From a virus, in IMG/VR virus record IMGVR_UViG_3300036770_005865, positions 1 to 51,710 of that record: a stretch of DNA of 51,710 nt. One strand, 5' to 3'. Below the pieces are notes generated by a model. That model saw nothing but the letters and a program-made list of their open reading frames with translations. It did no database searches and had not been told where the DNA came from. Shown piece after piece: positions 1-51,710 of the stretch; within the stretch, counting starts at the first letter, position 1, and each line of letters starts with the position of its first letter. The position numbers and the translations under genes were made by a program.

Positions 1-127
1 CATCCTGAACATTTAGAAGGGTGCGGATCTGGGTGGCGGTGGCGTCCTCGGGATCTCCCGTGCTGCCGGTGATGCGGGCCTTGATCGTGCCGGTCTCCAT
101 GTCGGCCAGCTTCGTATTCGTCACCGC
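1..127. repeat. 127-bp exact direct repeat, copy 1 (contig edge)
   Basis: These bases match 42237-42363 without a mismatch and diverge at the next base (A at 128, G at 42364). The repeat lies inside tail-fibre coding sequence. Its length equals the largest k-mer used by common de Bruijn assemblers, which suggests an overlap at a graph node. A genuine shared segment of two fibre genes remains possible. Confidence 0.95.
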
Positions 128-853
128 ATTCGCCGCAATGGTCGTCGCCCCGTCGCCGACGCTGGTGACATCGCCGGAGTGATTCGGGTGGGTGTACGAG
201 GTGCCGCCCGACACGGCCACCCACAGCCCCGCAAAATCCTCCGCCGTGGGCGTCTCGATCTCGGTGCTCGTGGCGAGGAAGGCGATGTGATCGAGGCCCG
301 CGCCGGGCGTGTCGCTGTAGTCGGCGCCCTCGTCATCCGAGGCATAGCCGATGTAGACGTAGGCGCTGACGCCATCCGCCCCAGTGCCGCTGACTTCCAC
401 CGTGGTCGCGGTGGCGTCGGAGATCCCGACGGTCACGGCCGAGGCGCTGCCGCTGGTGCCCGTGGGCAGGCCGAGCGGCTCGGTCCATTCCAGATTGCCC
501 TGGATCGTCATCAGCACGATACCGTCCTCCTCGTCGAGGATCTCCACGCCATACTCGCAGAGACCGGTCTCGGCGACGTCGGCGAGAGTCACCACACTGT
601 CGGTGATCTCGCTAATCGCGTCCGGCTCGGCGAGGATCGTGATCGTCTGGCCCGACACGGTGATGGCAGCGCCATCACTCTGGCATCGGTAGATGGTCTT
701 CGTGGCGCCGTGGCGATTTTGCATCGTCGCCCGCACGAATTTCCCCGTCAGGGAAAACGCCGCCCCGATCGTCAGGGGCAGACGCCAGGCCGCCCCGCGG
801 GGCAGGGATCGGTCGGTGAGGAGGGCGGTGCGATCGCGAGCGATGATGGCCAT
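1..853 (-). CDS. Tail fibre protein of phage A, N-terminal part (cut by window edge)
   Basis: Starts at ATG 853-851 (MAIIARDRTALLTD) and runs off the left edge. The first ~130 residues resemble the N-terminus of the phage B fibre at 43548: an RL..IGA..L.GKFV segment, then ITVSGQTITI, then a VLMTIQGNLEW strand, probably the domain that anchors the fibre to the baseplate. It then enters the common fibre motif NTKLADMETGTIKARITGS. Joining base 1 to 42236 continues the frame to the stop at 41290 and gives a 599-residue protein. A TTTGACT box lies 17 nt before the start. Host-range role is inferred from family and position. Confidence 0.8.
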   Translation of the reverse strand, partial: MAIIARDRTALLTDRSLPRGAAWRLPLTIGAAFSLTGKFVRATMQNRHGATKTIYRCQSDGAAITVSGQTITILAEPDAISEITDSVVTLADVAETGLCEYGVEILDEEDGIVLMTIQGNLEWTEPLGLPTGTSGSASAVTVGISDATATTVEVSGTGADGVSAYVYIGYASDDEGADYSDTPGAGLDHIAFLATSTEIETPTAEDFAGLWVAVSGGTSYTHPNHSGDVTSVGDGATTIAANAVTNTKLADMETGTIKARITGSTGDPEDATATQIRTLLNVQD

Positions 854-880
854 GGGTATCAGGGGAGAACAGTCAAAGGA

Positions 881-2395
881 TCAGGCGTCGTAGGTCATCT
901 CCAGATCCATCGGCGCGATCTGGCTGCTGATGCGAGTGAAGAGCTCAGGCATCTCCACCCCGACCACCTGCATGGTGATGGTGGCGTTCGAGTAGCTGAC
1001 CGCAGGCGGGTAGGTGCTGCCGGCACCGAGGGCCACCTCGCCGCCGAAATCGTGCTCCACCACCGCCGTGCCGGTCGGCAGGATGAGGCGGATCTGGGTG
1101 GTGGAGACGAACTCCACGGCCACGAGTGTCTCGCCGAGGGCGGTCTCGATCTTGGTCTTCAGCGTGGCGGCGGTGTCGCCATCCTCGAGCTGCGCGGTGC
1201 CGATCTCGACCGCGCCGGTCTCGTAAAAAACGATGTCGTGCGGACCGGACGCCACCGTGATCGTCGAATCGACGACCAGGAAAAGGTCGACATTCACCCC
1301 CTGCGTCGCGTTCAGCAGGATCTCCACACCGGCCTGCGCATTCGCCGAGGTCGTCGCCGTGGCCGTGATTTGCAGACCCGTCGCGTCGGCGGTGATCGAG
1401 GTGGGCGTCAGCGTCGTCGACCAGTAGGCGGGATTCGTCGGGGTGCCGGTATCGTTCGCGTCGCCGGTGTTCGTGTCGAGCACGTAGGTCGAGCCGCCCG
1501 AGTTCCAGTGCGCCGTGATGTTCCGCACCACCGTGCAGTTCAGCGCCGTGTCCGACGGGCAGACCAGATCGATCGTCACCGTGTATTCCAACGCCGTCGC
1601 ATTTGTCGATTCCAGAGTCACGTTGAACGTTTTCGCCTCCGAGTCGCTCGCCGAGAGCGTCGTGATCGTCTGCGTGCTGCTGTAGGAAAAATCCGCGGCG
1701 TCCTGCGAGGATTCCCCCACGATCTGCAGGTATCCCGTCACCCGCTCGCCCGAGACGTTTTCGCCGTCGCTGAGGGCTCCGCGCACCTTGTCCGGATCCA
1801 CGTAGACGGGCACCTCGTAGCGGGCCGTGGTGCCGGTGCCCGTCTCGGTCACGTCGGTGTGATCCTGGTGCAGCTCGATCGTCGCGTCGGTGCCGGTCGG
1901 GCGCCAGAGCACCTTGATGCGGTTCAGATCCATGTCGCGGCCGACCCCCTGGGCCTTCACCCCGAGGGAAAGCACGAATCGCTCGCCCTCGATCCACGTC
2001 GCCAGCGGGTCGTTCGTGCCCGACCCTGCCGGAGGCCTGCCCGCGGGCTGCGGCGATCCGACTCCGGGGATGGACAGCCGGCGGGTGAAAAAGTCGAGAT
2101 CCACCGGAAAAGTGAATCCATCCGTCTCGGGCGCGGCTTCTTCCAGCACCACGAATATCAGCACCACCTCGTCGGTGCCGCTGCCATTCGTCGCCGTGAT
2201 CGGCACCTGGTAATAGCCGGGCGTCGTCGGCGTTCCCGTGATGGCCCCGGTCGAGGTGTTCAGCGAGAGACCCGCCGGCAGACCCACCGCGGCCCAGCTC
2301 GTGGGTGTGTTGAAAGCGCCGAGCTGCAGGGTGAAGGCCTCGTTGTCGCGGGCGATCTGCAGAGAGGTGCGGGGCTCGATGGTGGGGGCAGGCAT
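881..2395 (-). CDS. Virion tail protein with N-terminal putative Ig (He_PIG) domain
   Basis: 504 residues. Residues ~35-80 show the He_PIG pattern (GLPAGLSLNTSTGAITGTPT), an immunoglobulin-like fold found in surface and adhesion proteins. The rest is rich in Thr, Ser and Val and looks like stacked beta domains; no catalytic motif is visible. It sits between another tail protein (gap of 23 nt) and the tail fibre (27 nt), so it is most likely a tail-tip or fibre-associated protein. TTTGATA lies 16 nt before ATG 2395, a degenerate copy of the late-gene box. The exact role is not recognised. Confidence 0.65.
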   Translation of the reverse strand: MPAPTIEPRTSLQIARDNEAFTLQLGAFNTPTSWAAVGLPAGLSLNTSTGAITGTPTTPGYYQVPITATNGSGTDEVVLIFVVLEEAAPETDGFTFPVDLDFFTRRLSIPGVGSPQPAGRPPAGSGTNDPLATWIEGERFVLSLGVKAQGVGRDMDLNRIKVLWRPTGTDATIELHQDHTDVTETGTGTTARYEVPVYVDPDKVRGALSDGENVSGERVTGYLQIVGESSQDAADFSYSSTQTITTLSASDSEAKTFNVTLESTNATALEYTVTIDLVCPSDTALNCTVVRNITAHWNSGGSTYVLDTNTGDANDTGTPTNPAYWSTTLTPTSITADATGLQITATATTSANAQAGVEILLNATQGVNVDLFLVVDSTITVASGPHDIVFYETGAVEIGTAQLEDGDTAATLKTKIETALGETLVAVEFVSTTQIRLILPTGTAVVEHDFGGEVALGAGSTYPPAVSYSNATITMQVVGVEMPELFTRISSQIAPMDLEMTYDA

Positions 2396-2418
2396 GTCGT
2401 AGAGGGTGGCGTATCAAA

Positions 2419-3360
2419 TCAGGTCATCACCTCGAGCTGCTCGAGGGTGGGCAAAGTCTCGGTCGGGTAAGGGCTGACGACCCAATCGATGGCCGTCACA
2501 TCGTCGATCAGCAGGGTCGGGTCGGCGGCACCGGTGTCGCCTTTCACCACCACCCAGGCCCCCTCCGTGCCGCGATACCAGATCCCGTCCGTCAACTTCA
2601 GCCATTCGTCGGGGCCTTCGCCGTCCGACGTCCAGCCGGAGCGGCCGATCAGGTAGCCGAGTTCAGCATATTGATGCGCGGTCGGGAAGTTCATGGGAGG
2701 CAGATAGGCGTTGAGGCTGGCGAGAGAGGAGGGAGTCTGCAGCACGCCGTCGATGTAGGAGACCGTGCCCAGACCATCGTCGTGTATCAAAAACTGCACC
2801 GAGTAGGTCGGCTCGATGTAGGCCACTAGTGCCTCGGTGTATTCATCGAGATCGAGGCCGGCCAATAGCGCCGCCTGCGCCTCGTCCGTCAGCTGCCCGC
2901 TGGGGCGCACGATCGGCACCCCCCCCGGGGTGGCCCCCGTCGTCAGCATCTGCTGCAGCTGATCGATGCGCGAAGGCGCACCGCCCGCGAAGGTGATCCC
3001 GCCGGCACCACCCGCCCCGCCGCCAGCCCCGCCATTCACTCCACCGGCGCGCGAGGGCCGGGGCTTCGGCTTCGGCTTGAACCGATTCGGAAACGCCTCC
3101 GTGATCGACTGGATGCGCGGCCTCGAGAGATTCGGATTCGGCACCACCGCGCCCGTGATCTTGTTTCGAAAGGCGCTCGGCACCTCGTAGATGCCCAGCG
3201 CATCGCGCTGTCTCGTGATACCGATCGGCTCCCAGGCCGATTCCGTCGTGCCGATGGCCGGAGACACCACCGCCGCGGCATTGCGCACCAATCCCACGGA
3301 TTGGCCCTGCTGGTCTTTCACCACCATCAGGTTCGGCACGGGCACGACGAGGACGCTCAT
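2419..3360 (-). CDS. Tail-tip protein with Gly-rich linker, function unknown
   Basis: 313 residues. The N-terminal ~95 residues (MSVLVVPVPNLMVV) look like a compact beta domain. A Lys/Pro segment (KPKPKPRPS) and a Gly-Ala linker (GGAGGGAGGAGG) at residues ~95-122 connect it to a C-terminal half ending in small-domain repeats (KLTDGIWYRGTEGAWVVVKG). Such linkers are common in fibre-attachment proteins. It lies 11 nt after the 887-residue tail protein in the same operon. No family was identified with confidence. Confidence 0.6.
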   Translation of the reverse strand: MSVLVVPVPNLMVVKDQQGQSVGLVRNAAAVVSPAIGTTESAWEPIGITRQRDALGIYEVPSAFRNKITGAVVPNPNLSRPRIQSITEAFPNRFKPKPKPRPSRAGGVNGGAGGGAGGAGGITFAGGAPSRIDQLQQMLTTGATPGGVPIVRPSGQLTDEAQAALLAGLDLDEYTEALVAYIEPTYSVQFLIHDDGLGTVSYIDGVLQTPSSLASLNAYLPPMNFPTAHQYAELGYLIGRSGWTSDGEGPDEWLKLTDGIWYRGTEGAWVVVKGDTGAADPTLLIDDVTAIDWVVSPYPTETLPTLEQLEVMT

Positions 3361-3371
3361 GGTGGGATGGA

Positions 3372-6035
3372 TCAGCTGGCGATCGTGTAGCGGCCGAGCG
3401 TGTTGTCCGCCTGCCCGTCGGCGCCGACATCAAAGCCGCGCACCGCGATCAGACCGCGGGGATCCAGCGGGGAATCCTCCACATCGCCGCGCGTCAGGAT
3501 CGCCCGCAGCGCGAAATTCGCCGTCGAGGGCGCCGCGAGAGCCGCGGCGCTTTTGAACATCTTCGTGCCCACCGCCGTGATCGATCCCGAGGCCGGGCGC
3601 GTGATCTTCACGCCAAATCGGCCATTCCACGGCTTCTCGCTGAGGTAGATCGAATACGTCAGCATGTCCGTCGCCGCGCTGAAATACGTGTCGAGATTCG
3701 ACCCCGTCGTGGCCGGGCTCGAGTCCTCCGTCTGCACCCCGTGCTGGATGCGCAGGCTCCATCGCATCCCCGATCGCCGCGTGCGCGGGCGCGTCGGCGA
3801 GGTAAAGAGAGCCGCCTCCAGCCCGAAGGCCAGATCCAGCACCGAGCTCGCCACCAGATCGTCCTCCGTGATCGCAAAGCGGAAGAGCTCCAGCTCGTAG
3901 GTCTGCGGATACCAAGTCGTCTCCGATCCATTCCGCGCCACCCGATACCAGACCCGTCCGTCGCAGGCCGCGTGATCGCCCGCCAGCAGACCGCCGCCGG
4001 GGAAGTCCGTGCGCGCCGAGGCCGTCGTGAAGACCCGGCCCACGTAGGTGCTCGAGGCCGCCGGCAGCGGCGAGGGCAGCGACTCCACCGAGGCCGCCGC
4101 GAGATGCACCGCGCCGAGCAGCTTCCGGGCCGGCAAAGGATCCGTCAGCGAGTAGGGATCCCACCCGAGGAGAGACTCCGGCACCTCCGGCAGCGTCAAG
4201 ACGCCCGGCATTGCAAAGTAGGATCCGAGCTGGCGCGTCAGCGTGCCGTTCGTCAGGCTCGTGCTGTTCACCGCCCCGAGATTGCCAGCAGCCGCCTGCA
4301 GCGCCGCGATCGCCGCGCTCTGCGCGTCGAGGATCGCTTGCAGACCCGTGATCTCCGCGATCGCGTGCGTGTGCGCCTGGTAGGTCGCGGGCCGCCCCAT
4401 CGTCATCACGAAGACCTCGTATTGATTCGTCGTTGGCGTGCTCGCAAAGCCCGAGATCGTCACCACATCTGTCGACGTCTTCGCCACCGTGTAGGCACTC
4501 TGCGCCATGCGTAGCTGCGAGCCGCCCGTCTGCCACACCTCCACCGCCACGCCCTCCGCCACACCATCGCGGAGGCGCGCGGTGTGGGTGCCGGTGCCCG
4601 TGTCCGTGATGTCCACCGCCGTGCCGTTCGCGCTCGTCGCCACCTTGAAGGTGTCCGTTGTCGCATCGCGCACGAAGTAGACCGTGCCCGCCGTCAGGCC
4701 AGCGGGCAGCGTCGTCGTCGAGGAAAAGGTGATCGGATCGAGATCCTGGTAATTGTGCCCCGCCGCGGTGAAGACATTCGTCGTCGCGTTCACCGTCACC
4801 GTCTTTGCGTTCTCCACCAGATTGTGCTGCAGGGCGAAGCTCGTTGCCGATCCATCGCCGATCAGGAAGCGGGCCGCCCGATTCCCCACCAGCAGCGAGC
4901 TCGTCGAGTGGCGCAAGTAATCGCCCTTCGAGAGAGGCTGGCCCCAGACGAGGCTGGCGGCGACATTGTTCGCGCTGCTCGGCACCGGCTTGATGAAGAC
5001 CAGATCCTGCTGGATCGTCACATCCTGCCGACCGCCGGCGGCCAGGGCATCCGTGATCTGCAGTTGCAGGCTCAGCGGGATGCGCACCTGCCCCGCCGTA
5101 TCGACCTGCTGCATCAGCGTGCGCATGTCGTCGGTCTTCGTCGGCAGGTGGAAAAAGTAATCGACGCCCGGCGAGTCGAAGACCTCCACCGTCATCAGAT
5201 CCTGATTCTCGGCACCCATCGAGCCGGTGAATTCGATGTAGACGCCGTCGTTTGTCTCCGTCACCACGAAGCTGCCGCCCGTGTCGGCGAGCGGGGCCAC
5301 CGCCGTGCGGATCGCCGCGATCGTCGTCGGCACCGAGATCGGCACCGTCTTCACCCCACCTCGCACGATGCGAAAGGATCCACCCTCGAAGGCCGGCGAC
5401 AGCGTCAGCTTCTGGATCTCATTGTAGGAGAATCCATCCACCTCGCCGCCCGCCTGCTTTTCCGTGATCGTCGGCGCCGTGGGCACCTGCTCGCTGAAAG
5501 TCGAGACCTCCGCCGCCGGCGTCTGGCGCAGCTGCAGCACGTAGGCATAGCCCTCGTCGTGCGCGATCTCATCCACCTCCACGAAGGACGCGGGCCAGAG
5601 AGCGTTCTCCACGCAGGCGATCACCGGCTGCTCCGTCTTGTCCGCGAAGACGATGCGCTTCAGCCCCTCATACTCCGAGACCGTGCAGGGATTCAGCGAG
5701 GCGATCGTCACGCCCAGTGCCGTATTGATCGCCAAGGCGATCGCCGTCGTCGTCGCGTCGAAAGCGATGTCCGCCGTCGTCACCGTGTCGCCGCCGAGCG
5801 TGATCTCGAGCTGGTAGCTGCCCGAGACCGGGGCCTCGTCGGGCCATCCGATCCGGGCCGTCAGCGAGTAGAGCGATCGTTTATCGATCGTCGGCACCGA
5901 GTTCACCGTCTCCGCCAGCTTGAAGCGGATCTGCAGATCCTGGTAGGCGGGGATCAAGGGCGGCTGAAAGCTGCCGCCTTCGAGCCGTTCCGTCAGGGCC
6001 AGCGTGCTGGTGTTCGCGTAGAGTCGGACGTTCAC
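3372..6035 (-). CDS. Large baseplate / tail fibre protein
   Basis: 887 residues with a GTG start at 6035. The N-terminus (MNVRLYANTSTLALTERLEGG) resembles those of the phage B protein at 43620 and of the short ORF at 39898-40065, so it is probably an attachment domain shared by tail proteins of this group. Repeated beta segments follow. Around residues 430-490 there is a module of the type AAGHNYQDLDPITFSS...FVRDATTDTFKVATSANG, related in pattern to the insertion in the major capsid protein. Immediately upstream the sequence forms a 7-bp hairpin (GATTGAC / GTCAATC) that contains the TTGACA box. A structural role is well supported by size and position; the exact role is inferred. Confidence 0.7.
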   Translation of the reverse strand: MNVRLYANTSTLALTERLEGGSFQPPLIPAYQDLQIRFKLAETVNSVPTIDKRSLYSLTARIGWPDEAPVSGSYQLEITLGGDTVTTADIAFDATTTAIALAINTALGVTIASLNPCTVSEYEGLKRIVFADKTEQPVIACVENALWPASFVEVDEIAHDEGYAYVLQLRQTPAAEVSTFSEQVPTAPTITEKQAGGEVDGFSYNEIQKLTLSPAFEGGSFRIVRGGVKTVPISVPTTIAAIRTAVAPLADTGGSFVVTETNDGVYIEFTGSMGAENQDLMTVEVFDSPGVDYFFHLPTKTDDMRTLMQQVDTAGQVRIPLSLQLQITDALAAGGRQDVTIQQDLVFIKPVPSSANNVAASLVWGQPLSKGDYLRHSTSSLLVGNRAARFLIGDGSATSFALQHNLVENAKTVTVNATTNVFTAAGHNYQDLDPITFSSTTTLPAGLTAGTVYFVRDATTDTFKVATSANGTAVDITDTGTGTHTARLRDGVAEGVAVEVWQTGGSQLRMAQSAYTVAKTSTDVVTISGFASTPTTNQYEVFVMTMGRPATYQAHTHAIAEITGLQAILDAQSAAIAALQAAAGNLGAVNSTSLTNGTLTRQLGSYFAMPGVLTLPEVPESLLGWDPYSLTDPLPARKLLGAVHLAAASVESLPSPLPAASSTYVGRVFTTASARTDFPGGGLLAGDHAACDGRVWYRVARNGSETTWYPQTYELELFRFAITEDDLVASSVLDLAFGLEAALFTSPTRPRTRRSGMRWSLRIQHGVQTEDSSPATTGSNLDTYFSAATDMLTYSIYLSEKPWNGRFGVKITRPASGSITAVGTKMFKSAAALAAPSTANFALRAILTRGDVEDSPLDPRGLIAVRGFDVGADGQADNTLGRYTIAS

Positions 6036-6158
6036 GGAGGGATTGACGGTGTCAATCTGTCGAGCGACGAGGGGTCGAGATGCGCCTGCGGCGCGTCCAG
6101 AGCCAGACTTCTTCCTCGACTCTCGACCCAGCGGCGCAGCCGCCTCGACCCTCGACCT
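6036..6158. other. Intergenic spacer with three small hairpins and GGGTCGAG repeats
   Basis: On the minus strand the spacer has repeated (A/G)GGTCGAG units, two 13-nt hairpins with 3-nt loops (GCGGC-TGC-GCCGC and GCGCC-GCA-GGCGC), and a 7-bp hairpin directly before the GTG at 6035. No gene is seen. It could be a transcription attenuator or a mobile-repeat relic. Confidence 0.45.
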
Positions 6159-7187
6159 CTAGGCGATCGAAAACGTCCCCACGTTTTCGACTCGCCTGAG
6201 AGCCGCCTCGAGTTCCGCCGTGCGCGCGTTGATCTGATCGAGCACCGGTTGCGCGCGGATCCCTAGGGCTCCGAGGCCGAGCTGGGGCACCGCGATCGTC
6301 AGGCGCGTCGGCTCCACGATCGTGTCTTCGTAGGTGGCGCGGTATTGGAGATTCCACGTCGCATGGTATTCCACGCTCGGCTCCCACGACTCATCCGGAT
6401 CCGACCCAGGCTCCGCACCGGACGGACTCAGCAGGTAGAGCGTCGCCAGGTGTTTCTCATCACGGCCCGTGTCGGCGGCCGATCCCAGCACGACGTCCGC
6501 GATGGCCCGCTCCGCCACCGGCTCGTATTGCCGCTGGATCTCCAGCCACGGACCCGGCCTCGAGATCTGATTCACCTGGGCGAATTCCACGTCGAGGATC
6601 CCGGGCAGTAGAGAGGGTGCGATCACCGACCGGACCCTCTCGTGCGTCAGCACCAGGTCGCAGGCCCGCAGCAGCCGCGCCTCGCGTCGATCCTCCAGCA
6701 GACCGTCGACACGCAGCACCGCACCGCCGTCGCCCGTCGTATCCAGCACCGCCGGGCCCATCACTCCGCGTTCCGCGAATCGCTCCGGCACCGCCTCGAT
6801 CGGCGATCCCGATACCGCCGCCGCATCCGTGCCGATCGCTCGCCATCGCGCCGCCGGCAGAGGGATTGCTGGAGCCTCCGAGAGGTAGGCATCGACCGAG
6901 GCGCTCGTAGGATCGGTGATCGCCAGCCGCTCCAGCGTTTCCTCGCCCGCGAGATTCTCCGGCACCGACACCTGTGGATCCGCGCCCGTGCCGCTGAGGC
7001 AGAATCCCGGCTGCACCCGGGCCACCCACTGCTCCGTCTCCGCCGACCAGCTTTGATCCGTCCACCAAGGATGCCGCCAGGGATCCGCCTCGATCACCGT
7101 CACCGACAGAACCCGGTTCCGGAAGTAGTAGGCGACGAAAGCCCCCCACGCCTCAGCCGAGATATACGTGTGATGCGCCCTCTTCAT
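6159..7187 (-). CDS. Tail assembly / baseplate protein, unknown family
   Basis: 342 residues, ATG at 7187, stop TAG at 6159. The N-terminal part is rich in aromatic residues (AFVAYYFRNRVLSVTVIEADPWRHPWW). A predicted helical segment lies at the C-terminus (QINARTAELEAALRRVENV). It is four nt from the previous gene and so in the tail operon. Position between the tape measure and the fibre genes suggests baseplate or tail-tip assembly. No family was recognised. Confidence 0.55.
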   Translation of the reverse strand: MKRAHHTYISAEAWGAFVAYYFRNRVLSVTVIEADPWRHPWWTDQSWSAETEQWVARVQPGFCLSGTGADPQVSVPENLAGEETLERLAITDPTSASVDAYLSEAPAIPLPAARWRAIGTDAAAVSGSPIEAVPERFAERGVMGPAVLDTTGDGGAVLRVDGLLEDRREARLLRACDLVLTHERVRSVIAPSLLPGILDVEFAQVNQISRPGPWLEIQRQYEPVAERAIADVVLGSAADTGRDEKHLATLYLLSPSGAEPGSDPDESWEPSVEYHATWNLQYRATYEDTIVEPTRLTIAVPQLGLGALGIRAQPVLDQINARTAELEAALRRVENVGTFSIA

Positions 7188-7191
7188 GGCC

Positions 7192-7812
7192 TCACCCCGC
7201 CGTCCGCCACTCCGGTCGCGGATCCTCCCCGCGAGGCGCGCGATATTCCTGATCGAAATGCAGGATCTGACGGATGCGGTCGACGCGGGTTCGGTCGCCG
7301 TTCCAGGTCAGCTGGGCGATCGGTCGCAGTCCCCTCCCCTCTTCGTCGAGGCCGTAGGGCACGCCTTCGGGCAGGGCCAGGCGATGGGTGATCGTCACCC
7401 CATCATCGCCGGCGGGGATCTCGCCCGTGTCCGCATTCGCCGCGATCACCAGCAGGCAGATCCACGAGCGGCGCGCCTCGGGCTCGCCCTCGAGGATCAA
7501 CGACGGCGGTCCCTCCGGATGCGGCTCCCCATCCTCGTCGAGGCCGGTCAGATCGCGGCCGTCAAGAAAAGGGATGCGGCCATTCACCTCTCCCTCGCCG
7601 ATGCGCACGCTGCGCGGCCCCAGGGAGGAGACGCGAAAAGATCCCGGGAATCGCTGCGTCTCCTGCTCGAAGACGAAGGTCCGCCCCCGCTCGCCGCGCG
7701 ATTCGCGCACGCCCGCCCCGATCAGAGACACCTTGTCGCCCTTCACGAAATCGATGAAGGCCTGCAGCACAGGCAGCGCGTTTTCGCCGGTGATCGCGGG
7801 AAAGTCTTCCAT
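7192..7812 (-). CDS. Tail operon protein, unknown function
   Basis: 206 residues, ATG at 7812, three nt after the stop of the preceding gene. The protein is acidic and Gly/Arg-rich with no membrane segment and no recognised motif. The tight spacing to both neighbours makes translation likely. The place in the order (tape measure, 96-residue protein, 245-residue protein, this gene) points to a minor tail or baseplate component, by inference only. Confidence 0.5.
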   Translation of the reverse strand: MEDFPAITGENALPVLQAFIDFVKGDKVSLIGAGVRESRGERGRTFVFEQETQRFPGSFRVSSLGPRSVRIGEGEVNGRIPFLDGRDLTGLDEDGEPHPEGPPSLILEGEPEARRSWICLLVIAANADTGEIPAGDDGVTITHRLALPEGVPYGLDEEGRGLRPIAQLTWNGDRTRVDRIRQILHFDQEYRAPRGEDPRPEWRTAG

Positions 7813-7815
7813 CGC

Positions 7816-8553
7816 TCAGAGAGTGCCCGTCGTCAGCCCCGTGCCGCGGCCGCCGTTGCGCGTCTTTTGCAGCAGCACGAGGAGGGCGTCGACATCTTTG
7901 AATTCATCCACCTGCTGGTAGACCACGTTGATCTCCCAGACATTGCCGACCTTTCGCCGACGCAGCGGGCGCACCAGCCAGCTCTTCGCATTGCCCTGGT
8001 AATCGAAGCCCGAGGGGATGCGATCGACCACCGTGCCCGTGGCACGCTCCAGTGCCGCCGGCACCCGGCGGCGGAGGATGCGCATCTTCGCCACCGCATA
8101 CTCGACCGGGTAGGTCGTCATATTGTAGAAGGGATTGTCGACCTCCTGCGTCTTCTGATTGCCGAGGCCCGTGCCATAGCCCGACGGCGGCTTGATCGTC
8201 GGCGAAAAGACGAGGCGACCCTCCTCCTCCGTGGCACCCCAGTCCCGGCGCAGCACCTCGCGATCCGGGAAGGCTTCGATCTTCACTTCGCGCGATTCAT
8301 AGTCGAGCTCGAACTGCTCGGCATCCACGGCCTGATCCTCGAAGAGACCCTCGTAGACCGCGTCGACGAGGTAGCGTCCGTCATCCTGAGAGAGAAAGGG
8401 CACGCCGTTCGCGCTGGTGCGCGTCAGCCCGTCGTAGACGAAGGGGATCTGCCGCTGCGCCTCCGTGCGCGAATCGGCCAGCCACTGGATGTGCAGCTGC
8501 GCCCGGCCATCCTTTCCTACGCTGAACCGCTCTTTTTCGACGATGATTGCCAT
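7816..8553 (-). CDS. Tail operon protein, unknown function
   Basis: 245 residues, ATG at 8553. No known domain is evident. The middle holds mixed charged strands and the C-terminus is QKTRNGGRGTGLTTGTL. A TTTGACA box lies 14 nt before the ATG, and there it forms a 6-bp hairpin with a TTT loop (GGTGTC-TTT-GACACC). It lies downstream of the tape measure gene, so a distal-tail or hub role is possible but unproven. Confidence 0.5.
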   Translation of the reverse strand: MAIIVEKERFSVGKDGRAQLHIQWLADSRTEAQRQIPFVYDGLTRTSANGVPFLSQDDGRYLVDAVYEGLFEDQAVDAEQFELDYESREVKIEAFPDREVLRRDWGATEEEGRLVFSPTIKPPSGYGTGLGNQKTQEVDNPFYNMTTYPVEYAVAKMRILRRRVPAALERATGTVVDRIPSGFDYQGNAKSWLVRPLRRRKVGNVWEINVVYQQVDEFKDVDALLVLLQKTRNGGRGTGLTTGTL

Positions 8554-8567
8554 CGGGGGCGCGCGGG

Positions 8568-8574
8568 TGTCAAA
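8568..8574 (-). promoter_or_regulatory. TTTGACA late-gene box before the 245-residue tail gene
   Basis: TTTGACA on the minus strand, 14 nt upstream of ATG 8553, inside a 6-bp hairpin. The ATG is too close for it to serve as a -35 element of a promoter for this gene. Confidence 0.5.
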
Positions 8575-8644
8575 GACACCAGCGCGGTAAAAGGTGGGAA
8601 GGTAAAAGGTAAAAGGTCGGGACGCTGGCGCGCGGAATGATGCG

Positions 8645-8935
8645 TCAGATCTCGGCGGGATCGGCTTCCTCGGCCTCGCGGCGGGCTCGCTCCTGCTCCC
8701 ATCCTTTCATGGGCCAGAGACGGGAGAGGGGCACGTGGCCGAGCATCCTCGCCTCGCTCGTGGCTGCGCGGACCGAGATCGGGAAACGATCACCGACCGC
8801 AGCGAAGCCGACGCGCACGATCTCCGCCGGGAAAGGGCCGCCCCGGAGGAACCAGACCTGCTCGCCCCATTGCGGAGCCCATCCCTCGGGCCGCTTCAGG
8901 CGCGGCCACTTGACGATCTTTTCGAGACGGATCAT
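8645..8935 (-). CDS. Small tail operon protein
   Basis: 96 residues, ATG at 8935, eight nt after the tape-measure stop. The sequence is rich in Trp, Arg and Glu (RRGHV-like turns, C-terminus EQERARREAEEADPAEI, likely helical). No family was recognised. It may be a small tail-assembly factor given its place directly after the tape measure. Confidence 0.5.
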   Translation of the reverse strand: MIRLEKIVKWPRLKRPEGWAPQWGEQVWFLRGGPFPAEIVRVGFAAVGDRFPISVRAATSEARMLGHVPLSRLWPMKGWEQERARREAEEADPAEI

Positions 8936-8943
8936 GGTGGAGG

Positions 8944-10659
8944 TTAGAAGCCACCGAAGGCGACGACGGGGGGCTGCTGATCCATTTTGATGAGGACCTT
9001 GTCGAGGCGGTCGCGCTGCTCCTTGGCGAGGCCGACTGCCTGGTTGAGCAGATCCACCTGCTGCGCCTGAGGATCGCGGCCGAACATCTGATTCACCAGC
9101 CCGGCGAGGCTGCCCACTCCGCCGGCGGGAGCCTCGGGGGCCAGGGCGCTGGCACTGTCCGAGAATTCCTTCGCGAGGCGCTGGCTTTCGTTCAGATCAT
9201 CGAGCGCCGCTTTCTCTGCCTCGGTATCGCCACGCATGCGAGCTTGCTCGACCTTGATCCTTTGCAAAGAGAGGCCTTTTTTGATATCAGCACTGCTTCC
9301 CACCTTGAAGCCCAGCGCGCCCTCCAGCTGCTCGCGCAGCCGCGCCGCCTGCGCCTCGGGATCGAGCAGGGCGAAGCCACCGGCCTCGGCCTGCTCGCGG
9401 GCGGAGGCGAGATCGTCGGCACGTTTCTTCGCGGCGTCGGCTTCGTCCTTGGCCGTCTTTGCTTTCAGATCCGCGATCTCTTTCTCCAGGTCGCGGGATT
9501 TGGCCAGCCACTCGTAGGCCTCCTGGGCGGAGTTCTGCCCCTCGGCGGGGAGATTCGGATTCGCCTCGCGGGCGAGAGCGAGCTTTTCCAGTCCCGCCGT
9601 CGAGGTTTCGAAATTCAGACTGAAGAGCCCCACCGTGTCCTGCAGCATCTTCTCCAGCTTCGCCTGCAGCGCCGCGATCTTTTCATCATCGGGGAGGAGG
9701 TCGAGGCCTTCCGCCTCGAGCTCGTCCTTGATCTTGGCGATGCTCTTCTCCGCCTCTTCGCCCGCCTTCTCGCGCTCGTCGGCGGCGGCCTGCGCGGCGG
9801 CGGCCGCCTGCTGGCGCTCGAGGGCCTCGGCCTGGGCGTCCTTGCCATCGCGCTGCGAGGTGATCGATTTCAGCGCCTCGATCTGACGATCGTCGAAATT
9901 CAGCAAGGCTTTCTCCAGGCTGCCGCTGCTGGCCAGATCCGCGAGAAAGGTGCCCACCTCGCCCCATGCCCCGACAATGCCGATGCCAGACGACTTCGCC
10001 TTCGTCACCAGCCCGTCGAATTGATCGTTCAGCACCGCCATCCGGTCAATCAGCTCATCAGCCACCGCGGGGGCACCTTCAAAAAGATCGCGCAGCGCGT
10101 CCTCCGATTGCGCCAGCATCGGGATCAGGCTCGCCCCTGATCGACCGAGCAGGTCCATGATGTCCTTCACCCCCGTGCCCTCGGCTCGCGCCTTCTGAAA
10201 GGCACCGCTCAGCGCGATCAGTTTTTCATCCAGCGGCATCCGCGCCAGCTCAGCCGCCGTCACCCCGAAATTCGCGAGCGCCTCGGTTGCCTCCTTGTTG
10301 TCGAGATCGCCGAGGTTTTTCTCGAGCTTGATCATCGCCTTCGCCAGATCCTCCACCCCGACACTCGCCGTCTGCTGCGCCGCGTAGTCCACCCGCTGCA
10401 GCGTCTCCGCTGTCTCGCCCAGGGCGATCTTCAGATCAGCGATGTCGTCGGCCCGTTGCAGCGATGCCTTGATCCCGGCTCCGAGCGCGGCGAAGGAAAT
10501 CGCCGGCAGAGCCCCCTTGATGCCATCGGCCAGCGATCGACCCACCCCACCGCCCTCGCGTTTCATCTCGCCGGCTTTCTGACGCACATTCTGCGTCGCC
10601 CGATCGAGGTTGGCGTTGAAGTCCCGGATGCCGAGACGGAGTTCTGCTTGGATGGCCAT
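8944..10659 (-). CDS. Tail tape measure protein
   Basis: 571 residues. The N-terminus (MAIQAELRLGIRDFNANLDRATQNV) and the stretch SFAALGAGIKASLQRADDIADLK match the phage tape-measure pattern, in which the protein sets tail length and is threaded through the tube. Residues ~60-230 form the typical helical minor tail domain (LQRVDYAAQQTASVGVEDL, SGASLIPMLAQSEDALRDLFEG). A long Ala/Glu/Lys coiled coil follows at ~280-470. It is short for the family, so the tail should be short if it is a siphophage. It follows the gp10-like gene with a gap of only three nt. Confidence 0.85.
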   Translation of the reverse strand: MAIQAELRLGIRDFNANLDRATQNVRQKAGEMKREGGGVGRSLADGIKGALPAISFAALGAGIKASLQRADDIADLKIALGETAETLQRVDYAAQQTASVGVEDLAKAMIKLEKNLGDLDNKEATEALANFGVTAAELARMPLDEKLIALSGAFQKARAEGTGVKDIMDLLGRSGASLIPMLAQSEDALRDLFEGAPAVADELIDRMAVLNDQFDGLVTKAKSSGIGIVGAWGEVGTFLADLASSGSLEKALLNFDDRQIEALKSITSQRDGKDAQAEALERQQAAAAAQAAADEREKAGEEAEKSIAKIKDELEAEGLDLLPDDEKIAALQAKLEKMLQDTVGLFSLNFETSTAGLEKLALAREANPNLPAEGQNSAQEAYEWLAKSRDLEKEIADLKAKTAKDEADAAKKRADDLASAREQAEAGGFALLDPEAQAARLREQLEGALGFKVGSSADIKKGLSLQRIKVEQARMRGDTEAEKAALDDLNESQRLAKEFSDSASALAPEAPAGGVGSLAGLVNQMFGRDPQAQQVDLLNQAVGLAKEQRDRLDKVLIKMDQQPPVVAFGGF

Positions 10660-10662
10660 GGG

Positions 10663-11490
10663 TCAGTTAATGAGTTTTTGGTGGCGGCGCAGCAGGTAGG
10701 GGGCCTGCCGTTCCATCTTGCGCTGCTGGGCCCGGATCGCCCAGTCGACGCGACGGACGAGGTCGGCCATCTGCGAGGCGTAGCGCACGTCGTTGCGAAT
10801 GATGATGTAGAGATCGTCGCCCTCGAGCTGCATGCGCAGATCGCCGGGGGCGCTGCCGTGCCGGGCCATGAAGCGGGGCAGGCCGACACCCAGGCCCATC
10901 GCAGCAGAGCGGAAGCCACCACCGAGGAATCCGACACGCGGATCCATTGTTTTCAGGTATCGCTCGAAGGAAGATCGCCGGATCACGAACTGGTCGATGA
11001 ATCGCCAGCGGCCGATGTTCCGCTCGTAGCTGCCGGCGGAGGACATCTTGCCGTTCTTGAAATATCGCTTGTGGTGCGATCGCATCTCGCCCATCGAGAT
11101 CGACGGCTTGAAGGTGTTCGTCTCCGTGCCCCACACCGTGCCATCCTTTCGAGCAAAGAGCCGCACGCTTTGATTCTCGTAGACGCCCGTGTCGAGGGCC
11201 GTGTCGATCGTCGAGTCGCGCAGCACGGCGAAGACGCCGGCGCGGCGCTGCCCCCGCTTGTGGCCACCACCGGCAAGGTCTCGGCGGATCGCTCCGACTC
11301 CGGCTCGCTGAGCAGCCGCGGCGCCCTTGTTGAACTGATTGAATGGAGGGGTCACCTTGATCAGCTCCGAGAGCACACCCTTGCCCTGCACCTTCAGCTC
11401 TTCGCCGAAGCTGCGGCCCGTCAGCAGGGCAAACGTGCCGACATCCTGCGCAAAGGTTTCGCTTTGGATCGTGATCCCGTCTTCAATCAT
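10663..11490 (-). CDS. Minor tail / tail completion protein (position of HK97 gp10 or lambda Z)
   Basis: 275 residues, ATG at 11490, overlapping the preceding gene by 8 nt. It begins with ITIQSETFAQDVGTFALLTGRSFGEELKVQGKGVLSEL and is rich in basic residues, as in tail completion proteins, which join tails to heads. Phage B has a 203-residue protein of similar character at 48916-49527. The location between the chaperone-like genes and the tape measure is unusual for a Z-like protein, so the name is provisional. Confidence 0.5.
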   Translation of the reverse strand: MIEDGITIQSETFAQDVGTFALLTGRSFGEELKVQGKGVLSELIKVTPPFNQFNKGAAAAQRAGVGAIRRDLAGGGHKRGQRRAGVFAVLRDSTIDTALDTGVYENQSVRLFARKDGTVWGTETNTFKPSISMGEMRSHHKRYFKNGKMSSAGSYERNIGRWRFIDQFVIRRSSFERYLKTMDPRVGFLGGGFRSAAMGLGVGLPRFMARHGSAPGDLRMQLEGDDLYIIIRNDVRYASQMADLVRRVDWAIRAQQRKMERQAPYLLRRHQKLIN

Positions 11491-12139
11491 CCTGCCCGGG
11501 CGCAGGAGTCAATGCGGCCAGGGAGAAATCCTCGAAGGTTTCCTCCGGCACACTGCGGTCGCGGCCCCGGATCGTCCAGCGTCCCTCGCGGCGGCGATCG
11601 ACGTGATAGATCTGCCATGCCTCCCAGAGCGGCACGTGCCACTTCGCATACTCCAGCGACTCGCCGAGCACCTCCGCCACCGTCACGATCTGGGCCGAGA
11701 GCAGGGTGGGATTCACGACATCGGGCGGCGTGTCGTCGGCGGGATCCTTCGGGCCGCGCGGCTTCGGGCGGATCCGGATCTCGGTGGCGGCGATCAGGCC
11801 GAGGATCTGTGCCCGGTGCGCGCGCCATTCGCTGATCAGGGCCAGCGTGCCGGCCTGGCTGCTCTCCTCGTAGGTCATCGCTCCGCGCCAGCCTCCGTCC
11901 CAGAGAGCGCGCGAGATCTCATCGATCGGCGCCGCGTGCAGCCAAACGTAGGCCAGCACCTCGCGGATCTCATCCAGCGGATCCTCGTAGACCGCCAGCG
12001 GATCCAGCACCCGCAGCCCCATCACCTTCACCGCCTGGTGCGAGCAAAGCGAGAGGCTGCGCAGATCCCGGTCAAAGAGCCGGGTATCCGGCGGGAACCA
12101 GGCGAAAGGGAGAATCAAGGCGCGGTCGAGGTCGGTCAT
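11483..12139 (-). CDS. Tail assembly protein, possibly T-like chaperone partner
   Basis: 218 residues, ATG at 12139, four nt after the stop of the 160-residue gene. In lambda-type phages two genes between the tail tube and the tape measure encode assembly chaperones G and GT. This pair holds the same general place, though a further gene separates it from the tape measure. No obvious slippery heptamer was found at the boundary, so a frameshift fusion is not supported here. The family assignment rests on gene order. Confidence 0.45.
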   Translation of the reverse strand: MTDLDRALILPFAWFPPDTRLFDRDLRSLSLCSHQAVKVMGLRVLDPLAVYEDPLDEIREVLAYVWLHAAPIDEISRALWDGGWRGAMTYEESSQAGTLALISEWRAHRAQILGLIAATEIRIRPKPRGPKDPADDTPPDVVNPTLLSAQIVTVAEVLGESLEYAKWHVPLWEAWQIYHVDRRREGRWTIRGRDRSVPEETFEDFSLAALTPAPGQDD

Positions 12140-12143
12140 ACTC

Positions 12144-12626
12144 TCAAGAATCCATCATCCGGTGAAAATCACGCAGCGTCGCGGGATCCCCGCCGACCTG
12201 CCCGAAGCAGCTCCTCACTCCCTCCTCCGCCATCGCCACGAGCGGCTCGGCCTGGAAGCGTGCCGTCAGGGCGTCGATCCATTTCCCATACGCGGCGTGT
12301 CCGGTGACGACGCGGCGCAGGGCGGCATCCTCGCGCCACTTGGCGACCCACTCGGCCAGCCTCAGCTTCTCGCCGGAAAAGTCGATCGTGCGCGCCAGGA
12401 AGTGCAGACGCACCAGACGGGTCAGCTCGCCCTGCTTCGCATCTTTGAATTGCGGCAGGCGCGTCTTTCCGACCACGAGATTCTCGATCGCGCACTCGGG
12501 CGGCGACACGAGGCGGAATCCCACCCAGTGGATCGCGGCGATCTCGGGGAGATGAATGGGCACTAGCCCGGAGAGCGGCTCCTCGTAGGCGACGGTGGCG
12601 ACGCCGGCGTGCGCGGACGCAGCCAT
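12144..12626 (-). CDS. Tail assembly chaperone-like protein
   Basis: 160 residues from ATG 12626-12624, which overlaps the tail tube stop as TGATG; a GTG one codon upstream is an alternative. The protein is mostly helical with a middle segment KQGELTRLVRLHFLARTIDF. It directly follows the tail tube gene, the usual place of the first tail chaperone, which coats the tape measure before tube polymerisation. Assignment is from position. Confidence 0.45.
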   Translation of the reverse strand: MAASAHAGVATVAYEEPLSGLVPIHLPEIAAIHWVGFRLVSPPECAIENLVVGKTRLPQFKDAKQGELTRLVRLHFLARTIDFSGEKLRLAEWVAKWREDAALRRVVTGHAAYGKWIDALTARFQAEPLVAMAEEGVRSCFGQVGGDPATLRDFHRMMDS

Positions 12627-13312
12627 CACGCGGCCAGGTAATGCTGCCCCTCGGCGGAGTAGCGATTCCAGTCGGCGCGCTTCTCGCCTTCCATCACGGA
12701 AAGGGCGATCACCTTGCCGGTCGTGGCGCCGACGAATTCGGCACCGCCCGATCCGAGGACGAGCCCGGCGGGCTTGTCGCCGCGGCCGGCGATGGCGAAG
12801 GTGCGGCGAGGGGTGATCGTGCCGCGGGCGGCAGGTGCGCCATCGGTGCCGACCAGCACCTTGTCCTCGAGCGAGCTGCTGCGGCGCATGCTCTCGACGA
12901 TCGAGTAGGTCACCGACTTCACCTTCAGATCGGCGATCGTCGGCTCGGCCCCGACTTCCGAGGGCGTCGCGGGATCATCGGTGAAAGTGGTGACGCCGGC
13001 GCTGCGGATCGAAAACTGGCAGCGCGCGTTCGGCGTCTCGGTGATCTCGACATTCACCACGGTGAGGGTCGAGGGCGTGGCGATGTCTGCAGCGGTGAGG
13101 GCGAGACTATGCGGCCCCTCGCCGGAGACATTCGTCTCGACGCGGGCGATGTTCACCGGATCGGCTTGGATGATCGCGCCGCTCGAGGCCGAGAGCACCT
13201 CGGAGACTTCGACGCTGGTGGTCTTCATGCAATCATCGGCGACGGTGCCAGAGGCGAGGGTGGGGCCGTAGACGGTCGCGATGGTGGAGGTGATGCCAAG
13301 GTGTGCGGACAT
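12626..13312 (-). CDS. Major tail tube protein
   Basis: 228 residues, ATG at 13312. It is a beta-rich, low-Cys protein of the size of tail tube subunits, lies directly after a tail terminator-like gene and before chaperone-like genes, and carries strands typical of the fold (TLTVVNVEITETPNARCQFSIRS; KVIALSVMEGEKRADWNRY). A perfect TTTGACA box lies 13 nt before the start, suiting a highly expressed late gene. The phage B counterpart by position is at 50899-51279. Tube identity is inferred from order and composition. Confidence 0.65.
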   Translation of the reverse strand: MSAHLGITSTIATVYGPTLASGTVADDCMKTTSVEVSEVLSASSGAIIQADPVNIARVETNVSGEGPHSLALTAADIATPSTLTVVNVEITETPNARCQFSIRSAGVTTFTDDPATPSEVGAEPTIADLKVKSVTYSIVESMRRSSSLEDKVLVGTDGAPAARGTITPRRTFAIAGRGDKPAGLVLGSGGAEFVGATTGKVIALSVMEGEKRADWNRYSAEGQHYLAA

Positions 13313-13325
13313 GGTGTGCGGAGGG

Positions 13326-13332
13326 TGTCAAA
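13326..13332 (-). promoter_or_regulatory. TTTGACA late-gene box before the tail tube gene
   Basis: TTTGACA on the minus strand, 13 nt upstream of ATG 13312; no Shine-Dalgarno sequence is present in the same gap. Confidence 0.5.
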
Positions 13333-13345
13333 TGTGGAAGAGTGG

Positions 13346-13840
13346 TTACGGGGTCGCGCGCACGAGCCCGATCTCGACTTCGAAATGCGGCGCATACGCT
13401 CCCCCTTCCCTTCCGGGCTGCCAGCCTTTGGCAACGATGCCGCCGCCATCCCAGTCGGTGAGGCGGGCGGAGATGGCGTCGCCGATGTCGTCGGCTACGG
13501 TGGGGGTATCGATGGCGGAGAAGGCGCGCTCGATGGCCTGCTCGAAATGGGTGTGCAATCCACCGAGGGCGACAGGCTCGGCGGGCGTCATGATGTGGAT
13601 GTGCACGATCACATTGCGAAGCTCGTCGTAGACCTGGGGCGAGGCCGCCGCGGCGACGGCGACGAGGGTCTTGTTTTTCGGGGCGCTGCCCTGCGAGGTC
13701 GCGGCCCGCGCCGTCCAGGCAGGATCCGGCAGAGCGGTGTCAGTGACGCGCGCGGCATCAATGGCGGTGTCCAGTGCCGTGTCGGCACCGAGGACGTCGG
13801 TCAGGTATTCGGCCAGGGCGGTCTCGATCTCAGTGATCAT
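13346..13840 (-). CDS. Tail terminator / minor tail protein (lambda U-like position)
   Basis: 164 residues from ATG 13840 (MITEIETALAEYLTDVLG), chosen because it gives a 4-nt ATGA overlap with the upstream gene. The pattern of an N-terminal helix followed by a strand (VYDELRNVIVHIHIMTPAEP) and a C-terminal HFEVEIGLVRATP matches tail terminator proteins, which cap the tube and join it to the head. The phage B protein at 51283-51696 has the same layout (N-terminal helix, VAIEIQTRN strand, VTYSLVATIQP end). Confidence 0.6.
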   Translation of the reverse strand: MITEIETALAEYLTDVLGADTALDTAIDAARVTDTALPDPAWTARAATSQGSAPKNKTLVAVAAAASPQVYDELRNVIVHIHIMTPAEPVALGGLHTHFEQAIERAFSAIDTPTVADDIGDAISARLTDWDGGGIVAKGWQPGREGGAYAPHFEVEIGLVRATP

Positions 13841-14178
13841 TCGTCGGCTCCGGGGGTGCGGCTGCAACGAAGCAACCAGTGGCGATCGGCCTCGAGGTGG
13901 CCGGCGACGGAATCGATGCGGAAGCCGCGACCGTCGATGGTCAGGGATCGGCCGCGCACAGGCGTGCCGGTGAAGGCGGTCTTCAGAAAGGCGACGCTGG
14001 CCTGTTGCACCAGCTCGGCGTGCCCGGCCTGGTCGAAGGCGTAGCCCTCGCTGCCCATCTGGGCCCCGGCATCGGGCGTCTGGCTGTCGATCTCCACCGT
14101 CGCGGGATACCGCTCGACGATGGCGGCGAGGGCGGCATCCTTTGCCGCCTGCTGTGCCTCGGCGATGCTCGCGTGCAT
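13837..14178 (-). CDS. Head-tail connector / head closure protein
   Basis: 113 residues, ATG at 14178. An N-terminal Ala-rich helix is followed by beta strands ending in VRGRSLTIDGRGFRIDSVAG, a pattern seen in lambda FII-like attachment proteins that bind below the portal. It sits between the capsid-proximal gene and the tail terminator, exactly where a head closure protein belongs. Function is inferred from order and pattern. Confidence 0.55.
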   Translation of the reverse strand: MHASIAEAQQAAKDAALAAIVERYPATVEIDSQTPDAGAQMGSEGYAFDQAGHAELVQQASVAFLKTAFTGTPVRGRSLTIDGRGFRIDSVAGHLEADRHWLLRCSRTPGADE

Positions 14179-14187
14179 GGCCGGCGC

Positions 14188-14550
14188 TTACTTGCCTTTG
14201 CCTTTGCCTTTGGGGGCCATGGAGCCGGGAGTGGGGCCACCGCTGACCTCGCCGTGAGACGCGATCGAGAGGAGGTCGCCCGCCCCACCTTCGCCGGAGA
14301 GGTCACCCTCTCCGGCTCCGGTGGATGCAGCAGTGACCTCGAGCGAAGCGGTAGAGCGGGTGCCTTTGAGGCGGCGACTTTTCACGCGACCCTCCCAGAG
14401 CTCGAGCACGGGCAGGCCGGGCACGGGGGAGACGCCAGCCTCGCTCAGCGCTTTGAATTGCGCTTTCGCCTCGTCGAGCGGCAGCACAGGCGTGATGGTC
14501 TGACCGCTCTTGCGGTCTTCGGCGAGGACGAGGAGGATGGCGATTTTCAT
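14188..14550 (-). CDS. Small protein between capsid and connector genes
   Basis: 120 residues, ATG at 14550. The first 60 residues are folded-looking (MKIAILLVLAEDRKSG, LPVLELWEGRVKSRR). The C-terminal half is Gly/Ser/Thr-rich and ends in KGKGKGK. Lambda-like phages have FI or head-tail genes here. No family was recognised; the basic tail might touch DNA or the acidic portal tail. Confidence 0.5.
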   Translation of the reverse strand: MKIAILLVLAEDRKSGQTITPVLPLDEAKAQFKALSEAGVSPVPGLPVLELWEGRVKSRRLKGTRSTASLEVTAASTGAGEGDLSGEGGAGDLLSIASHGEVSGGPTPGSMAPKGKGKGK

Positions 14551-14595
14551 GCTGGGAATCGGGGCGGCGTTTCAGTCGGGGTGGAGCGGCACGGA

Positions 14596-15768
14596 TCAGA
14601 GCGTGCGGATGATCTTCAGCTGATCGGTGTCGCCCAGGCCGAAGCCGTAGTGGCACTCGATCGTCTGGATCTCTTCGTCGGTGTCGGCGTCGGCGAAGTG
14701 GTAGTATTGCAGCACCAGACCGGTCTCGGGATCGACGAGCTCCTGGTAATCGAAGAGCTGGCCGCGGATCGCGGGGGTCGGAGGCACGGGGGCGAAGCCG
14801 ACGAGCAGGGCCGAGGGCAGCACGGCGATGCCGCCGATGTTCTCGTAGAGACGCACCGAGCCGTCGGTGATGTCGGTGGTGAAATTCACCGCCGAGCCAC
14901 CCACGGTGGCAGACACGGTGAAGGTGTTCACGCTGGGCACGGTGATCACGTAGTAAGGCGTGGTCGCAGCAGTGAGCCCGGAGCCGCCGGTGAGAGCGGG
15001 GAAGAGCACGCGATCGCCGACGGCGAAGCCGTGGGCGGTGGCGGTGATCACTTCGGTGTCGGCCTCGCCGGTGATCGAGGTGATGGCGGTGCCGTTGTTG
15101 CTGTTCAGCCCGGCGGTCTCCACGACGTCGAAGCCGAGGACGTTGCCGATCACGCCATCGCGGAAGGTGCGGCCACCGTCGCCACGCATGGAGGCGTCGA
15201 TGATCTGGGGCTGCTTCAGCAGGTTGCACCCGTAGGCGGGGTTCAGGATGAGGCTGCGGCCCGTCTCGGGCCAGAACTCCTCGCCGCAGATCTTGCGGAG
15301 ATCGGCCACCTCGTCTTCGTCGAAGTTCGCCGCGGTGACGGCGTCGATCGTGGTGCTGTCGAAGTCGGCGGCACGGACGGCGCCGAAGATGTCGGCGAGA
15401 ATGTCGTAGGCGAGAGCCTCGCCCTTCAGCATGCCGTGCATCACAGGGTCGAAGATCGGCTGGCGGGCCTTCTCCGTGGCGGTGAAGCTGATCGCCTGCA
15501 CTTTGTTCGTGAAGTTGTCGATCGTCTTCGCGTTCGTCGCGGTGCTCGAGGCAAGGGCCTTGCGGCTGCCATTCGCGGCGCGGGTGACGCTGGTGCCGGT
15601 GGAGGCCAGCGGGTAGTAGGGGATCGACATCGTGCCGTCGCCCTTCAGCTTCACGTCCGAGTAGACCGTGGAGAATTGACGGAGGGGCAACAGCTTGCGC
15701 TTGAGGGCGCGCATCGAAGAGGTAAGCACCTCAGTGAGCTGGAGGGAGGAGTCGATGGTATTGGCCAT
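14596..15768 (-). CDS. Major capsid protein (lambda gpE-like) with inserted beta domain
   Basis: 390 residues, ATG at 15768. The body fits the lambda E-type capsid family: an N-terminal arm, conserved blocks DIFGAVRAADFDSTT and GRSLILNPAYGCNLLKQPQI, and the C-terminal ECHYGFGLGDTDQLKIIRTL. Residues ~235-300 look inserted: EVITATAHGFAVGDRVLF ... YYVITVPSVNTFTVSATVGG is a small repeat domain otherwise common in phage fibre proteins. It lies directly downstream of the scaffold gene; a TTTGACA box lies 65 nt upstream. Capsid identity is strong; the surface role of the insertion is inferred. Confidence 0.85.
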   Translation of the reverse strand: MANTIDSSLQLTEVLTSSMRALKRKLLPLRQFSTVYSDVKLKGDGTMSIPYYPLASTGTSVTRAANGSRKALASSTATNAKTIDNFTNKVQAISFTATEKARQPIFDPVMHGMLKGEALAYDILADIFGAVRAADFDSTTIDAVTAANFDEDEVADLRKICGEEFWPETGRSLILNPAYGCNLLKQPQIIDASMRGDGGRTFRDGVIGNVLGFDVVETAGLNSNNGTAITSITGEADTEVITATAHGFAVGDRVLFPALTGGSGLTAATTPYYVITVPSVNTFTVSATVGGSAVNFTTDITDGSVRLYENIGGIAVLPSALLVGFAPVPPTPAIRGQLFDYQELVDPETGLVLQYYHFADADTDEEIQTIECHYGFGLGDTDQLKIIRTL

Positions 15769-15840
15769 GGTTTAGCGGGGTCTGAGGTGTGGAAAAAAGA
15801 GTGGGTTCAGTTGCGGGAATACAGAGGGGCGTCTGTCAAA

Positions 15841-16410
15841 TCACGCCGCAGCGTGGGCTTTTTCGTAGCGGCTGAGGAGGGTGGCCCGCTCCTGCAGAGT
15901 GGGCAGTTTCGCCATCTGCTCTTCGAGCTCGGCGCGGGTGGCGGGCACCGCGGCAGCGGGGTCGACCTCGGCGGCGGCGGGCAGTGCGGCGGCGGAGAAG
16001 CCGAGCGATGCGACGGTCTCCTGCGCTTTCTTGGCGACGGTGGTTTGCTCGGCCTTCAATCCGGCGGCCTCGGCCTCGGACGCTTTCAGCGCCTTGTCGA
16101 CGACAGCGGCATCAGCCTCGAGGGCGGTGATCTTTTCGTTGGCGGCAGCCAAGGCGGCATTCGCGGTGGCGAGCTCACCGGTGAGTCGCTCGATCGTGGC
16201 GGCGTGCTCGGCGAGGCTGGCATCACGCTCGGCGATGGTCGCCTGGAGCGTGGCCTTGCTGGCGATGGCGGCGGAGAGCCGCTGGCCGATCGTCAGCTTT
16301 TGATCGTCGTCGGCTTTGGGTGGTTCCACGGCGGGGGCACCACCGGCGGAGGGATTCTCGTTCGCTTCCTCACAGAGGAGCGCGGACATGGCGAGTAGAG
16401 AGGCGAATTT
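15841..16410 (-). CDS. Capsid scaffold protein
   Basis: 189 residues from ATG 16410 (MKFASLLAMSALL). A TTG 14 codons upstream keeps the frame open but lies inside the previous stop region. After a short N-terminus the protein is a long Ala/Glu/Lys coiled coil (IERLTGELATANAALAAANEKITALEADAAVV), ending with a basic tail (ERATLLSRYEKAHAAA). That layout and the position just before the major capsid gene fit an internal scaffold that directs prohead assembly. The stop of the previous gene falls inside a TTTGACA box 36 nt upstream. Confidence 0.75.
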   Translation of the reverse strand, partial: KFASLLAMSALLCEEANENPSAGGAPAVEPPKADDDQKLTIGQRLSAAIASKATLQATIAERDASLAEHAATIERLTGELATANAALAAANEKITALEADAAVVDKALKASEAEAAGLKAEQTTVAKKAQETVASLGFSAAALPAAAEVDPAAAVPATRAELEEQMAKLPTLQERATLLSRYEKAHAAA

Positions 16411-16448
16411 CATAGGTGGTGTCGGAAATGATAAAGCGCGCCCAGGTG

Positions 16449-17186
16449 TCAAACCGGCGCGGCGAATCGATCCGCGAATCGCCAGCGGTGCGACTCGACG
16501 TGGATCATCTTCACGAGACTGCGGTGCTCGGCGAGGGTGAGGCAGAGGTGATCCAGACAGCCGGGAAAGCGGTCGATGATCTGCCGGATCTGAATGTGCG
16601 TATACTCGCCCTCGGGATCGAATTTTTTTTCCAGCCAGGCCTGCTCGATGGCGCGCCAGGTGGCGATCTCGTGACCGTGATCAGCGCAGCCTTTCAGCTT
16701 GCCTTCGCGGTTATCGCTGGCGGGCCGGTTTTTGTGGCGCGGCTGGCCTGCCTTGGTCAGCTTCGGTCTATCCTCGGGCAGCTCGACCATCGCACAGGGA
16801 TTCGGCCGACTGCGCAGTCTCGCGCGCACGCGATCAAATCCGGGCGGGCGATGGGTCGGCGAAGGCATAGGCGAATCGGAAAGGGTGACGGTAGCGGGCT
16901 CGATCCGGACGGGTGCGGTCGGGGCGACGGTCTCGATGATGCGCACGGGCACGGTGGTCGGGGCTGCGACGGGCGCAGCCAGGGCGATCTGCAATCGCTC
17001 GATCTCGGCCTGCTGATCCTCGATCCTCCCGGCCATGGCATCGATGCGCTGCCACATCTGGGCGCAGCGATCGGCGAGGCGTTTCCCACGGAGCGGGCTT
17101 GGTTTTCTGACGAGATCGGCGATCTCTTCCTCGAGAAGGTGGCAGGAAACGCGGGCGGCGGAGGCAAGCTGGAGGGGTGTCTCCAT
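16449..17186 (-). CDS. Unknown protein in head operon
   Basis: 245 residues, ATG at 17186. An N-terminal helical region with coiled-coil character (IDAMAGRIEDQQAEIERLQIAL) is followed by a Pro/Val/Thr linker and a basic C-terminal domain with several His and Cys residues (NREGKLKGCADHGHEIATW, CLDHLCLTLAEHR). It lies between the SSB-tailed protein and the scaffold. No family was recognised; the His/Cys content could bind metal but this is a guess. Confidence 0.5.
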   Translation of the reverse strand: METPLQLASAARVSCHLLEEEIADLVRKPSPLRGKRLADRCAQMWQRIDAMAGRIEDQQAEIERLQIALAAPVAAPTTVPVRIIETVAPTAPVRIEPATVTLSDSPMPSPTHRPPGFDRVRARLRSRPNPCAMVELPEDRPKLTKAGQPRHKNRPASDNREGKLKGCADHGHEIATWRAIEQAWLEKKFDPEGEYTHIQIRQIIDRFPGCLDHLCLTLAEHRSLVKMIHVESHRWRFADRFAAPV

Positions 17187-17190
17187 GGGA

Positions 17191-17604
17191 TTAAAAGGGG
17201 ATGTCGTCGTCGTCCTCTCCGCCGCGGTGATCGCTGCCGCGGGTCTCGCCGGCGGATCCGCTGTCGGAGGCGGGCGGTGAGGCCTCGCGCCGATCTTCAG
17301 AGGGGCGCCACGTCATGTCCTTGAGGTGGCCGGTCTCTTTGGAATTGAAGACAGCGACGTCGATCTTTCCGCCGGGAAAGGCAGGCGACTCGATCTGACC
17401 AGAGAGAAATGCCTCGCCGCCATTTTTCGGCACACGCCGCCAAAGGGCACCACACCGCTCGCCCTCGTGATTCACATACCAGTGCGGCTGCCGCTCGCCG
17501 GGATTATCGACTTTGGCAAGGGTGACCTCGCACGGAGGAAGTAAGGGAATCGAGAGTTTAAAAAGAAGCCCTTCGCCGTTTCTGTAACCTTTTCCAATAC
17601 GCAT
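17191..17604 (-). CDS. DUF736-like protein with SSB-type acidic tail
   Basis: 137 residues, ATG at 17604. Residues ~40-100 fit the DUF736 pattern (GALWRRVPKNGGEAFLSGQIESPAFPGGKIDVAVF). The last 30 residues are an unstructured Ser/Gly/Asp tail ending GGEDDDDIPF, the tip that bacterial single-stranded DNA-binding proteins use to recruit repair and replication partners. A family member with this tip probably binds ssDNA or host SSB partners. It is odd to find it between the prohead protease and the capsid genes, in a late operon. Confidence 0.7.
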   Translation of the reverse strand: MRIGKGYRNGEGLLFKLSIPLLPPCEVTLAKVDNPGERQPHWYVNHEGERCGALWRRVPKNGGEAFLSGQIESPAFPGGKIDVAVFNSKETGHLKDMTWRPSEDRREASPPASDSGSAGETRGSDHRGGEDDDDIPF

Positions 17605-17608
17605 AAAA

Positions 17609-18517
17609 TCAGATCAGGGAAAGGAACTCACTCCAGCTCGAGACGAGCCCATCAGCGAGGCGACGCTCGACGGCCTCGGGCCCGTTGAATGTCTGGCCTT
17701 GCATGGTCTCGTCGGCGACTTTGGGACGGGCCGCGGTGACGGCGGAGGTGAACCACCAATTGATCTGCTCGACGCGGGTCTGCAGCAGGGCGCGGTCCTC
17801 TTGGCTGAGAGCTTTACCGGGCAGGCCCATGCCTTTGTGTTTGCCCGCACCGAAGAACTCCAGACGCACGCCCTCGAGTTGCATCTTCACGGACTCATCG
17901 AGCCAGGCGAGGTAGGTGCCAATCGAGCCGATCGTGGCACTCGGGGTGGTGTAGAATTCGTCGGCCTGCGATCCGATCCAGTAGCCGGCGGAGCAGCACC
18001 GCTCATCGCTGAAGGCGTAGACGGTCTTGCCCTTCATCTTCGTGATGCTGCGCACCATGGCGCCGATCTCGGGGATGCCGGTCACCTGGCCGCCGGGGGT
18101 GGCGAGGTCGAGGATGAGGGTCTTCACTTCTTTCGCCGCGGCGGCCTGGGCGATGGCGTGCTGGATGCCGTTGATGTCGGTGATGCCTTGGCAGGCCTCC
18201 TCGATGAAGCCGGCGTTTTTTGCGAGGATGCCGTAGACGGGCACGACGGCGATCTCGGGGCGACCCTCGACGGTGGAGTAGAAGCGGCCATCAAGGATGC
18301 GGCCGGTCTCGTAATCGATCATGGGCCGGGCCTTGGCATTGCGGCGGCCACTGCCGGGATTCACGGTGGGCTTTTCGGCGGCCTGCACCTGGCCGAGCTC
18401 GGCCCCTTTGCCACCCATCACGCGGGGCAGGAAGGTGGCGTGGATAGAATGGAAGACGCCCTGCTCGATGCAGAGCGGCTCGCAGTAGATGGCGTTGAAA
18501 AGGAGCGGGTAGTTCAT
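17609..18517 (-). CDS. Prohead protease, S49 (lambda gpC / SppA) family
   Basis: 302 residues; the start overlaps the portal stop by 4 nt. The N-terminus (NYPLLFNAIYCEPLCIEQG) resembles that of gpC. The S49 fold follows: LILDLATPGGQVTG at ~134-147, catalytic Ser176 in CCSAGYW, and the general-base Lys in FFGAGKHKG near 226-228. These enzymes cut scaffold and portal during prohead maturation. Unlike lambda, the scaffold is a separate gene, two genes downstream. Confidence 0.85.
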   Translation of the reverse strand: MNYPLLFNAIYCEPLCIEQGVFHSIHATFLPRVMGGKGAELGQVQAAEKPTVNPGSGRRNAKARPMIDYETGRILDGRFYSTVEGRPEIAVVPVYGILAKNAGFIEEACQGITDINGIQHAIAQAAAAKEVKTLILDLATPGGQVTGIPEIGAMVRSITKMKGKTVYAFSDERCCSAGYWIGSQADEFYTTPSATIGSIGTYLAWLDESVKMQLEGVRLEFFGAGKHKGMGLPGKALSQEDRALLQTRVEQINWWFTSAVTAARPKVADETMQGQTFNGPEAVERRLADGLVSSWSEFLSLI

Positions 18518-20097
18518 GCGTCGTCTTCTTCAGGATCGGTGTCGTCCTCGTCGTCGGGATCGTCCTCGGGATCCTCGGTGTCGTCGGCATCGGGCTCGGG
18601 CTGGGCGCCGACATTGGTGCCGAAGAAGGCAGGCATGGCCTCGGCCATGGTGAGCCCGCGTTTCGCAGCGCCTTCCTTGATGTAGGCGCGCTCGTCGAGG
18701 TAGTCGTCGATCTCGGGCCGCCACTCTTCACCGCGCCAACCGTAGAGGGTGCGCAGGGTGATCATACCCTGTTTGTATTGCTCGATGTAGAGCTTGCCAT
18801 CGCGCCCGAAGTCGACGGTGAGGCGGGCGGGGGTGAGCCAGGTGTGAAGGAACCACTCGGGATGAAACTCGAGCTCGCCCTCGGCGATGGCGTCGGCGAT
18901 GTGGGCGAGGTAGACGGGGGCGGTGTAGGTCTCGACGAGGGTCTCCTGCAGCTCCTCGACGCGGCCCTGGGTGCCGGCCATCACGAAGCGGGTATTCGCC
19001 CCACCGAGTCCGGCGACATTGTAGAGGACCTCGGGGAAAAAGCCGGTGCCGAGGGAGACGTCGCGGACGAGGGCGTCGAGGTGGCCCGTCGTATTTTGAT
19101 GCGGGCGGCCATCGTGGACGATCTTCAGCCGTTGCCCGGGCTGTAGGCTTTCGATCTCGCCGCCTTCGGCGAGTTTCTCGAGGGTCACCTTCCGACCATT
19201 GGCCAGCTCGACGGTGGTCTGGGGGCGACGCGGGGCGAGGGCTCCAGGCTGCGGCCCTGGCGATCCGGCATCCGTCTCGATCGCGTAGCCGATCTGGGAG
19301 GAGAGCTTGATGCCCTTCGTCGTCGCCGCGAGGATCTCGCCGCGGTCGAGGATGCGGTTCACCGCATGGTAAAGGCAGCTCACCCCACGGGCCTGGCCGA
19401 TCCGCTCGAAGTCGGCGATGAAGAGGGAATCGCGGGCCGGGATGTCGACGTGGCTTTGCGTGCCATTCTCAGCGAGGGAGACCGTGCGGTAGCTGATCGC
19501 CCCGCGGTGGCGATCGAGTCGGACGCCATCGACGAGGCCCTTCGAATCAATCGAGCCATTGCCGATCTGGTTCCCCTCGTAGAGAGCGACGCGCAGCGCA
19601 TTCGTCTCGGTGCGGGCAAGGACGCCGAGGCAGTCGCCATCCTTCAGCATGGCGCGCATCACGGCGCGCTGCGAGGCGGGGAAGGAGTATTTCCGCCCGA
19701 GGTGGAAGACTTCGCGCGAGGCGGTGCGCCGGGCGAAGACGGCCTGGGCCTTGCGGTTCCACACCGGCGAGCTCGTCATCGGCTGCACCGCGAGACCGGT
19801 GCCGCAGACCATGCGGGCGATCCCATTGATGAGGCCTCGCACGTAGCCGATCCCGTTATACATCGCGCGGGTCCGCTTCATCAGCTCGATGCGGCTCCAC
19901 GAGTCGACCTCCTTCTCGCTCTCGAGGGTGGGAAAATAGACGTAGCCCCGGTCGCGCGACCACTCTGCCCCAGTGAACGATCCCATCATCGCGCTGGGCG
20001 TCAGGTCGCGCTCGGCGAGGGCCGGGGCGGCGAGAGGATTTTCGTTCGCACGTGCGAACGAAGGCGAAGATTGGCGGTTGCGGGCTCGGCGGGACAT
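18514..20097 (-). CDS. Portal protein, lambda gpB family
   Basis: 527 residues, ATG at 20097. Conserved blocks include NGIGYVRGLINGIARMVCGTGL at ~81-102, MLKDGDCLGVLARTE, the clip-like GGEIESLQPGQRLKIVHDGRPH and the tail-proximal GGANTRFVMAGTQGRVEELQE. The C-terminus is very acidic (about 30 Asp/Glu among the last 40 residues), as in several lambda-family portals. It forms the dodecameric ring through which DNA is packaged. The first codons contain one of the CACGTG palindromes (20041-20062). Confidence 0.9.
   Translation of the reverse strand: MSRRARNRQSSPSFARANENPLAAPALAERDLTPSAMMGSFTGAEWSRDRGYVYFPTLESEKEVDSWSRIELMKRTRAMYNGIGYVRGLINGIARMVCGTGLAVQPMTSSPVWNRKAQAVFARRTASREVFHLGRKYSFPASQRAVMRAMLKDGDCLGVLARTETNALRVALYEGNQIGNGSIDSKGLVDGVRLDRHRGAISYRTVSLAENGTQSHVDIPARDSLFIADFERIGQARGVSCLYHAVNRILDRGEILAATTKGIKLSSQIGYAIETDAGSPGPQPGALAPRRPQTTVELANGRKVTLEKLAEGGEIESLQPGQRLKIVHDGRPHQNTTGHLDALVRDVSLGTGFFPEVLYNVAGLGGANTRFVMAGTQGRVEELQETLVETYTAPVYLAHIADAIAEGELEFHPEWFLHTWLTPARLTVDFGRDGKLYIEQYKQGMITLRTLYGWRGEEWRPEIDDYLDERAYIKEGAAKRGLTMAEAMPAFFGTNVGAQPEPDADDTEDPEDDPDDEDDTDPEEDDA
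20041..20062. promoter_or_regulatory. CACGTG-centred palindrome, site 1 (22 bp, perfect)
   Basis: A perfect inverted repeat with core GTTCGCACGTGCGAAC, inside the first 20 codons of the portal gene. Related sites lie at 23641, 37162 and 37651. The core resembles bacterial parS, which also centres on CACGTG. Confidence 0.75.
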
Positions 20098-20103
20098 GGT
20101 CGT

Positions 20104-20421
20104 TTATCCCCAGACCGAGCGGCGCTCGCTGAAGTCGGCGTGAAGGTTGGATCCATCGGCGGAGCCACCGGTGCTGGCCTCGGCCTCGAGGGTTCGCAGG
20201 CAGATCTCCGTCACCTGCAAAAGCTGCTGGGCATCGAAGCGCCGCTCGATCGACGAGCTGCCCCCCTCAAATCCCGTCGCGATCACGAAGGTGTCGCCGG
20301 CGGCGAGGGCGGTCACGGCCTTGGCATTCAGTTGATGCAGCCATGTCGATGCCGGCACGGCCTGGAGCCGCGCCTGCCGGAGGAAGCCCGAGGCCAAGGT
20401 TTGTAGATCGACTGCCGCCAT
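20104..20421 (-). CDS. gpW-like head-tail joining protein
   Basis: 105 residues from ATG 20421 (MAAVDLQTLASGFLRQ); a TTG seven codons upstream is inside the TTTGACA box and less likely. The layout of an N-terminal helix, a beta turn (AGDTFVIATGFEGGSSSIERRFD) and a C-terminal helix (QQLLQVTEICLRTLEAEAS) fits gpW, which binds under the portal after packaging. It sits between TerL and portal, the gpW position in lambda. Confidence 0.7.
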   Translation of the reverse strand: MAAVDLQTLASGFLRQARLQAVPASTWLHQLNAKAVTALAAGDTFVIATGFEGGSSSIERRFDAQQLLQVTEICLRTLEAEASTGGSADGSNLHADFSERRSVWG

Positions 20422-20436
20422 CGAGGGCGGCCGGGG

Positions 20437-20443
20437 TGTCAAA
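20437..20443 (-). promoter_or_regulatory. TTTGACA late-gene box before the gpW-like gene
   Basis: TTTGACA on the minus strand, 15 nt upstream of ATG 20421 and directly downstream of the TerL stop at 20446. Confidence 0.5.
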
Positions 20444-20445
20444 CG

Positions 20446-22371
20446 TCACCCCGCCGGGGACGCGACAGGCGCCTCGACGTAGGGCAGGTCGGGGAGGTTC
20501 GCCAGATCCTCCTTGATCTCCTGGTAGATCACATACTGCTGCTTCATCACGTCGCCGAAGTCGTTCGGGCCGTGCTTCGCTTTGTCGTGCACCCACTTTT
20601 GCACGGGGCGACCGTTGATGATTTTCACGATGTTCTTTTCCGCGCGCAGCTCGGCACAGAATTCGGGGCTGATATTGGTGGGCAGCCACAGCCGGGGATC
20701 GCTGCGCTTCATCACTTTCCCGAAGTAGAAGTCGTTCTTGATCCGGTCGTCGTGGAATTTCCGGACGTAGAGGGATTGCTGGTCGCAGTAGTCCAGCCAG
20801 TAGTGCAGCGTCTTTCCCTGGAAGTCGCTCGTCCACCCGGATCCGCGCGAGGGATGCAGCTCCCAGCCGAGCGCCTGGGCGCGGAGGCAGAGACGGTAGA
20901 CGTCCATCGTCCAGTTCCCCGAATCGACCAGCCCGCTGAAGATGTAGGCAGGCTCGGCGAATCCCTCGATGTAATAGGGCCGCTCGCGCATCTGCAGCAG
21001 CTCGTCGTCATCGGCCACTTTCCCCGCATCGATCACGAAGGCCTGCCCGTCCGCCATCCACGCGACCACCCCGTATTTGTAGCAGTCCGCCTGCTTGTCG
21101 AAGGTAGCGGTCAGGAGCCTCGGCCGGAAGGGCAGCGGGGCATGCACCTCGCGCCCCACGTAGGCTGTCTCGTAGGCCCGACCGATCACCACTTTCCTCT
21201 CGGCCCGCTCCTCCACGATGCCGCCGCGCAGGGCAAGGATCACGTCCTCGTCGAGGCTCAGCTCCTTCGGATCCCACGGGAAGCCCTCGTGGTTCGTCCG
21301 GAAATACTTCTGCCGCGACTCGTTCGGCTCGATCACGTAGGCGGTCAGATACTCCTTCGCGAGGAAGCCCCACGAGACCGCCGGGAAGAGTGAATAGAAA
21401 TCCGAGATGTGGAAGCTCCTCACCCCGGGCTCGGGGGCGACGATGTTCCCGCTCGGCGGGCGTCTCCGTTTCTCGAGCGGGGTCGGGATCCACTCGCCGG
21501 CGTTCACCATCAACCGCTTCTCGCGCTCGTCGATCCGGCCGCCACACTCCTGGCACTGGTAGTAGGTCTCGTTCAGCACCCGCGAAAGGTCCCATCCCGC
21601 GGCCAGGTCTTTACAATGCGAGAAGGTAAGGAACGGCAGCAGCAGCTCGATCCGCTTTTCGCACCGCGGGCAGGGCACCATCCATTTCTCCTGCGTGCCG
21701 CGGATGTAGTTCAGATCGATGATCCCGCCGGCCAGCTCGGGCTTGCTCATCGCCACCAGCTTCCCGTCGGGCACCGTCGCCTGGCGCGATCTCGACCGAT
21801 CGTAGGTCGTCGTCTCCTGATCTTGCTGGTGATTCTCCAGCTCATCGAGCACGATCAGGCGATACCACGCCTCCATGAACGGACCGGCCGAGCCGGATCC
21901 GCTCACGATGATGTCCATGTTTTTCAGCGAGATCAGCAGCGTCGCCAGATCGTCGCGGCCCTCCGGCATCTGCGCCCCGGCCGTCGCCGCGAGCGTCGGC
22001 AGGATCCGCTTCTTCGAGACCTCCTTCGCCTTGTCCCGGCTGTTGATCGCGAAGAGCGCATTTCCCGGCCAGTGCAGCGGCATCCATCTCAGCACATTCA
22101 GCCAGGCCTCGGACGCACCCGAGCGGCTGCTCTTCATGATCACCACCTCGCGCGTCTCCGGCTGCAGCGGGATCAGGTGCCACTCCTTCGCCCAGGGCGT
22201 CGCCTCCGGATCATAATACATCGGCGTGGCCGACTGCTTCTCATCGAGCCAGACATTCTTTTTCGCCCACATCCACCCGGGCTCGGTCGGTGTCGGCTGA
22301 AAGCAGTCCGCCGCCAGATCCACCAGGAAGTCGCGCTCCGGCGTCCCGATCAATGGCAGTCCGAGGTCCAT
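20446..22371 (-). CDS. Terminase large subunit (lambda gpA family)
   Basis: 641 residues, ATG at 22371, overlapping the small subunit by 22 nt. The ATPase part has a variant Walker A (SSRSGASE, ~81-88), Walker B LIVLDE (~172-177) and coupling blocks. A Cys-pair segment (CPRCEKRIEL ... CQECGG) follows, then the nuclease part (LTATFDKQADCYKYGVV; FSGLVDSGNWT). It cuts concatemeric DNA and drives it into proheads through the portal. gpA-type enzymes usually cut at a fixed cos site, though none is recognised here. It is related only distantly to the phage B enzyme at 44598. Confidence 0.9.
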   Translation of the reverse strand: MDLGLPLIGTPERDFLVDLAADCFQPTPTEPGWMWAKKNVWLDEKQSATPMYYDPEATPWAKEWHLIPLQPETREVVIMKSSRSGASEAWLNVLRWMPLHWPGNALFAINSRDKAKEVSKKRILPTLAATAGAQMPEGRDDLATLLISLKNMDIIVSGSGSAGPFMEAWYRLIVLDELENHQQDQETTTYDRSRSRQATVPDGKLVAMSKPELAGGIIDLNYIRGTQEKWMVPCPRCEKRIELLLPFLTFSHCKDLAAGWDLSRVLNETYYQCQECGGRIDEREKRLMVNAGEWIPTPLEKRRRPPSGNIVAPEPGVRSFHISDFYSLFPAVSWGFLAKEYLTAYVIEPNESRQKYFRTNHEGFPWDPKELSLDEDVILALRGGIVEERAERKVVIGRAYETAYVGREVHAPLPFRPRLLTATFDKQADCYKYGVVAWMADGQAFVIDAGKVADDDELLQMRERPYYIEGFAEPAYIFSGLVDSGNWTMDVYRLCLRAQALGWELHPSRGSGWTSDFQGKTLHYWLDYCDQQSLYVRKFHDDRIKNDFYFGKVMKRSDPRLWLPTNISPEFCAELRAEKNIVKIINGRPVQKWVHDKAKHGPNDFGDVMKQQYVIYQEIKEDLANLPDLPYVEAPVASPAG

Positions 22372-23105
22372 GCCGATTCGAAGCGCGTCCCGCGCAGGTG
22401 GCTGAAGATGATGTCCCTATGCTCGAGCGCGATCCGCCGCTGCTCCTCCGGCGCGAGCTGCTGCGCGTGATCCTGCAACACCTTCATCAGTGCATTGAAA
22501 AAGCTCTGCCCCGACGTCGTCATGATCCGCACCAGCTCCGTATTGATCACCCGCGTCCGCAGCACCTCGCCTTTCCCTTCCTGGATCTTCAGGATGTCCT
22601 TCTCCCACTGCCGCTGGGTATTGATCAGGGCCTGCCACTCGCGCCGGAGGCTCCGATAGCTCGTTGTATGTCGCTGCTTCAGCGCGATCTCCATCTGCTG
22701 GTAGGTCGCGTTCACCAGGGCTCGGATCTGGCGCAGGCCCTCGTCGGCACTGAAGTCGCCGTTGATGTCCAGCGTCATCGAGGGCAGCTGGTCATCCTCC
22801 TCGACGTCATCAGTCACCACCTCCACCACCGGCGTCGTCTTCGTCTCGAACCGTCTCAGCTCCGCCGGCGCCGACTCATAGCGGTGATGGCGCTCATACC
22901 AGGTCGCGATCTGGGAAAGGTCATCGAGCGGCGGCGGATCCTTCGCCTCGCGGCCCTTGGCCTGCCATCGTTTCAGCTTCCGGACGCTGCTCTTCACATC
23001 CTTGTCCGGCCAGATCCTTTCCGCGTAGACGCGCAAAGCAAACCGCGGCCGCGAGGCACCCGCCTCCGGCTCCAACCCGAACAGCTCATTGGGCATCTCA
23101 GACAC
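22350..23105 (-). CDS. Terminase small subunit (probable)
   Basis: 251 residues from GTG 23105; ATG at 23096 is an alternative, but GTG keeps the 13-nt distance from the TTTGACA box seen at other late genes. An N-terminal part with a possible DNA-binding helix pair (VYAERIWPDKDVKSSVRKLKRWQAKG) is followed by acidic and helical oligomerisation regions. Position directly before TerL, first gene of the late operon, supports the call more than sequence does. It would bind the packaging site. Confidence 0.65.
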   Translation of the reverse strand: MSEMPNELFGLEPEAGASRPRFALRVYAERIWPDKDVKSSVRKLKRWQAKGREAKDPPPLDDLSQIATWYERHHRYESAPAELRRFETKTTPVVEVVTDDVEEDDQLPSMTLDINGDFSADEGLRQIRALVNATYQQMEIALKQRHTTSYRSLRREWQALINTQRQWEKDILKIQEGKGEVLRTRVINTELVRIMTTSGQSFFNALMKVLQDHAQQLAPEEQRRIALEHRDIIFSHLRGTRFESAWTSDCH

Positions 23106-23118
23106 TCCCGAGCCCCGA

Positions 23119-23125
23119 TGTCAAA
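23119..23125 (-). promoter_or_regulatory. TTTGACA late-gene box before the terminase small subunit
   Basis: TTTGACA on the minus strand, 13 nt upstream of GTG 23105. Confidence 0.45.
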
Positions 23126-23539
23126 GCCCGAAGGGACATTTCAACATTCAACACCCCGCTCAAAAACCCCCTGCGAGACGTTTACCCGGTCGCGGGGGAC
23201 GTCGCGCGAAGAGATTCCTTGCATGGGGGGCCTTTCGGGGACGCGCGGGGCGCTGATCGTCCCTCTCGGCGAACCTTGGCGGTGGTTTTAGGAAAACCTC
23301 TCACTCTAGTGAGATAATTTTATAGATAGAATCCTGTAGACCTATGTCTAGGTATGCTTAGCTCAGCCTCTGATTCCGCAAACGTCTGTGGAATAAGGCT
23401 TCCAGCCCGATTGGTTTCCGCACAGGTCGCGTATAGGTCTGCACAGGTCTTGCGCTCATTCCTGTATTTTAGGGAGGGCGAGGGGAGGAAGGCGGACGTC
23501 GAGGAGGTCATGAACGAGAAAAGGCAGCGAAACGGCGAC

Positions 23540-23597
23540 CGACCCTTGCCAACGTGTGCACCTCGAGCGGTCACCTGTGCACGCGGCAAGGGTCGCG
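23540..23597. repeat. Long imperfect inverted repeat
   Basis: Arms CGACCCTTGCC (from 23540) and GGCAAGGGTCG pair over 11 bp. A second GTGCAC/GTGCAC pair lies inside, around a 14-nt loop. It could be an origin hairpin or a terminator of the leftward replication operon. Confidence 0.6.
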
Positions 23598-23607
23598 TCG
23601 AGGTAGG

Positions 23608-23637
23608 CCCAGTCGCTCGGACATCGAGCTGACTGGG
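23608..23637 (-). terminator. GC-rich hairpin after the helicase gene (possible terminator)
   Basis: CCCAGTCGCTCG pairs with CGAGC-T-GACTGGG: a 12-bp stem with one bulge and a 5-nt loop, 26 nt after the stop at 23664. No U-run follows, so an intrinsic terminator is only probable. Confidence 0.5.
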
Positions 23638-23640
23638 TGG

Positions 23641-23662
23641 CTCGTCGGCACGTGCGGACGAG
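23641..23662. promoter_or_regulatory. CACGTG-centred palindrome, site 2 (one mismatch)
   Basis: CTCGTCGGCAC / GTGCGGACGAG, a 22-bp inverted repeat with one mismatched pair, one base before the helicase stop codon. Same family as the sites at 20041, 37162 and 37651. Confidence 0.65.
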
Positions 23663-23663
23663 A

Positions 23664-25373
23664 TCAGATCAGGGCGAGCACGTAGCGCCGCTGGCGGTTC
23701 TTGCCCTGTCGGCCGAAGCGCACACGGCGGCCGTCGCCGAGCTGGAAGATCGTGTCGCCGTATTTGTTCCCAAAGAGCCAGCCCATCTTCGACTCGGCCT
23801 TCTTCGACATCTGGAACCATCGCTCTCCCGAGTCCTTCTCCGTCTTCCACTGCCCCTCGACAGCCCAGGCAAAAGCCTTCAGGTCGACGCATCGCTCGAT
23901 CACCTGGGCAAAGGTGAATTCCTTCAGCTTGTCGCCCTCATCGAAGCTCGAGACCAGATCCTTGACCAAAGCGAGCATGTCATCGAATTCCGGATCCGTG
24001 CCCTCATCATCAGGACGCTTCGAGCATGGGTTCACGAAGCCCGCAAACTCCACCAGCCCACCGTAGATCCGAGACCACTCCTCAAAGCCAGGGCGCACCG
24101 TCGAGCCCTTCGGCCTGCCAGCGAGATCCCACAGCACGATGATCGTGTGCAGGGCACTCAGCAGCTCAGAGCGGACATCCTTCCTCGATAAATACTCGTC
24201 ATCGATCGGACGCTTCACCCGGGCCTCCGTCGAGTCAGCCACCTCCACGTGCAGCCGGCACTCCAGGAAACGCCCCGCGAGGTCAGGGCTCAGCGTGAGC
24301 TCGTGACCGCTCAGGAAAAGAGTCGCCTGCTGCTTCGCTTCGAAAGTCCTTTGCGTGTGCATCATACGCCCGCCCCACCATGCAGCCGTCAGGAAAGCGT
24401 TCAGCGCCTCACACCGCAGGAAGCCCACGATGTCATCCAGCACTAGGTAGCTCTTCGCGCCCAGCACCGTCGAGTTCAGCAGCTCGTCGAGGCGAGCCAC
24501 CTCCCTGGGGAAAGGTTGCACGATCGCCTTGCCCATCACCGGCACGATCGCCGTCTTGATCAGCAGCGTCTTCCCCGATCGATGCTTATTCGCCTTGTAG
24601 ACAAAATTCAGCCGCTGCTTCTCGTGCGGCAGCAGCAGCGATCCATAGAATCCCATCATCGCCGAGACCTGCACCGCGATATCCAGCTCCGACACCAGAG
24701 GGAATTCCTTCAGCTGGCTCCGGATCACCGCTGCACAGCCCATCAGAGCTTGCTTGCGGCTCGGTTCATCCAGCTCCATCAGACGATCCCGAGTCGCGAT
24801 CTCCACCTCATTCGGCATCGTCAGAATACCGCTCTCCTGATCGTAGCCGATCGGCAGCAGATCGATCCGGCCGTCCTTCCGCATGATCGGCTGCCGCACC
24901 ATATTGACCCGCTCCAGCTTCCTGAGCCGATAGATGAAAGCATCCGCCGCCAGAGTCACCTCCGCCGTTGCTTTCGTCATCGTCTTCGGACGCTCCAGCA
25001 CGATCTCCTGTCCATCCATTTTGATCACCTTCTGCACACACGTCAGCGCCACCTCCTCGATCTCCGTGCAAAACTTCGATGGAGTCAGCGGCTCGATCCC
25101 GCCGCTCTCCCGGTTCACCACCACCGGGATCGAGTCCCTGCGATAGACCCCGTTCACCCGGCACACATTGCCCGCCTCCATAGCGAAAGACGTCACCGTC
25201 CTACCCTCCCCAGGCAGCACGATCTTCGGCACATCCGACTGCTCCTCGGCAGCCGGCGCGACCTCCTCCTTCGGCAGACCGTCCTCCACCAGAGCCCCCG
25301 CCTCCTCGCGAGCCAGTCGATTCAGCGCCTCGATCTGCTCCCTCGTTTGTTGCTCGTCGTTTTCGTGGGTCAT
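23664..25373 (-). CDS. Replicative helicase-like AAA ATPase
   Basis: 569 residues. ATG 25373 overlaps the primase stop (ATGA) and has a rare clear Shine-Dalgarno AGGAGG seven nt upstream. Walker A is ANKHRSGKT (~262-270) and Walker B is YLVLDD (~309-314). The C-terminal domain ends in a small basic beta region (GDGRRVRFGRQGKNRQRRYVLALI). Directly coupled to the primase gene, it most likely unwinds phage DNA at the origin. Its family could be the phage primase-associated SF3/D5-like ATPases; this was not resolved. Confidence 0.7.
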   Translation of the reverse strand: MTHENDEQQTREQIEALNRLAREEAGALVEDGLPKEEVAPAAEEQSDVPKIVLPGEGRTVTSFAMEAGNVCRVNGVYRRDSIPVVVNRESGGIEPLTPSKFCTEIEEVALTCVQKVIKMDGQEIVLERPKTMTKATAEVTLAADAFIYRLRKLERVNMVRQPIMRKDGRIDLLPIGYDQESGILTMPNEVEIATRDRLMELDEPSRKQALMGCAAVIRSQLKEFPLVSELDIAVQVSAMMGFYGSLLLPHEKQRLNFVYKANKHRSGKTLLIKTAIVPVMGKAIVQPFPREVARLDELLNSTVLGAKSYLVLDDIVGFLRCEALNAFLTAAWWGGRMMHTQRTFEAKQQATLFLSGHELTLSPDLAGRFLECRLHVEVADSTEARVKRPIDDEYLSRKDVRSELLSALHTIIVLWDLAGRPKGSTVRPGFEEWSRIYGGLVEFAGFVNPCSKRPDDEGTDPEFDDMLALVKDLVSSFDEGDKLKEFTFAQVIERCVDLKAFAWAVEGQWKTEKDSGERWFQMSKKAESKMGWLFGNKYGDTIFQLGDGRRVRFGRQGKNRQRRYVLALI

Positions 25374-26587
25374 AGGGAGGCCTCCTGCAAGACACGACGA
25401 GCTTGTCGAATCCGTTCACTCACCGGAGCGTAAAAATCGAGGCCCGCGCGCAGCCATGCCCCGCCCGTTTCGTCCGAGTCCGAGATCCCTCGAGACGCCT
25501 CCTGCGCCCACCACTCCACCACATCACGGCGCGGCGACATTTCGCACAGCGGCTTCACCGGAGGATCCGGATTCAGATAGAGCAGCTTCTGCATCTGCGG
25601 AGAGGCGAAACGCTCCCACCTACCCTCCTTCGTCATCTTCCCATTGCGAAAAGCCCCTGGGAGACGCGTCAGCCGCACCGCCGAAAAGACCCCCTTGTCC
25701 GCCCCATTCAGCACCAGGAACTTCAGCCCCGGAGCCATCTGCCGACGCACGATGTCATCCCATTGCCCCTTCGTTAAAGCATCCACCCGCACCAGCGCGT
25801 GCACACTCCGCCCACCGCTCGAGTAGATCGCCGAGATCCGGAGCGGCAGCCTCGCCAGTGCCCCCAGCCATTCCCGCACAGGCGCCTCATCCGACTCCAG
25901 CACCAGAAAAGGCCATCTCATCACCGCCTCCTCCGATCGCCTCGACGTCTTCGCCGTCCTCGGGTTCGGGTGATAGTCACCGTCCACCGGCTGCGCGAGA
26001 TACCACACCCCGCACTTCCCCTCCTTCGGACAGGCCTCCTGGGGAAACATCGCCTCACCCTGCGTCCATGGATTCCCCCGTTTGTCCACCTCCGTGAACA
26101 TCAGCACCCGCTCATTCGATCGGTAGAGCGCATCGAGGAAATTCTCACTCGATACCTCCGCCGGATCCCAGACACTCCGATTCGCCAGCCAGGCCAGATC
26201 CACCTCCTTCGCCCAGTGCCCCGCGAAAGTCCGCAGCCGATCCGCGTCATACATCGCCTTCGGTGCAGGCTGCCACACCTTCTTCGGCTTCGCCGCCGCC
26301 GGCGTCCCCCGCTCACTCGGACCGTCCCCGATCAGGTAGCCTCGCGGCTCCGGATCCTGCGTCTTGTCCGCCTGCTGCAGCTTGTGCTCCAGCTCACGCT
26401 CGCTCCACGGAGGCATGCATCGAGTGTTGTATTCCGCGAGGATCGGCCGCGCCTCATCGACCGAGAGGCCGAAGCCCTTCACCAGCGCACACGCCACCGC
26501 ATAGGTCGCATTGTGTCCGCTCGATCCAGAGACAGCCGAAGGCATCGCGGCCACATAGCGGCCCGCGCGTTCCAGTAGAGAGATCAT
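25370..26587 (-). CDS. DNA primase, archaeo-eukaryotic (PrimPol) type with PriCT-like N-terminus
   Basis: 405 residues from ATG 26587. Residues ~10-75 match the PriCT-like helical domain (GHNATYAVACALVKGFGLS, PPWSERELEHKLQQA), here N-terminal. The catalytic part has VLESDE (~229-234) for the metal-binding acidic motif, SGGRSVHALVRVD (~257-269) with the active-site His, and RLTRLPGAFR (~305-314). It should make primers for phage replication. It starts ten nt after the ParB-like gene and is translationally coupled to the helicase gene. Confidence 0.75.
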   Translation of the reverse strand: MISLLERAGRYVAAMPSAVSGSSGHNATYAVACALVKGFGLSVDEARPILAEYNTRCMPPWSERELEHKLQQADKTQDPEPRGYLIGDGPSERGTPAAAKPKKVWQPAPKAMYDADRLRTFAGHWAKEVDLAWLANRSVWDPAEVSSENFLDALYRSNERVLMFTEVDKRGNPWTQGEAMFPQEACPKEGKCGVWYLAQPVDGDYHPNPRTAKTSRRSEEAVMRWPFLVLESDEAPVREWLGALARLPLRISAIYSSGGRSVHALVRVDALTKGQWDDIVRRQMAPGLKFLVLNGADKGVFSAVRLTRLPGAFRNGKMTKEGRWERFASPQMQKLLYLNPDPPVKPLCEMSPRRDVVEWWAQEASRGISDSDETGGAWLRAGLDFYAPVSERIRQARRVLQEASL

Positions 26588-26597
26588 GGTAAAAGCC

Positions 26598-28775
26598 TCA
26601 GCCCTCCACCTCATCCTCCGCCGTTTCCTCCGCACCCACGATCGCCTCACGATCGAGATTCAGAGCCAGCAGCAGAGCGTCACTCTGCATCGCCACATCC
26701 AGATCGATCAGTTGATCGTAGACCTCGAAAAGAGCCAGCGCAGCCCACGCCAGAGGAGCGCGTGCGATCTCCGGACGCACCACCCCATCCAGATACGCCT
26801 TCGCCCTCTCATCGTCATCCCCTTCCGCGTCGTCGAATTTCGGCATCCCACGCTCCACCAGGTGCGCGATCAGACTGCCCCCGTAGCTCATCTCCTCCCA
26901 GAGCGTCCCGAGGATCAGCTCCGTCATCACCTCCTCCGGCGGCGCCTTCTGCAGATCCACCGCCTCCAGCAGCTTCCCGACCAAAGCCGCCGCCACCTTC
27001 TTCTGGCGCACGTGCTTCAGTTGCCAGTCCGACATCGTCGACTTGCTCGATCCGCCGCCATCCGTCTCCACATCCTCATCATCATCATCCCCCGTCACCA
27101 AAGGCGTATTCCTCACACCCGGCCGGTTCGCGAAAGGAGACGCCGAGCCCGACTTCTTCAGCGACAGCTCCGCCAGCTCGATCGCCTTCTCCCTCGTCAG
27201 CAGATAGTGCACCTCCCCCGTCATCGGGCTGCGGCCCACCGTCACCAGCTTCGGATCCACCCCACGGATCATCTCACCCCAGGCCGGGAGAGTATCCTCC
27301 CCCGCGTGGTGCCCCGTTTCCATGTAGCTCGGATACTCCGCCAGCGAGACATACCCGCACGACGTGCTCACCCCGCCAGATCCCCAAGATTGGAAAACAC
27401 GCTTCGCCTCATCCGGCGTCAGCACCTTCGATCCCTTCTCCGACGCCTCCCGCAGCGCCCTCACCGCAAAAGCCTCGCGCTTCTTCTCATAGCAGCTCGG
27501 CATCATACACGAGTTCGCATCCTTGCCCGTGCCACCCTGCGAGCCCCCGCTCAGCGATCCCTGCAGCTCCGCCGCACTCCCCGTGCGGCTCGGGCAATCC
27601 TCACAGGCCCCGCCACAGATCCGTCGACCGCCTTTGTCCGTCATTGCCGGCACCAGATCCTCATCCGCCTGATCCCAGGCACACCCCCGCAGCGACCGCA
27701 TGAAATGCTCCGTCAGCATCCGCGCCGTCTCCCTCACCGTCAGCGGCTCATCCTCCGTCCGATGGTCCGGACGCAGCACCATCCCCGCCGCCTTCTTTCG
27801 CATCGCCTCAGTTGGCAGCTTGCCCACCAGAGCCATCTGCCGCAGACCGATCAGACCCTCCTCATGCGCCCGCCACATCTCCTCCGGCACAAACTGCAAA
27901 TTCAGCCGCTCCGAGACAAACGTCTTCTTCTTCCCGAATCGCGCCGCCAGCGACTCCACCGTGTAGACCGGACGGCCCTCCTCATTGCGGAGATCCAGCA
28001 TTGCCTGGAAGCCCTCCACCTCATCACGCACCCCCACGTCCACCCTCTGCAGATTCTCGATCCACGCCTCCTCCAGCACCGTGCGATCGTCCATCTCACG
28101 CACCAGCAGCTGGATCGACTCCGAGATCGCATCCCCCGCCTCCTTCGCCTTCGCGATCGCCCGGCGTTTCCCCAGCAGACGACGCTGACCGAACACCACC
28201 TCATACGTCCCCTGATACTTGCCCGGCCGCGCCACCGGAGGCTGCACGATGTCGTGCTCCATGATCGAGTCCGCCATCTCCTCGATGTCCGCCTCGTGGA
28301 TCTGCTTCCGCGGATTCAGCGGACACACCACCACCTCCCCGATCGGCACCGTGATCAGCTGCGCCGCCGAGGGCGGCTGCGCGATCTGCACCGCCACCAC
28401 CGCAGCCGGAGCAGGAGCCTTCGCCGCCTCCTCCAGGATGCGCAGCGTCTCCGGCGCATCGTGCACCAACATCCCCTTCTCCACCATCCCTCGATCGATC
28501 AGAGCGTCGAAAATCTTCAAGCCCCACTCCCGCTCCTCCACATACGGAGGCAGCTTCAGAATCACCAAGATCCTCGACCACGAGATTGGCGTCGAGCCCT
28601 TCACCTGCGCCGCCTCCACCACCACCGCCATCAAGTCCGTCTCCAGATCGCGTGGCGCCATCGTCACCGGTTCCTCGATCGAGGCCGGCTCCAGCTTTGC
28701 TGCCATCTTTGCCGACATCTTCGTCGGAGCCTTCGTCATCGCCTTAGTCGTCTTCACTGCTGCTGCTTTTTTCAT
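26598..28775 (-). CDS. Large ParB-like protein with Cys motifs
   Basis: 725 residues; ATG 28775 is chosen because it overlaps the preceding stop (ATGA). The ParB N-domain lies at ~138-250 with CPLNPRK (~151-157), GQRRLLGKRRA (~196-206) and ENLQRVD (~240-246). A helix-turn-helix follows (YTVESLAARFGKKKTFVSERLNL, ~271-293). Around 387-428 there are two Cys pairs (CGGACEDCPSRTG, CMMPSCYEKK), as in plasmid ParB/KorB-like regulators. The last ~200 residues are unassigned. No ParA gene is seen. It may bind the CACGTG palindromes; that link is inference. Confidence 0.8.
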   Translation of the reverse strand: MKKAAAVKTTKAMTKAPTKMSAKMAAKLEPASIEEPVTMAPRDLETDLMAVVVEAAQVKGSTPISWSRILVILKLPPYVEEREWGLKIFDALIDRGMVEKGMLVHDAPETLRILEEAAKAPAPAAVVAVQIAQPPSAAQLITVPIGEVVVCPLNPRKQIHEADIEEMADSIMEHDIVQPPVARPGKYQGTYEVVFGQRRLLGKRRAIAKAKEAGDAISESIQLLVREMDDRTVLEEAWIENLQRVDVGVRDEVEGFQAMLDLRNEEGRPVYTVESLAARFGKKKTFVSERLNLQFVPEEMWRAHEEGLIGLRQMALVGKLPTEAMRKKAAGMVLRPDHRTEDEPLTVRETARMLTEHFMRSLRGCAWDQADEDLVPAMTDKGGRRICGGACEDCPSRTGSAAELQGSLSGGSQGGTGKDANSCMMPSCYEKKREAFAVRALREASEKGSKVLTPDEAKRVFQSWGSGGVSTSCGYVSLAEYPSYMETGHHAGEDTLPAWGEMIRGVDPKLVTVGRSPMTGEVHYLLTREKAIELAELSLKKSGSASPFANRPGVRNTPLVTGDDDDEDVETDGGGSSKSTMSDWQLKHVRQKKVAAALVGKLLEAVDLQKAPPEEVMTELILGTLWEEMSYGGSLIAHLVERGMPKFDDAEGDDDERAKAYLDGVVRPEIARAPLAWAALALFEVYDQLIDLDVAMQSDALLLALNLDREAIVGAEETAEDEVEG

Positions 28776-29374
28776 CGTATCGTTCTTGGTTTGGATGTTC
28801 CCTTGCTCCGGTTGCGGTTGCCCTTCTGCACCCGCGCATAAGTCGCTCTTGCCGCCTCGCTCTTCTGAGCCCCCTCGAAGTGGGGATTCTTCGCCCCCCA
28901 CACCTTCAAAAAGTCCTCCATCTTCTTCTCCCGGGCCCTCGTCGCCGCCTTCGTCTCCCCGAGGATCCATGCCACCTGCGTCGCCGTGCAGCCCCGGATC
29001 AGTTGCTTCGCCACCAGGCGCGTCGCCGCCAGCAGCTTCTTCAGCGCGTCCCAGGGATTGCGAGCCCCCTCCCAGAAATAGCGGAGCAGAGCCCTCGTCG
29101 TGATCAGGCGCACCTCGTGGATCTCCCCGTCGATCTCCTTCCGGAGAAAATCCGCCAGCAGCTCCTCGTCGATCTCCACCCCTTCCGTCCGCGCCATCAG
29201 ATCCGCCACCCGTTCCGCGATCCGCGCCGCCGCGCGCACCACCACCGCCGCCGAGGCCTCCTTTTCTTCAGGCTCCCCTTCCAGCAGCGCCGACAGCGGA
29301 GTCCTGGCATCCGCCACCTCCCTGCGTCCCGCGAAGCGGCTATCGTGATCAGTCACAGCGAATCGGTCGTCCAT
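28772..29374 (-). CDS. Helical protein with possible HTH, first part of replication operon
   Basis: 200 residues. ATG 29374 shares its first base with the previous stop (TGATG), and its own stop overlaps the ParB-like start. The middle is helical (LITTRALLRYFWEGARNPWDALKK). A segment CTATQVAWILGETKAATRAREKKM looks like a helix-turn-helix, and a basic tail (GNRNRSKGTSKPRTIR) follows. A DNA-binding role in replication control is plausible. No family was recognised. Confidence 0.55.
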   Translation of the reverse strand: MDDRFAVTDHDSRFAGRREVADARTPLSALLEGEPEEKEASAAVVVRAAARIAERVADLMARTEGVEIDEELLADFLRKEIDGEIHEVRLITTRALLRYFWEGARNPWDALKKLLAATRLVAKQLIRGCTATQVAWILGETKAATRAREKKMEDFLKVWGAKNPHFEGAQKSEAARATYARVQKGNRNRSKGTSKPRTIR

Positions 29375-29613
29375 CAGTCATTCCCCTCCGGGTGGCGGCG
29401 TGTCGCCGCATATTCCTTGCGTTCCCGCCGGCGACGCATCACCGCGGCGGCATGCAGGCCCATCACCCGACAGGCCCGCTGAAAATCCTGCGCGTAGCCG
29501 TAGCTCACCAGAGCCCGGCGCTTCGCATTCGTGTCCATCCGCGCCCAGTCCAGCGGGATCTTCCGCCCATGCAGCGGCGATCCCTCCGCCGAAAAGCGCT
29601 TCGAGCCGCTCAT
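29374..29613 (-). CDS. Small basic protein, first gene of replication operon
   Basis: 79 residues, ATG at 29613. The C-terminal half is strongly basic (AVMRRRRERKEY), with an overall helical, DNA-binding character. It is translationally coupled to the next gene. Its promoter should lie in the attP region just upstream. No family was recognised. Confidence 0.5.
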   Translation of the reverse strand: MSGSKRFSAEGSPLHGRKIPLDWARMDTNAKRRALVSYGYAQDFQRACRVMGLHAAAVMRRRRERKEYAATRRHPEGND

Positions 29614-29629
29614 CGCGCATCCCCCTTCC

Positions 29630-29650
29630 TGCTTCCAGAGATTGCTACCA
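29630..29650 (+). repeat. attP arm repeat, copy 1 (21 bp)
   Basis: TGCTTCCAGAGATTGCTACC plus A, identical to 29851-29871. The two copies flank the tRNA-derived core, as arm-type integrase or Xis binding sites do. Confidence 0.8.
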
Positions 29651-29676
29651 AGCCCACGTAGTCACCGGCCCACAAT

Positions 29677-29721
29677 CTGGGGGTGTGGGGGTCGCTGGTT
29701 CGAATCCAGTCGTTCCGACCA
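29677..29721 (+). other. attP core: 3' half of a tRNA-Pro(GGG) gene
   Basis: Reads as an anticodon loop CTGGGGG (anticodon GGG), stem strand TGTGG, variable loop GGGTC, T arm GCTGG-TTCGAAT-CCAGT, acceptor strand CGTTCCG and ACCA. The matching 5' half (an acceptor CGGAACG) is not present upstream, so it is not a complete tRNA. Temperate phages carry such a piece to rebuild the host tRNA on integration. An internal attP with phage genes on both sides indicates a circular, unintegrated form. Confidence 0.85.
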
Positions 29722-29756
29722 CTTCTCGGCCTTATCGCAGTAGGGCCGGGAAGTGG
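29719..29756 (+). terminator. Hairpin directly after the tRNA fragment
   Basis: CCACTTCTCGGCC pairs with GGCCGGGAAGTGG (13 bp, one G-U), loop of 12 nt, followed by TTCT. It probably ends transcription of the rebuilt host tRNA-Pro after integration. Confidence 0.6.
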
Positions 29757-29850
29757 TTCTCCCTCCGAATTCGCAGCCCTTTTCGATGTGGAAAACCGGC
29801 ATGCTGAAAGGCCCGTTTTATCAGGGATTGTGCAATCCGTGGCTTGCGTT

Positions 29851-29871
29851 TGCTTCCAGAGATTGCTACCA
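29851..29871 (+). repeat. attP arm repeat, copy 2 (21 bp)
   Basis: Identical to 29630-29650 and ending eight nt before the integrase start codon, so integrase binding here could also control its own expression. Confidence 0.8.
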
Positions 29872-29879
29872 GAGCAGCC

Positions 29880-31010
29880 ATGAAACTGCGGGGCCTCTAC
29901 CGAAAGACCGATTCGGGCGTCTTCTACTACCAGCCACCGATGGCCAAGGGCGTGCGGCCTCGCCCCATCTCCCTGGGCACGAAGATCGAGGAGGAGGCCG
30001 TCGAGGCCTACTACGCCCTCCTCGCCGATGCGAGCGTCGCTTTCAAGAAAGGCACCTTGCGCATGGAGGGCGCCCGCTTCATCGCTGAGAAGCGCGAGGC
30101 GAAACTCCACCGCACCAGCAGTTCGCAGGAGACCGAGCGCGTCCTCGCGGCCGTAGTCGATCTGCTGGGAAATCGCGAGGTCTCCAGCTACACCCACGAG
30201 GACCTGCGGCGCGTCCACAAAGTCTGGCTGCAGCGAGGCCTCAGCTCGGCGACGATCTCCGCCTACCTCGCCCGCTTGCGTGCCTTCTTCACCTGGGCCG
30301 TGCACGAGCGCCTTACCAAGGAGAATCCCATCACCGGCATCAAGATGCCGCGCGATCTGCCGACCCGATCCGAGCGGTATTGCACGAAGGAGGAGCGCGA
30401 TCGACTGATCACCACCGTGCCCGAGGGGCGTCAGGATCTCGCCCTGGTGATGTGGCTCGGCTTCTTTGCCGGCCTGCGCCGGCGCGAGATCGATCAGGCC
30501 CGCCGCGATTGGATCGACCTCGAGGCCGGAGTGATCCACGTGAAGATCACGCCCACCTTCGCGCCGAAGAGCTCGCGAGGCGTGCGCGCCATCCGCATCT
30601 CTCCACGGCTCCATACCTTCCTCAGCGCCTACCTCGAGGCCCCCATGCGCCCCCGGAAGAAGGGGCAGGGAAAGGAGGTGGCTCAGGCCCCCGTGCCGCT
30701 GCCCGCTCTGCAGCCCCACGATTACCTCGTGCGTCCCGATCGGAAGCCCGGCCGCAAGGTGAAGACCCGCGGCAAAAAGGAGAATCGCTACCGCTACGAC
30801 GCGCGCCGACCCTTCCGCGAGCATGCCACCGCCCAGGGCCTGCCTTGGGTGGCCTTCCACACCATGCGCCATACCTTCGCGACTCTGCATGCCCTCGCCG
30901 GCACGCCGATGACGACGCTGGCAAAAGAACTCGGCGACGAGGTCGAGACCGTCTTTCGGCATTACGTGGGTTATCAGAGGGAGGACACTCATTCGGCGGC
31001 GGTGGATTAA
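29880..31010 (+). CDS. int: Tyrosine site-specific integrase (lambda Int class)
   Basis: 376 residues from ATG 29880; an ATG 36 nt upstream is in frame but overlaps the arm repeat. The N-terminal ~60 residues form an arm-binding-like basic domain, a SAM-like core-binding domain lies at ~62-155 and the catalytic domain follows. Active residues are Arg200 (FFAGLRRREI), His327 and Arg330 (FHTMRHTFAT) and Tyr362 (FRHYVGY). The usual second His of LGH is Asp (LGDEVET). An unusual insertion at ~255-310 is very basic. It integrates the phage at host tRNA-Pro(GGG). It converges on the second recombinase with a 4-nt gap. Confidence 0.9.
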   Translation: MKLRGLYRKTDSGVFYYQPPMAKGVRPRPISLGTKIEEEAVEAYYALLADASVAFKKGTLRMEGARFIAEKREAKLHRTSSSQETERVLAAVVDLLGNREVSSYTHEDLRRVHKVWLQRGLSSATISAYLARLRAFFTWAVHERLTKENPITGIKMPRDLPTRSERYCTKEERDRLITTVPEGRQDLALVMWLGFFAGLRRREIDQARRDWIDLEAGVIHVKITPTFAPKSSRGVRAIRISPRLHTFLSAYLEAPMRPRKKGQGKEVAQAPVPLPALQPHDYLVRPDRKPGRKVKTRGKKENRYRYDARRPFREHATAQGLPWVAFHTMRHTFATLHALAGTPMTTLAKELGDEVETVFRHYVGYQREDTHSAAVD

Positions 31011-31014
31011 TGAA

Positions 31015-32004
31015 TCAGGCGACGATCGAGAGCATTTCGAACGGACTCGGCACCCGCTCGGCATCTGGCCGCACGTATCGGGCGGTCGTCTCGATATTCT
31101 TGTGGCCCAGCACTTCCTGCAGATCGCGCATGTGAGCGCCATCCTCGTGAGCGTGCGTCGCCCAAGCATGCCGGAGGCAATGTGGGGTGATGCCCTCGGT
31201 GCCGGCGCGGCGATTGGCCGTCCGCATGGCGCGGCGAACCGTCGATGGCAGGCAATGCCACCAGACCCTGGCTTTTCCGCGAGGATCAATGCAGGGCTGG
31301 CACTGCGGGAAAAGCCAGAACCAGCGCCGCTGAAAGGCCGACTGGGGATTCTTCTTTGCGTAGAGGTGGGGCAGCTTCACCGGCACCCCTTCCATCACCG
31401 CCCTCTTCTGGATCGCCTCGGCAGCCTTCACCTGCTGAGTCAGCCTAGGAATGATTGACGCGGGCAGATTAATGAAACGGTCCTGCTTACCCTTCCCGCC
31501 GATGATCACCAACTTGCCCGAGGCGAGATCCAGGTCCTTCAGGCGGATCGAGAGGGTCTCCGTGACACGAAGCCCGCAGGCGTAAAGCAGGTGGCAGATC
31601 AGTCGAGTCGGATAACCACTTGCATCTGCGACCGCCATCAGGATTTTCCCAGTGTCCTCGCGGCTGGGGGATTGTCGCTTGTGCTCCCCTGTTTTTGAGC
31701 GGAGAGCGTCCACATTCTGCAGCGGAGTTTTTCGCACCTCTCGATAGTAGAAAAGGATCGCGTGAAATTTTGCATTTTGTGTCGATGCCGCCGCACCATC
31801 GCGAGCCACCTGCGTCAGAAATGTCTCGACCTTCTCCTCGGTGCTCGTGCAGGGACGCCACTTCGTATCGCAGATGAAATCAATGAACTTCGAGACCGCG
31901 GGGAGGTAGGATCGCTCCGTTTCGAGCGAATAGCCTTTCGCGCGGATTTTGTCCGCCAGCTTCGTCAGTTCTTGCTCTTTTTGAGCGAGTTGCTTCTCAT
32001 TCAT
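31015..32004 (-). CDS. Integron-type (IntI-like) tyrosine recombinase
   Basis: 329 residues. ATG 32004 overlaps the upstream stop. The catalytic set is complete: Arg146 (YACGLRVTETL), Lys171 (GGKGKQDR), His275 and Arg278 (TPHCLRHAWATH), His301 (LGHKNIETT), Tyr310. Between Lys and His it carries the extra segment known from integron integrases (~219-250): NPQSAFQRRWFWLFPQ, then DPRGKARVW, where IntI has the FP...DPR pattern, and a C-terminal RVPSPFE resembling the IntI end. That segment lets IntI grip folded single-stranded attC sites. No cassette array is seen. It is last in a coupled early operon with an Xis-like gene, so a phage-specific use is likely. Confidence 0.8.
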   Translation of the reverse strand: MNEKQLAQKEQELTKLADKIRAKGYSLETERSYLPAVSKFIDFICDTKWRPCTSTEEKVETFLTQVARDGAAASTQNAKFHAILFYYREVRKTPLQNVDALRSKTGEHKRQSPSREDTGKILMAVADASGYPTRLICHLLYACGLRVTETLSIRLKDLDLASGKLVIIGGKGKQDRFINLPASIIPRLTQQVKAAEAIQKRAVMEGVPVKLPHLYAKKNPQSAFQRRWFWLFPQCQPCIDPRGKARVWWHCLPSTVRRAMRTANRRAGTEGITPHCLRHAWATHAHEDGAHMRDLQEVLGHKNIETTARYVRPDAERVPSPFEMLSIVA

Positions 32005-32417
32005 GGCTTTGAATTATCGTCACCCCCGTGACGTGAATAAGTGTTCTGCCCATGAACCCGACGAACCGAGCACGGCTTGCAGCAGGTCATGAATCCGTTG
32101 TCGAGCGGCCCACCGCAGACGGTGCATTGAGCAGGATCGAGATGGAGACTGCAGCCGCGAACACTCACTCCAGCCTTTCGGAGCGCGAGGCCGAGTTGAT
32201 AGGCCATCCATTCAGCATCGCACGCGGAGTTCGCCTCGTAGTCGAGGAGGAACGATTGATTGTCGATTTTAAGCTCCACTTTCGAGACGCTTTTCGGGCC
32301 GCAGAGCAGATGGAACCAATGCGGTCGATCTTCCGTGACGACGCGCAAGAAGGCAGAACAAGGCACTGGAGCGGAACCGGCTACCGCTCCTTCGTTGGAT
32401 TCAACAGGGTCATTCAT
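32001..32417 (-). CDS. Small Cys-rich protein coupled to the IntI-like recombinase
   Basis: 138 residues, ATG at 32417. The N-terminal part has strands around HWFHLLCGPKSVSKVELKIDNQSFLLDYEANS. The C-terminus has a zinc-ribbon-like set of cysteines (CTVCGGPLDNGFMTCCKPC). It overlaps its upstream neighbour and, by 4 nt, the recombinase gene. A role as DNA-binding partner of the recombinase is possible but not shown. Confidence 0.55.
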   Translation of the reverse strand: MNDPVESNEGAVAGSAPVPCSAFLRVVTEDRPHWFHLLCGPKSVSKVELKIDNQSFLLDYEANSACDAEWMAYQLGLALRKAGVSVRGCSLHLDPAQCTVCGGPLDNGFMTCCKPCSVRRVHGQNTYSRHGGDDNSKP

Positions 32418-32766
32418 AAGTCTTTACAGGGTTCAAGGGTCCGCTCTCAGCCGGTCCCTCAGTTTGGGTGTTCTTTCGTTTCGCGCGCTGGCGGGCACCC
32501 CACTCATCGTGAAGTCCGCCCCAGATCGCGACGAGCGGCTCGTCGTCGCCCGTAATCGCATAAAGCGGAAAAGGACCGCCATCACAGGCCATCCCATCGA
32601 TGAGGACCAAGATGCTGAAAATCACGCCCTCGACCTTTCCCAGCGTCTCCGGCACACGATCTTCGGCCATCCAATAATCACGGATCCGCTCCAAGTTCTC
32701 GATGAACTCCACTTGTAGCTCCTTCGGAGACTTCTGCGGCGCAGCGCCTTCTTCGAGACTGATCAT
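32410..32766 (-). CDS. Small phage protein, helical, unknown function
   Basis: 118 residues from ATG 32766, which overlaps the stop of the Xis-like gene (TAATG). The core, PETLGKVEGVIFSILVLIDG, resembles a small family often found in phage early operons (K.EG..FSIL..LDG), of unknown function. The basic tail (ARQRAKRKNTQ) may be disordered. It is coupled to the Cys-rich gene. Confidence 0.55.
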   Translation of the reverse strand: MISLEEGAAPQKSPKELQVEFIENLERIRDYWMAEDRVPETLGKVEGVIFSILVLIDGMACDGGPFPLYAITGDDEPLVAIWGGLHDEWGARQRAKRKNTQTEGPAESGPLNPVKTYE

Positions 32767-32990
32767 TAGATTGCTCCTCCCTTCGACTGCTGCCCTTGCT
32801 CCGCCCGCTTCATCGCTTCCTCGATTGCCGAGACGCGGTATCGCTTGCTGGTCGCCTTGCGATCCCAGGGCACGAGGCCCCAGTGTTTCTCCAGTTCGCG
32901 CAGGGCCTCGAGGCCGCCAACGTAGATCGCCGCCTCGCGCTGCTGTAGCGAGCCGACCGGAGTGGTTTCGATTTTGAGGAGGCTGCTCAT
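32766..32990 (-). CDS. Excisionase-like winged-helix protein
   Basis: 74 residues from ATG 32990, overlapping the J-protein stop (ATGA). The sequence REAAIYVGG.EALRELEKHWGLVPW...KRYRVSAIEEAMKRAEQ follows the MerR/Xis small winged-helix layout: helix-turn-helix, wing with KRYR, last helix. Such proteins bend att DNA to set recombination direction, or act as regulators. Its place three genes before the IntI-like gene and near int makes recombination control likely. Confidence 0.65.
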   Translation of the reverse strand: MSSLLKIETTPVGSLQQREAAIYVGGLEALRELEKHWGLVPWDRKATSKRYRVSAIEEAMKRAEQGQQSKGGAI

Positions 32991-33661
32991 GATTCGGCGG
33001 TGAAATAAGGGATCGACTGATACTGAGCCCAGAAATCGACACTCATCCGGCGGCTCACATTCTCCGCCGGCCGCGCATCCTGGTATCGATCGCAGCACAC
33101 CAGCGCGTCGCTGTAGGTGCCCAGATCACGGCGGAGGCCTTCGATGCCGATCGTGATGTCGGCCTTTACCGCGAGGAGGCGGCTCTCGATGTAGTTCTCG
33201 CCCTCGATCGGGCGCAGGGTCGCGGGATCTTCCGCGAGCCGGTAGCGGCCGAGCTGCTTCTCGACTTTCGCCAGGGCGGCTTCCATCGCGTTGATCGCTT
33301 CCTCCGTCTTGCGCTTCGCGCGGCCGAGGGCTCGCTTCACCGTTTCGGCGATGTTCACCGTCCGCTCGCTGTGATCCGAGAGCATGCCTTGCAGCACCTC
33401 ATCGAGCGCCTGGAGAAAGCGCGCCTCGCCGGGGCTCATCGTCGTGGCCGCGCCGGCGATCTCGCCCGTCTCATCGTAGCGACGGCGCTTTTCCGGATCC
33501 CCCAGCGTCTCCCAGGCGGCATTGATCGCCTGCAGATCCTCGTCGTTGCCGCCCTTGTCGGGATGCGCCGCCGCGGCCCGCTTGCGGTAGGCGGCCTTGA
33601 TGTCGCGCGGCTTCGCATCGCGAGGTACACCGAGGGTGTCGTAGAGGTCGGGCGTTTTCAT
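32987..33661 (-). CDS. DnaJ-like J-domain protein
   Basis: 224 residues from ATG 33661, overlapping the clamp stop by 4 nt. Residues 1-65 are a full J domain: YDTLGVPRDAKPRDIKAAYRKRAAAAHPDKGG with the HPD motif, then NAAWETLGDPEKRRRYDE. The rest is helical with a coiled-coil stretch (KRKTEEAINAMEAALAKVEKQLG) and no Cys zinc centre. It should deliver a substrate to host DnaK, perhaps to remodel replication complexes. Confidence 0.9.
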   Translation of the reverse strand: MKTPDLYDTLGVPRDAKPRDIKAAYRKRAAAAHPDKGGNDEDLQAINAAWETLGDPEKRRRYDETGEIAGAATTMSPGEARFLQALDEVLQGMLSDHSERTVNIAETVKRALGRAKRKTEEAINAMEAALAKVEKQLGRYRLAEDPATLRPIEGENYIESRLLAVKADITIGIEGLRRDLGTYSDALVCCDRYQDARPAENVSRRMSVDFWAQYQSIPYFTAES

Positions 33662-34785
33662 TGTGCCAATCGCATCGGCATCAGCACGCCGAGGAAGTCT
33701 TCGTTTTCTTCGATGATCTTCAGCGGACCGAGGACCACTCCCTTGTTGTGATCGCTCGTCTCCGGCTCGCATTCGAGCGTGAAGTAGTCGCCGCCCTCGC
33801 GGTTCACCATCTGCTCGAGGTAGGTGATGTTCAGCGCCACCCGCATCTCGCCAGAGTCGCGCACCGTGGGCAGCACCTCCTCCGCCTCGCCGATCTCGGG
33901 CGAAAAGACCTCGATCGTCAGGTGGCCGTCGCGGGCCGTCAGCTTTGCGCTCGTGTCCTTCGAGGTGCGGTAGAGCTTCGCCCAGGCGAGCGCCTTCTGC
34001 ATGGCGAGGCGCTCCACCGAGACCCGGACCGGGCGGTGAAAATTCGGGATCACCTGCTTGAAATTCGGGTAGCTGCCCTCGATCACCTTCGTGAAGTAGC
34101 TCTCGCCCTGGGCGCGGAAGCAGATCCCGCTCGCATCGCCGGCCACCTCCACTCGGGGATGCCGCTCGAGCAGGTCCGCGATCGGAGCCAGAGACTTGTT
34201 TGGCACGATCACCCCGGCGAGCACCGGGATCGGATCCGCGTCCGTGTAGCGCACCTGGGCGAGACGACGTCCATCTGTCGCCACTGTCAGGCCATCGCCC
34301 GAGAGATACATCCCGTTCAGCACGTAGCGGGTCTCCTCCGTGCTCGTGGCAAAGGCGATGCCCCGGATCGCTGCGGCGAGGCGCGCGCCCTCCAGCGACA
34401 CCCATCCGTCGAAGTCCGGGTGCGTCGCGGGAAATTCCACCAGGGGCAGGACATTCATCGAGGCCTTGCGACCGCCCGCCACGATCGTGAGATGGCCGCC
34501 GGCGATCGTCACCCGGGCGCCGTCGCCATTGCAGCGGGCGAGCAGACTGGTCAGCAGGCCGGCCGCGGCACAGGCCCCGGGTCCGGCGCTCTCGATCGAG
34601 ACGGGCAGCGCGATGCTGTGTTGCACATCGAGGTCCGTGCCCTTGGCGATCAGTTGCCCGTCGATCAGCTCGAGCGCGTAGCACGAGAGGATGGGCAGGG
34701 TCGAGTTTTTGCCGATCGAGGCGGAGAGATGGCCGAGGGCGGCCGCGATCTCCTTGCCGTCTCCGGTAAAGGTGAGCTGGCTCAT
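33658..34785 (-). CDS. dnaN: DNA polymerase III beta sliding clamp, phage-encoded
   Basis: 375 residues from ATG 34785, overlapping the upstream stop (ATGA). Three clamp domains are visible: MSQLTFTGDGKEIAAALGHLSASIGKNST (~1-29), the middle domain with LSGDGLTVATDGRRLAQVRY, and the C-terminal domain ending VLMPMRLAQ, the typical MPMRL end that helps form the partner-binding pocket. It rings DNA and tethers polymerases. The gene is of bacterial type and embedded in the phage early operon; it could replace or redirect the host clamp during replication. Confidence 0.9.
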   Translation of the reverse strand: MSQLTFTGDGKEIAAALGHLSASIGKNSTLPILSCYALELIDGQLIAKGTDLDVQHSIALPVSIESAGPGACAAAGLLTSLLARCNGDGARVTIAGGHLTIVAGGRKASMNVLPLVEFPATHPDFDGWVSLEGARLAAAIRGIAFATSTEETRYVLNGMYLSGDGLTVATDGRRLAQVRYTDADPIPVLAGVIVPNKSLAPIADLLERHPRVEVAGDASGICFRAQGESYFTKVIEGSYPNFKQVIPNFHRPVRVSVERLAMQKALAWAKLYRTSKDTSAKLTARDGHLTIEVFSPEIGEAEEVLPTVRDSGEMRVALNITYLEQMVNREGGDYFTLECEPETSDHNKGVVLGPLKIIEENEDFLGVLMPMRLAQ

Positions 34786-35105
34786 GCGGCGGCGGCTCCT
34801 TTCTCCTTCAGCTCGGCGAGCTCGGTCTCGAGGTCCGCGATGCGGATCTTCAATCGATCGTTGTCGTATTCGAGATTGCGACACTCCTTCTCGTGCCACT
34901 CGGCGTTGCTTCGGGATTCGGCCCGACCTTGCTCGGCGACACTGAGGTCTTCCTCGAGCATTTCGTAATCATGGAGGGGGCGGCCCTGCCACGAGTCCGC
35001 GATCTCGAAGCCCTTGTCGGCCCGGACGCTGGGGTGAAGGGTTGCGAGAGTGATCGATCCATCGTCGCTCTCGATCGTGTGTTTCGCTGCGTTGTATTTG
35101 GCCAT
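34782..35105 (-). CDS. Small coiled-coil protein next to the clamp gene
   Basis: 107 residues from ATG 35105. A beta start (MAKYNAAKHTIESDDGSITLATL) is followed by a charged coiled coil (CRNLEYDNDRLKIRIADLETELAELKEKG). It is coupled to the clamp gene by a 4-nt overlap. No family was recognised. Confidence 0.55.
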   Translation of the reverse strand: MAKYNAAKHTIESDDGSITLATLHPSVRADKGFEIADSWQGRPLHDYEMLEEDLSVAEQGRAESRSNAEWHEKECRNLEYDNDRLKIRIADLETELAELKEKGAAAA

Positions 35106-35130
35106 GCTGTTCGGTGGGTTGTTCGGAGTC

Positions 35131-35355
35131 CTACGCGGCGTTGCACCGGGCCACTTCGCGCTGCAGGTCTTCGAGGGTGTGAGAGGTGGCGAGATCCGGC
35201 AAAAGGGGCAGGCAATCCAGACACGCGTCGATCTGCTGCCCACGCTCGTGGATCGGCTCGTCCTTGTGCGGATGCACCGGGCTGGCGATCGTCACTTTCG
35301 TGCGCAGGAAGCCCGTGCGGGCCCCGCAGATGTCGCAGAGGGTCACCTGGCTCAT
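35131..35355 (-). CDS. Small zinc-ribbon protein
   Basis: 74 residues, ATG at 35355, overlapping the stop of the MarR-like gene. CDICG at 7-11 and CLDC further on give a four-Cys zinc site. Such small early proteins often bind host transcription or repair factors; the target here is unknown. Confidence 0.6.
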   Translation of the reverse strand: MSQVTLCDICGARTGFLRTKVTIASPVHPHKDEPIHERGQQIDACLDCLPLLPDLATSHTLEDLQREVARCNAA

Positions 35356-35633
35356 GCTGCTGCTTCGCTGCGGGGTTTCAGTTTGTCGACGAGGCCGCGC
35401 CCCTCGAGCGTGATCCGGGCGGTGACTACACGGCGATCGTCAGCCGTGCGGCCGCGGGCCATCAGGCCGAGCTTTTCGCCACGGTCGAGGAGACCCGTCG
35501 CCGCGGCGGTGGAAAAGCCCGCCAGCTTCGCCAGATCCGTCGCCCGCGTCTCGCCTGCTTCGGCGAGATGGCAGAGGGCCTTGATGATGCTGCCGCCCAG
35601 GTGGGGCGGGATGTGATTGGAGTCGATGATCAT
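35352..35633 (-). CDS. MarR-like winged-helix regulator
   Basis: 93 residues from ATG 35633. A core typical of MarR wHTH proteins is visible: IIKALCHLAEAGETRATDLAKLAGFSTAAATGLLDRGEKLGLMARGRTADDRRVVTARIT (split here as helix 2, recognition helix and wing), with the DDRR of the wing. It probably controls an early promoter, alone or with the repressor at 36577. Confidence 0.7.
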   Translation of the reverse strand: MIIDSNHIPPHLGGSIIKALCHLAEAGETRATDLAKLAGFSTAAATGLLDRGEKLGLMARGRTADDRRVVTARITLEGRGLVDKLKPRSEAAA

Positions 35634-35665
35634 ACTTGCTGTCGTTTCTTGAGGTTTGAGGTGCG

Positions 35666-35893
35666 TCAGTTGTGTGCGTGCTCGGGAAAGGGGTGGCTCG
35701 CCGGGCGGACGGCCAGATCGCGCAGGCGCATCAGGCGGAGGCGCTCGTCGAGGGCGCTGTCGATGCGCGGGGCCAGCTCGCCGGCCCGGGTGGGGAATTG
35801 CTCGCGCAGCCGCACCAGACGCGAGAGGATCCAGTCGATCGCGCGCAGGTTCAGCGCGATGGCCGAGGGCGGGGTCTGGTGTGTGGCGGTCAT
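35666..35893 (-). CDS. Small helical early protein
   Basis: 75 residues, ATG at 35893. It is Arg/Leu-rich and helical (IDWILSRLVRLREQF, DERLRLMRLRDLAV). It lies in the leftward early operon between the membrane protein and the MarR-like gene. Function not recognised. Confidence 0.5.
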   Translation of the reverse strand: MTATHQTPPSAIALNLRAIDWILSRLVRLREQFPTRAGELAPRIDSALDERLRLMRLRDLAVRPASHPFPEHAHN

Positions 35894-35910
35894 GGCGGGG
35901 CGGTGATCGG

Positions 35911-36324
35911 TCAGCGGCCAACGAAGGCGTCGATCGCCTTGCCGATGGCGAGGATCGCCCCGACGCAGCCGAGGATGAAAAGACCGATCAGGAAGAGGTG
36001 CGGGAAAAAGGATTCCCAGTTGCCGCTGGTGTAGCGCCCGGCTGCAAAGGTTCGCGTTGGATTCGACTGGGCAGGCTCATCCCACACTTGGATCTCGAAC
36101 GCCTTCGCCTCGGCGGATGCTTTGGCGAGACGCTCCTGGGCGGATGCCGTGAAGATCCGGCCGATGTTCTCTTCGCGGCGGGGGATCACCACGTCGCCAT
36201 CGCGGAAGAGCTGGCTCATGCTCGTGGCGACGACACGCCGGGCGGCGCGTTTCCATTTCTCCTGGCGGATCTCGAGGGTCGATTTCCGGATCTTGCGGTG
36301 GTTGGGTCTGCTGCTGGTTCTCAT
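35911..36324 (-). CDS. Early protein with C-terminal membrane segment
   Basis: 137 residues from ATG 36324, overlapping the upstream stop. The N-terminal ~100 residues are basic and helical. A hydrophobic segment near the C-terminus (FFPHLFLIGLFILGCVGAIL) should anchor it in the inner membrane. Tail-anchored early proteins can act in superinfection exclusion, but no family was recognised. Confidence 0.55.
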   Translation of the reverse strand: MRTSSRPNHRKIRKSTLEIRQEKWKRAARRVVATSMSQLFRDGDVVIPRREENIGRIFTASAQERLAKASAEAKAFEIQVWDEPAQSNPTRTFAAGRYTSGNWESFFPHLFLIGLFILGCVGAILAIGKAIDAFVGR

Positions 36325-36485
36325 GCTGCTTGCGGCTCGGGGCTGGAGACTTTGGCGCGCTTGGCAGCCGCATCGAGGAGGCGGGCCATGGCTTCGGCAG
36401 GCGTGCAGCCCCATTGGTTGGCTTTCATCAGCAGCAGGGTGCGGGCGCGCTCGCTGAGCTTGGTGAGATCGAATTCGATGGTCAT
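36321..36485 (-). CDS. Very small early protein, first gene of the leftward operon
   Basis: 54 residues, ATG at 36485, directly after the predicted leftward promoter. MTIEFDLTKLSERARTLLLM begins with a strand followed by helices, somewhat like ribbon-helix-helix regulators. It overlaps the next gene by 4 nt (ATGA). Its place resembles that of cro-type genes. Confidence 0.55.
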   Translation of the reverse strand: MTIEFDLTKLSERARTLLLMKANQWGCTPAEAMARLLDAAAKRAKVSSPEPQAA

Positions 36486-36493
36486 GGTGTGGT

Positions 36494-36567
36494 AACGGAT
36501 CGTGAACAGAATAACGATTCGTGATTTTCTGTCAACAGCACAGTTGATTTTTTTTAACGAAACGTGA
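36494..36567. promoter_or_regulatory. Operator region with three AACGNNNCGTGA repeats
   Basis: Direct repeats at 36494-36505, 36513-36524 and 36556-36567. One lies in the promoter spacer, one beside the -10, one near the repressor start. An inverted TCAAC-N6-GTTGA lies at 36532-36547. This layout fits repressor control of divergent transcription. Confidence 0.65.
36508..36535 (-). promoter_or_regulatory. Leftward early promoter (sigma70-like)
   Basis: TTGACA (36530-36535), 16-nt spacer, TATTCT (36508-36513), read leftward. The predicted start lies about 15 nt before ATG 36485. Repressor-type repeats AACGNNNCGTGA overlap the spacer and flank the -10. Confidence 0.7.
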
Positions 36568-36576
36568 TTGTGGGGC

Positions 36577-36990
36577 ATGAAACAGTTCAATGAGTGGATG
36601 GATGCCCGCGGAATGACTCCTAACGAGGCCGCTTCGAAGTTTGGCAAAAGCGCGGGCACGATTCGAAACTGGCGCTCCATCGGAGTGCCACAGAATCTTC
36701 AAGACTGGGTGCTTGCCCGCATGGGCGAGATCGACTCATCGAGCCCAGTCTCCGCAACCTCTGAACGAGTCTCTCTCGAGATCACCCGCGAACAGTTCAC
36801 CTCCTGGAACCGCGCAGCCCTCCTCGAGGGCAAGATCATCTACGATTGGGCGGCCGACGTCCTCGACGATGCCGCTGCCGATACTAACGAAGACTCAACA
36901 GGGTCACACACCTCATTCAACCCTCTTGCGTCCCTTAAGGTCGCCGATCGCAGCACCGAGTATCTCCCCCCAAAAGACGACGCGGTGTGA
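36577..36990 (+). CDS. Cro/CI-like repressor
   Basis: 137 residues from ATG 36577. A compact HTH (FNEWMDARGMTPNEAASKFGKSAGTIRNWRSIGVPQNLQDWV) with short N-terminal helices resembles phage Cro-type regulators. The rest is acidic and probably flexible. It is divergent from the early operon across three operator-like repeats, so it probably keeps the lysogenic state or sets the switch. Confidence 0.7.
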   Translation: MKQFNEWMDARGMTPNEAASKFGKSAGTIRNWRSIGVPQNLQDWVLARMGEIDSSSPVSATSERVSLEITREQFTSWNRAALLEGKIIYDWAADVLDDAAADTNEDSTGSHTSFNPLASLKVADRSTEYLPPKDDAV

Positions 36991-37157
36991 TCATTCCCTT
37001 CCCCGGCCACAAGTCCGATTGACTCGCGCAGCTCGCAGGCCGACCGATCGCCATCTACGCCGGCCACGTCCTCATCATCGTGCCGACGCGCACAAGTCGC
37101 CAGCGCGGCTGGGAATTCCGCATCGAGAAGACGAACGGGATTGCCTTGGTGAAGTGA
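36987..37157 (+). pseudogene. Small ORF after the repressor, interrupted by in-frame TGA
   Basis: A GTG at 36987 overlaps the repressor stop. The frame reads VIIPFPGHKSD, then TGA (37020-37022), then 44 codons of coding-like sequence (LAQLAGRPIAIYAGHV, IVPTRTSRQRGWEFRIEK) to TGA at 37155. A Trp (TGG) at the internal stop would give a plausible 56-residue protein. It may be a pseudogene, a sequencing error or a recoded stop. Confidence 0.5.
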
Positions 37158-37161
37158 TCGA

Positions 37162-37183
37162 CTCGTTCGCACGTGCGGACGAT
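37162..37183. promoter_or_regulatory. CACGTG-centred palindrome, site 3 (two mismatches)
   Basis: CTCGTTCGCAC / GTGCGGACGAT, between the interrupted ORF and the end of the GYF-domain gene. Shares GCACGTGCGGACGA with site 2. Confidence 0.65.
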
Positions 37184-37189
37184 CCAGCC

Positions 37190-37603
37190 TCAGCAATCCC
37201 TCCGGCACGCCGGACATATTTGGGAGGTCCGCTCGATCCGGTTACCGCATCCCCCACAGAGGTATCGCGGACGATCGACACACACGGCCACGACGATCAT
37301 CAGGATCGCGATCGTCACACCGATCAGCCAAGGCAGGAGCAGCATCGAAACGATTGCGAAAAGAAAGAGCATCCAGCTCATCCCCGCCATTGGTCTCGTT
37401 TTTCGGATCCCTGCCGGCGGCAGCTTGCCCGGCGCAGCTGGCGGCCCCGGCACCACAAATCCCGCCGGGATCCACTCCTCTGTTCCATGCGCACACACCT
37501 GATCCTGATCTGAGATCTCTCCGTCTCGGATCATGTCGGCGATGCGCCCTTGTCCGAAGGGCCCCGTCGTCTCGCCATCGCGATGGAGGTAATACATGCT
37601 CAT
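37190..37603 (-). CDS. GYF_2-domain membrane protein with zinc ribbon
   Basis: 137 residues from ATG 37603. Residues ~1-50 match the GYF_2 pattern (YYLHRDGETTGPFGQGRIADM, EEWIPAG). A long hydrophobic region with two membrane passes follows (WMLFLFAIVSMLLLPWLIG, TIAILMIVVAV), then a four-Cys ribbon (CGGCG ... CPAC). It stands between palindromes at 37162 and 37651, apart from the lysis genes. It may be a lysogenic-conversion or exclusion gene; this is inference. Confidence 0.7.
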   Translation of the reverse strand: MSMYYLHRDGETTGPFGQGRIADMIRDGEISDQDQVCAHGTEEWIPAGFVVPGPPAAPGKLPPAGIRKTRPMAGMSWMLFLFAIVSMLLLPWLIGVTIAILMIVVAVCVDRPRYLCGGCGNRIERTSQICPACRRDC

Positions 37604-37650
37604 CTTGTCGGCAGTGTGGCGGATCTGCCTTTTCTCGTCAAGCCCCTCCC

Positions 37651-37676
37651 CGCTCGTTCGCACGTGCGAACGAGCG
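37651..37676. promoter_or_regulatory. CACGTG-centred palindrome, site 4 (26 bp, perfect)
   Basis: CGCTCGTTCGCAC and its exact reverse complement, just upstream of the GYF-domain gene and three nt before the stop of the next gene. The longest and most regular of the four sites. Confidence 0.8.
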
Positions 37677-37678
37677 CA

Positions 37679-37924
37679 TCACTCCTCGCTTCCACCCACC
37701 TCTTCATCATCATCCGCATGCCGGATCTTGCGGCGCATGTCGATGTAGCCGATCACGATCCTGGGGATGATCGCCAGACCGGTGAGGATCCCCACGGTGA
37801 TCCCGACCATCGTCTGCACGTGTCCGAGGGTGAGGAAGGCGGCCATGCTGGTGCCGGCCAGGGCGAGGAGTTTGTCGGTGATCGGGGTCACTTTGTGAAG
37901 GCTGGAAAGAAACTCTTGATTCAT
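37679..37924 (-). CDS. Small membrane protein, possible holin
   Basis: 81 residues, ATG at 37924. Two hydrophobic segments (LLALAGTSMAAFLTLG and VGITVGILTGLAIIPRIVIGY) and a charged acidic C-terminus (HADDDEEVGGSEE) give the small two-pass layout of holins or antiholins. It follows the endolysin gene in the lysis cluster. It may work with the larger holin at 39297. Confidence 0.6.
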   Translation of the reverse strand: MNQEFLSSLHKVTPITDKLLALAGTSMAAFLTLGHVQTMVGITVGILTGLAIIPRIVIGYIDMRRKIRHADDDEEVGGSEE

Positions 37925-37958
37925 GCGGTCGGGGAAAGCGGTGATCGGTGAACGGTGA

Positions 37959-39281
37959 TCAGACCAGACTCAGCGCCTCATCGAAGATCGCGCGGGGCAG
38001 CACGAGGGCGGCATCGTTCTCGTAGGCCGCCATCGCCGAGACCAGGGCGAAGAGCTGGTCGGCATCGCGCACGCGGCCGTCTTCGTGGAAGAGGCTCAGC
38101 TGCGTCACCGGCGAGATCCCCTGCATCCGCTTCGCCACGAAGGTGGAATAATCGAGCGGCGAATTCGCCGGGGCACCGGGCAGGCTGCCGATGGTGTCCG
38201 TCACCGGAGCCCAGCGCGAGAGGATGGCGGCGATGCTGCGCTTCTGGTGTTTAGTCCAGTAGGTGCGCAGGGTGATGATGCCCGCGCGCAGGCCTTTCGC
38301 GTAGGTGGGGAAGATATTGTGGCCGCGGCTGTCGCGCCCCTCGCTGTAGAGCCAGCCCGTGCCCTTCACGTTGAGCAAATTCTTGTTCCGCACCCCGGCG
38401 GTGGCGTAGGGCGGATTCCAGGCGGTGCCGGAGACGGCCACGGGCTGGGCCGGCCGAGGCGCAGCCGTCGCGGGCTCGAGATCGTCCTCGGTGATGAGGG
38501 TCAGGGAAAACTGATTGCCGTGGATCTTGGCCGCCTTCTCGCAATACTCCCGGAATTCCACGAAGTCCGCCATCCGTTGGAAGACGAGGCACCCGGCGCT
38601 GCTGGCGTAGACGCGCTCGGCGACGTGGCCCTGGTTCGAGCTGGTCGGCGCGATGGCGGCGTGCACGTTGATGCCGAAGCTCCCCTGCTGAATCGTGCTC
38701 GGCTCGAGGTCGAAGACGCGATCCTTGTCGCCGTCGCGGTAGACGATCACGGCGCCGTTGCGCTGGCAGAGGGCGCGGTAGCGGCCCCCGTGCAGATCGA
38801 GGGCGTAGACGCCGAGGTATTGCCCGGGGCAGAGGATCGCGGCACCCTTGGGCGAGAGGAGCTTCTCGATCAGGTAGCGGCTGCCGGGGAAGGTAGTGAT
38901 CGGCCAGCGGCGCGAATGCCAAGCACCCTCGTATTTCCAAAAGATCACCAGCGAGCACTCGTAGCGATCGAGGCTCGCCTCGGGATTCCGGATCGCCACG
39001 ATGTTGAGGTTGTAGTCGGCATCATCGAGATCAAAGATCCGATACCCGAGCCGCCGCATCGCGGCCATGATCAGCATCAGGTGCGCGGGCACATCGGCCG
39101 GGATCTCCGCCGGCACGGGCACGGGCGCGCCGGCGATCGGAGTCGGCGGCACGGGATCGGCAATCGGCTCGGGATGCTCGCGAGGTCCGAGAGGGTGCGC
39201 CGAGGGGGTCTCCTCCGTGGGTGTGATCCGACGCGAGAAAAAGACGTCGATGATCAGTTCGAGTAGGGCCGCGATCCACAT
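37959..39281 (-). CDS. Endolysin with N-terminal anchor and C-terminal P5-type lytic domain
   Basis: 440 residues from ATG 39281. The N-terminal hydrophobic segment (WIAALLELIIDVFF) could be a signal anchor, followed by a Pro-rich linker (~20-65). The middle domain has FGINVHAA and VYASSAGCLVFQ (~202-235), a His/Cys pattern seen in phage peptidoglycan-active proteins. The C-terminal domain (~300-390: NLLNVKG, FPTYAKGLRAGIITLRTYW, FVAKRMQGIS) resembles the lytic transglycosylase-like P5 domain of PRD1-type phages. TTGACA lies 13 nt before the ATG. It should break the cell wall at lysis. Confidence 0.75.
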   Translation of the reverse strand: MWIAALLELIIDVFFSRRITPTEETPSAHPLGPREHPEPIADPVPPTPIAGAPVPVPAEIPADVPAHLMLIMAAMRRLGYRIFDLDDADYNLNIVAIRNPEASLDRYECSLVIFWKYEGAWHSRRWPITTFPGSRYLIEKLLSPKGAAILCPGQYLGVYALDLHGGRYRALCQRNGAVIVYRDGDKDRVFDLEPSTIQQGSFGINVHAAIAPTSSNQGHVAERVYASSAGCLVFQRMADFVEFREYCEKAAKIHGNQFSLTLITEDDLEPATAAPRPAQPVAVSGTAWNPPYATAGVRNKNLLNVKGTGWLYSEGRDSRGHNIFPTYAKGLRAGIITLRTYWTKHQKRSIAAILSRWAPVTDTIGSLPGAPANSPLDYSTFVAKRMQGISPVTQLSLFHEDGRVRDADQLFALVSAMAAYENDAALVLPRAIFDEALSLV

Positions 39282-39294
39282 GCCCGCGGGGCGT

Positions 39295-39300
39295 TGTCAA
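39295..39300 (-). promoter_or_regulatory. TTGACA late-gene box before the endolysin gene
   Basis: TTGACA on the minus strand, 13 nt upstream of ATG 39281, overlapping the end of the holin gene. Confidence 0.45.
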
Positions 39301-39869
39301 TCGCGCGAGGCGGCGGCGAAGAAGCTGCCGCGTTTCTCCGCCGTGCGCCCGCCGAAGTAGAAGGCGAGAGCACCCCCCGTCGCCGTCCAGAGCGCCGTGA
39401 CGGAGTGCATGATCAATTCCTTCGCGAAGTCGCCGAGGTTCAAGCTGAGACCGAAGATCTGGCCGAGCACCACGAAAAGGAGGATCGCGTAGCTGTAGGC
39501 CACCGAGGCGGCGACGAGGCCGATGCAGAGCGTGGGCCGAGTCGCTTTGGAAAGGGCGGAGTCGCTCAGAATGTCGGCGGCATGGCGAGCGGTGGTCTGG
39601 CGCTGGATCTCGCGCTCGGTTTTCTCCTCGGCCTCGCGCTCGCGCACGGTCAGTTCGAGCAGGGCGGCGCGTTGCTCGGGCGTGGCGCCCTCGAGGGCCT
39701 CGGCGATGGCGTCGGGATCCGCATCGGTGCCGAGGATCTCGGCCGCGCCTTTGATGATGCGGCCGACTTTGCCAATGGGCGTCTCGCCGAGGATCACGCC
39801 GGCCAGCTCGGGCAGCTTTGAATCCTTCAGCTTTTTGCCGAGGGTTTGGAGACGGTCGAGGAAGGCCAT
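39297..39869 (-). CDS. Holin of the 3TM superfamily
   Basis: 190 residues from ATG 39869. A helical N-terminal half (LLELTVREREAEEKTEREIQRQTTARHAADI) is followed by two to three hydrophobic segments (TLCIGLVAASVAYSYAILLFVV, AFYFGGRTAEKRG), matching the Holin_3TMs type in which a RP(T/L) turn begins the membrane part. It lies directly upstream of the endolysin, and should make the membrane lesion at lysis. Confidence 0.75.
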   Translation of the reverse strand: MAFLDRLQTLGKKLKDSKLPELAGVILGETPIGKVGRIIKGAAEILGTDADPDAIAEALEGATPEQRAALLELTVREREAEEKTEREIQRQTTARHAADILSDSALSKATRPTLCIGLVAASVAYSYAILLFVVLGQIFGLSLNLGDFAKELIMHSVTALWTATGGALAFYFGGRTAEKRGSFFAAASRD

Positions 39870-39897
39870 GGCGGGGAGGGTTGAGAGTTGCGGGTTG

Positions 39898-40065
39898 TCA
39901 GTTGTTGGTTGCTGCGGCGGATGCGGTCGGGTCAGAGCTGCGTCCGAATACAATCACAACCTCCGTCGCGGAATCGCCCGACTTGCCAGCCAGGGATGCG
40001 AGTGGCGTGTCTTGGCCTGGCGCGGCAACGAATCGGTCTAGGCGTAGGTCGTAGAAGAGTTTCAT
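39898..40065 (-). CDS. Short tail-protein anchor fragment (55 residues)
   Basis: ATG at 40065, TGA at 39898; seen in the reverse strand between the holin and the 163-residue gene. MKLFYDLRLDRFVAAPGQ and a GDSATEVVIVF strand resemble the first 45 residues of the phage B protein at 43620 (MLRLRYDYQGRVRGLPDSI, GDDLTIEIV) and the start of the 887-residue protein. It is either a small functional tail component or a fragment left by tail-gene exchange. Confidence 0.55.
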   Translation of the reverse strand: MKLFYDLRLDRFVAAPGQDTPLASLAGKSGDSATEVVIVFGRSSDPTASAAATNN

Positions 40066-40070
40066 GCGTG

Positions 40071-40562
40071 TTATTTGGCGGTGATCTCAGCAGACCGGGT
40101 CTCGTCGATAATGCCGGCAGAGACGAGGGCGGCGAGGCCCATCACGATCCGAGCGTCGTCGCTCCAAACGTCCGATGGCCACGAGGCGAGCAAAAGGCGC
40201 AGGGCGGCAATCGTGGGATCAGCGGAAAGCGATATCGCGGCAAGCTCGGGCATGGAGAATTCACCGAGAAAGGCGGAGGCGTTCGGCCAGGTTTTGCGGG
40301 CGCGGGCGGCGAGTTCGTCGGGAGTCAGCGCGACCGCCTCCCACGAGCGGAGCACCCATTCGCCCGTCTCGAGATCGGCGTGCGCTGGCACGAACCGCAA
40401 TCGATGGGTCGCGGTATTGATCGCGCCGGCGGGGCGATCGATGTCGGTGAGGAGGTGGAGAGGGGGCTCTACCGTCGCGGGTTGGCCGTCGACGAGGTAT
40501 TCTTCCCCTCGCCAGATGGTCGAGACGACTTGATCGCCAGTGATGTGGATGATGCGTTTCAT
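40071..40562 (-). CDS. Small tail-associated protein
   Basis: 163 residues, ATG at 40562. A beta-rich N-terminus (MKRIIHITGDQVVSTIWRG) is followed by helical regions (LTPDELAARARKTWPNASAF, IAALRLLLASWP). Genes of this kind lie after fibre genes and may be fibre assembly factors. It is three nt from the lectin-like gene. No family was firmly recognised. Confidence 0.5.
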   Translation of the reverse strand: MKRIIHITGDQVVSTIWRGEEYLVDGQPATVEPPLHLLTDIDRPAGAINTATHRLRFVPAHADLETGEWVLRSWEAVALTPDELAARARKTWPNASAFLGEFSMPELAAISLSADPTIAALRLLLASWPSDVWSDDARIVMGLAALVSAGIIDETRSAEITAK

Positions 40563-40564
40563 CT

Positions 40565-41293
40565 TCAATGCGTGATCGTGATGCCCCATTTGGTCCCGAG
40601 ATAATTTTCGACCGCCTCCCTGTCCCCGTCTGCCAAAGGCGTGTCGTAGACGATGACTTCTGCGATGATGCCGCGCCACCCGCGGCTTGGAAAAACGCGT
40701 TCGTGTCCCACTGCGATCGATGTTAGAGACTGAGACGAGCTAGTTTTGCGGGTAATGACTGCGCCAGAATTTAGAGCGGGGAGAGGGGCCGCTGACGCCA
40801 CTCCGTTTGTGTAAAAAGTGCCTGCTACGGCCGGGGGATACCATTCCAACCGGCCCGAGGAGCCTAGTATTATGAATGTGGTTTTGCTGTTAAACAAACC
40901 CTCATAAACAGACGAGAACGTAGAGCCGGGGAATGTTGCGACCACGAAAATTGTATCAGCCTCTAGTGATGAGTCACTATAAAGACCCAAATCATTTGTT
41001 GTGTCCGGCCACCGCAATGAATCGAGTCCATTTAGCCCTGTCGCGTCTCTTAGCGGTTGTTTTGCGCCCGTCGCCTGCGTGACGTGTTTGGCGGCTCCGC
41101 TCTTGTCCTCCCATCTCGCCACTTCCTCCCCATCAGCCGACAGGCTCCCGCCCGAGGTGGCATCATACATCGTAGCGGCATCGGCCCCATCGAGCCAGAG
41201 AGTGCATCCGGCCACATCGAGCGGCGAGAAGCCCCCCCCTTCCTCCCGCCTCTTCGCCGCTCCGGCGATCGTTGCTACGATGGCCCCGCTCAT
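40565..41293 (-). CDS. LamG / concanavalin-like tail lectin protein
   Basis: 242 residues from ATG 41293, with a real Shine-Dalgarno (GGAGGG) and a 4-nt ATGA overlap with the fibre stop. Residues ~25-240 form a jellyroll pattern: LDVAGCTLWLDGADAATMYD, WEDKSG, TIFVVATF, WRGIIAEVIVYD, ENYLGTKWGI. Such domains bind sugars, so this is a likely receptor-binding protein. Its GC content is clearly lower than that of its neighbours, which suggests recent acquisition. Confidence 0.75.
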   Translation of the reverse strand: MSGAIVATIAGAAKRREEGGGFSPLDVAGCTLWLDGADAATMYDATSGGSLSADGEEVARWEDKSGAAKHVTQATGAKQPLRDATGLNGLDSLRWPDTTNDLGLYSDSSLEADTIFVVATFPGSTFSSVYEGLFNSKTTFIILGSSGRLEWYPPAVAGTFYTNGVASAAPLPALNSGAVITRKTSSSQSLTSIAVGHERVFPSRGWRGIIAEVIVYDTPLADGDREAVENYLGTKWGITITH

Positions 41294-43548
41294 GTCGTCC
41301 CTCCTATGATGTCGAGGACGCCATCCGCGACGAGGATGACGGCCATCTCGGTGTGCTGGCCCGCCGTGGTCGGATCGCCGTTGCGCGTGATGCCCGCCGC
41401 GGCACTGTCGGTCGGGGCGACGGTCGTGGCCCCGGCCGCGGCCTGGCGAATGATCCAGTATCGCCCGACCGCAGCCGATTGGCCCGATGCGAGGGTCGCG
41501 GTGATGGCCCCGGCGTTCGTGGTGCGGATGTAGTTCGGGTGGCAATTGCTCGCGTTCAACTCGATCGCCGTGGTCGCGTCGGTGACGATGGCCAAAGCAT
41601 CGACATACTTCTTCGTAGCTGCCTGCAAGTCCGTCGTCGGCGCGGGGACGACGGGGGAAGATGAAAAGGTCTTCACGCCTGCTATCGTCTCATTGCCCGT
41701 GGTGGCTACCTTCCCGTCCAGCGCGGTCTGCGTCGCGGTCGAGACGGGTTTGTCGGCGTCACTGGTGTTGTCGCAGTTGCCGAGGCCTACGTCGCTTTTC
41801 GTCACCCCGTGCGGGTTGCCTGTTGTTACCTGCGAGTGGTCGTAGGCCGTTTTGCCACGGTCGCCGCGGTAGGCGGTGGACGATGTCTCGCCGAGGGCGA
41901 GGGAGGCGGAAATCTCGACGTAGGCGGAGCCCGACCAACGGTAGGTGAGGCCGTCGTCGAGTGTGACGTAGATTTTGCCGGTCGCGCCGGTGCCGGGCAG
42001 GGCGGCGAAGTTGGCCGACTCGATCACGTCATCGACATAGCTGGGGAGTTGGGCTGATGGCACAAGTCCGCCGCTGTCCAGCTCGGCGAGACCGTTGGCC
42101 ACGCCTTTCAGGGTCGCGAGCAGGAAGGCCGCGGCATGGTTGCCATCGAGCAGATCGGCATCGAGTCCGCTCGCGGGTCCATCGACGGTGACGAGAGCGG
42201 CGAGGATCTCCGACGCGGTCTGGTCGTCGGTCGCCCCATCCTGAACATTTAGAAGGGTGCGGATCTGGGTGGCGGTGGCGTCCTCGGGATCTCCCGTGCT
42301 GCCGGTGATGCGGGCCTTGATCGTGCCGGTCTCCATGTCGGCCAGCTTCGTATTCGTCACCGCGTCGTCCGCAATAGTCAGCGCGGTTGATCCGGTTACA
42401 TCTCCGGTATGTGTGGCATTGGTGACGAGGCCAGAATACAGAGAGTTGACCGCGTTGTCCCCAGTGTTCGTGCCGCTGTGGCTCCCGCCCGCGAGCGTGG
42501 TCGAGGCGCTGATCGCCAGCGTAGCGCCGCCCGTCTGTGTCACGTCGGCAAACTGGTCGAGGGTGCCGCTTGTTACGGCATCACCACCACCGCCGGAAGC
42601 CGCTTCCCAAGCACTTCCGCCCGCTCCATCTGCTGTCAAAACATATCCATCCGTTGCAGCACCAGATCCAAAATCTGAGGCATCTACCGCGCCAAGCGAT
42701 GTTTGCCCGGTTCCGCCATTCGTTGCTGGCAGAGTCCCTGTAACGTCCGCAGCAAGGTCAATAGCCCCGCGCGTGATGGTTTGGCCGGAAATGGTGAGGT
42801 AATCAAGCGACCCGGCGAGCGTCACGTCGCCGCTGTTGGAACCGGCAAGAGTGCCAGATGCTCCGTCAGCAATCGTGATCCCAGAGTTTTGCGTGGATTT
42901 GCCGGTCGTGCCGTCAAATCTCACAATTGCGTTGTCCGTTGAGCTTGCGGGGCCGACGACATCGCCTGTGCCCGAAACGGTAGCCCATTCTGTCGCGTAA
43001 TCGGTCGCGCTAGATTTGCGGAGCACCTGGCCCGTCGATCCGCCAACCGGGACGCCAACCTCCCCGCCAACAACCGCAACGGATACGCTTACCGCCCCGC
43101 TTGTGATGGTCACGTCAATCTCCGGCGACGAGACGACGGCGCTAGATGCTGCGATTTCCGCACCCGCCGCCACCCAATCTGCTTGACCCTGCAAGCGCAA
43201 GAGAACGTCGCCGCCCTCGGTCGCTGATATGTCAATCCAATACTCCGTCTCTTCCTTGGCTTGAACGTCCGCGAGCGTCCACCCGCCGCTAAATGCCGGA
43301 ACAGTCTCGTCAGTGGTCGCGATATTGAGCGTGATTGCTTGGCTTGAAATAGTCAGATTGGACTCATCGGAATCAGTGCCGAAAATTCGGCGAACGGTGC
43401 CAGACCTTGCGCGAGTGCCGAACGTGACAAATTTACCGGACAGCGGAAGCTCTGCCCCTATGTTGGCGACAAGCCGAAAAGGAGCGCCCTCCGCAAAGTA
43501 AAACTTGGGAAGGTCGGCAACTCCCGAAATGACCGGAGAATCTGGCAT
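41290..43548 (-). CDS. Tail fibre protein (phage B N-terminus, phage A C-terminus as assembled)
   Basis: 752 residues, ATG at 43548. The N-terminus (DLPKFYFAEGAPFRL, GKFVTFGTR, LTISSQAITLNI, VLLRLQGQADW) matches in layout the fibre at 853, but differs in sequence. Repeats of the collar/fibre type follow, then NTKLADMETGTIKARITGS in the 127-bp repeat, then ALGETSSTAYRGDRGKTAYD and HSQVTTGNPHGVTKSDVGLG. If the contig is chimeric, 42364-43548 belongs to phage B and 41290-42236 to phage A; otherwise it is one fibre that shares a recombined segment with A. Confidence 0.75.
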   Translation of the reverse strand: MPDSPVISGVADLPKFYFAEGAPFRLVANIGAELPLSGKFVTFGTRARSGTVRRIFGTDSDESNLTISSQAITLNIATTDETVPAFSGGWTLADVQAKEETEYWIDISATEGGDVLLRLQGQADWVAAGAEIAASSAVVSSPEIDVTITSGAVSVSVAVVGGEVGVPVGGSTGQVLRKSSATDYATEWATVSGTGDVVGPASSTDNAIVRFDGTTGKSTQNSGITIADGASGTLAGSNSGDVTLAGSLDYLTISGQTITRGAIDLAADVTGTLPATNGGTGQTSLGAVDASDFGSGAATDGYVLTADGAGGSAWEAASGGGGDAVTSGTLDQFADVTQTGGATLAISASTTLAGGSHSGTNTGDNAVNSLYSGLVTNATHTGDVTGSTALTIADDAVTNTKLADMETGTIKARITGSTGDPEDATATQIRTLLNVQDGATDDQTASEILAALVTVDGPASGLDADLLDGNHAAAFLLATLKGVANGLAELDSGGLVPSAQLPSYVDDVIESANFAALPGTGATGKIYVTLDDGLTYRWSGSAYVEISASLALGETSSTAYRGDRGKTAYDHSQVTTGNPHGVTKSDVGLGNCDNTSDADKPVSTATQTALDGKVATTGNETIAGVKTFSSSPVVPAPTTDLQAATKKYVDALAIVTDATTAIELNASNCHPNYIRTTNAGAITATLASGQSAAVGRYWIIRQAAAGATTVAPTDSAAAGITRNGDPTTAGQHTEMAVILVADGVLDIIGGTT
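42237..42363. repeat. 127-bp exact direct repeat, copy 2
   Basis: Identical to bases 1-127, coding for the conserved NTKLADMETGTIKARITGSTG block of the fibre. It marks the point where phage A closes on itself and where phage B sequence begins. Confidence 0.95.
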
Positions 43549-43558
43549 GTCCCGCCTA

Positions 43559-43583
43559 TCTACAAAATGACAACGGATTTCAA
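43559..43583 (-). promoter_or_regulatory. Phage B promoter-like element, copy 1 (leftward)
   Basis: TTGAAAT, 8 nt, then ATTTTGTAGA, ten nt before ATG 43548. Back to back with copy 2, one base apart. With -35 TTGAAA and -10 TAGATA the transcript would start near the ATG. Confidence 0.7.
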
Positions 43584-43584
43584 C

Positions 43585-43609
43585 TTGATTTTAGCCCTGA
43601 TTTTGTAGA
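43585..43609 (+). promoter_or_regulatory. Phage B promoter-like element, copy 2 (rightward)
   Basis: TTGATTT, 8 nt, then ATTTTGTAGA, ten nt before ATG 43620; same internal spacing as copies 1 and 3. Confidence 0.7.
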
Positions 43610-43619
43610 GGCGTCCGAC

Positions 43620-44591
43620 ATGTTGCGCCTTCGATACGATTACCAAGGACGGGTCAGGGGTTTGCCGGATTCCATTAGGCCCGGAGATGACCTTACTATT
43701 GAGATTGTCGCGGAGCACGTCGAGGTCGCGCAAAGCGACACGCTCAAGCTGTCATTGGCCCTTGAAAAGCCCGTGCAAATTAGGACGGGCATCTGGTCGT
43801 TTACCTGGGGGGATTCGACCGCGACGCTGGATGCGGCCTTTGTAGACGCTTACACTGTCGGAATATCGCTTAACCGCCTTGATTCTATCTTGTCGGCGGG
43901 TGGCGTGGACGTGACGGGGGAAGATGGGCGTTTTTCCGTCACGTTCCGAAGCAACGGAGCGCGGGCGGATTTTACCGTTGCCCATTCCGCGCTAGGGACT
44001 CTGACCAATCGGGCGCTTACCATGATTGCGGGCGGGGCTTCCAATGTCGAGACGGTCGAGCTAGATTTGACCCTCCAAACGCTTGTCGAGACGACGAGCG
44101 CAACGGACATTTCGGAGGCGGCGATTTCCATTGCCAATGTCGCCACGGGAGACGGATCTACGGCGCAACATGACCGAATCACGATTTCCCGTCTTCCTGA
44201 CGCTGGCAAGTTCCAGATTCGGACTGCATCGGACACGGGAACGATGTGGCTAGAGGCTAACGTGTCCAGCTACCAAGTCGAGATGGCACTTGAAGACATC
44301 GAACCGGCTGAGTTCCTGGTTTCGCGCGACACGACCGGCGAAACGATCAAGATTGACCTAAAGCGGGCCACGGTCGGCGTAAATGCCGCTCCAACCGTCT
44401 CTGATACGTTTATCGGGCCTGTTGGCGTGACTATGGCCCTCGATACGTCAAGCGTCCTGCGGCTCGTCAATGCGGCAGGAATGACCCTTCCAGCTCCGGC
44501 GCTTCTAACCTTTACGCGAGACGGCGAAACGCAATTTTCGCAGATGGTCCAGATTGCTCCCGTTTTGATGGGACACGGGCAACCCGTTTAA
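43620..44591 (+). CDS. Baseplate / tail structural protein of phage B
   Basis: 323 residues, ATG at 43620. The N-terminal ~45 residues share the MxLxYD...LP...PGD..TIEIV pattern with tail proteins of phage A. The rest is a series of beta strands (SVTFRSNGARADFTV, KIDLKRATVGVN, LLTFTRDGETQFSQM). It is divergent from the fibre gene and six nt before TerL. A tail protein directly before TerL is unusual and may be a fibre or baseplate part. Confidence 0.6.
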   Translation: MLRLRYDYQGRVRGLPDSIRPGDDLTIEIVAEHVEVAQSDTLKLSLALEKPVQIRTGIWSFTWGDSTATLDAAFVDAYTVGISLNRLDSILSAGGVDVTGEDGRFSVTFRSNGARADFTVAHSALGTLTNRALTMIAGGASNVETVELDLTLQTLVETTSATDISEAAISIANVATGDGSTAQHDRITISRLPDAGKFQIRTASDTGTMWLEANVSSYQVEMALEDIEPAEFLVSRDTTGETIKIDLKRATVGVNAAPTVSDTFIGPVGVTMALDTSSVLRLVNAAGMTLPAPALLTFTRDGETQFSQMVQIAPVLMGHGQPV

Positions 44592-44597
44592 GGGAGA

Positions 44598-46481
44598 ATG
44601 ACTGAGGCGGCACTAGATCGGTATTTCAGAGGCACCAGGCGGCACCTTGAGCGGGCGTTTCGTTTCCAGCGCACCATGACCGCGCCCGAGTGGTCGGAAA
44701 AGGTCCGGCGAATGGAGGGCGGTAGGCGCTTTCGGTTCGACTTCGCGCCCTACCAGCGGGAGATGATGGAAACGCCGTATGACCCGCGCGTCCAAATGAC
44801 GGTTTACATGCTCGCCTCGCGGATGGGCAAAACTGAGGTGGTAATGAACCAGATCGGGCACAGCATTTCCGAGAATCCTCGGCGTGTCCTCGTCATGTAT
44901 CCGACGATCAGCCAGACCGAGAAATGGTCCAAGGAAACGCTCATGGGCGAGCTTGTGAATCCCACGCCTGACCTTGCCGCTCTGATTGGCGACGACTCGG
45001 GGAGGCGGAAAACTGGAAACACAATTCTGCACAAGCTTTATCCTGGCGGATTGGTAAACGCGTTCGGCTCCAACGCCCCAGGCGAGATGCGCCGCGCCAA
45101 GGGGAATTTCCTGTTCGCTGATGAAATCGACGCAATCGAATCGACCGAATCGGACGAAGGCGACCCGCTTGAGATTTTCTGGGTTCGCGGCTCAGAATAT
45201 TCCGACACGATCAAGATTGCGGCATCTTATCCGAGCGTGAAGGGAAAGAGCAAGATTGAGGCGCTGATGCTCCAGAGCGATTGGCGAGTCTGGATGGCAC
45301 CATGCCCTCATTGCGGGAAGGAGTTTGTGCTGCACCGTCGCCAACTTCGCTATGACCGCGACAAGCCGGAAAACGCGTGGATTGAATGCCCGGAAAGCGA
45401 GTGCCGAATCTCCGACGCTGAACGTATGGAGATGATCCGAAACGGGCATTGGAAAGCAACCAGACCGTTTCAAGGCATCGCCGGGTTTCACGGCTCGCGC
45501 ATGATGTCGCCGCATCCTCCTCAAAAGGGCTTTGCAAGCCACCTGCATTGGGCGGCGGTCGAGGAATTGAAGATTGAGGCGGCAGACAACCGTGAGAAGG
45601 CAAAGCGCGTCTTGATAAATACCTTTGACGCCGAGACTTACCAAGCGCCCGAGGAGGAAAAGCCCGATCCGGTTGGCCTCGCTCAGGAGGCTTACGACTA
45701 CCTTGAGCGCGTGACCGAAAATCAGCTAAAGGTTCCGGCTGGCGTTCTGGTCGTCACGGGAGGCGGTGACGTTCAAGGCGACCGCATCGAGTTTGAATTT
45801 GTCGGGCATGGTTGCAACGGGCAAACATGGGGATTGGGCTATCACGTCCTATCTGGCAACACGCTTGAGCCGGAAGTCTGGCAGAAACTCGACGCGCTCC
45901 TTCAATCGGAGTTTCTTCACCCCTGCGGGAAGGTGTTGCGGCCCGCCTCCGTTTTCATTGATTCCAAATACCGCCAAGCTCAGGTCTTGGGTTTCACAAA
46001 GCCGCGCCAAGCTCGAGGGGTTTTTGCCATCTTCGGATCGACGACGCTGGGCAAGCCGATTGTCGCGCAACCGAAACGCGAGAAGCGTGGGACTTTTTAT
46101 GAGATTGGCACCCATGAGGCAAAGAGCATGATCTACCAAAACGCCGCGCTTCGTTACGACAAGCGAAGCTCTGAGTTTCCGCACAACTACATGCACTTTC
46201 CGAGCGGGCACGGCTATACGGTCGAATATTTCCAGCGGCTACTGATTGAGGACGTGTCGCTAAAGAAAGGGCAGGACGGAAGCTTTTATGAGTTTTTCGA
46301 GAAGCGAGACAAGCGCGACCGGAACGAACCTCTCGACGTTCGCGTCTACAACATCGCCGCCGCTAAGAAATTGGATATTGCATTTGCCAAAATTGCCAAG
46401 AAATACTCTGAATATGCGGCGAAAGATGAGCCAAATAGGGGCAAAGAGCGGGAATATACGCTCAATTTTGTGGAGGAATAG
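44598..46481 (+). CDS. Terminase large subunit of phage B (gpA family)
   Basis: 627 residues, ATG at 44598. Walker A ASRMGKT (~73-79), Walker B FLFADE (~171-176). A zinc-binding pair CPHC / CPESEC follows (~236-269), then nuclease acidic residues in GGGDVQGDRIEFEFVG and SVFIDSKYR. It belongs to the gpA family like the phage A enzyme but is clearly distinct in sequence, so the window carries two separate packaging motors. Confidence 0.9.
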   Translation: MTEAALDRYFRGTRRHLERAFRFQRTMTAPEWSEKVRRMEGGRRFRFDFAPYQREMMETPYDPRVQMTVYMLASRMGKTEVVMNQIGHSISENPRRVLVMYPTISQTEKWSKETLMGELVNPTPDLAALIGDDSGRRKTGNTILHKLYPGGLVNAFGSNAPGEMRRAKGNFLFADEIDAIESTESDEGDPLEIFWVRGSEYSDTIKIAASYPSVKGKSKIEALMLQSDWRVWMAPCPHCGKEFVLHRRQLRYDRDKPENAWIECPESECRISDAERMEMIRNGHWKATRPFQGIAGFHGSRMMSPHPPQKGFASHLHWAAVEELKIEAADNREKAKRVLINTFDAETYQAPEEEKPDPVGLAQEAYDYLERVTENQLKVPAGVLVVTGGGDVQGDRIEFEFVGHGCNGQTWGLGYHVLSGNTLEPEVWQKLDALLQSEFLHPCGKVLRPASVFIDSKYRQAQVLGFTKPRQARGVFAIFGSTTLGKPIVAQPKREKRGTFYEIGTHEAKSMIYQNAALRYDKRSSEFPHNYMHFPSGHGYTVEYFQRLLIEDVSLKKGQDGSFYEFFEKRDKRDRNEPLDVRVYNIAAAKKLDIAFAKIAKKYSEYAAKDEPNRGKEREYTLNFVEE

Positions 46482-46492
46482 GCAAAAGCGCC

Positions 46493-46517
46493 TTGAAATC
46501 GGGCTTTATTTTGTAGA
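46493..46517 (+). promoter_or_regulatory. Phage B promoter-like element, copy 3
   Basis: TTGAAAT, 8 nt, then ATTTTGTAGA, nine nt before ATG 46527. It gives the gpW-portal pair its own start apart from TerL. Confidence 0.7.
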
Positions 46518-46526
46518 TGCCTTCGC

Positions 46527-47063
46527 ATGGCCTCACTTCCGTCCCGAGCTTACTGCGGCGAATCGCTGGAATTTACCGCTACCGTAACGGCGGGCGCTAC
46601 CGGCTCCGCTCATTTTCGGCATATTGATTCCGGCGAGGTGGTCACCGTGGCACTATCGGTTTCAAGCACGACGGCGACCGCGACCTTTCCGCCCGAGAAA
46701 ACCGCGAACCTGCTGGCCGGGATTTACATCGTCGCCTTGACACTTGAGATTGACGGAGACCGCTCCGTGGAATCGGTCGGCAAGATCACGCTGCAAGCCC
46801 CGCCTGATCGCGCTCCATTGCCAAGTCACGCGCGGAAGATGGTGAAGGCGCTAGAGGCCCACCTCGAGGGGCGCATTTCAGACGATGAAGGGCGAGGACT
46901 TGAAACCTACACGGTCGGGGGCGTGCCGATCACTAAGATTTCCCTCATGGACGCGCGGGAGCTTTTGACCAAATACCGCCGCGACCTCGACACCGAGATC
47001 GCCAAAGCCCGCGCCGACGCTGGACTTTCCAACGGTCGAACCATTTACGCTCAATTTGAATGA
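46527..47063 (+). CDS. gpW-like protein with N-terminal Ig-like domain (phage B)
   Basis: 178 residues, ATG at 46527. Residues ~1-95 form a beta sandwich pattern (SLEFTATVTAGATGSAHF, LAGIYIVALTLEIDGDRS). The C-terminal ~80 residues resemble gpW-type joining proteins (TYTVGGVPITKISLMDARELLTKYRRDLDTEIAKA). The fusion to a beta domain is unusual. Its stop overlaps the portal ATG by 4 nt, fitting a head-tail joining role. Confidence 0.6.
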   Translation: MASLPSRAYCGESLEFTATVTAGATGSAHFRHIDSGEVVTVALSVSSTTATATFPPEKTANLLAGIYIVALTLEIDGDRSVESVGKITLQAPPDRAPLPSHARKMVKALEAHLEGRISDDEGRGLETYTVGGVPITKISLMDARELLTKYRRDLDTEIAKARADAGLSNGRTIYAQFE

Positions 47064-48502
47064 AACCCCTCCTTTACGGTCCCGACAACAAGCCAATTCG
47101 TGTTCGCAACTTTGACGCGGCGAAAGGCTCCCGCTATACCGCCGACTGGGTCACGGGAACAGGTCCAGCCGATCAAGCGATCAAGCAGGATGCCAAGTCC
47201 TTGCGCGACCGTGCGCGGGATTCTGAAAGGAATGATGGTTACATCGAAGGCGCTCTAATGGCCCTTGAATCCAACGTGATCGGACAACACGGGATCAGGA
47301 TGAAAAGCCTTGCTCGCCGCGCGGACGCTCGCAGCAAGAAGGGCTTGTCCAATTCGCCCGACAATGACGCGCGAGCCAAAATCGAAGCGGCATGGGAAGA
47401 GTTTTCTAAACGCGGGAACTTCGATGTCACGCGGCAATTCTCGCGGGCGGCTTATGAGAGGATCGCCCTTCGCTCTGCCGTTCGGGATGGCGGCTTTCTC
47501 ACCCGCACCGTTGACGGTTTCCCTAAAAACGATTTCCGATTTGCCGCGCAGGGCATCGAGATTGATGCGCTCGACCCGCATCACCGTGACGACGTTCGCC
47601 GCGTCTATATGGGCGTGGAGTTTGACGATTGGGATGAGCCGGTTCGGTATCACCTGCGCAAAACAGACCCCAAGAGCGGCAGATACACGCGCGAGACGTT
47701 CGCGGTTGATGGGCAAAGCATGATTCACACCTTCCTTGCTCGTCGCATCGGGCAGAGTCAAGGATACTCGTGGTTGGCCAACGCGCTCCTTCGATTGCGG
47801 CACCTTGCCAAGTTTGAGGAGGCGGAAGTCATCGCCGCGCGGATCTCTGCCAACAAGCTGGGCTTTTTCAAGCAGACCGGCGAATCACAATACACCGGCG
47901 ACGAGGACGACGAAGGCAAGGCAATTGCCCCGAGCGCTCCTGGCACGTTTGAGACGCTCCCGCATGGCGTCGAGGCGCAAATGATCGACCCGGCGCATCC
48001 AAATAGCGCCATGCCCGATTTCCGCAAAGCAATCCTGCGCGGCGTGAGTCCCGGCATCTACGTCAATTACAACACCTGGGCGCAAGACCTTGAGGGCGTG
48101 TCTTACTCGTCTATCCGTCAAGGCGTCCTGTCAGAACGCGACATTTACAAGATCCTGCATAGCTGGTTCATCGACACGTTTGAGGTTCCGCTTTTTGAGC
48201 GCTGGCTACGGATGGCGCTCCTTGTCGGCAAGATCGAGGGGTATACGCTTTTGGATTATGACCGCCTGTCTCACGTTGAGTTCAGCGGACGCACTTGGAC
48301 TTGGGTTGATCCGGTCGGCGATATTGAAGCAATCGAGCGCGAAATTGCTCTTTGCCTCAACTCTCGCGAACGGGCGGCAAAGGATCGCGGCTTGAACATC
48401 GACAAGATCATTGCCGAAAACGAGGCGGATAACGCCAAGTTGGAAGCGGCGGGACTGCCAACGGCGATCGGGAAGCAGGTTCAAGCCCCGCCCGCGCCGT
48501 GA
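47060..48502 (+). CDS. Portal protein of phage B (lambda gpB family)
   Basis: 480 residues. Blocks shared with the family include DSERNDGYIEGALMALESNVIG, RTVDGFPKNDF, FALQG-like IEIDALDP, SMIHTFLARRIGQSQG, GVSPGIYVNYNTWAQDLEGVSYSSIRQG (a classic gpB block) and GRTWTWVDPVGDIEA. The N-terminus is basic. The stop is directly followed, without a gap, by the stop of the opposite-strand TerS gene. Confidence 0.9.
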   Translation: MKPLLYGPDNKPIRVRNFDAAKGSRYTADWVTGTGPADQAIKQDAKSLRDRARDSERNDGYIEGALMALESNVIGQHGIRMKSLARRADARSKKGLSNSPDNDARAKIEAAWEEFSKRGNFDVTRQFSRAAYERIALRSAVRDGGFLTRTVDGFPKNDFRFAAQGIEIDALDPHHRDDVRRVYMGVEFDDWDEPVRYHLRKTDPKSGRYTRETFAVDGQSMIHTFLARRIGQSQGYSWLANALLRLRHLAKFEEAEVIAARISANKLGFFKQTGESQYTGDEDDEGKAIAPSAPGTFETLPHGVEAQMIDPAHPNSAMPDFRKAILRGVSPGIYVNYNTWAQDLEGVSYSSIRQGVLSERDIYKILHSWFIDTFEVPLFERWLRMALLVGKIEGYTLLDYDRLSHVEFSGRTWTWVDPVGDIEAIEREIALCLNSRERAAKDRGLNIDKIIAENEADNAKLEAAGLPTAIGKQVQAPPAP

Positions 48503-48916
48503 CTAGAAATCCCCCCAACATTTCCTCGGCGCGGACGAAATCACGCTAAGGCAATCCTCCTTTTCCGCCTCGGTCATCTTGGACTTCTTCACAATCGCCG
48601 CAATCTCGTCAAAAAGGACGTTCTGAGCCGCCATTAGCTCGTCCACATTGGCAAGTTCTCGGCGTTTCCGTGCATTGTCCATTTCCAGCCCCTCAGCGCG
48701 TGCAGTTGCCTCGCGCGTTCTTGCCTCTTCTAAAGACATTGCACCCTCGCTACGGGCAGGAGGTGGGCGTAATTGGGCGATCTCGTAGATGTCGTAGAGT
48801 TTCGCGCCCTTGTCGCCGTCCTCGTATTTGAGACCCAGGTGCGAGGCGCGTTTCTCTACCGTCTCGCGATTGGTGCGAAACATGGCTGAGAGTTGCTTGA
48901 TGGAAAAGCGTTGCAT
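48503..48916 (-). CDS. Terminase small subunit of phage B (Nu1-like)
   Basis: 137 residues, ATG at 48916. The N-terminal winged helix (FSIKQLSAMFRTNRETVEKRASHLGL) and the helical region EARTREATARAEGLEMDNARKRRELANVDELMAA match Nu1-type small terminase subunits, which bind cos. It is unusual in lying on the strand opposite to TerL, at the end of a run of tail genes and convergent with the portal. Confidence 0.75.
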   Translation of the reverse strand: MQRFSIKQLSAMFRTNRETVEKRASHLGLKYEDGDKGAKLYDIYEIAQLRPPPARSEGAMSLEEARTREATARAEGLEMDNARKRRELANVDELMAAQNVLFDEIAAIVKKSKMTEAEKEDCLSVISSAPRKCWGDF

Positions 48917-49527
48917 TACCGTTTTCGGCCTGAGTGGGCTTGGGCGCGTTTGGCGATTTTGGCCTCGATGTATTTCCGCATGTCCGCCGCCTCGATGGTG
49001 AGTGCTTGAGCGATTGCGCGGTCGAGTTTGCTGCCGTGCTCCTGATCGACTCCGAGAATTTGCAGGACGGCTTTCATAAAGTCTTTCCTGCCGTTCTGGT
49101 CCGCTTTCTGGCCTTTCGCGTTGTCGATTGATGCCAGTTTCTTCACGGCGCGGACCTTCCCGCCAAGATCGCTGGCCAGCTTAAGAAACAGGAATCGCGA
49201 GTAGCCCGCGTGACGGTTGCGCGAAGCGTAGATTTTTTCAGCTACCTTTTTGTTGCCCTTGCCCTTGACGGCGGTTCCAAATTTGTTCGGGCCAAGGCTC
49301 GTTCTGCCCGTGGCCAACGCGTGCCATAGCGGGCTTGATTTAGGATGATCTGTGCTGATTTGTGCTTTCACCTCGACGGCGCTTGGCATCTGCTTACTCG
49401 CAGAGAACGCAACGCGAACGCCTTTTTCGTTTAGTGCCGTTCCCGTGTCTTTTCGTGACTCGATGAGATACTCTTGCAGAGCTTTGGTGAACTCCTGCAT
49501 TTCCCAAGTTGCCGTTACCTTATCCAT
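48916..49527 (-). CDS. Minor tail / gp10-like protein of phage B
   Basis: 203 residues, ATG at 49527. Basic and helical; the middle (RNRHAGYSRFLFLKLASDLGGKVRAVKKL) and the C-terminus (DRAIAQALTIEAADMRKYIEAKIAK) resemble tail completion proteins. It overlaps TerS (TAATG). The partner in phage A is at 10663-11490. Confidence 0.5.
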   Translation of the reverse strand: MDKVTATWEMQEFTKALQEYLIESRKDTGTALNEKGVRVAFSASKQMPSAVEVKAQISTDHPKSSPLWHALATGRTSLGPNKFGTAVKGKGNKKVAEKIYASRNRHAGYSRFLFLKLASDLGGKVRAVKKLASIDNAKGQKADQNGRKDFMKAVLQILGVDQEHGSKLDRAIAQALTIEAADMRKYIEAKIAKRAQAHSGRKR

Positions 49528-49531
49528 GCCA

Positions 49532-49750
49532 TCAACTTAACCACGATTCTGCGTGATCTCCAAGGATTTCACCCATCCGCGCCGCCGCACTTCTGCCAGG
49601 TCCGACAATATCGCACCCGCGCTCGAAAAGATCCGCGTTTCGCAACTGCATCCCGATTGCAAGCGGTAGCTCGTCCATGTAATAAGCCCACGTTTGGCCG
49701 GGGAGCTTTGCCGCTACGGTTGCGACATAATCAGCATCGCTCCCGATCAC
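49532..49750 (-). CDS. Small chaperone extension ORF (possible frameshift product)
   Basis: 72 residues from GTG 49750, overlapping the upstream stop. The frame is -1 relative to the previous gene, and a run of five G precedes the stop, so a -1 slip would fuse the two as in lambda G/GT. Rich in helix (ELPLAIGMQLRNADLFERG). Confidence 0.5.
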   Translation of the reverse strand: MIGSDADYVATVAAKLPGQTWAYYMDELPLAIGMQLRNADLFERGCDIVGPGRSAAARMGEILGDHAESWLS

Positions 49751-50205
49751 TCCCCCAGGTTGGACGTATCGCGGCCTCCTGCGGGCGCTTCGGCGGTTGC
49801 TGAGACGGTTTGAATGTCCTGCAAGATGCTGCCGAAAATCGTTCCGGCCTCGTCCTCGATGGGGCTTCCAGGCATTCCGCCCTCAGCGTCCCACCATTGC
49901 GCCATTTCCATCAGTGCCTTGTCCTTGTCGAGATAGCAGCGCACGACGCGCGTATCGTCCACGGAGCAAAGCCAAAGGACCATTTGCGTATCAAAGGAGA
50001 TTTCCGGCCACATGCCGCGCTCGTCCACTTTGGCGCGACCGAGAAAGAAGTAGTTTCCAAGGAATCGCGCAACGCTGGCTCTTTGCTTGGAAAACGGATA
50101 GAGCGGCTTGCCCTTGAACGTGTAGGCTCGCGAACGTGCCGCAACGATGTCAGGAGTTACGCCGGTTTCGTTTTCGATGTCTTCGATTGTTATTTCTGCT
50201 GTCAT
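49747..50205 (-). CDS. Tail assembly chaperone-like protein of phage B
   Basis: 152 residues from ATG 50205 with an AAGAAG just upstream. The first part (ITIEDIENETGVTPDIVAARSRAYTFKGKPLYPFS) and the helical remainder fit tail chaperones of the G type. It ends SNLGE within the G-run discussed for the next ORF. Position after the tail tube and one further gene supports the call. Confidence 0.5.
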   Translation of the reverse strand: MTAEITIEDIENETGVTPDIVAARSRAYTFKGKPLYPFSKQRASVARFLGNYFFLGRAKVDERGMWPEISFDTQMVLWLCSVDDTRVVRCYLDKDKALMEMAQWWDAEGGMPGSPIEDEAGTIFGSILQDIQTVSATAEAPAGGRDTSNLGE

Positions 50206-50218
50206 GCTTCTTTTTTGG

Positions 50219-50899
50219 TTATCGGACCCATCTGCGGGCCAGTTTTTCAAATTGCGGACCTTTCGGGATGATGAGCGGGAATCCTTCGCGCTCAATCTTG
50301 ATGGCGGGATTGGCAGCTTTCCAACTGTCTTTCAATTCCAAATAGTTTGCGATCCACGCCTTTACCCATGCATGCATCGCTGGCATCCATGCGGAATCAA
50401 AGCGAGCGGCGATCTTTCCACCGTTGCGCCTTCCCGTTGCGCTCCTAATGGCTTCCGGCATGTCTGACAAGACTTGTGCCGCGATTTCCTCCTGATCGGT
50501 TACGGAGCGCGTGAGGATGCCTAGCTTGCCGTCCGCAAACGCTTTGATATGAGCAACAGCGCAATAAACGTGAAGCAACTCAAGGTCGTCTGCGATAGAT
50601 TGCCAATCGTCCTCTGTTCGCGCCTTGACCATGCGAGCAGGTAGCGCGGCGGCTTCCGCCATATCGCGGGCAGGGTCCAGCCAAACCTTGGCCAGCGTCA
50701 GGGGACCGACTCCCGTTTGCGCGAGGTGATAAGAAATCGTGCCGGGTTCGTCCGGGTCGTATTTAACGCCCTTAGAATAGACGTTAGAAACTCCAGGTGT
50801 CCCGTGTTCTAAAGTCACGCCAGCAGTTACGCACGCCGCAAAGAAGCGCGGGCATTGCGTTGGGATGACATTGATGCCGCCTCCTTTTGCCTCACTCAT
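50219..50899 (-). CDS. Tail-region protein of phage B, unknown
   Basis: 226 residues, ATG at 50899, sharing one base with the tail tube stop. It begins MSEAKGGGINVIPTQCPRFFAACVTAGVTLEHG and has helical regions (DDWQSIADDLELLHVYCAVAHIKAFADG). It stands in the place of a late tail gene, but no family was recognised. Confidence 0.5.
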   Translation of the reverse strand: MSEAKGGGINVIPTQCPRFFAACVTAGVTLEHGTPGVSNVYSKGVKYDPDEPGTISYHLAQTGVGPLTLAKVWLDPARDMAEAAALPARMVKARTEDDWQSIADDLELLHVYCAVAHIKAFADGKLGILTRSVTDQEEIAAQVLSDMPEAIRSATGRRNGGKIAARFDSAWMPAMHAWVKAWIANYLELKDSWKAANPAIKIEREGFPLIIPKGPQFEKLARRWVR

Positions 50900-51279
50900 T
50901 AGGTGATATCAGGATACTTTGTGAAGTTAATCGTCGCCGTAGCGAGAGCGCCGCGCGATTGGCTGATCTCGATGTCATCCATGTAAAAGCCGCCCGTGGT
51001 GACTCCGTAGCCGCTGGTCGCATTTGCCACGGTCTCAGCCACCCCAAACGCGACACCGAGAACGGCGTCAAGGCCCGCGGTGTTGACCTCGCCGGTAATG
51101 GTGCAGGTAGACGAGACAAGGAAGTTGTGAACGAAGCCGGTGGGAGAGCCGCCCTTGTTTTCGACAAGCAGCTTTTCGTCAGTCCATCCTTGGCGGAAGT
51201 CTGAGATATTGATGGCGGTTTCGGCTGCGGCCACGCCTTTGAGGAAGTTCGACGCGGAAACGTAGGTTGGAGTTGGCAT
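50899..51279 (-). CDS. Tail tube-like protein of phage B
   Basis: 126 residues, ATG at 51279. A beta-rich protein (VENKGGSPTGFVHNFLVSSTCTITGEV; FYMDDIEISQSRGALATATINF) directly after a tail-terminator-like gene. It is shorter than most tube proteins, so it could be a small tube subunit or another tail component. The partner by position in phage A is at 12626-13312. Confidence 0.5.
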   Translation of the reverse strand: MPTPTYVSASNFLKGVAAAETAINISDFRQGWTDEKLLVENKGGSPTGFVHNFLVSSTCTITGEVNTAGLDAVLGVAFGVAETVANATSGYGVTTGGFYMDDIEISQSRGALATATINFTKYPDIT

Positions 51280-51282
51280 GGC

Positions 51283-51696
51283 TTAGATGGGTTGAATGGT
51301 TGCAACAAGTGAATAGGTAACGATGCGGTCGTTGGCATCCTCGACCGTCCGGGGCGCTCCAAGCATTTCGACGGCTTGGCCGCGCGTCATGGTAAAGGCT
51401 TTTGCGGAGTAGGCAGAAAGAGTCTCCTTGGCAGAGTCGGCGTTACCGATCATCTGCCGCATGAGTTCGCGCTGTTGCGCGTCGATGTTGCGCGTCTGAA
51501 TTTCGATTGCGACCGGGAAAATGTTGGTTCCTATTGGCTCCTCCGCGCCGCTTTCGGCCTTGATGCCAATGGATGCGCCCGATTCCTCGGCGGGTTTGCT
51601 AGACGTGCCAAGCGTGACGCCTGGGAATGCATCGCGGAACACTCGGGCGATACTATCCTCGACTCGCTCGGCAAGGTCTGGAAGGGTGTCAATCAT
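51283..51696 (-). CDS. Tail terminator-like protein of phage B
   Basis: 137 residues, ATG at 51696. N-terminal helix (MIDTLPDLAERVEDSIARVF), a strand (VAIEIQTRN) and a C-terminal strand (RIVTYSLVATIQPI) give the same layout as the phage A protein at 13346-13840. It is the first gene seen in the minus-strand tail run; the operon must begin beyond the right edge. Confidence 0.55.
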   Translation of the reverse strand: MIDTLPDLAERVEDSIARVFRDAFPGVTLGTSSKPAEESGASIGIKAESGAEEPIGTNIFPVAIEIQTRNIDAQQRELMRQMIGNADSAKETLSAYSAKAFTMTRGQAVEMLGAPRTVEDANDRIVTYSLVATIQPI

Positions 51697-51710
51697 TGGT
51701 CAGGTTCAGG

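Follow-up and report, generated by a model that had tools for sequence, protein, structure and literature searches.

Integrons are bacterial gene-capture devices, and to our knowledge the phage integrase genes of integron type described so far are fragments of host integrons. The locus studied here raises the question of what such an enzyme might be doing in the early operon of a phage. The window, by which we mean the whole stretch of 51,710 nucleotides analysed (IMG/VR record IMGVR_UViG_3300036770_005865), carries an intI-like gene at 31015–32004 (-), in which the first-pass annotation had recognized the recombination residues and the extra segment of integron integrases. From the analyses described below we propose that this gene very probably encodes the integrase of a phage-resident integron, belonging to a virus-specific branch of IntI, whose array is down to one cassette.

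The reading frame is intact and specifies a protein of 329 amino acids. Alignment revealed all six catalytic residues (R146, K171, H275, R278, H301 and Y310) together with the extra segment (LPHLYAKKNP...WFWLFP...DPRG; about residues 212–250, LPHLYAKKNPQSAFQRRWFWLFPQCQPCIDPRGKARVWWH, encoded at 31255–31371 (-)), so that both features noted at the outset are present. The segment can be aligned column by column to those of IntI1 and VchIntIA, with invariant K218 and W228, and with P241. Among the NCBIfam models the top match was TIGR02249, integron integrase (221 bits), the XerC/XerD models scoring 109–114. Counting against the assignment, the protein and many members of its clade miss the curated TIGR02249 cut-off of 265 bits, which 18 of 44 relative records pass; this cut-off guards naming and is not a biological feature. 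In a PDB sequence search the top match was VchIntIA/IntI4 (2A3V), nearly full length and including the extra segment. Modelling of the structure, as had been suggested, gave an AlphaFold prediction (mean pLDDT 91) nearest to 2A3V (TM 0.73–0.81) and well ahead of the Xer structures (about 0.36–0.53). The PHROG search also returned a broad match to phrog_1, which is outweighed by the IntI model, the structure and the tree, and we therefore regard the protein as an IntI and not as an ordinary phage integrase.

Relatives were collected with codon patterns on the extra segment, which recovered about 165 IntI-like genes on viral contigs, where a scan with one protein as query had found distant matches only. 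Trees built with and without the insert columns split all IntI-like genes from XerC/D with a support of 100, and in both of them the clade of the window integrase (support 99–100) is nested among IntI on a long stem. According to the first-pass annotation, the outcome to speak against it would have been a tree that grouped the protein with XerC/D or with ordinary phage families lacking the IntI segment; it falls within IntI even when the insert columns are removed. The clade comprises 32 rows, of which 28 are viral contigs (window included): the first tree held 27 viral contigs besides the window, as well as three contigs of Verrucomicrobiota MAGs, and a later tree added genome G194. Most of the carriers are metagenomic contigs, and among GenBank phage records no close member of the clade was found, the best matches being about 35% identical. 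Identity between the integrases of the clade and bacterial IntI is about 30–34%. A survey of 289 Verrucomicrobiota genomes revealed IntI at E <= 1e-60 in 77, only G002 (479 bits) and G194 (345 bits) exceeding the ordinary 200–300 bits. In G194 the clade integrase (L387, 17599–18528) lies near the end of a 700-kb Verrucomicrobiota contig, next to ParA/ParB-like genes and a transposase-like ORF, and may belong to a prophage or to a chromosomal integron. A second viral branch of IntI-like genes (support 99; L005 at 4680–5678, L044, L100 and L104) is made up of Virus Rctr41k, three IMG/VR contigs and one Chloroflexota contig.

The residues of IntI1 that contact attC are K156, R168, K219, Y220, W229, P242, H250 and H251 (PMC3053210). 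In IntI1 numbering, the window integrase keeps K156, K219, W229, P242 and H251, and has I at 168, N at 220 and W at 250. Across the clade the catalytic residues are conserved in 31/31 aligned rows, as are K219 and W229, with K156 and P242 in 28/31 each; the column of W229 is a gap in 13/13 Xer rows. Two departures count against reading the locus as a phage integron. Y220 and R168, the contacts of G20'', are lost in the window and in one relative (L041), and H250, part of the T12'' pocket, is replaced by W or Y (one F) throughout the clade, which suggests that this pocket has been altered.

The carriers appear to be phages. Terminase or portal genes of several families were located on seven of ten tested carrier contigs, which, apart from some head genes, have little in common with the window. 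The integrase resides mostly in early or replication regions, its neighbours being helicases, replication genes and methyltransferases, and the early-operon location first assigned to the window gene is supported. On most carriers no other tyrosine recombinase is present, and there are hardly any serine recombinases. In G029 the integrase gene overlaps the 5' end of a gene resembling a terminase by eye, whose only match is a weak one to an unnamed PHROG. We consider the carriers to be tailed phages whose host is probably among the Verrucomicrobiota.

An attC scanner trained solely on sites from other loci found 36 attC-like sites at a score of at least 33 in 338 kb around the clade genes, that is, 10.6 per 100 kb as against 0.39 in shuffled sequences and 0.2 at viral loci without IntI. 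Of the confident sites, 21/22 are oriented opposite to intI, which is the classical layout. Within the arrays, the R' box of each site is complementary to the R'' box of the next, in chains of up to six cassettes, a pattern that we read as the footprint of successive cassette insertions. A strict chain test, in which a GTT box 15–75 nt upstream of intI must have a complement that opens an attC-like hairpin 100–800 nt further on, was passed by 18/30 clade loci, where 0.11 were expected and the mirrored control gave 0. The other genes of eight contigs (array genes included) passed in 11/300 cases and other IntI loci in 24/149; the roughly 12 of 30 clade loci that fail count against a phage integron.

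Immediately upstream of intI, the relatives share an attI flank with the consensus AATCACT followed by GTT. Mean conservation is 1.06 bits before the GTT box and 0.22 after it (permutation maximum 0.34). Since the flank is conserved and the cassette side variable, the border between attI and cassette is placed at GTT; conservation of the flank had played no part in the selection of the loci. The cassette genes, taken as the longest ORF, lie on the intI strand in 24/30 cases, often starting in or right at attC. They mostly face the opposite way to the classical orientation, and this too was counted against a phage integron. The triplet CAT occurs in 20/28 attC loops (11.8 expected, shuffle maximum 22), and from 15/28 loops a frame is open over half of the cassette, which lends moderate support, and no more, to the proposal that the start codon lies in the loop.

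Comparison of related carriers points to past movement of these cassettes. Two clade loci (L010 and L023) are 87.6% identical in nucleotide sequence over intI and attI, and their homology stops exactly at the attI GTT. The dN/dS of this pair is 0.058; by this measure the clade integrase is under purifying selection. A 254-nt cassette is present twice in G022 (99.6% identity) and one of 368 nt twice in G049 (100% identity), in both cases with GTT boxes at both ends. Furthermore, L010 shares a 499-nt methyltransferase cassette (91% identity), beginning exactly at GTTCGGC, with L074, a locus whose IntI-like gene is not placed in the clade. On sequence grounds, then, cassettes have moved at GTT boxes in the relatives. 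The cargo with known domains comprises cytosine-C5 and Dam-type methyltransferases, a PAPS-reductase-like protein and an HNH protein.

How much of this anatomy is retained in the window? An attI-like site (32005–32049 (+)) adjoins intI, with a core box GTTCTGC at 32043–32049, 38 nt from the intI start, and a border of GAATAAGT followed by GTT. Its flank, GTGAATAAGT, is identical in L041 save for the last base; the attI of that relative, which precedes a chain of two cassettes, has the 38-nt spacing and the flank GTGAATAAG as in the window. A strict scan for attC, demanding canonical and mutually complementary R'' and R' boxes, located no site in the window. This miss is misleading, since cassette insertion mixes R' boxes, and the chain test was used instead. 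The box GTTCTGC at 32043 is perfectly complementary to an R'' box, GCAGAAC, at 32353, which opens a putative attC-like site of 48 nt (32353–32400 (+); R'' 32353–32359, R' GTTGGAT 32394–32400) with a perfect 7-bp stem (GGAGCGG 32368–32374 and CCGCTCC 32384–32390). Chains with a stem score of at least 7 arose in 6/3000 shuffles, and with a score of at least 5 in 29/3000, corresponding to p of about 0.002–0.01. The site is shorter than those of the relatives, shows no clear bulged base and, as a further point against it, folds only modestly better than shuffles.

From the box complementarity, the predicted cassette would measure 351 nt (32044–32394), between presumed G/TT crossovers at 32043 and 32394. 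Further along the plus strand of the window the partner ATCCAAC was found nowhere except at 47269, and the array would thus consist of this single cassette, which takes in nearly the whole of a Cys-rich ORF (CxxC...CCxxC; 138 aa, 32001–32417 (-)), its first and last codons falling just outside. The ORF overlaps intI (32001–32004) and a small early gene upstream (32410–32766 (-); overlap at 32410–32417) by ATGA, confirming the translational coupling between integrase and Cys-rich protein that had been noted earlier. Given an attI-like core and an attC with a complementary R'' box, we interpret this coupled ORF as the cassette gene. Profile and relative searches revealed neither a family nor a relative for its product; a gene of Virus Rctr41k (Rctr41k_10) was considered as a homolog and rejected, the sequences being unrelated. 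The earlier description of a phage version without cassettes is not borne out by the attC arrays of the relatives and by the attI-like core and single candidate attC of the window. The search for attC-like sites, likewise proposed at the start, gave clear arrays in the relatives and one weak 48-nt candidate here. This candidate is the weakest link in our reading: membership of the enzyme is firm, while the function of the array is what we infer.

The remaining genes of this region complete the picture of the early module. Upstream of the small early gene is a 74-aa gene (32766–32990 (-)) previously labelled winged-helix and Xis-like, a label that rested on resemblance and found no backing in the profile search. 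Upstream of the cassette, the early operon also includes a DNA polymerase III beta clamp (33658–34899) with three Pfam domains, beside a DnaJ-like ORF. The separate, ordinary integrase reported in the first-pass annotation was verified at 29844–31010 (+) by a profile match to phrog_1; it is convergent to intI and lies outside the integron. To its left, a perfect 21-nt direct repeat (TGCTTCCAGAGATTGCTACCA, copies 221 nt apart) brackets a tRNA-3'-end-like sequence (about 29690–29730), and this region (29630–29871) is probably the att region of the ordinary integrase. The window contains two terminase/portal sets, one of the phrog_15/phrog_21 type (18514–22371 (-)) and a different one of the lambda gpA type with Phage_portal_2 (44598–48502 (+)), and its G+C content falls from about 0.64 to 0.57 near 43.6 kb. 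The contig may thus represent two adjacent prophages or a chimera.

Several other explanations have to be weighed against a phage-resident integron. Perhaps the enzyme is of phage IntI lineage but relict or repurposed in the window, the array having been lost, the 48-nt site being decayed or a chance occurrence, and the enzyme now having another task, such as dimer resolution, at sites in double-stranded DNA. The short, weak attC, the presence of one cassette only and the disappearance of Y220 and R168 from the integrases of the window and L041 all agree with this; we nonetheless think it unlikely, since the ORF is intact with every catalytic residue kept, the spacing and flank of attI match those of L041 with its two-cassette chain, and the window's own chain departs from shuffles (p 0.002–0.01). 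Among the roles suggested initially (dimer resolution, action on ssDNA intermediates, gene capture), gene capture is the best supported, dimer resolution having no positive evidence.

That the gene is a recent passenger, a fragment of a host-chromosome integron acquired by chance, has a precedent in phages of Vibrio anguillarum (Qi et al. 2023, PMC9892861) and would be helped by the frequency of IntI in Verrucomicrobiota chromosomes (77/289). Such an origin is highly improbable for a deep clade of nearly all viral rows on a long stem, to the level of which only 2/289 Verrucomicrobiota genomes rise, and which is found under purifying selection in phages with differing terminase families and early modules. 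We attach the least probability to a lysogenic integrase of IntI ancestry acting on attP and attB: its position as sole tyrosine recombinase on many carriers, with serine recombinases nearly absent, would suit this role, yet a standard integrase is already present in the window, the clade genes are found in early operons with attI and attC arrays next to them, and the duplication of cassettes at GTT boxes would not be expected from lysogenic integration.

For the phage-resident integron that we favour, the following course may be envisaged. During early replication, single-stranded phage DNA would let attC fold, and the attI just upstream of the intI start codon would receive the folded single-stranded attC of small cassettes. 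The integrase, if catalytically active, would join cassette to attI at G/TT, as bacterial integrons do, so that cassettes could be inserted, duplicated and exchanged inside the early operon; this operon would transcribe the cassette and then intI. For the window, this supposes that its short attC may still be in working order. More broadly, it seems reasonably probable that the clade is a long-lived integron lineage of tailed phages, kept in the early module by strong purifying selection, in which cassettes are captured, duplicated and exchanged between phages via single-stranded attC. The cargo would be methyltransferases, HNH proteins and small zinc-ribbon proteins, and the cassette gene would be reversed relative to attC, which would act as its 5' leader, with transcription running from the phage operon into intI.

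With bacterial integrons (IntI1 of class 1; VchIntIA/IntI4) the clade shares the fold and extra segment, the catalytic residues and K219/W229/P242, as well as an attI beside intI, the R''/L''/L'/R' boxes, exchange at G/TT and the orientation of attC. Unlike them, it has W or Y for H250, occurs in phage early operons and carries its cassette genes mostly on the intI strand. XerC/XerD share the tyrosine recombinase core only, lack the insert and branch apart with full support. Phages have been described with host-derived integrons and with arrays that have no integrase (CALINs; Qi et al. 2023, PMC9892861); these have in common with the present loci attC cassettes, methyltransferase cargo and, in some records, intI. 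Their intI genes are fragments of host or class 1 integrons, whereas here we find a separate phage lineage with its own attI. Virus Rctr41k (KX853513) and L044/L100/L104 are a further phage case in which the IntI-like gene overlaps the early gene upstream of it, but Rctr41k belongs to the second viral branch, close to other IntI (support 99), and no attC was found in the 11.6 kb of it that were read. Canonical attC sites were also seen near IntI-like genes outside the window's clade on five viral contigs (L144, L146, L161, L181 and L202), and phage integrons may thus extend beyond this clade.

A dedicated phage lineage of IntI in early modules was encountered neither in the open-access journal literature nor in 50,697 phage records. 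If phages do have an IntI lineage to themselves, complete with attI and cassette arrays, they would own a cassette-swapping system, which would account for methyltransferases and other small early genes moving between unrelated phages. The clade also supplies many new sets of IntI, attI and attC, with which the single-strand reaction becomes testable where H250 is replaced by W or Y.
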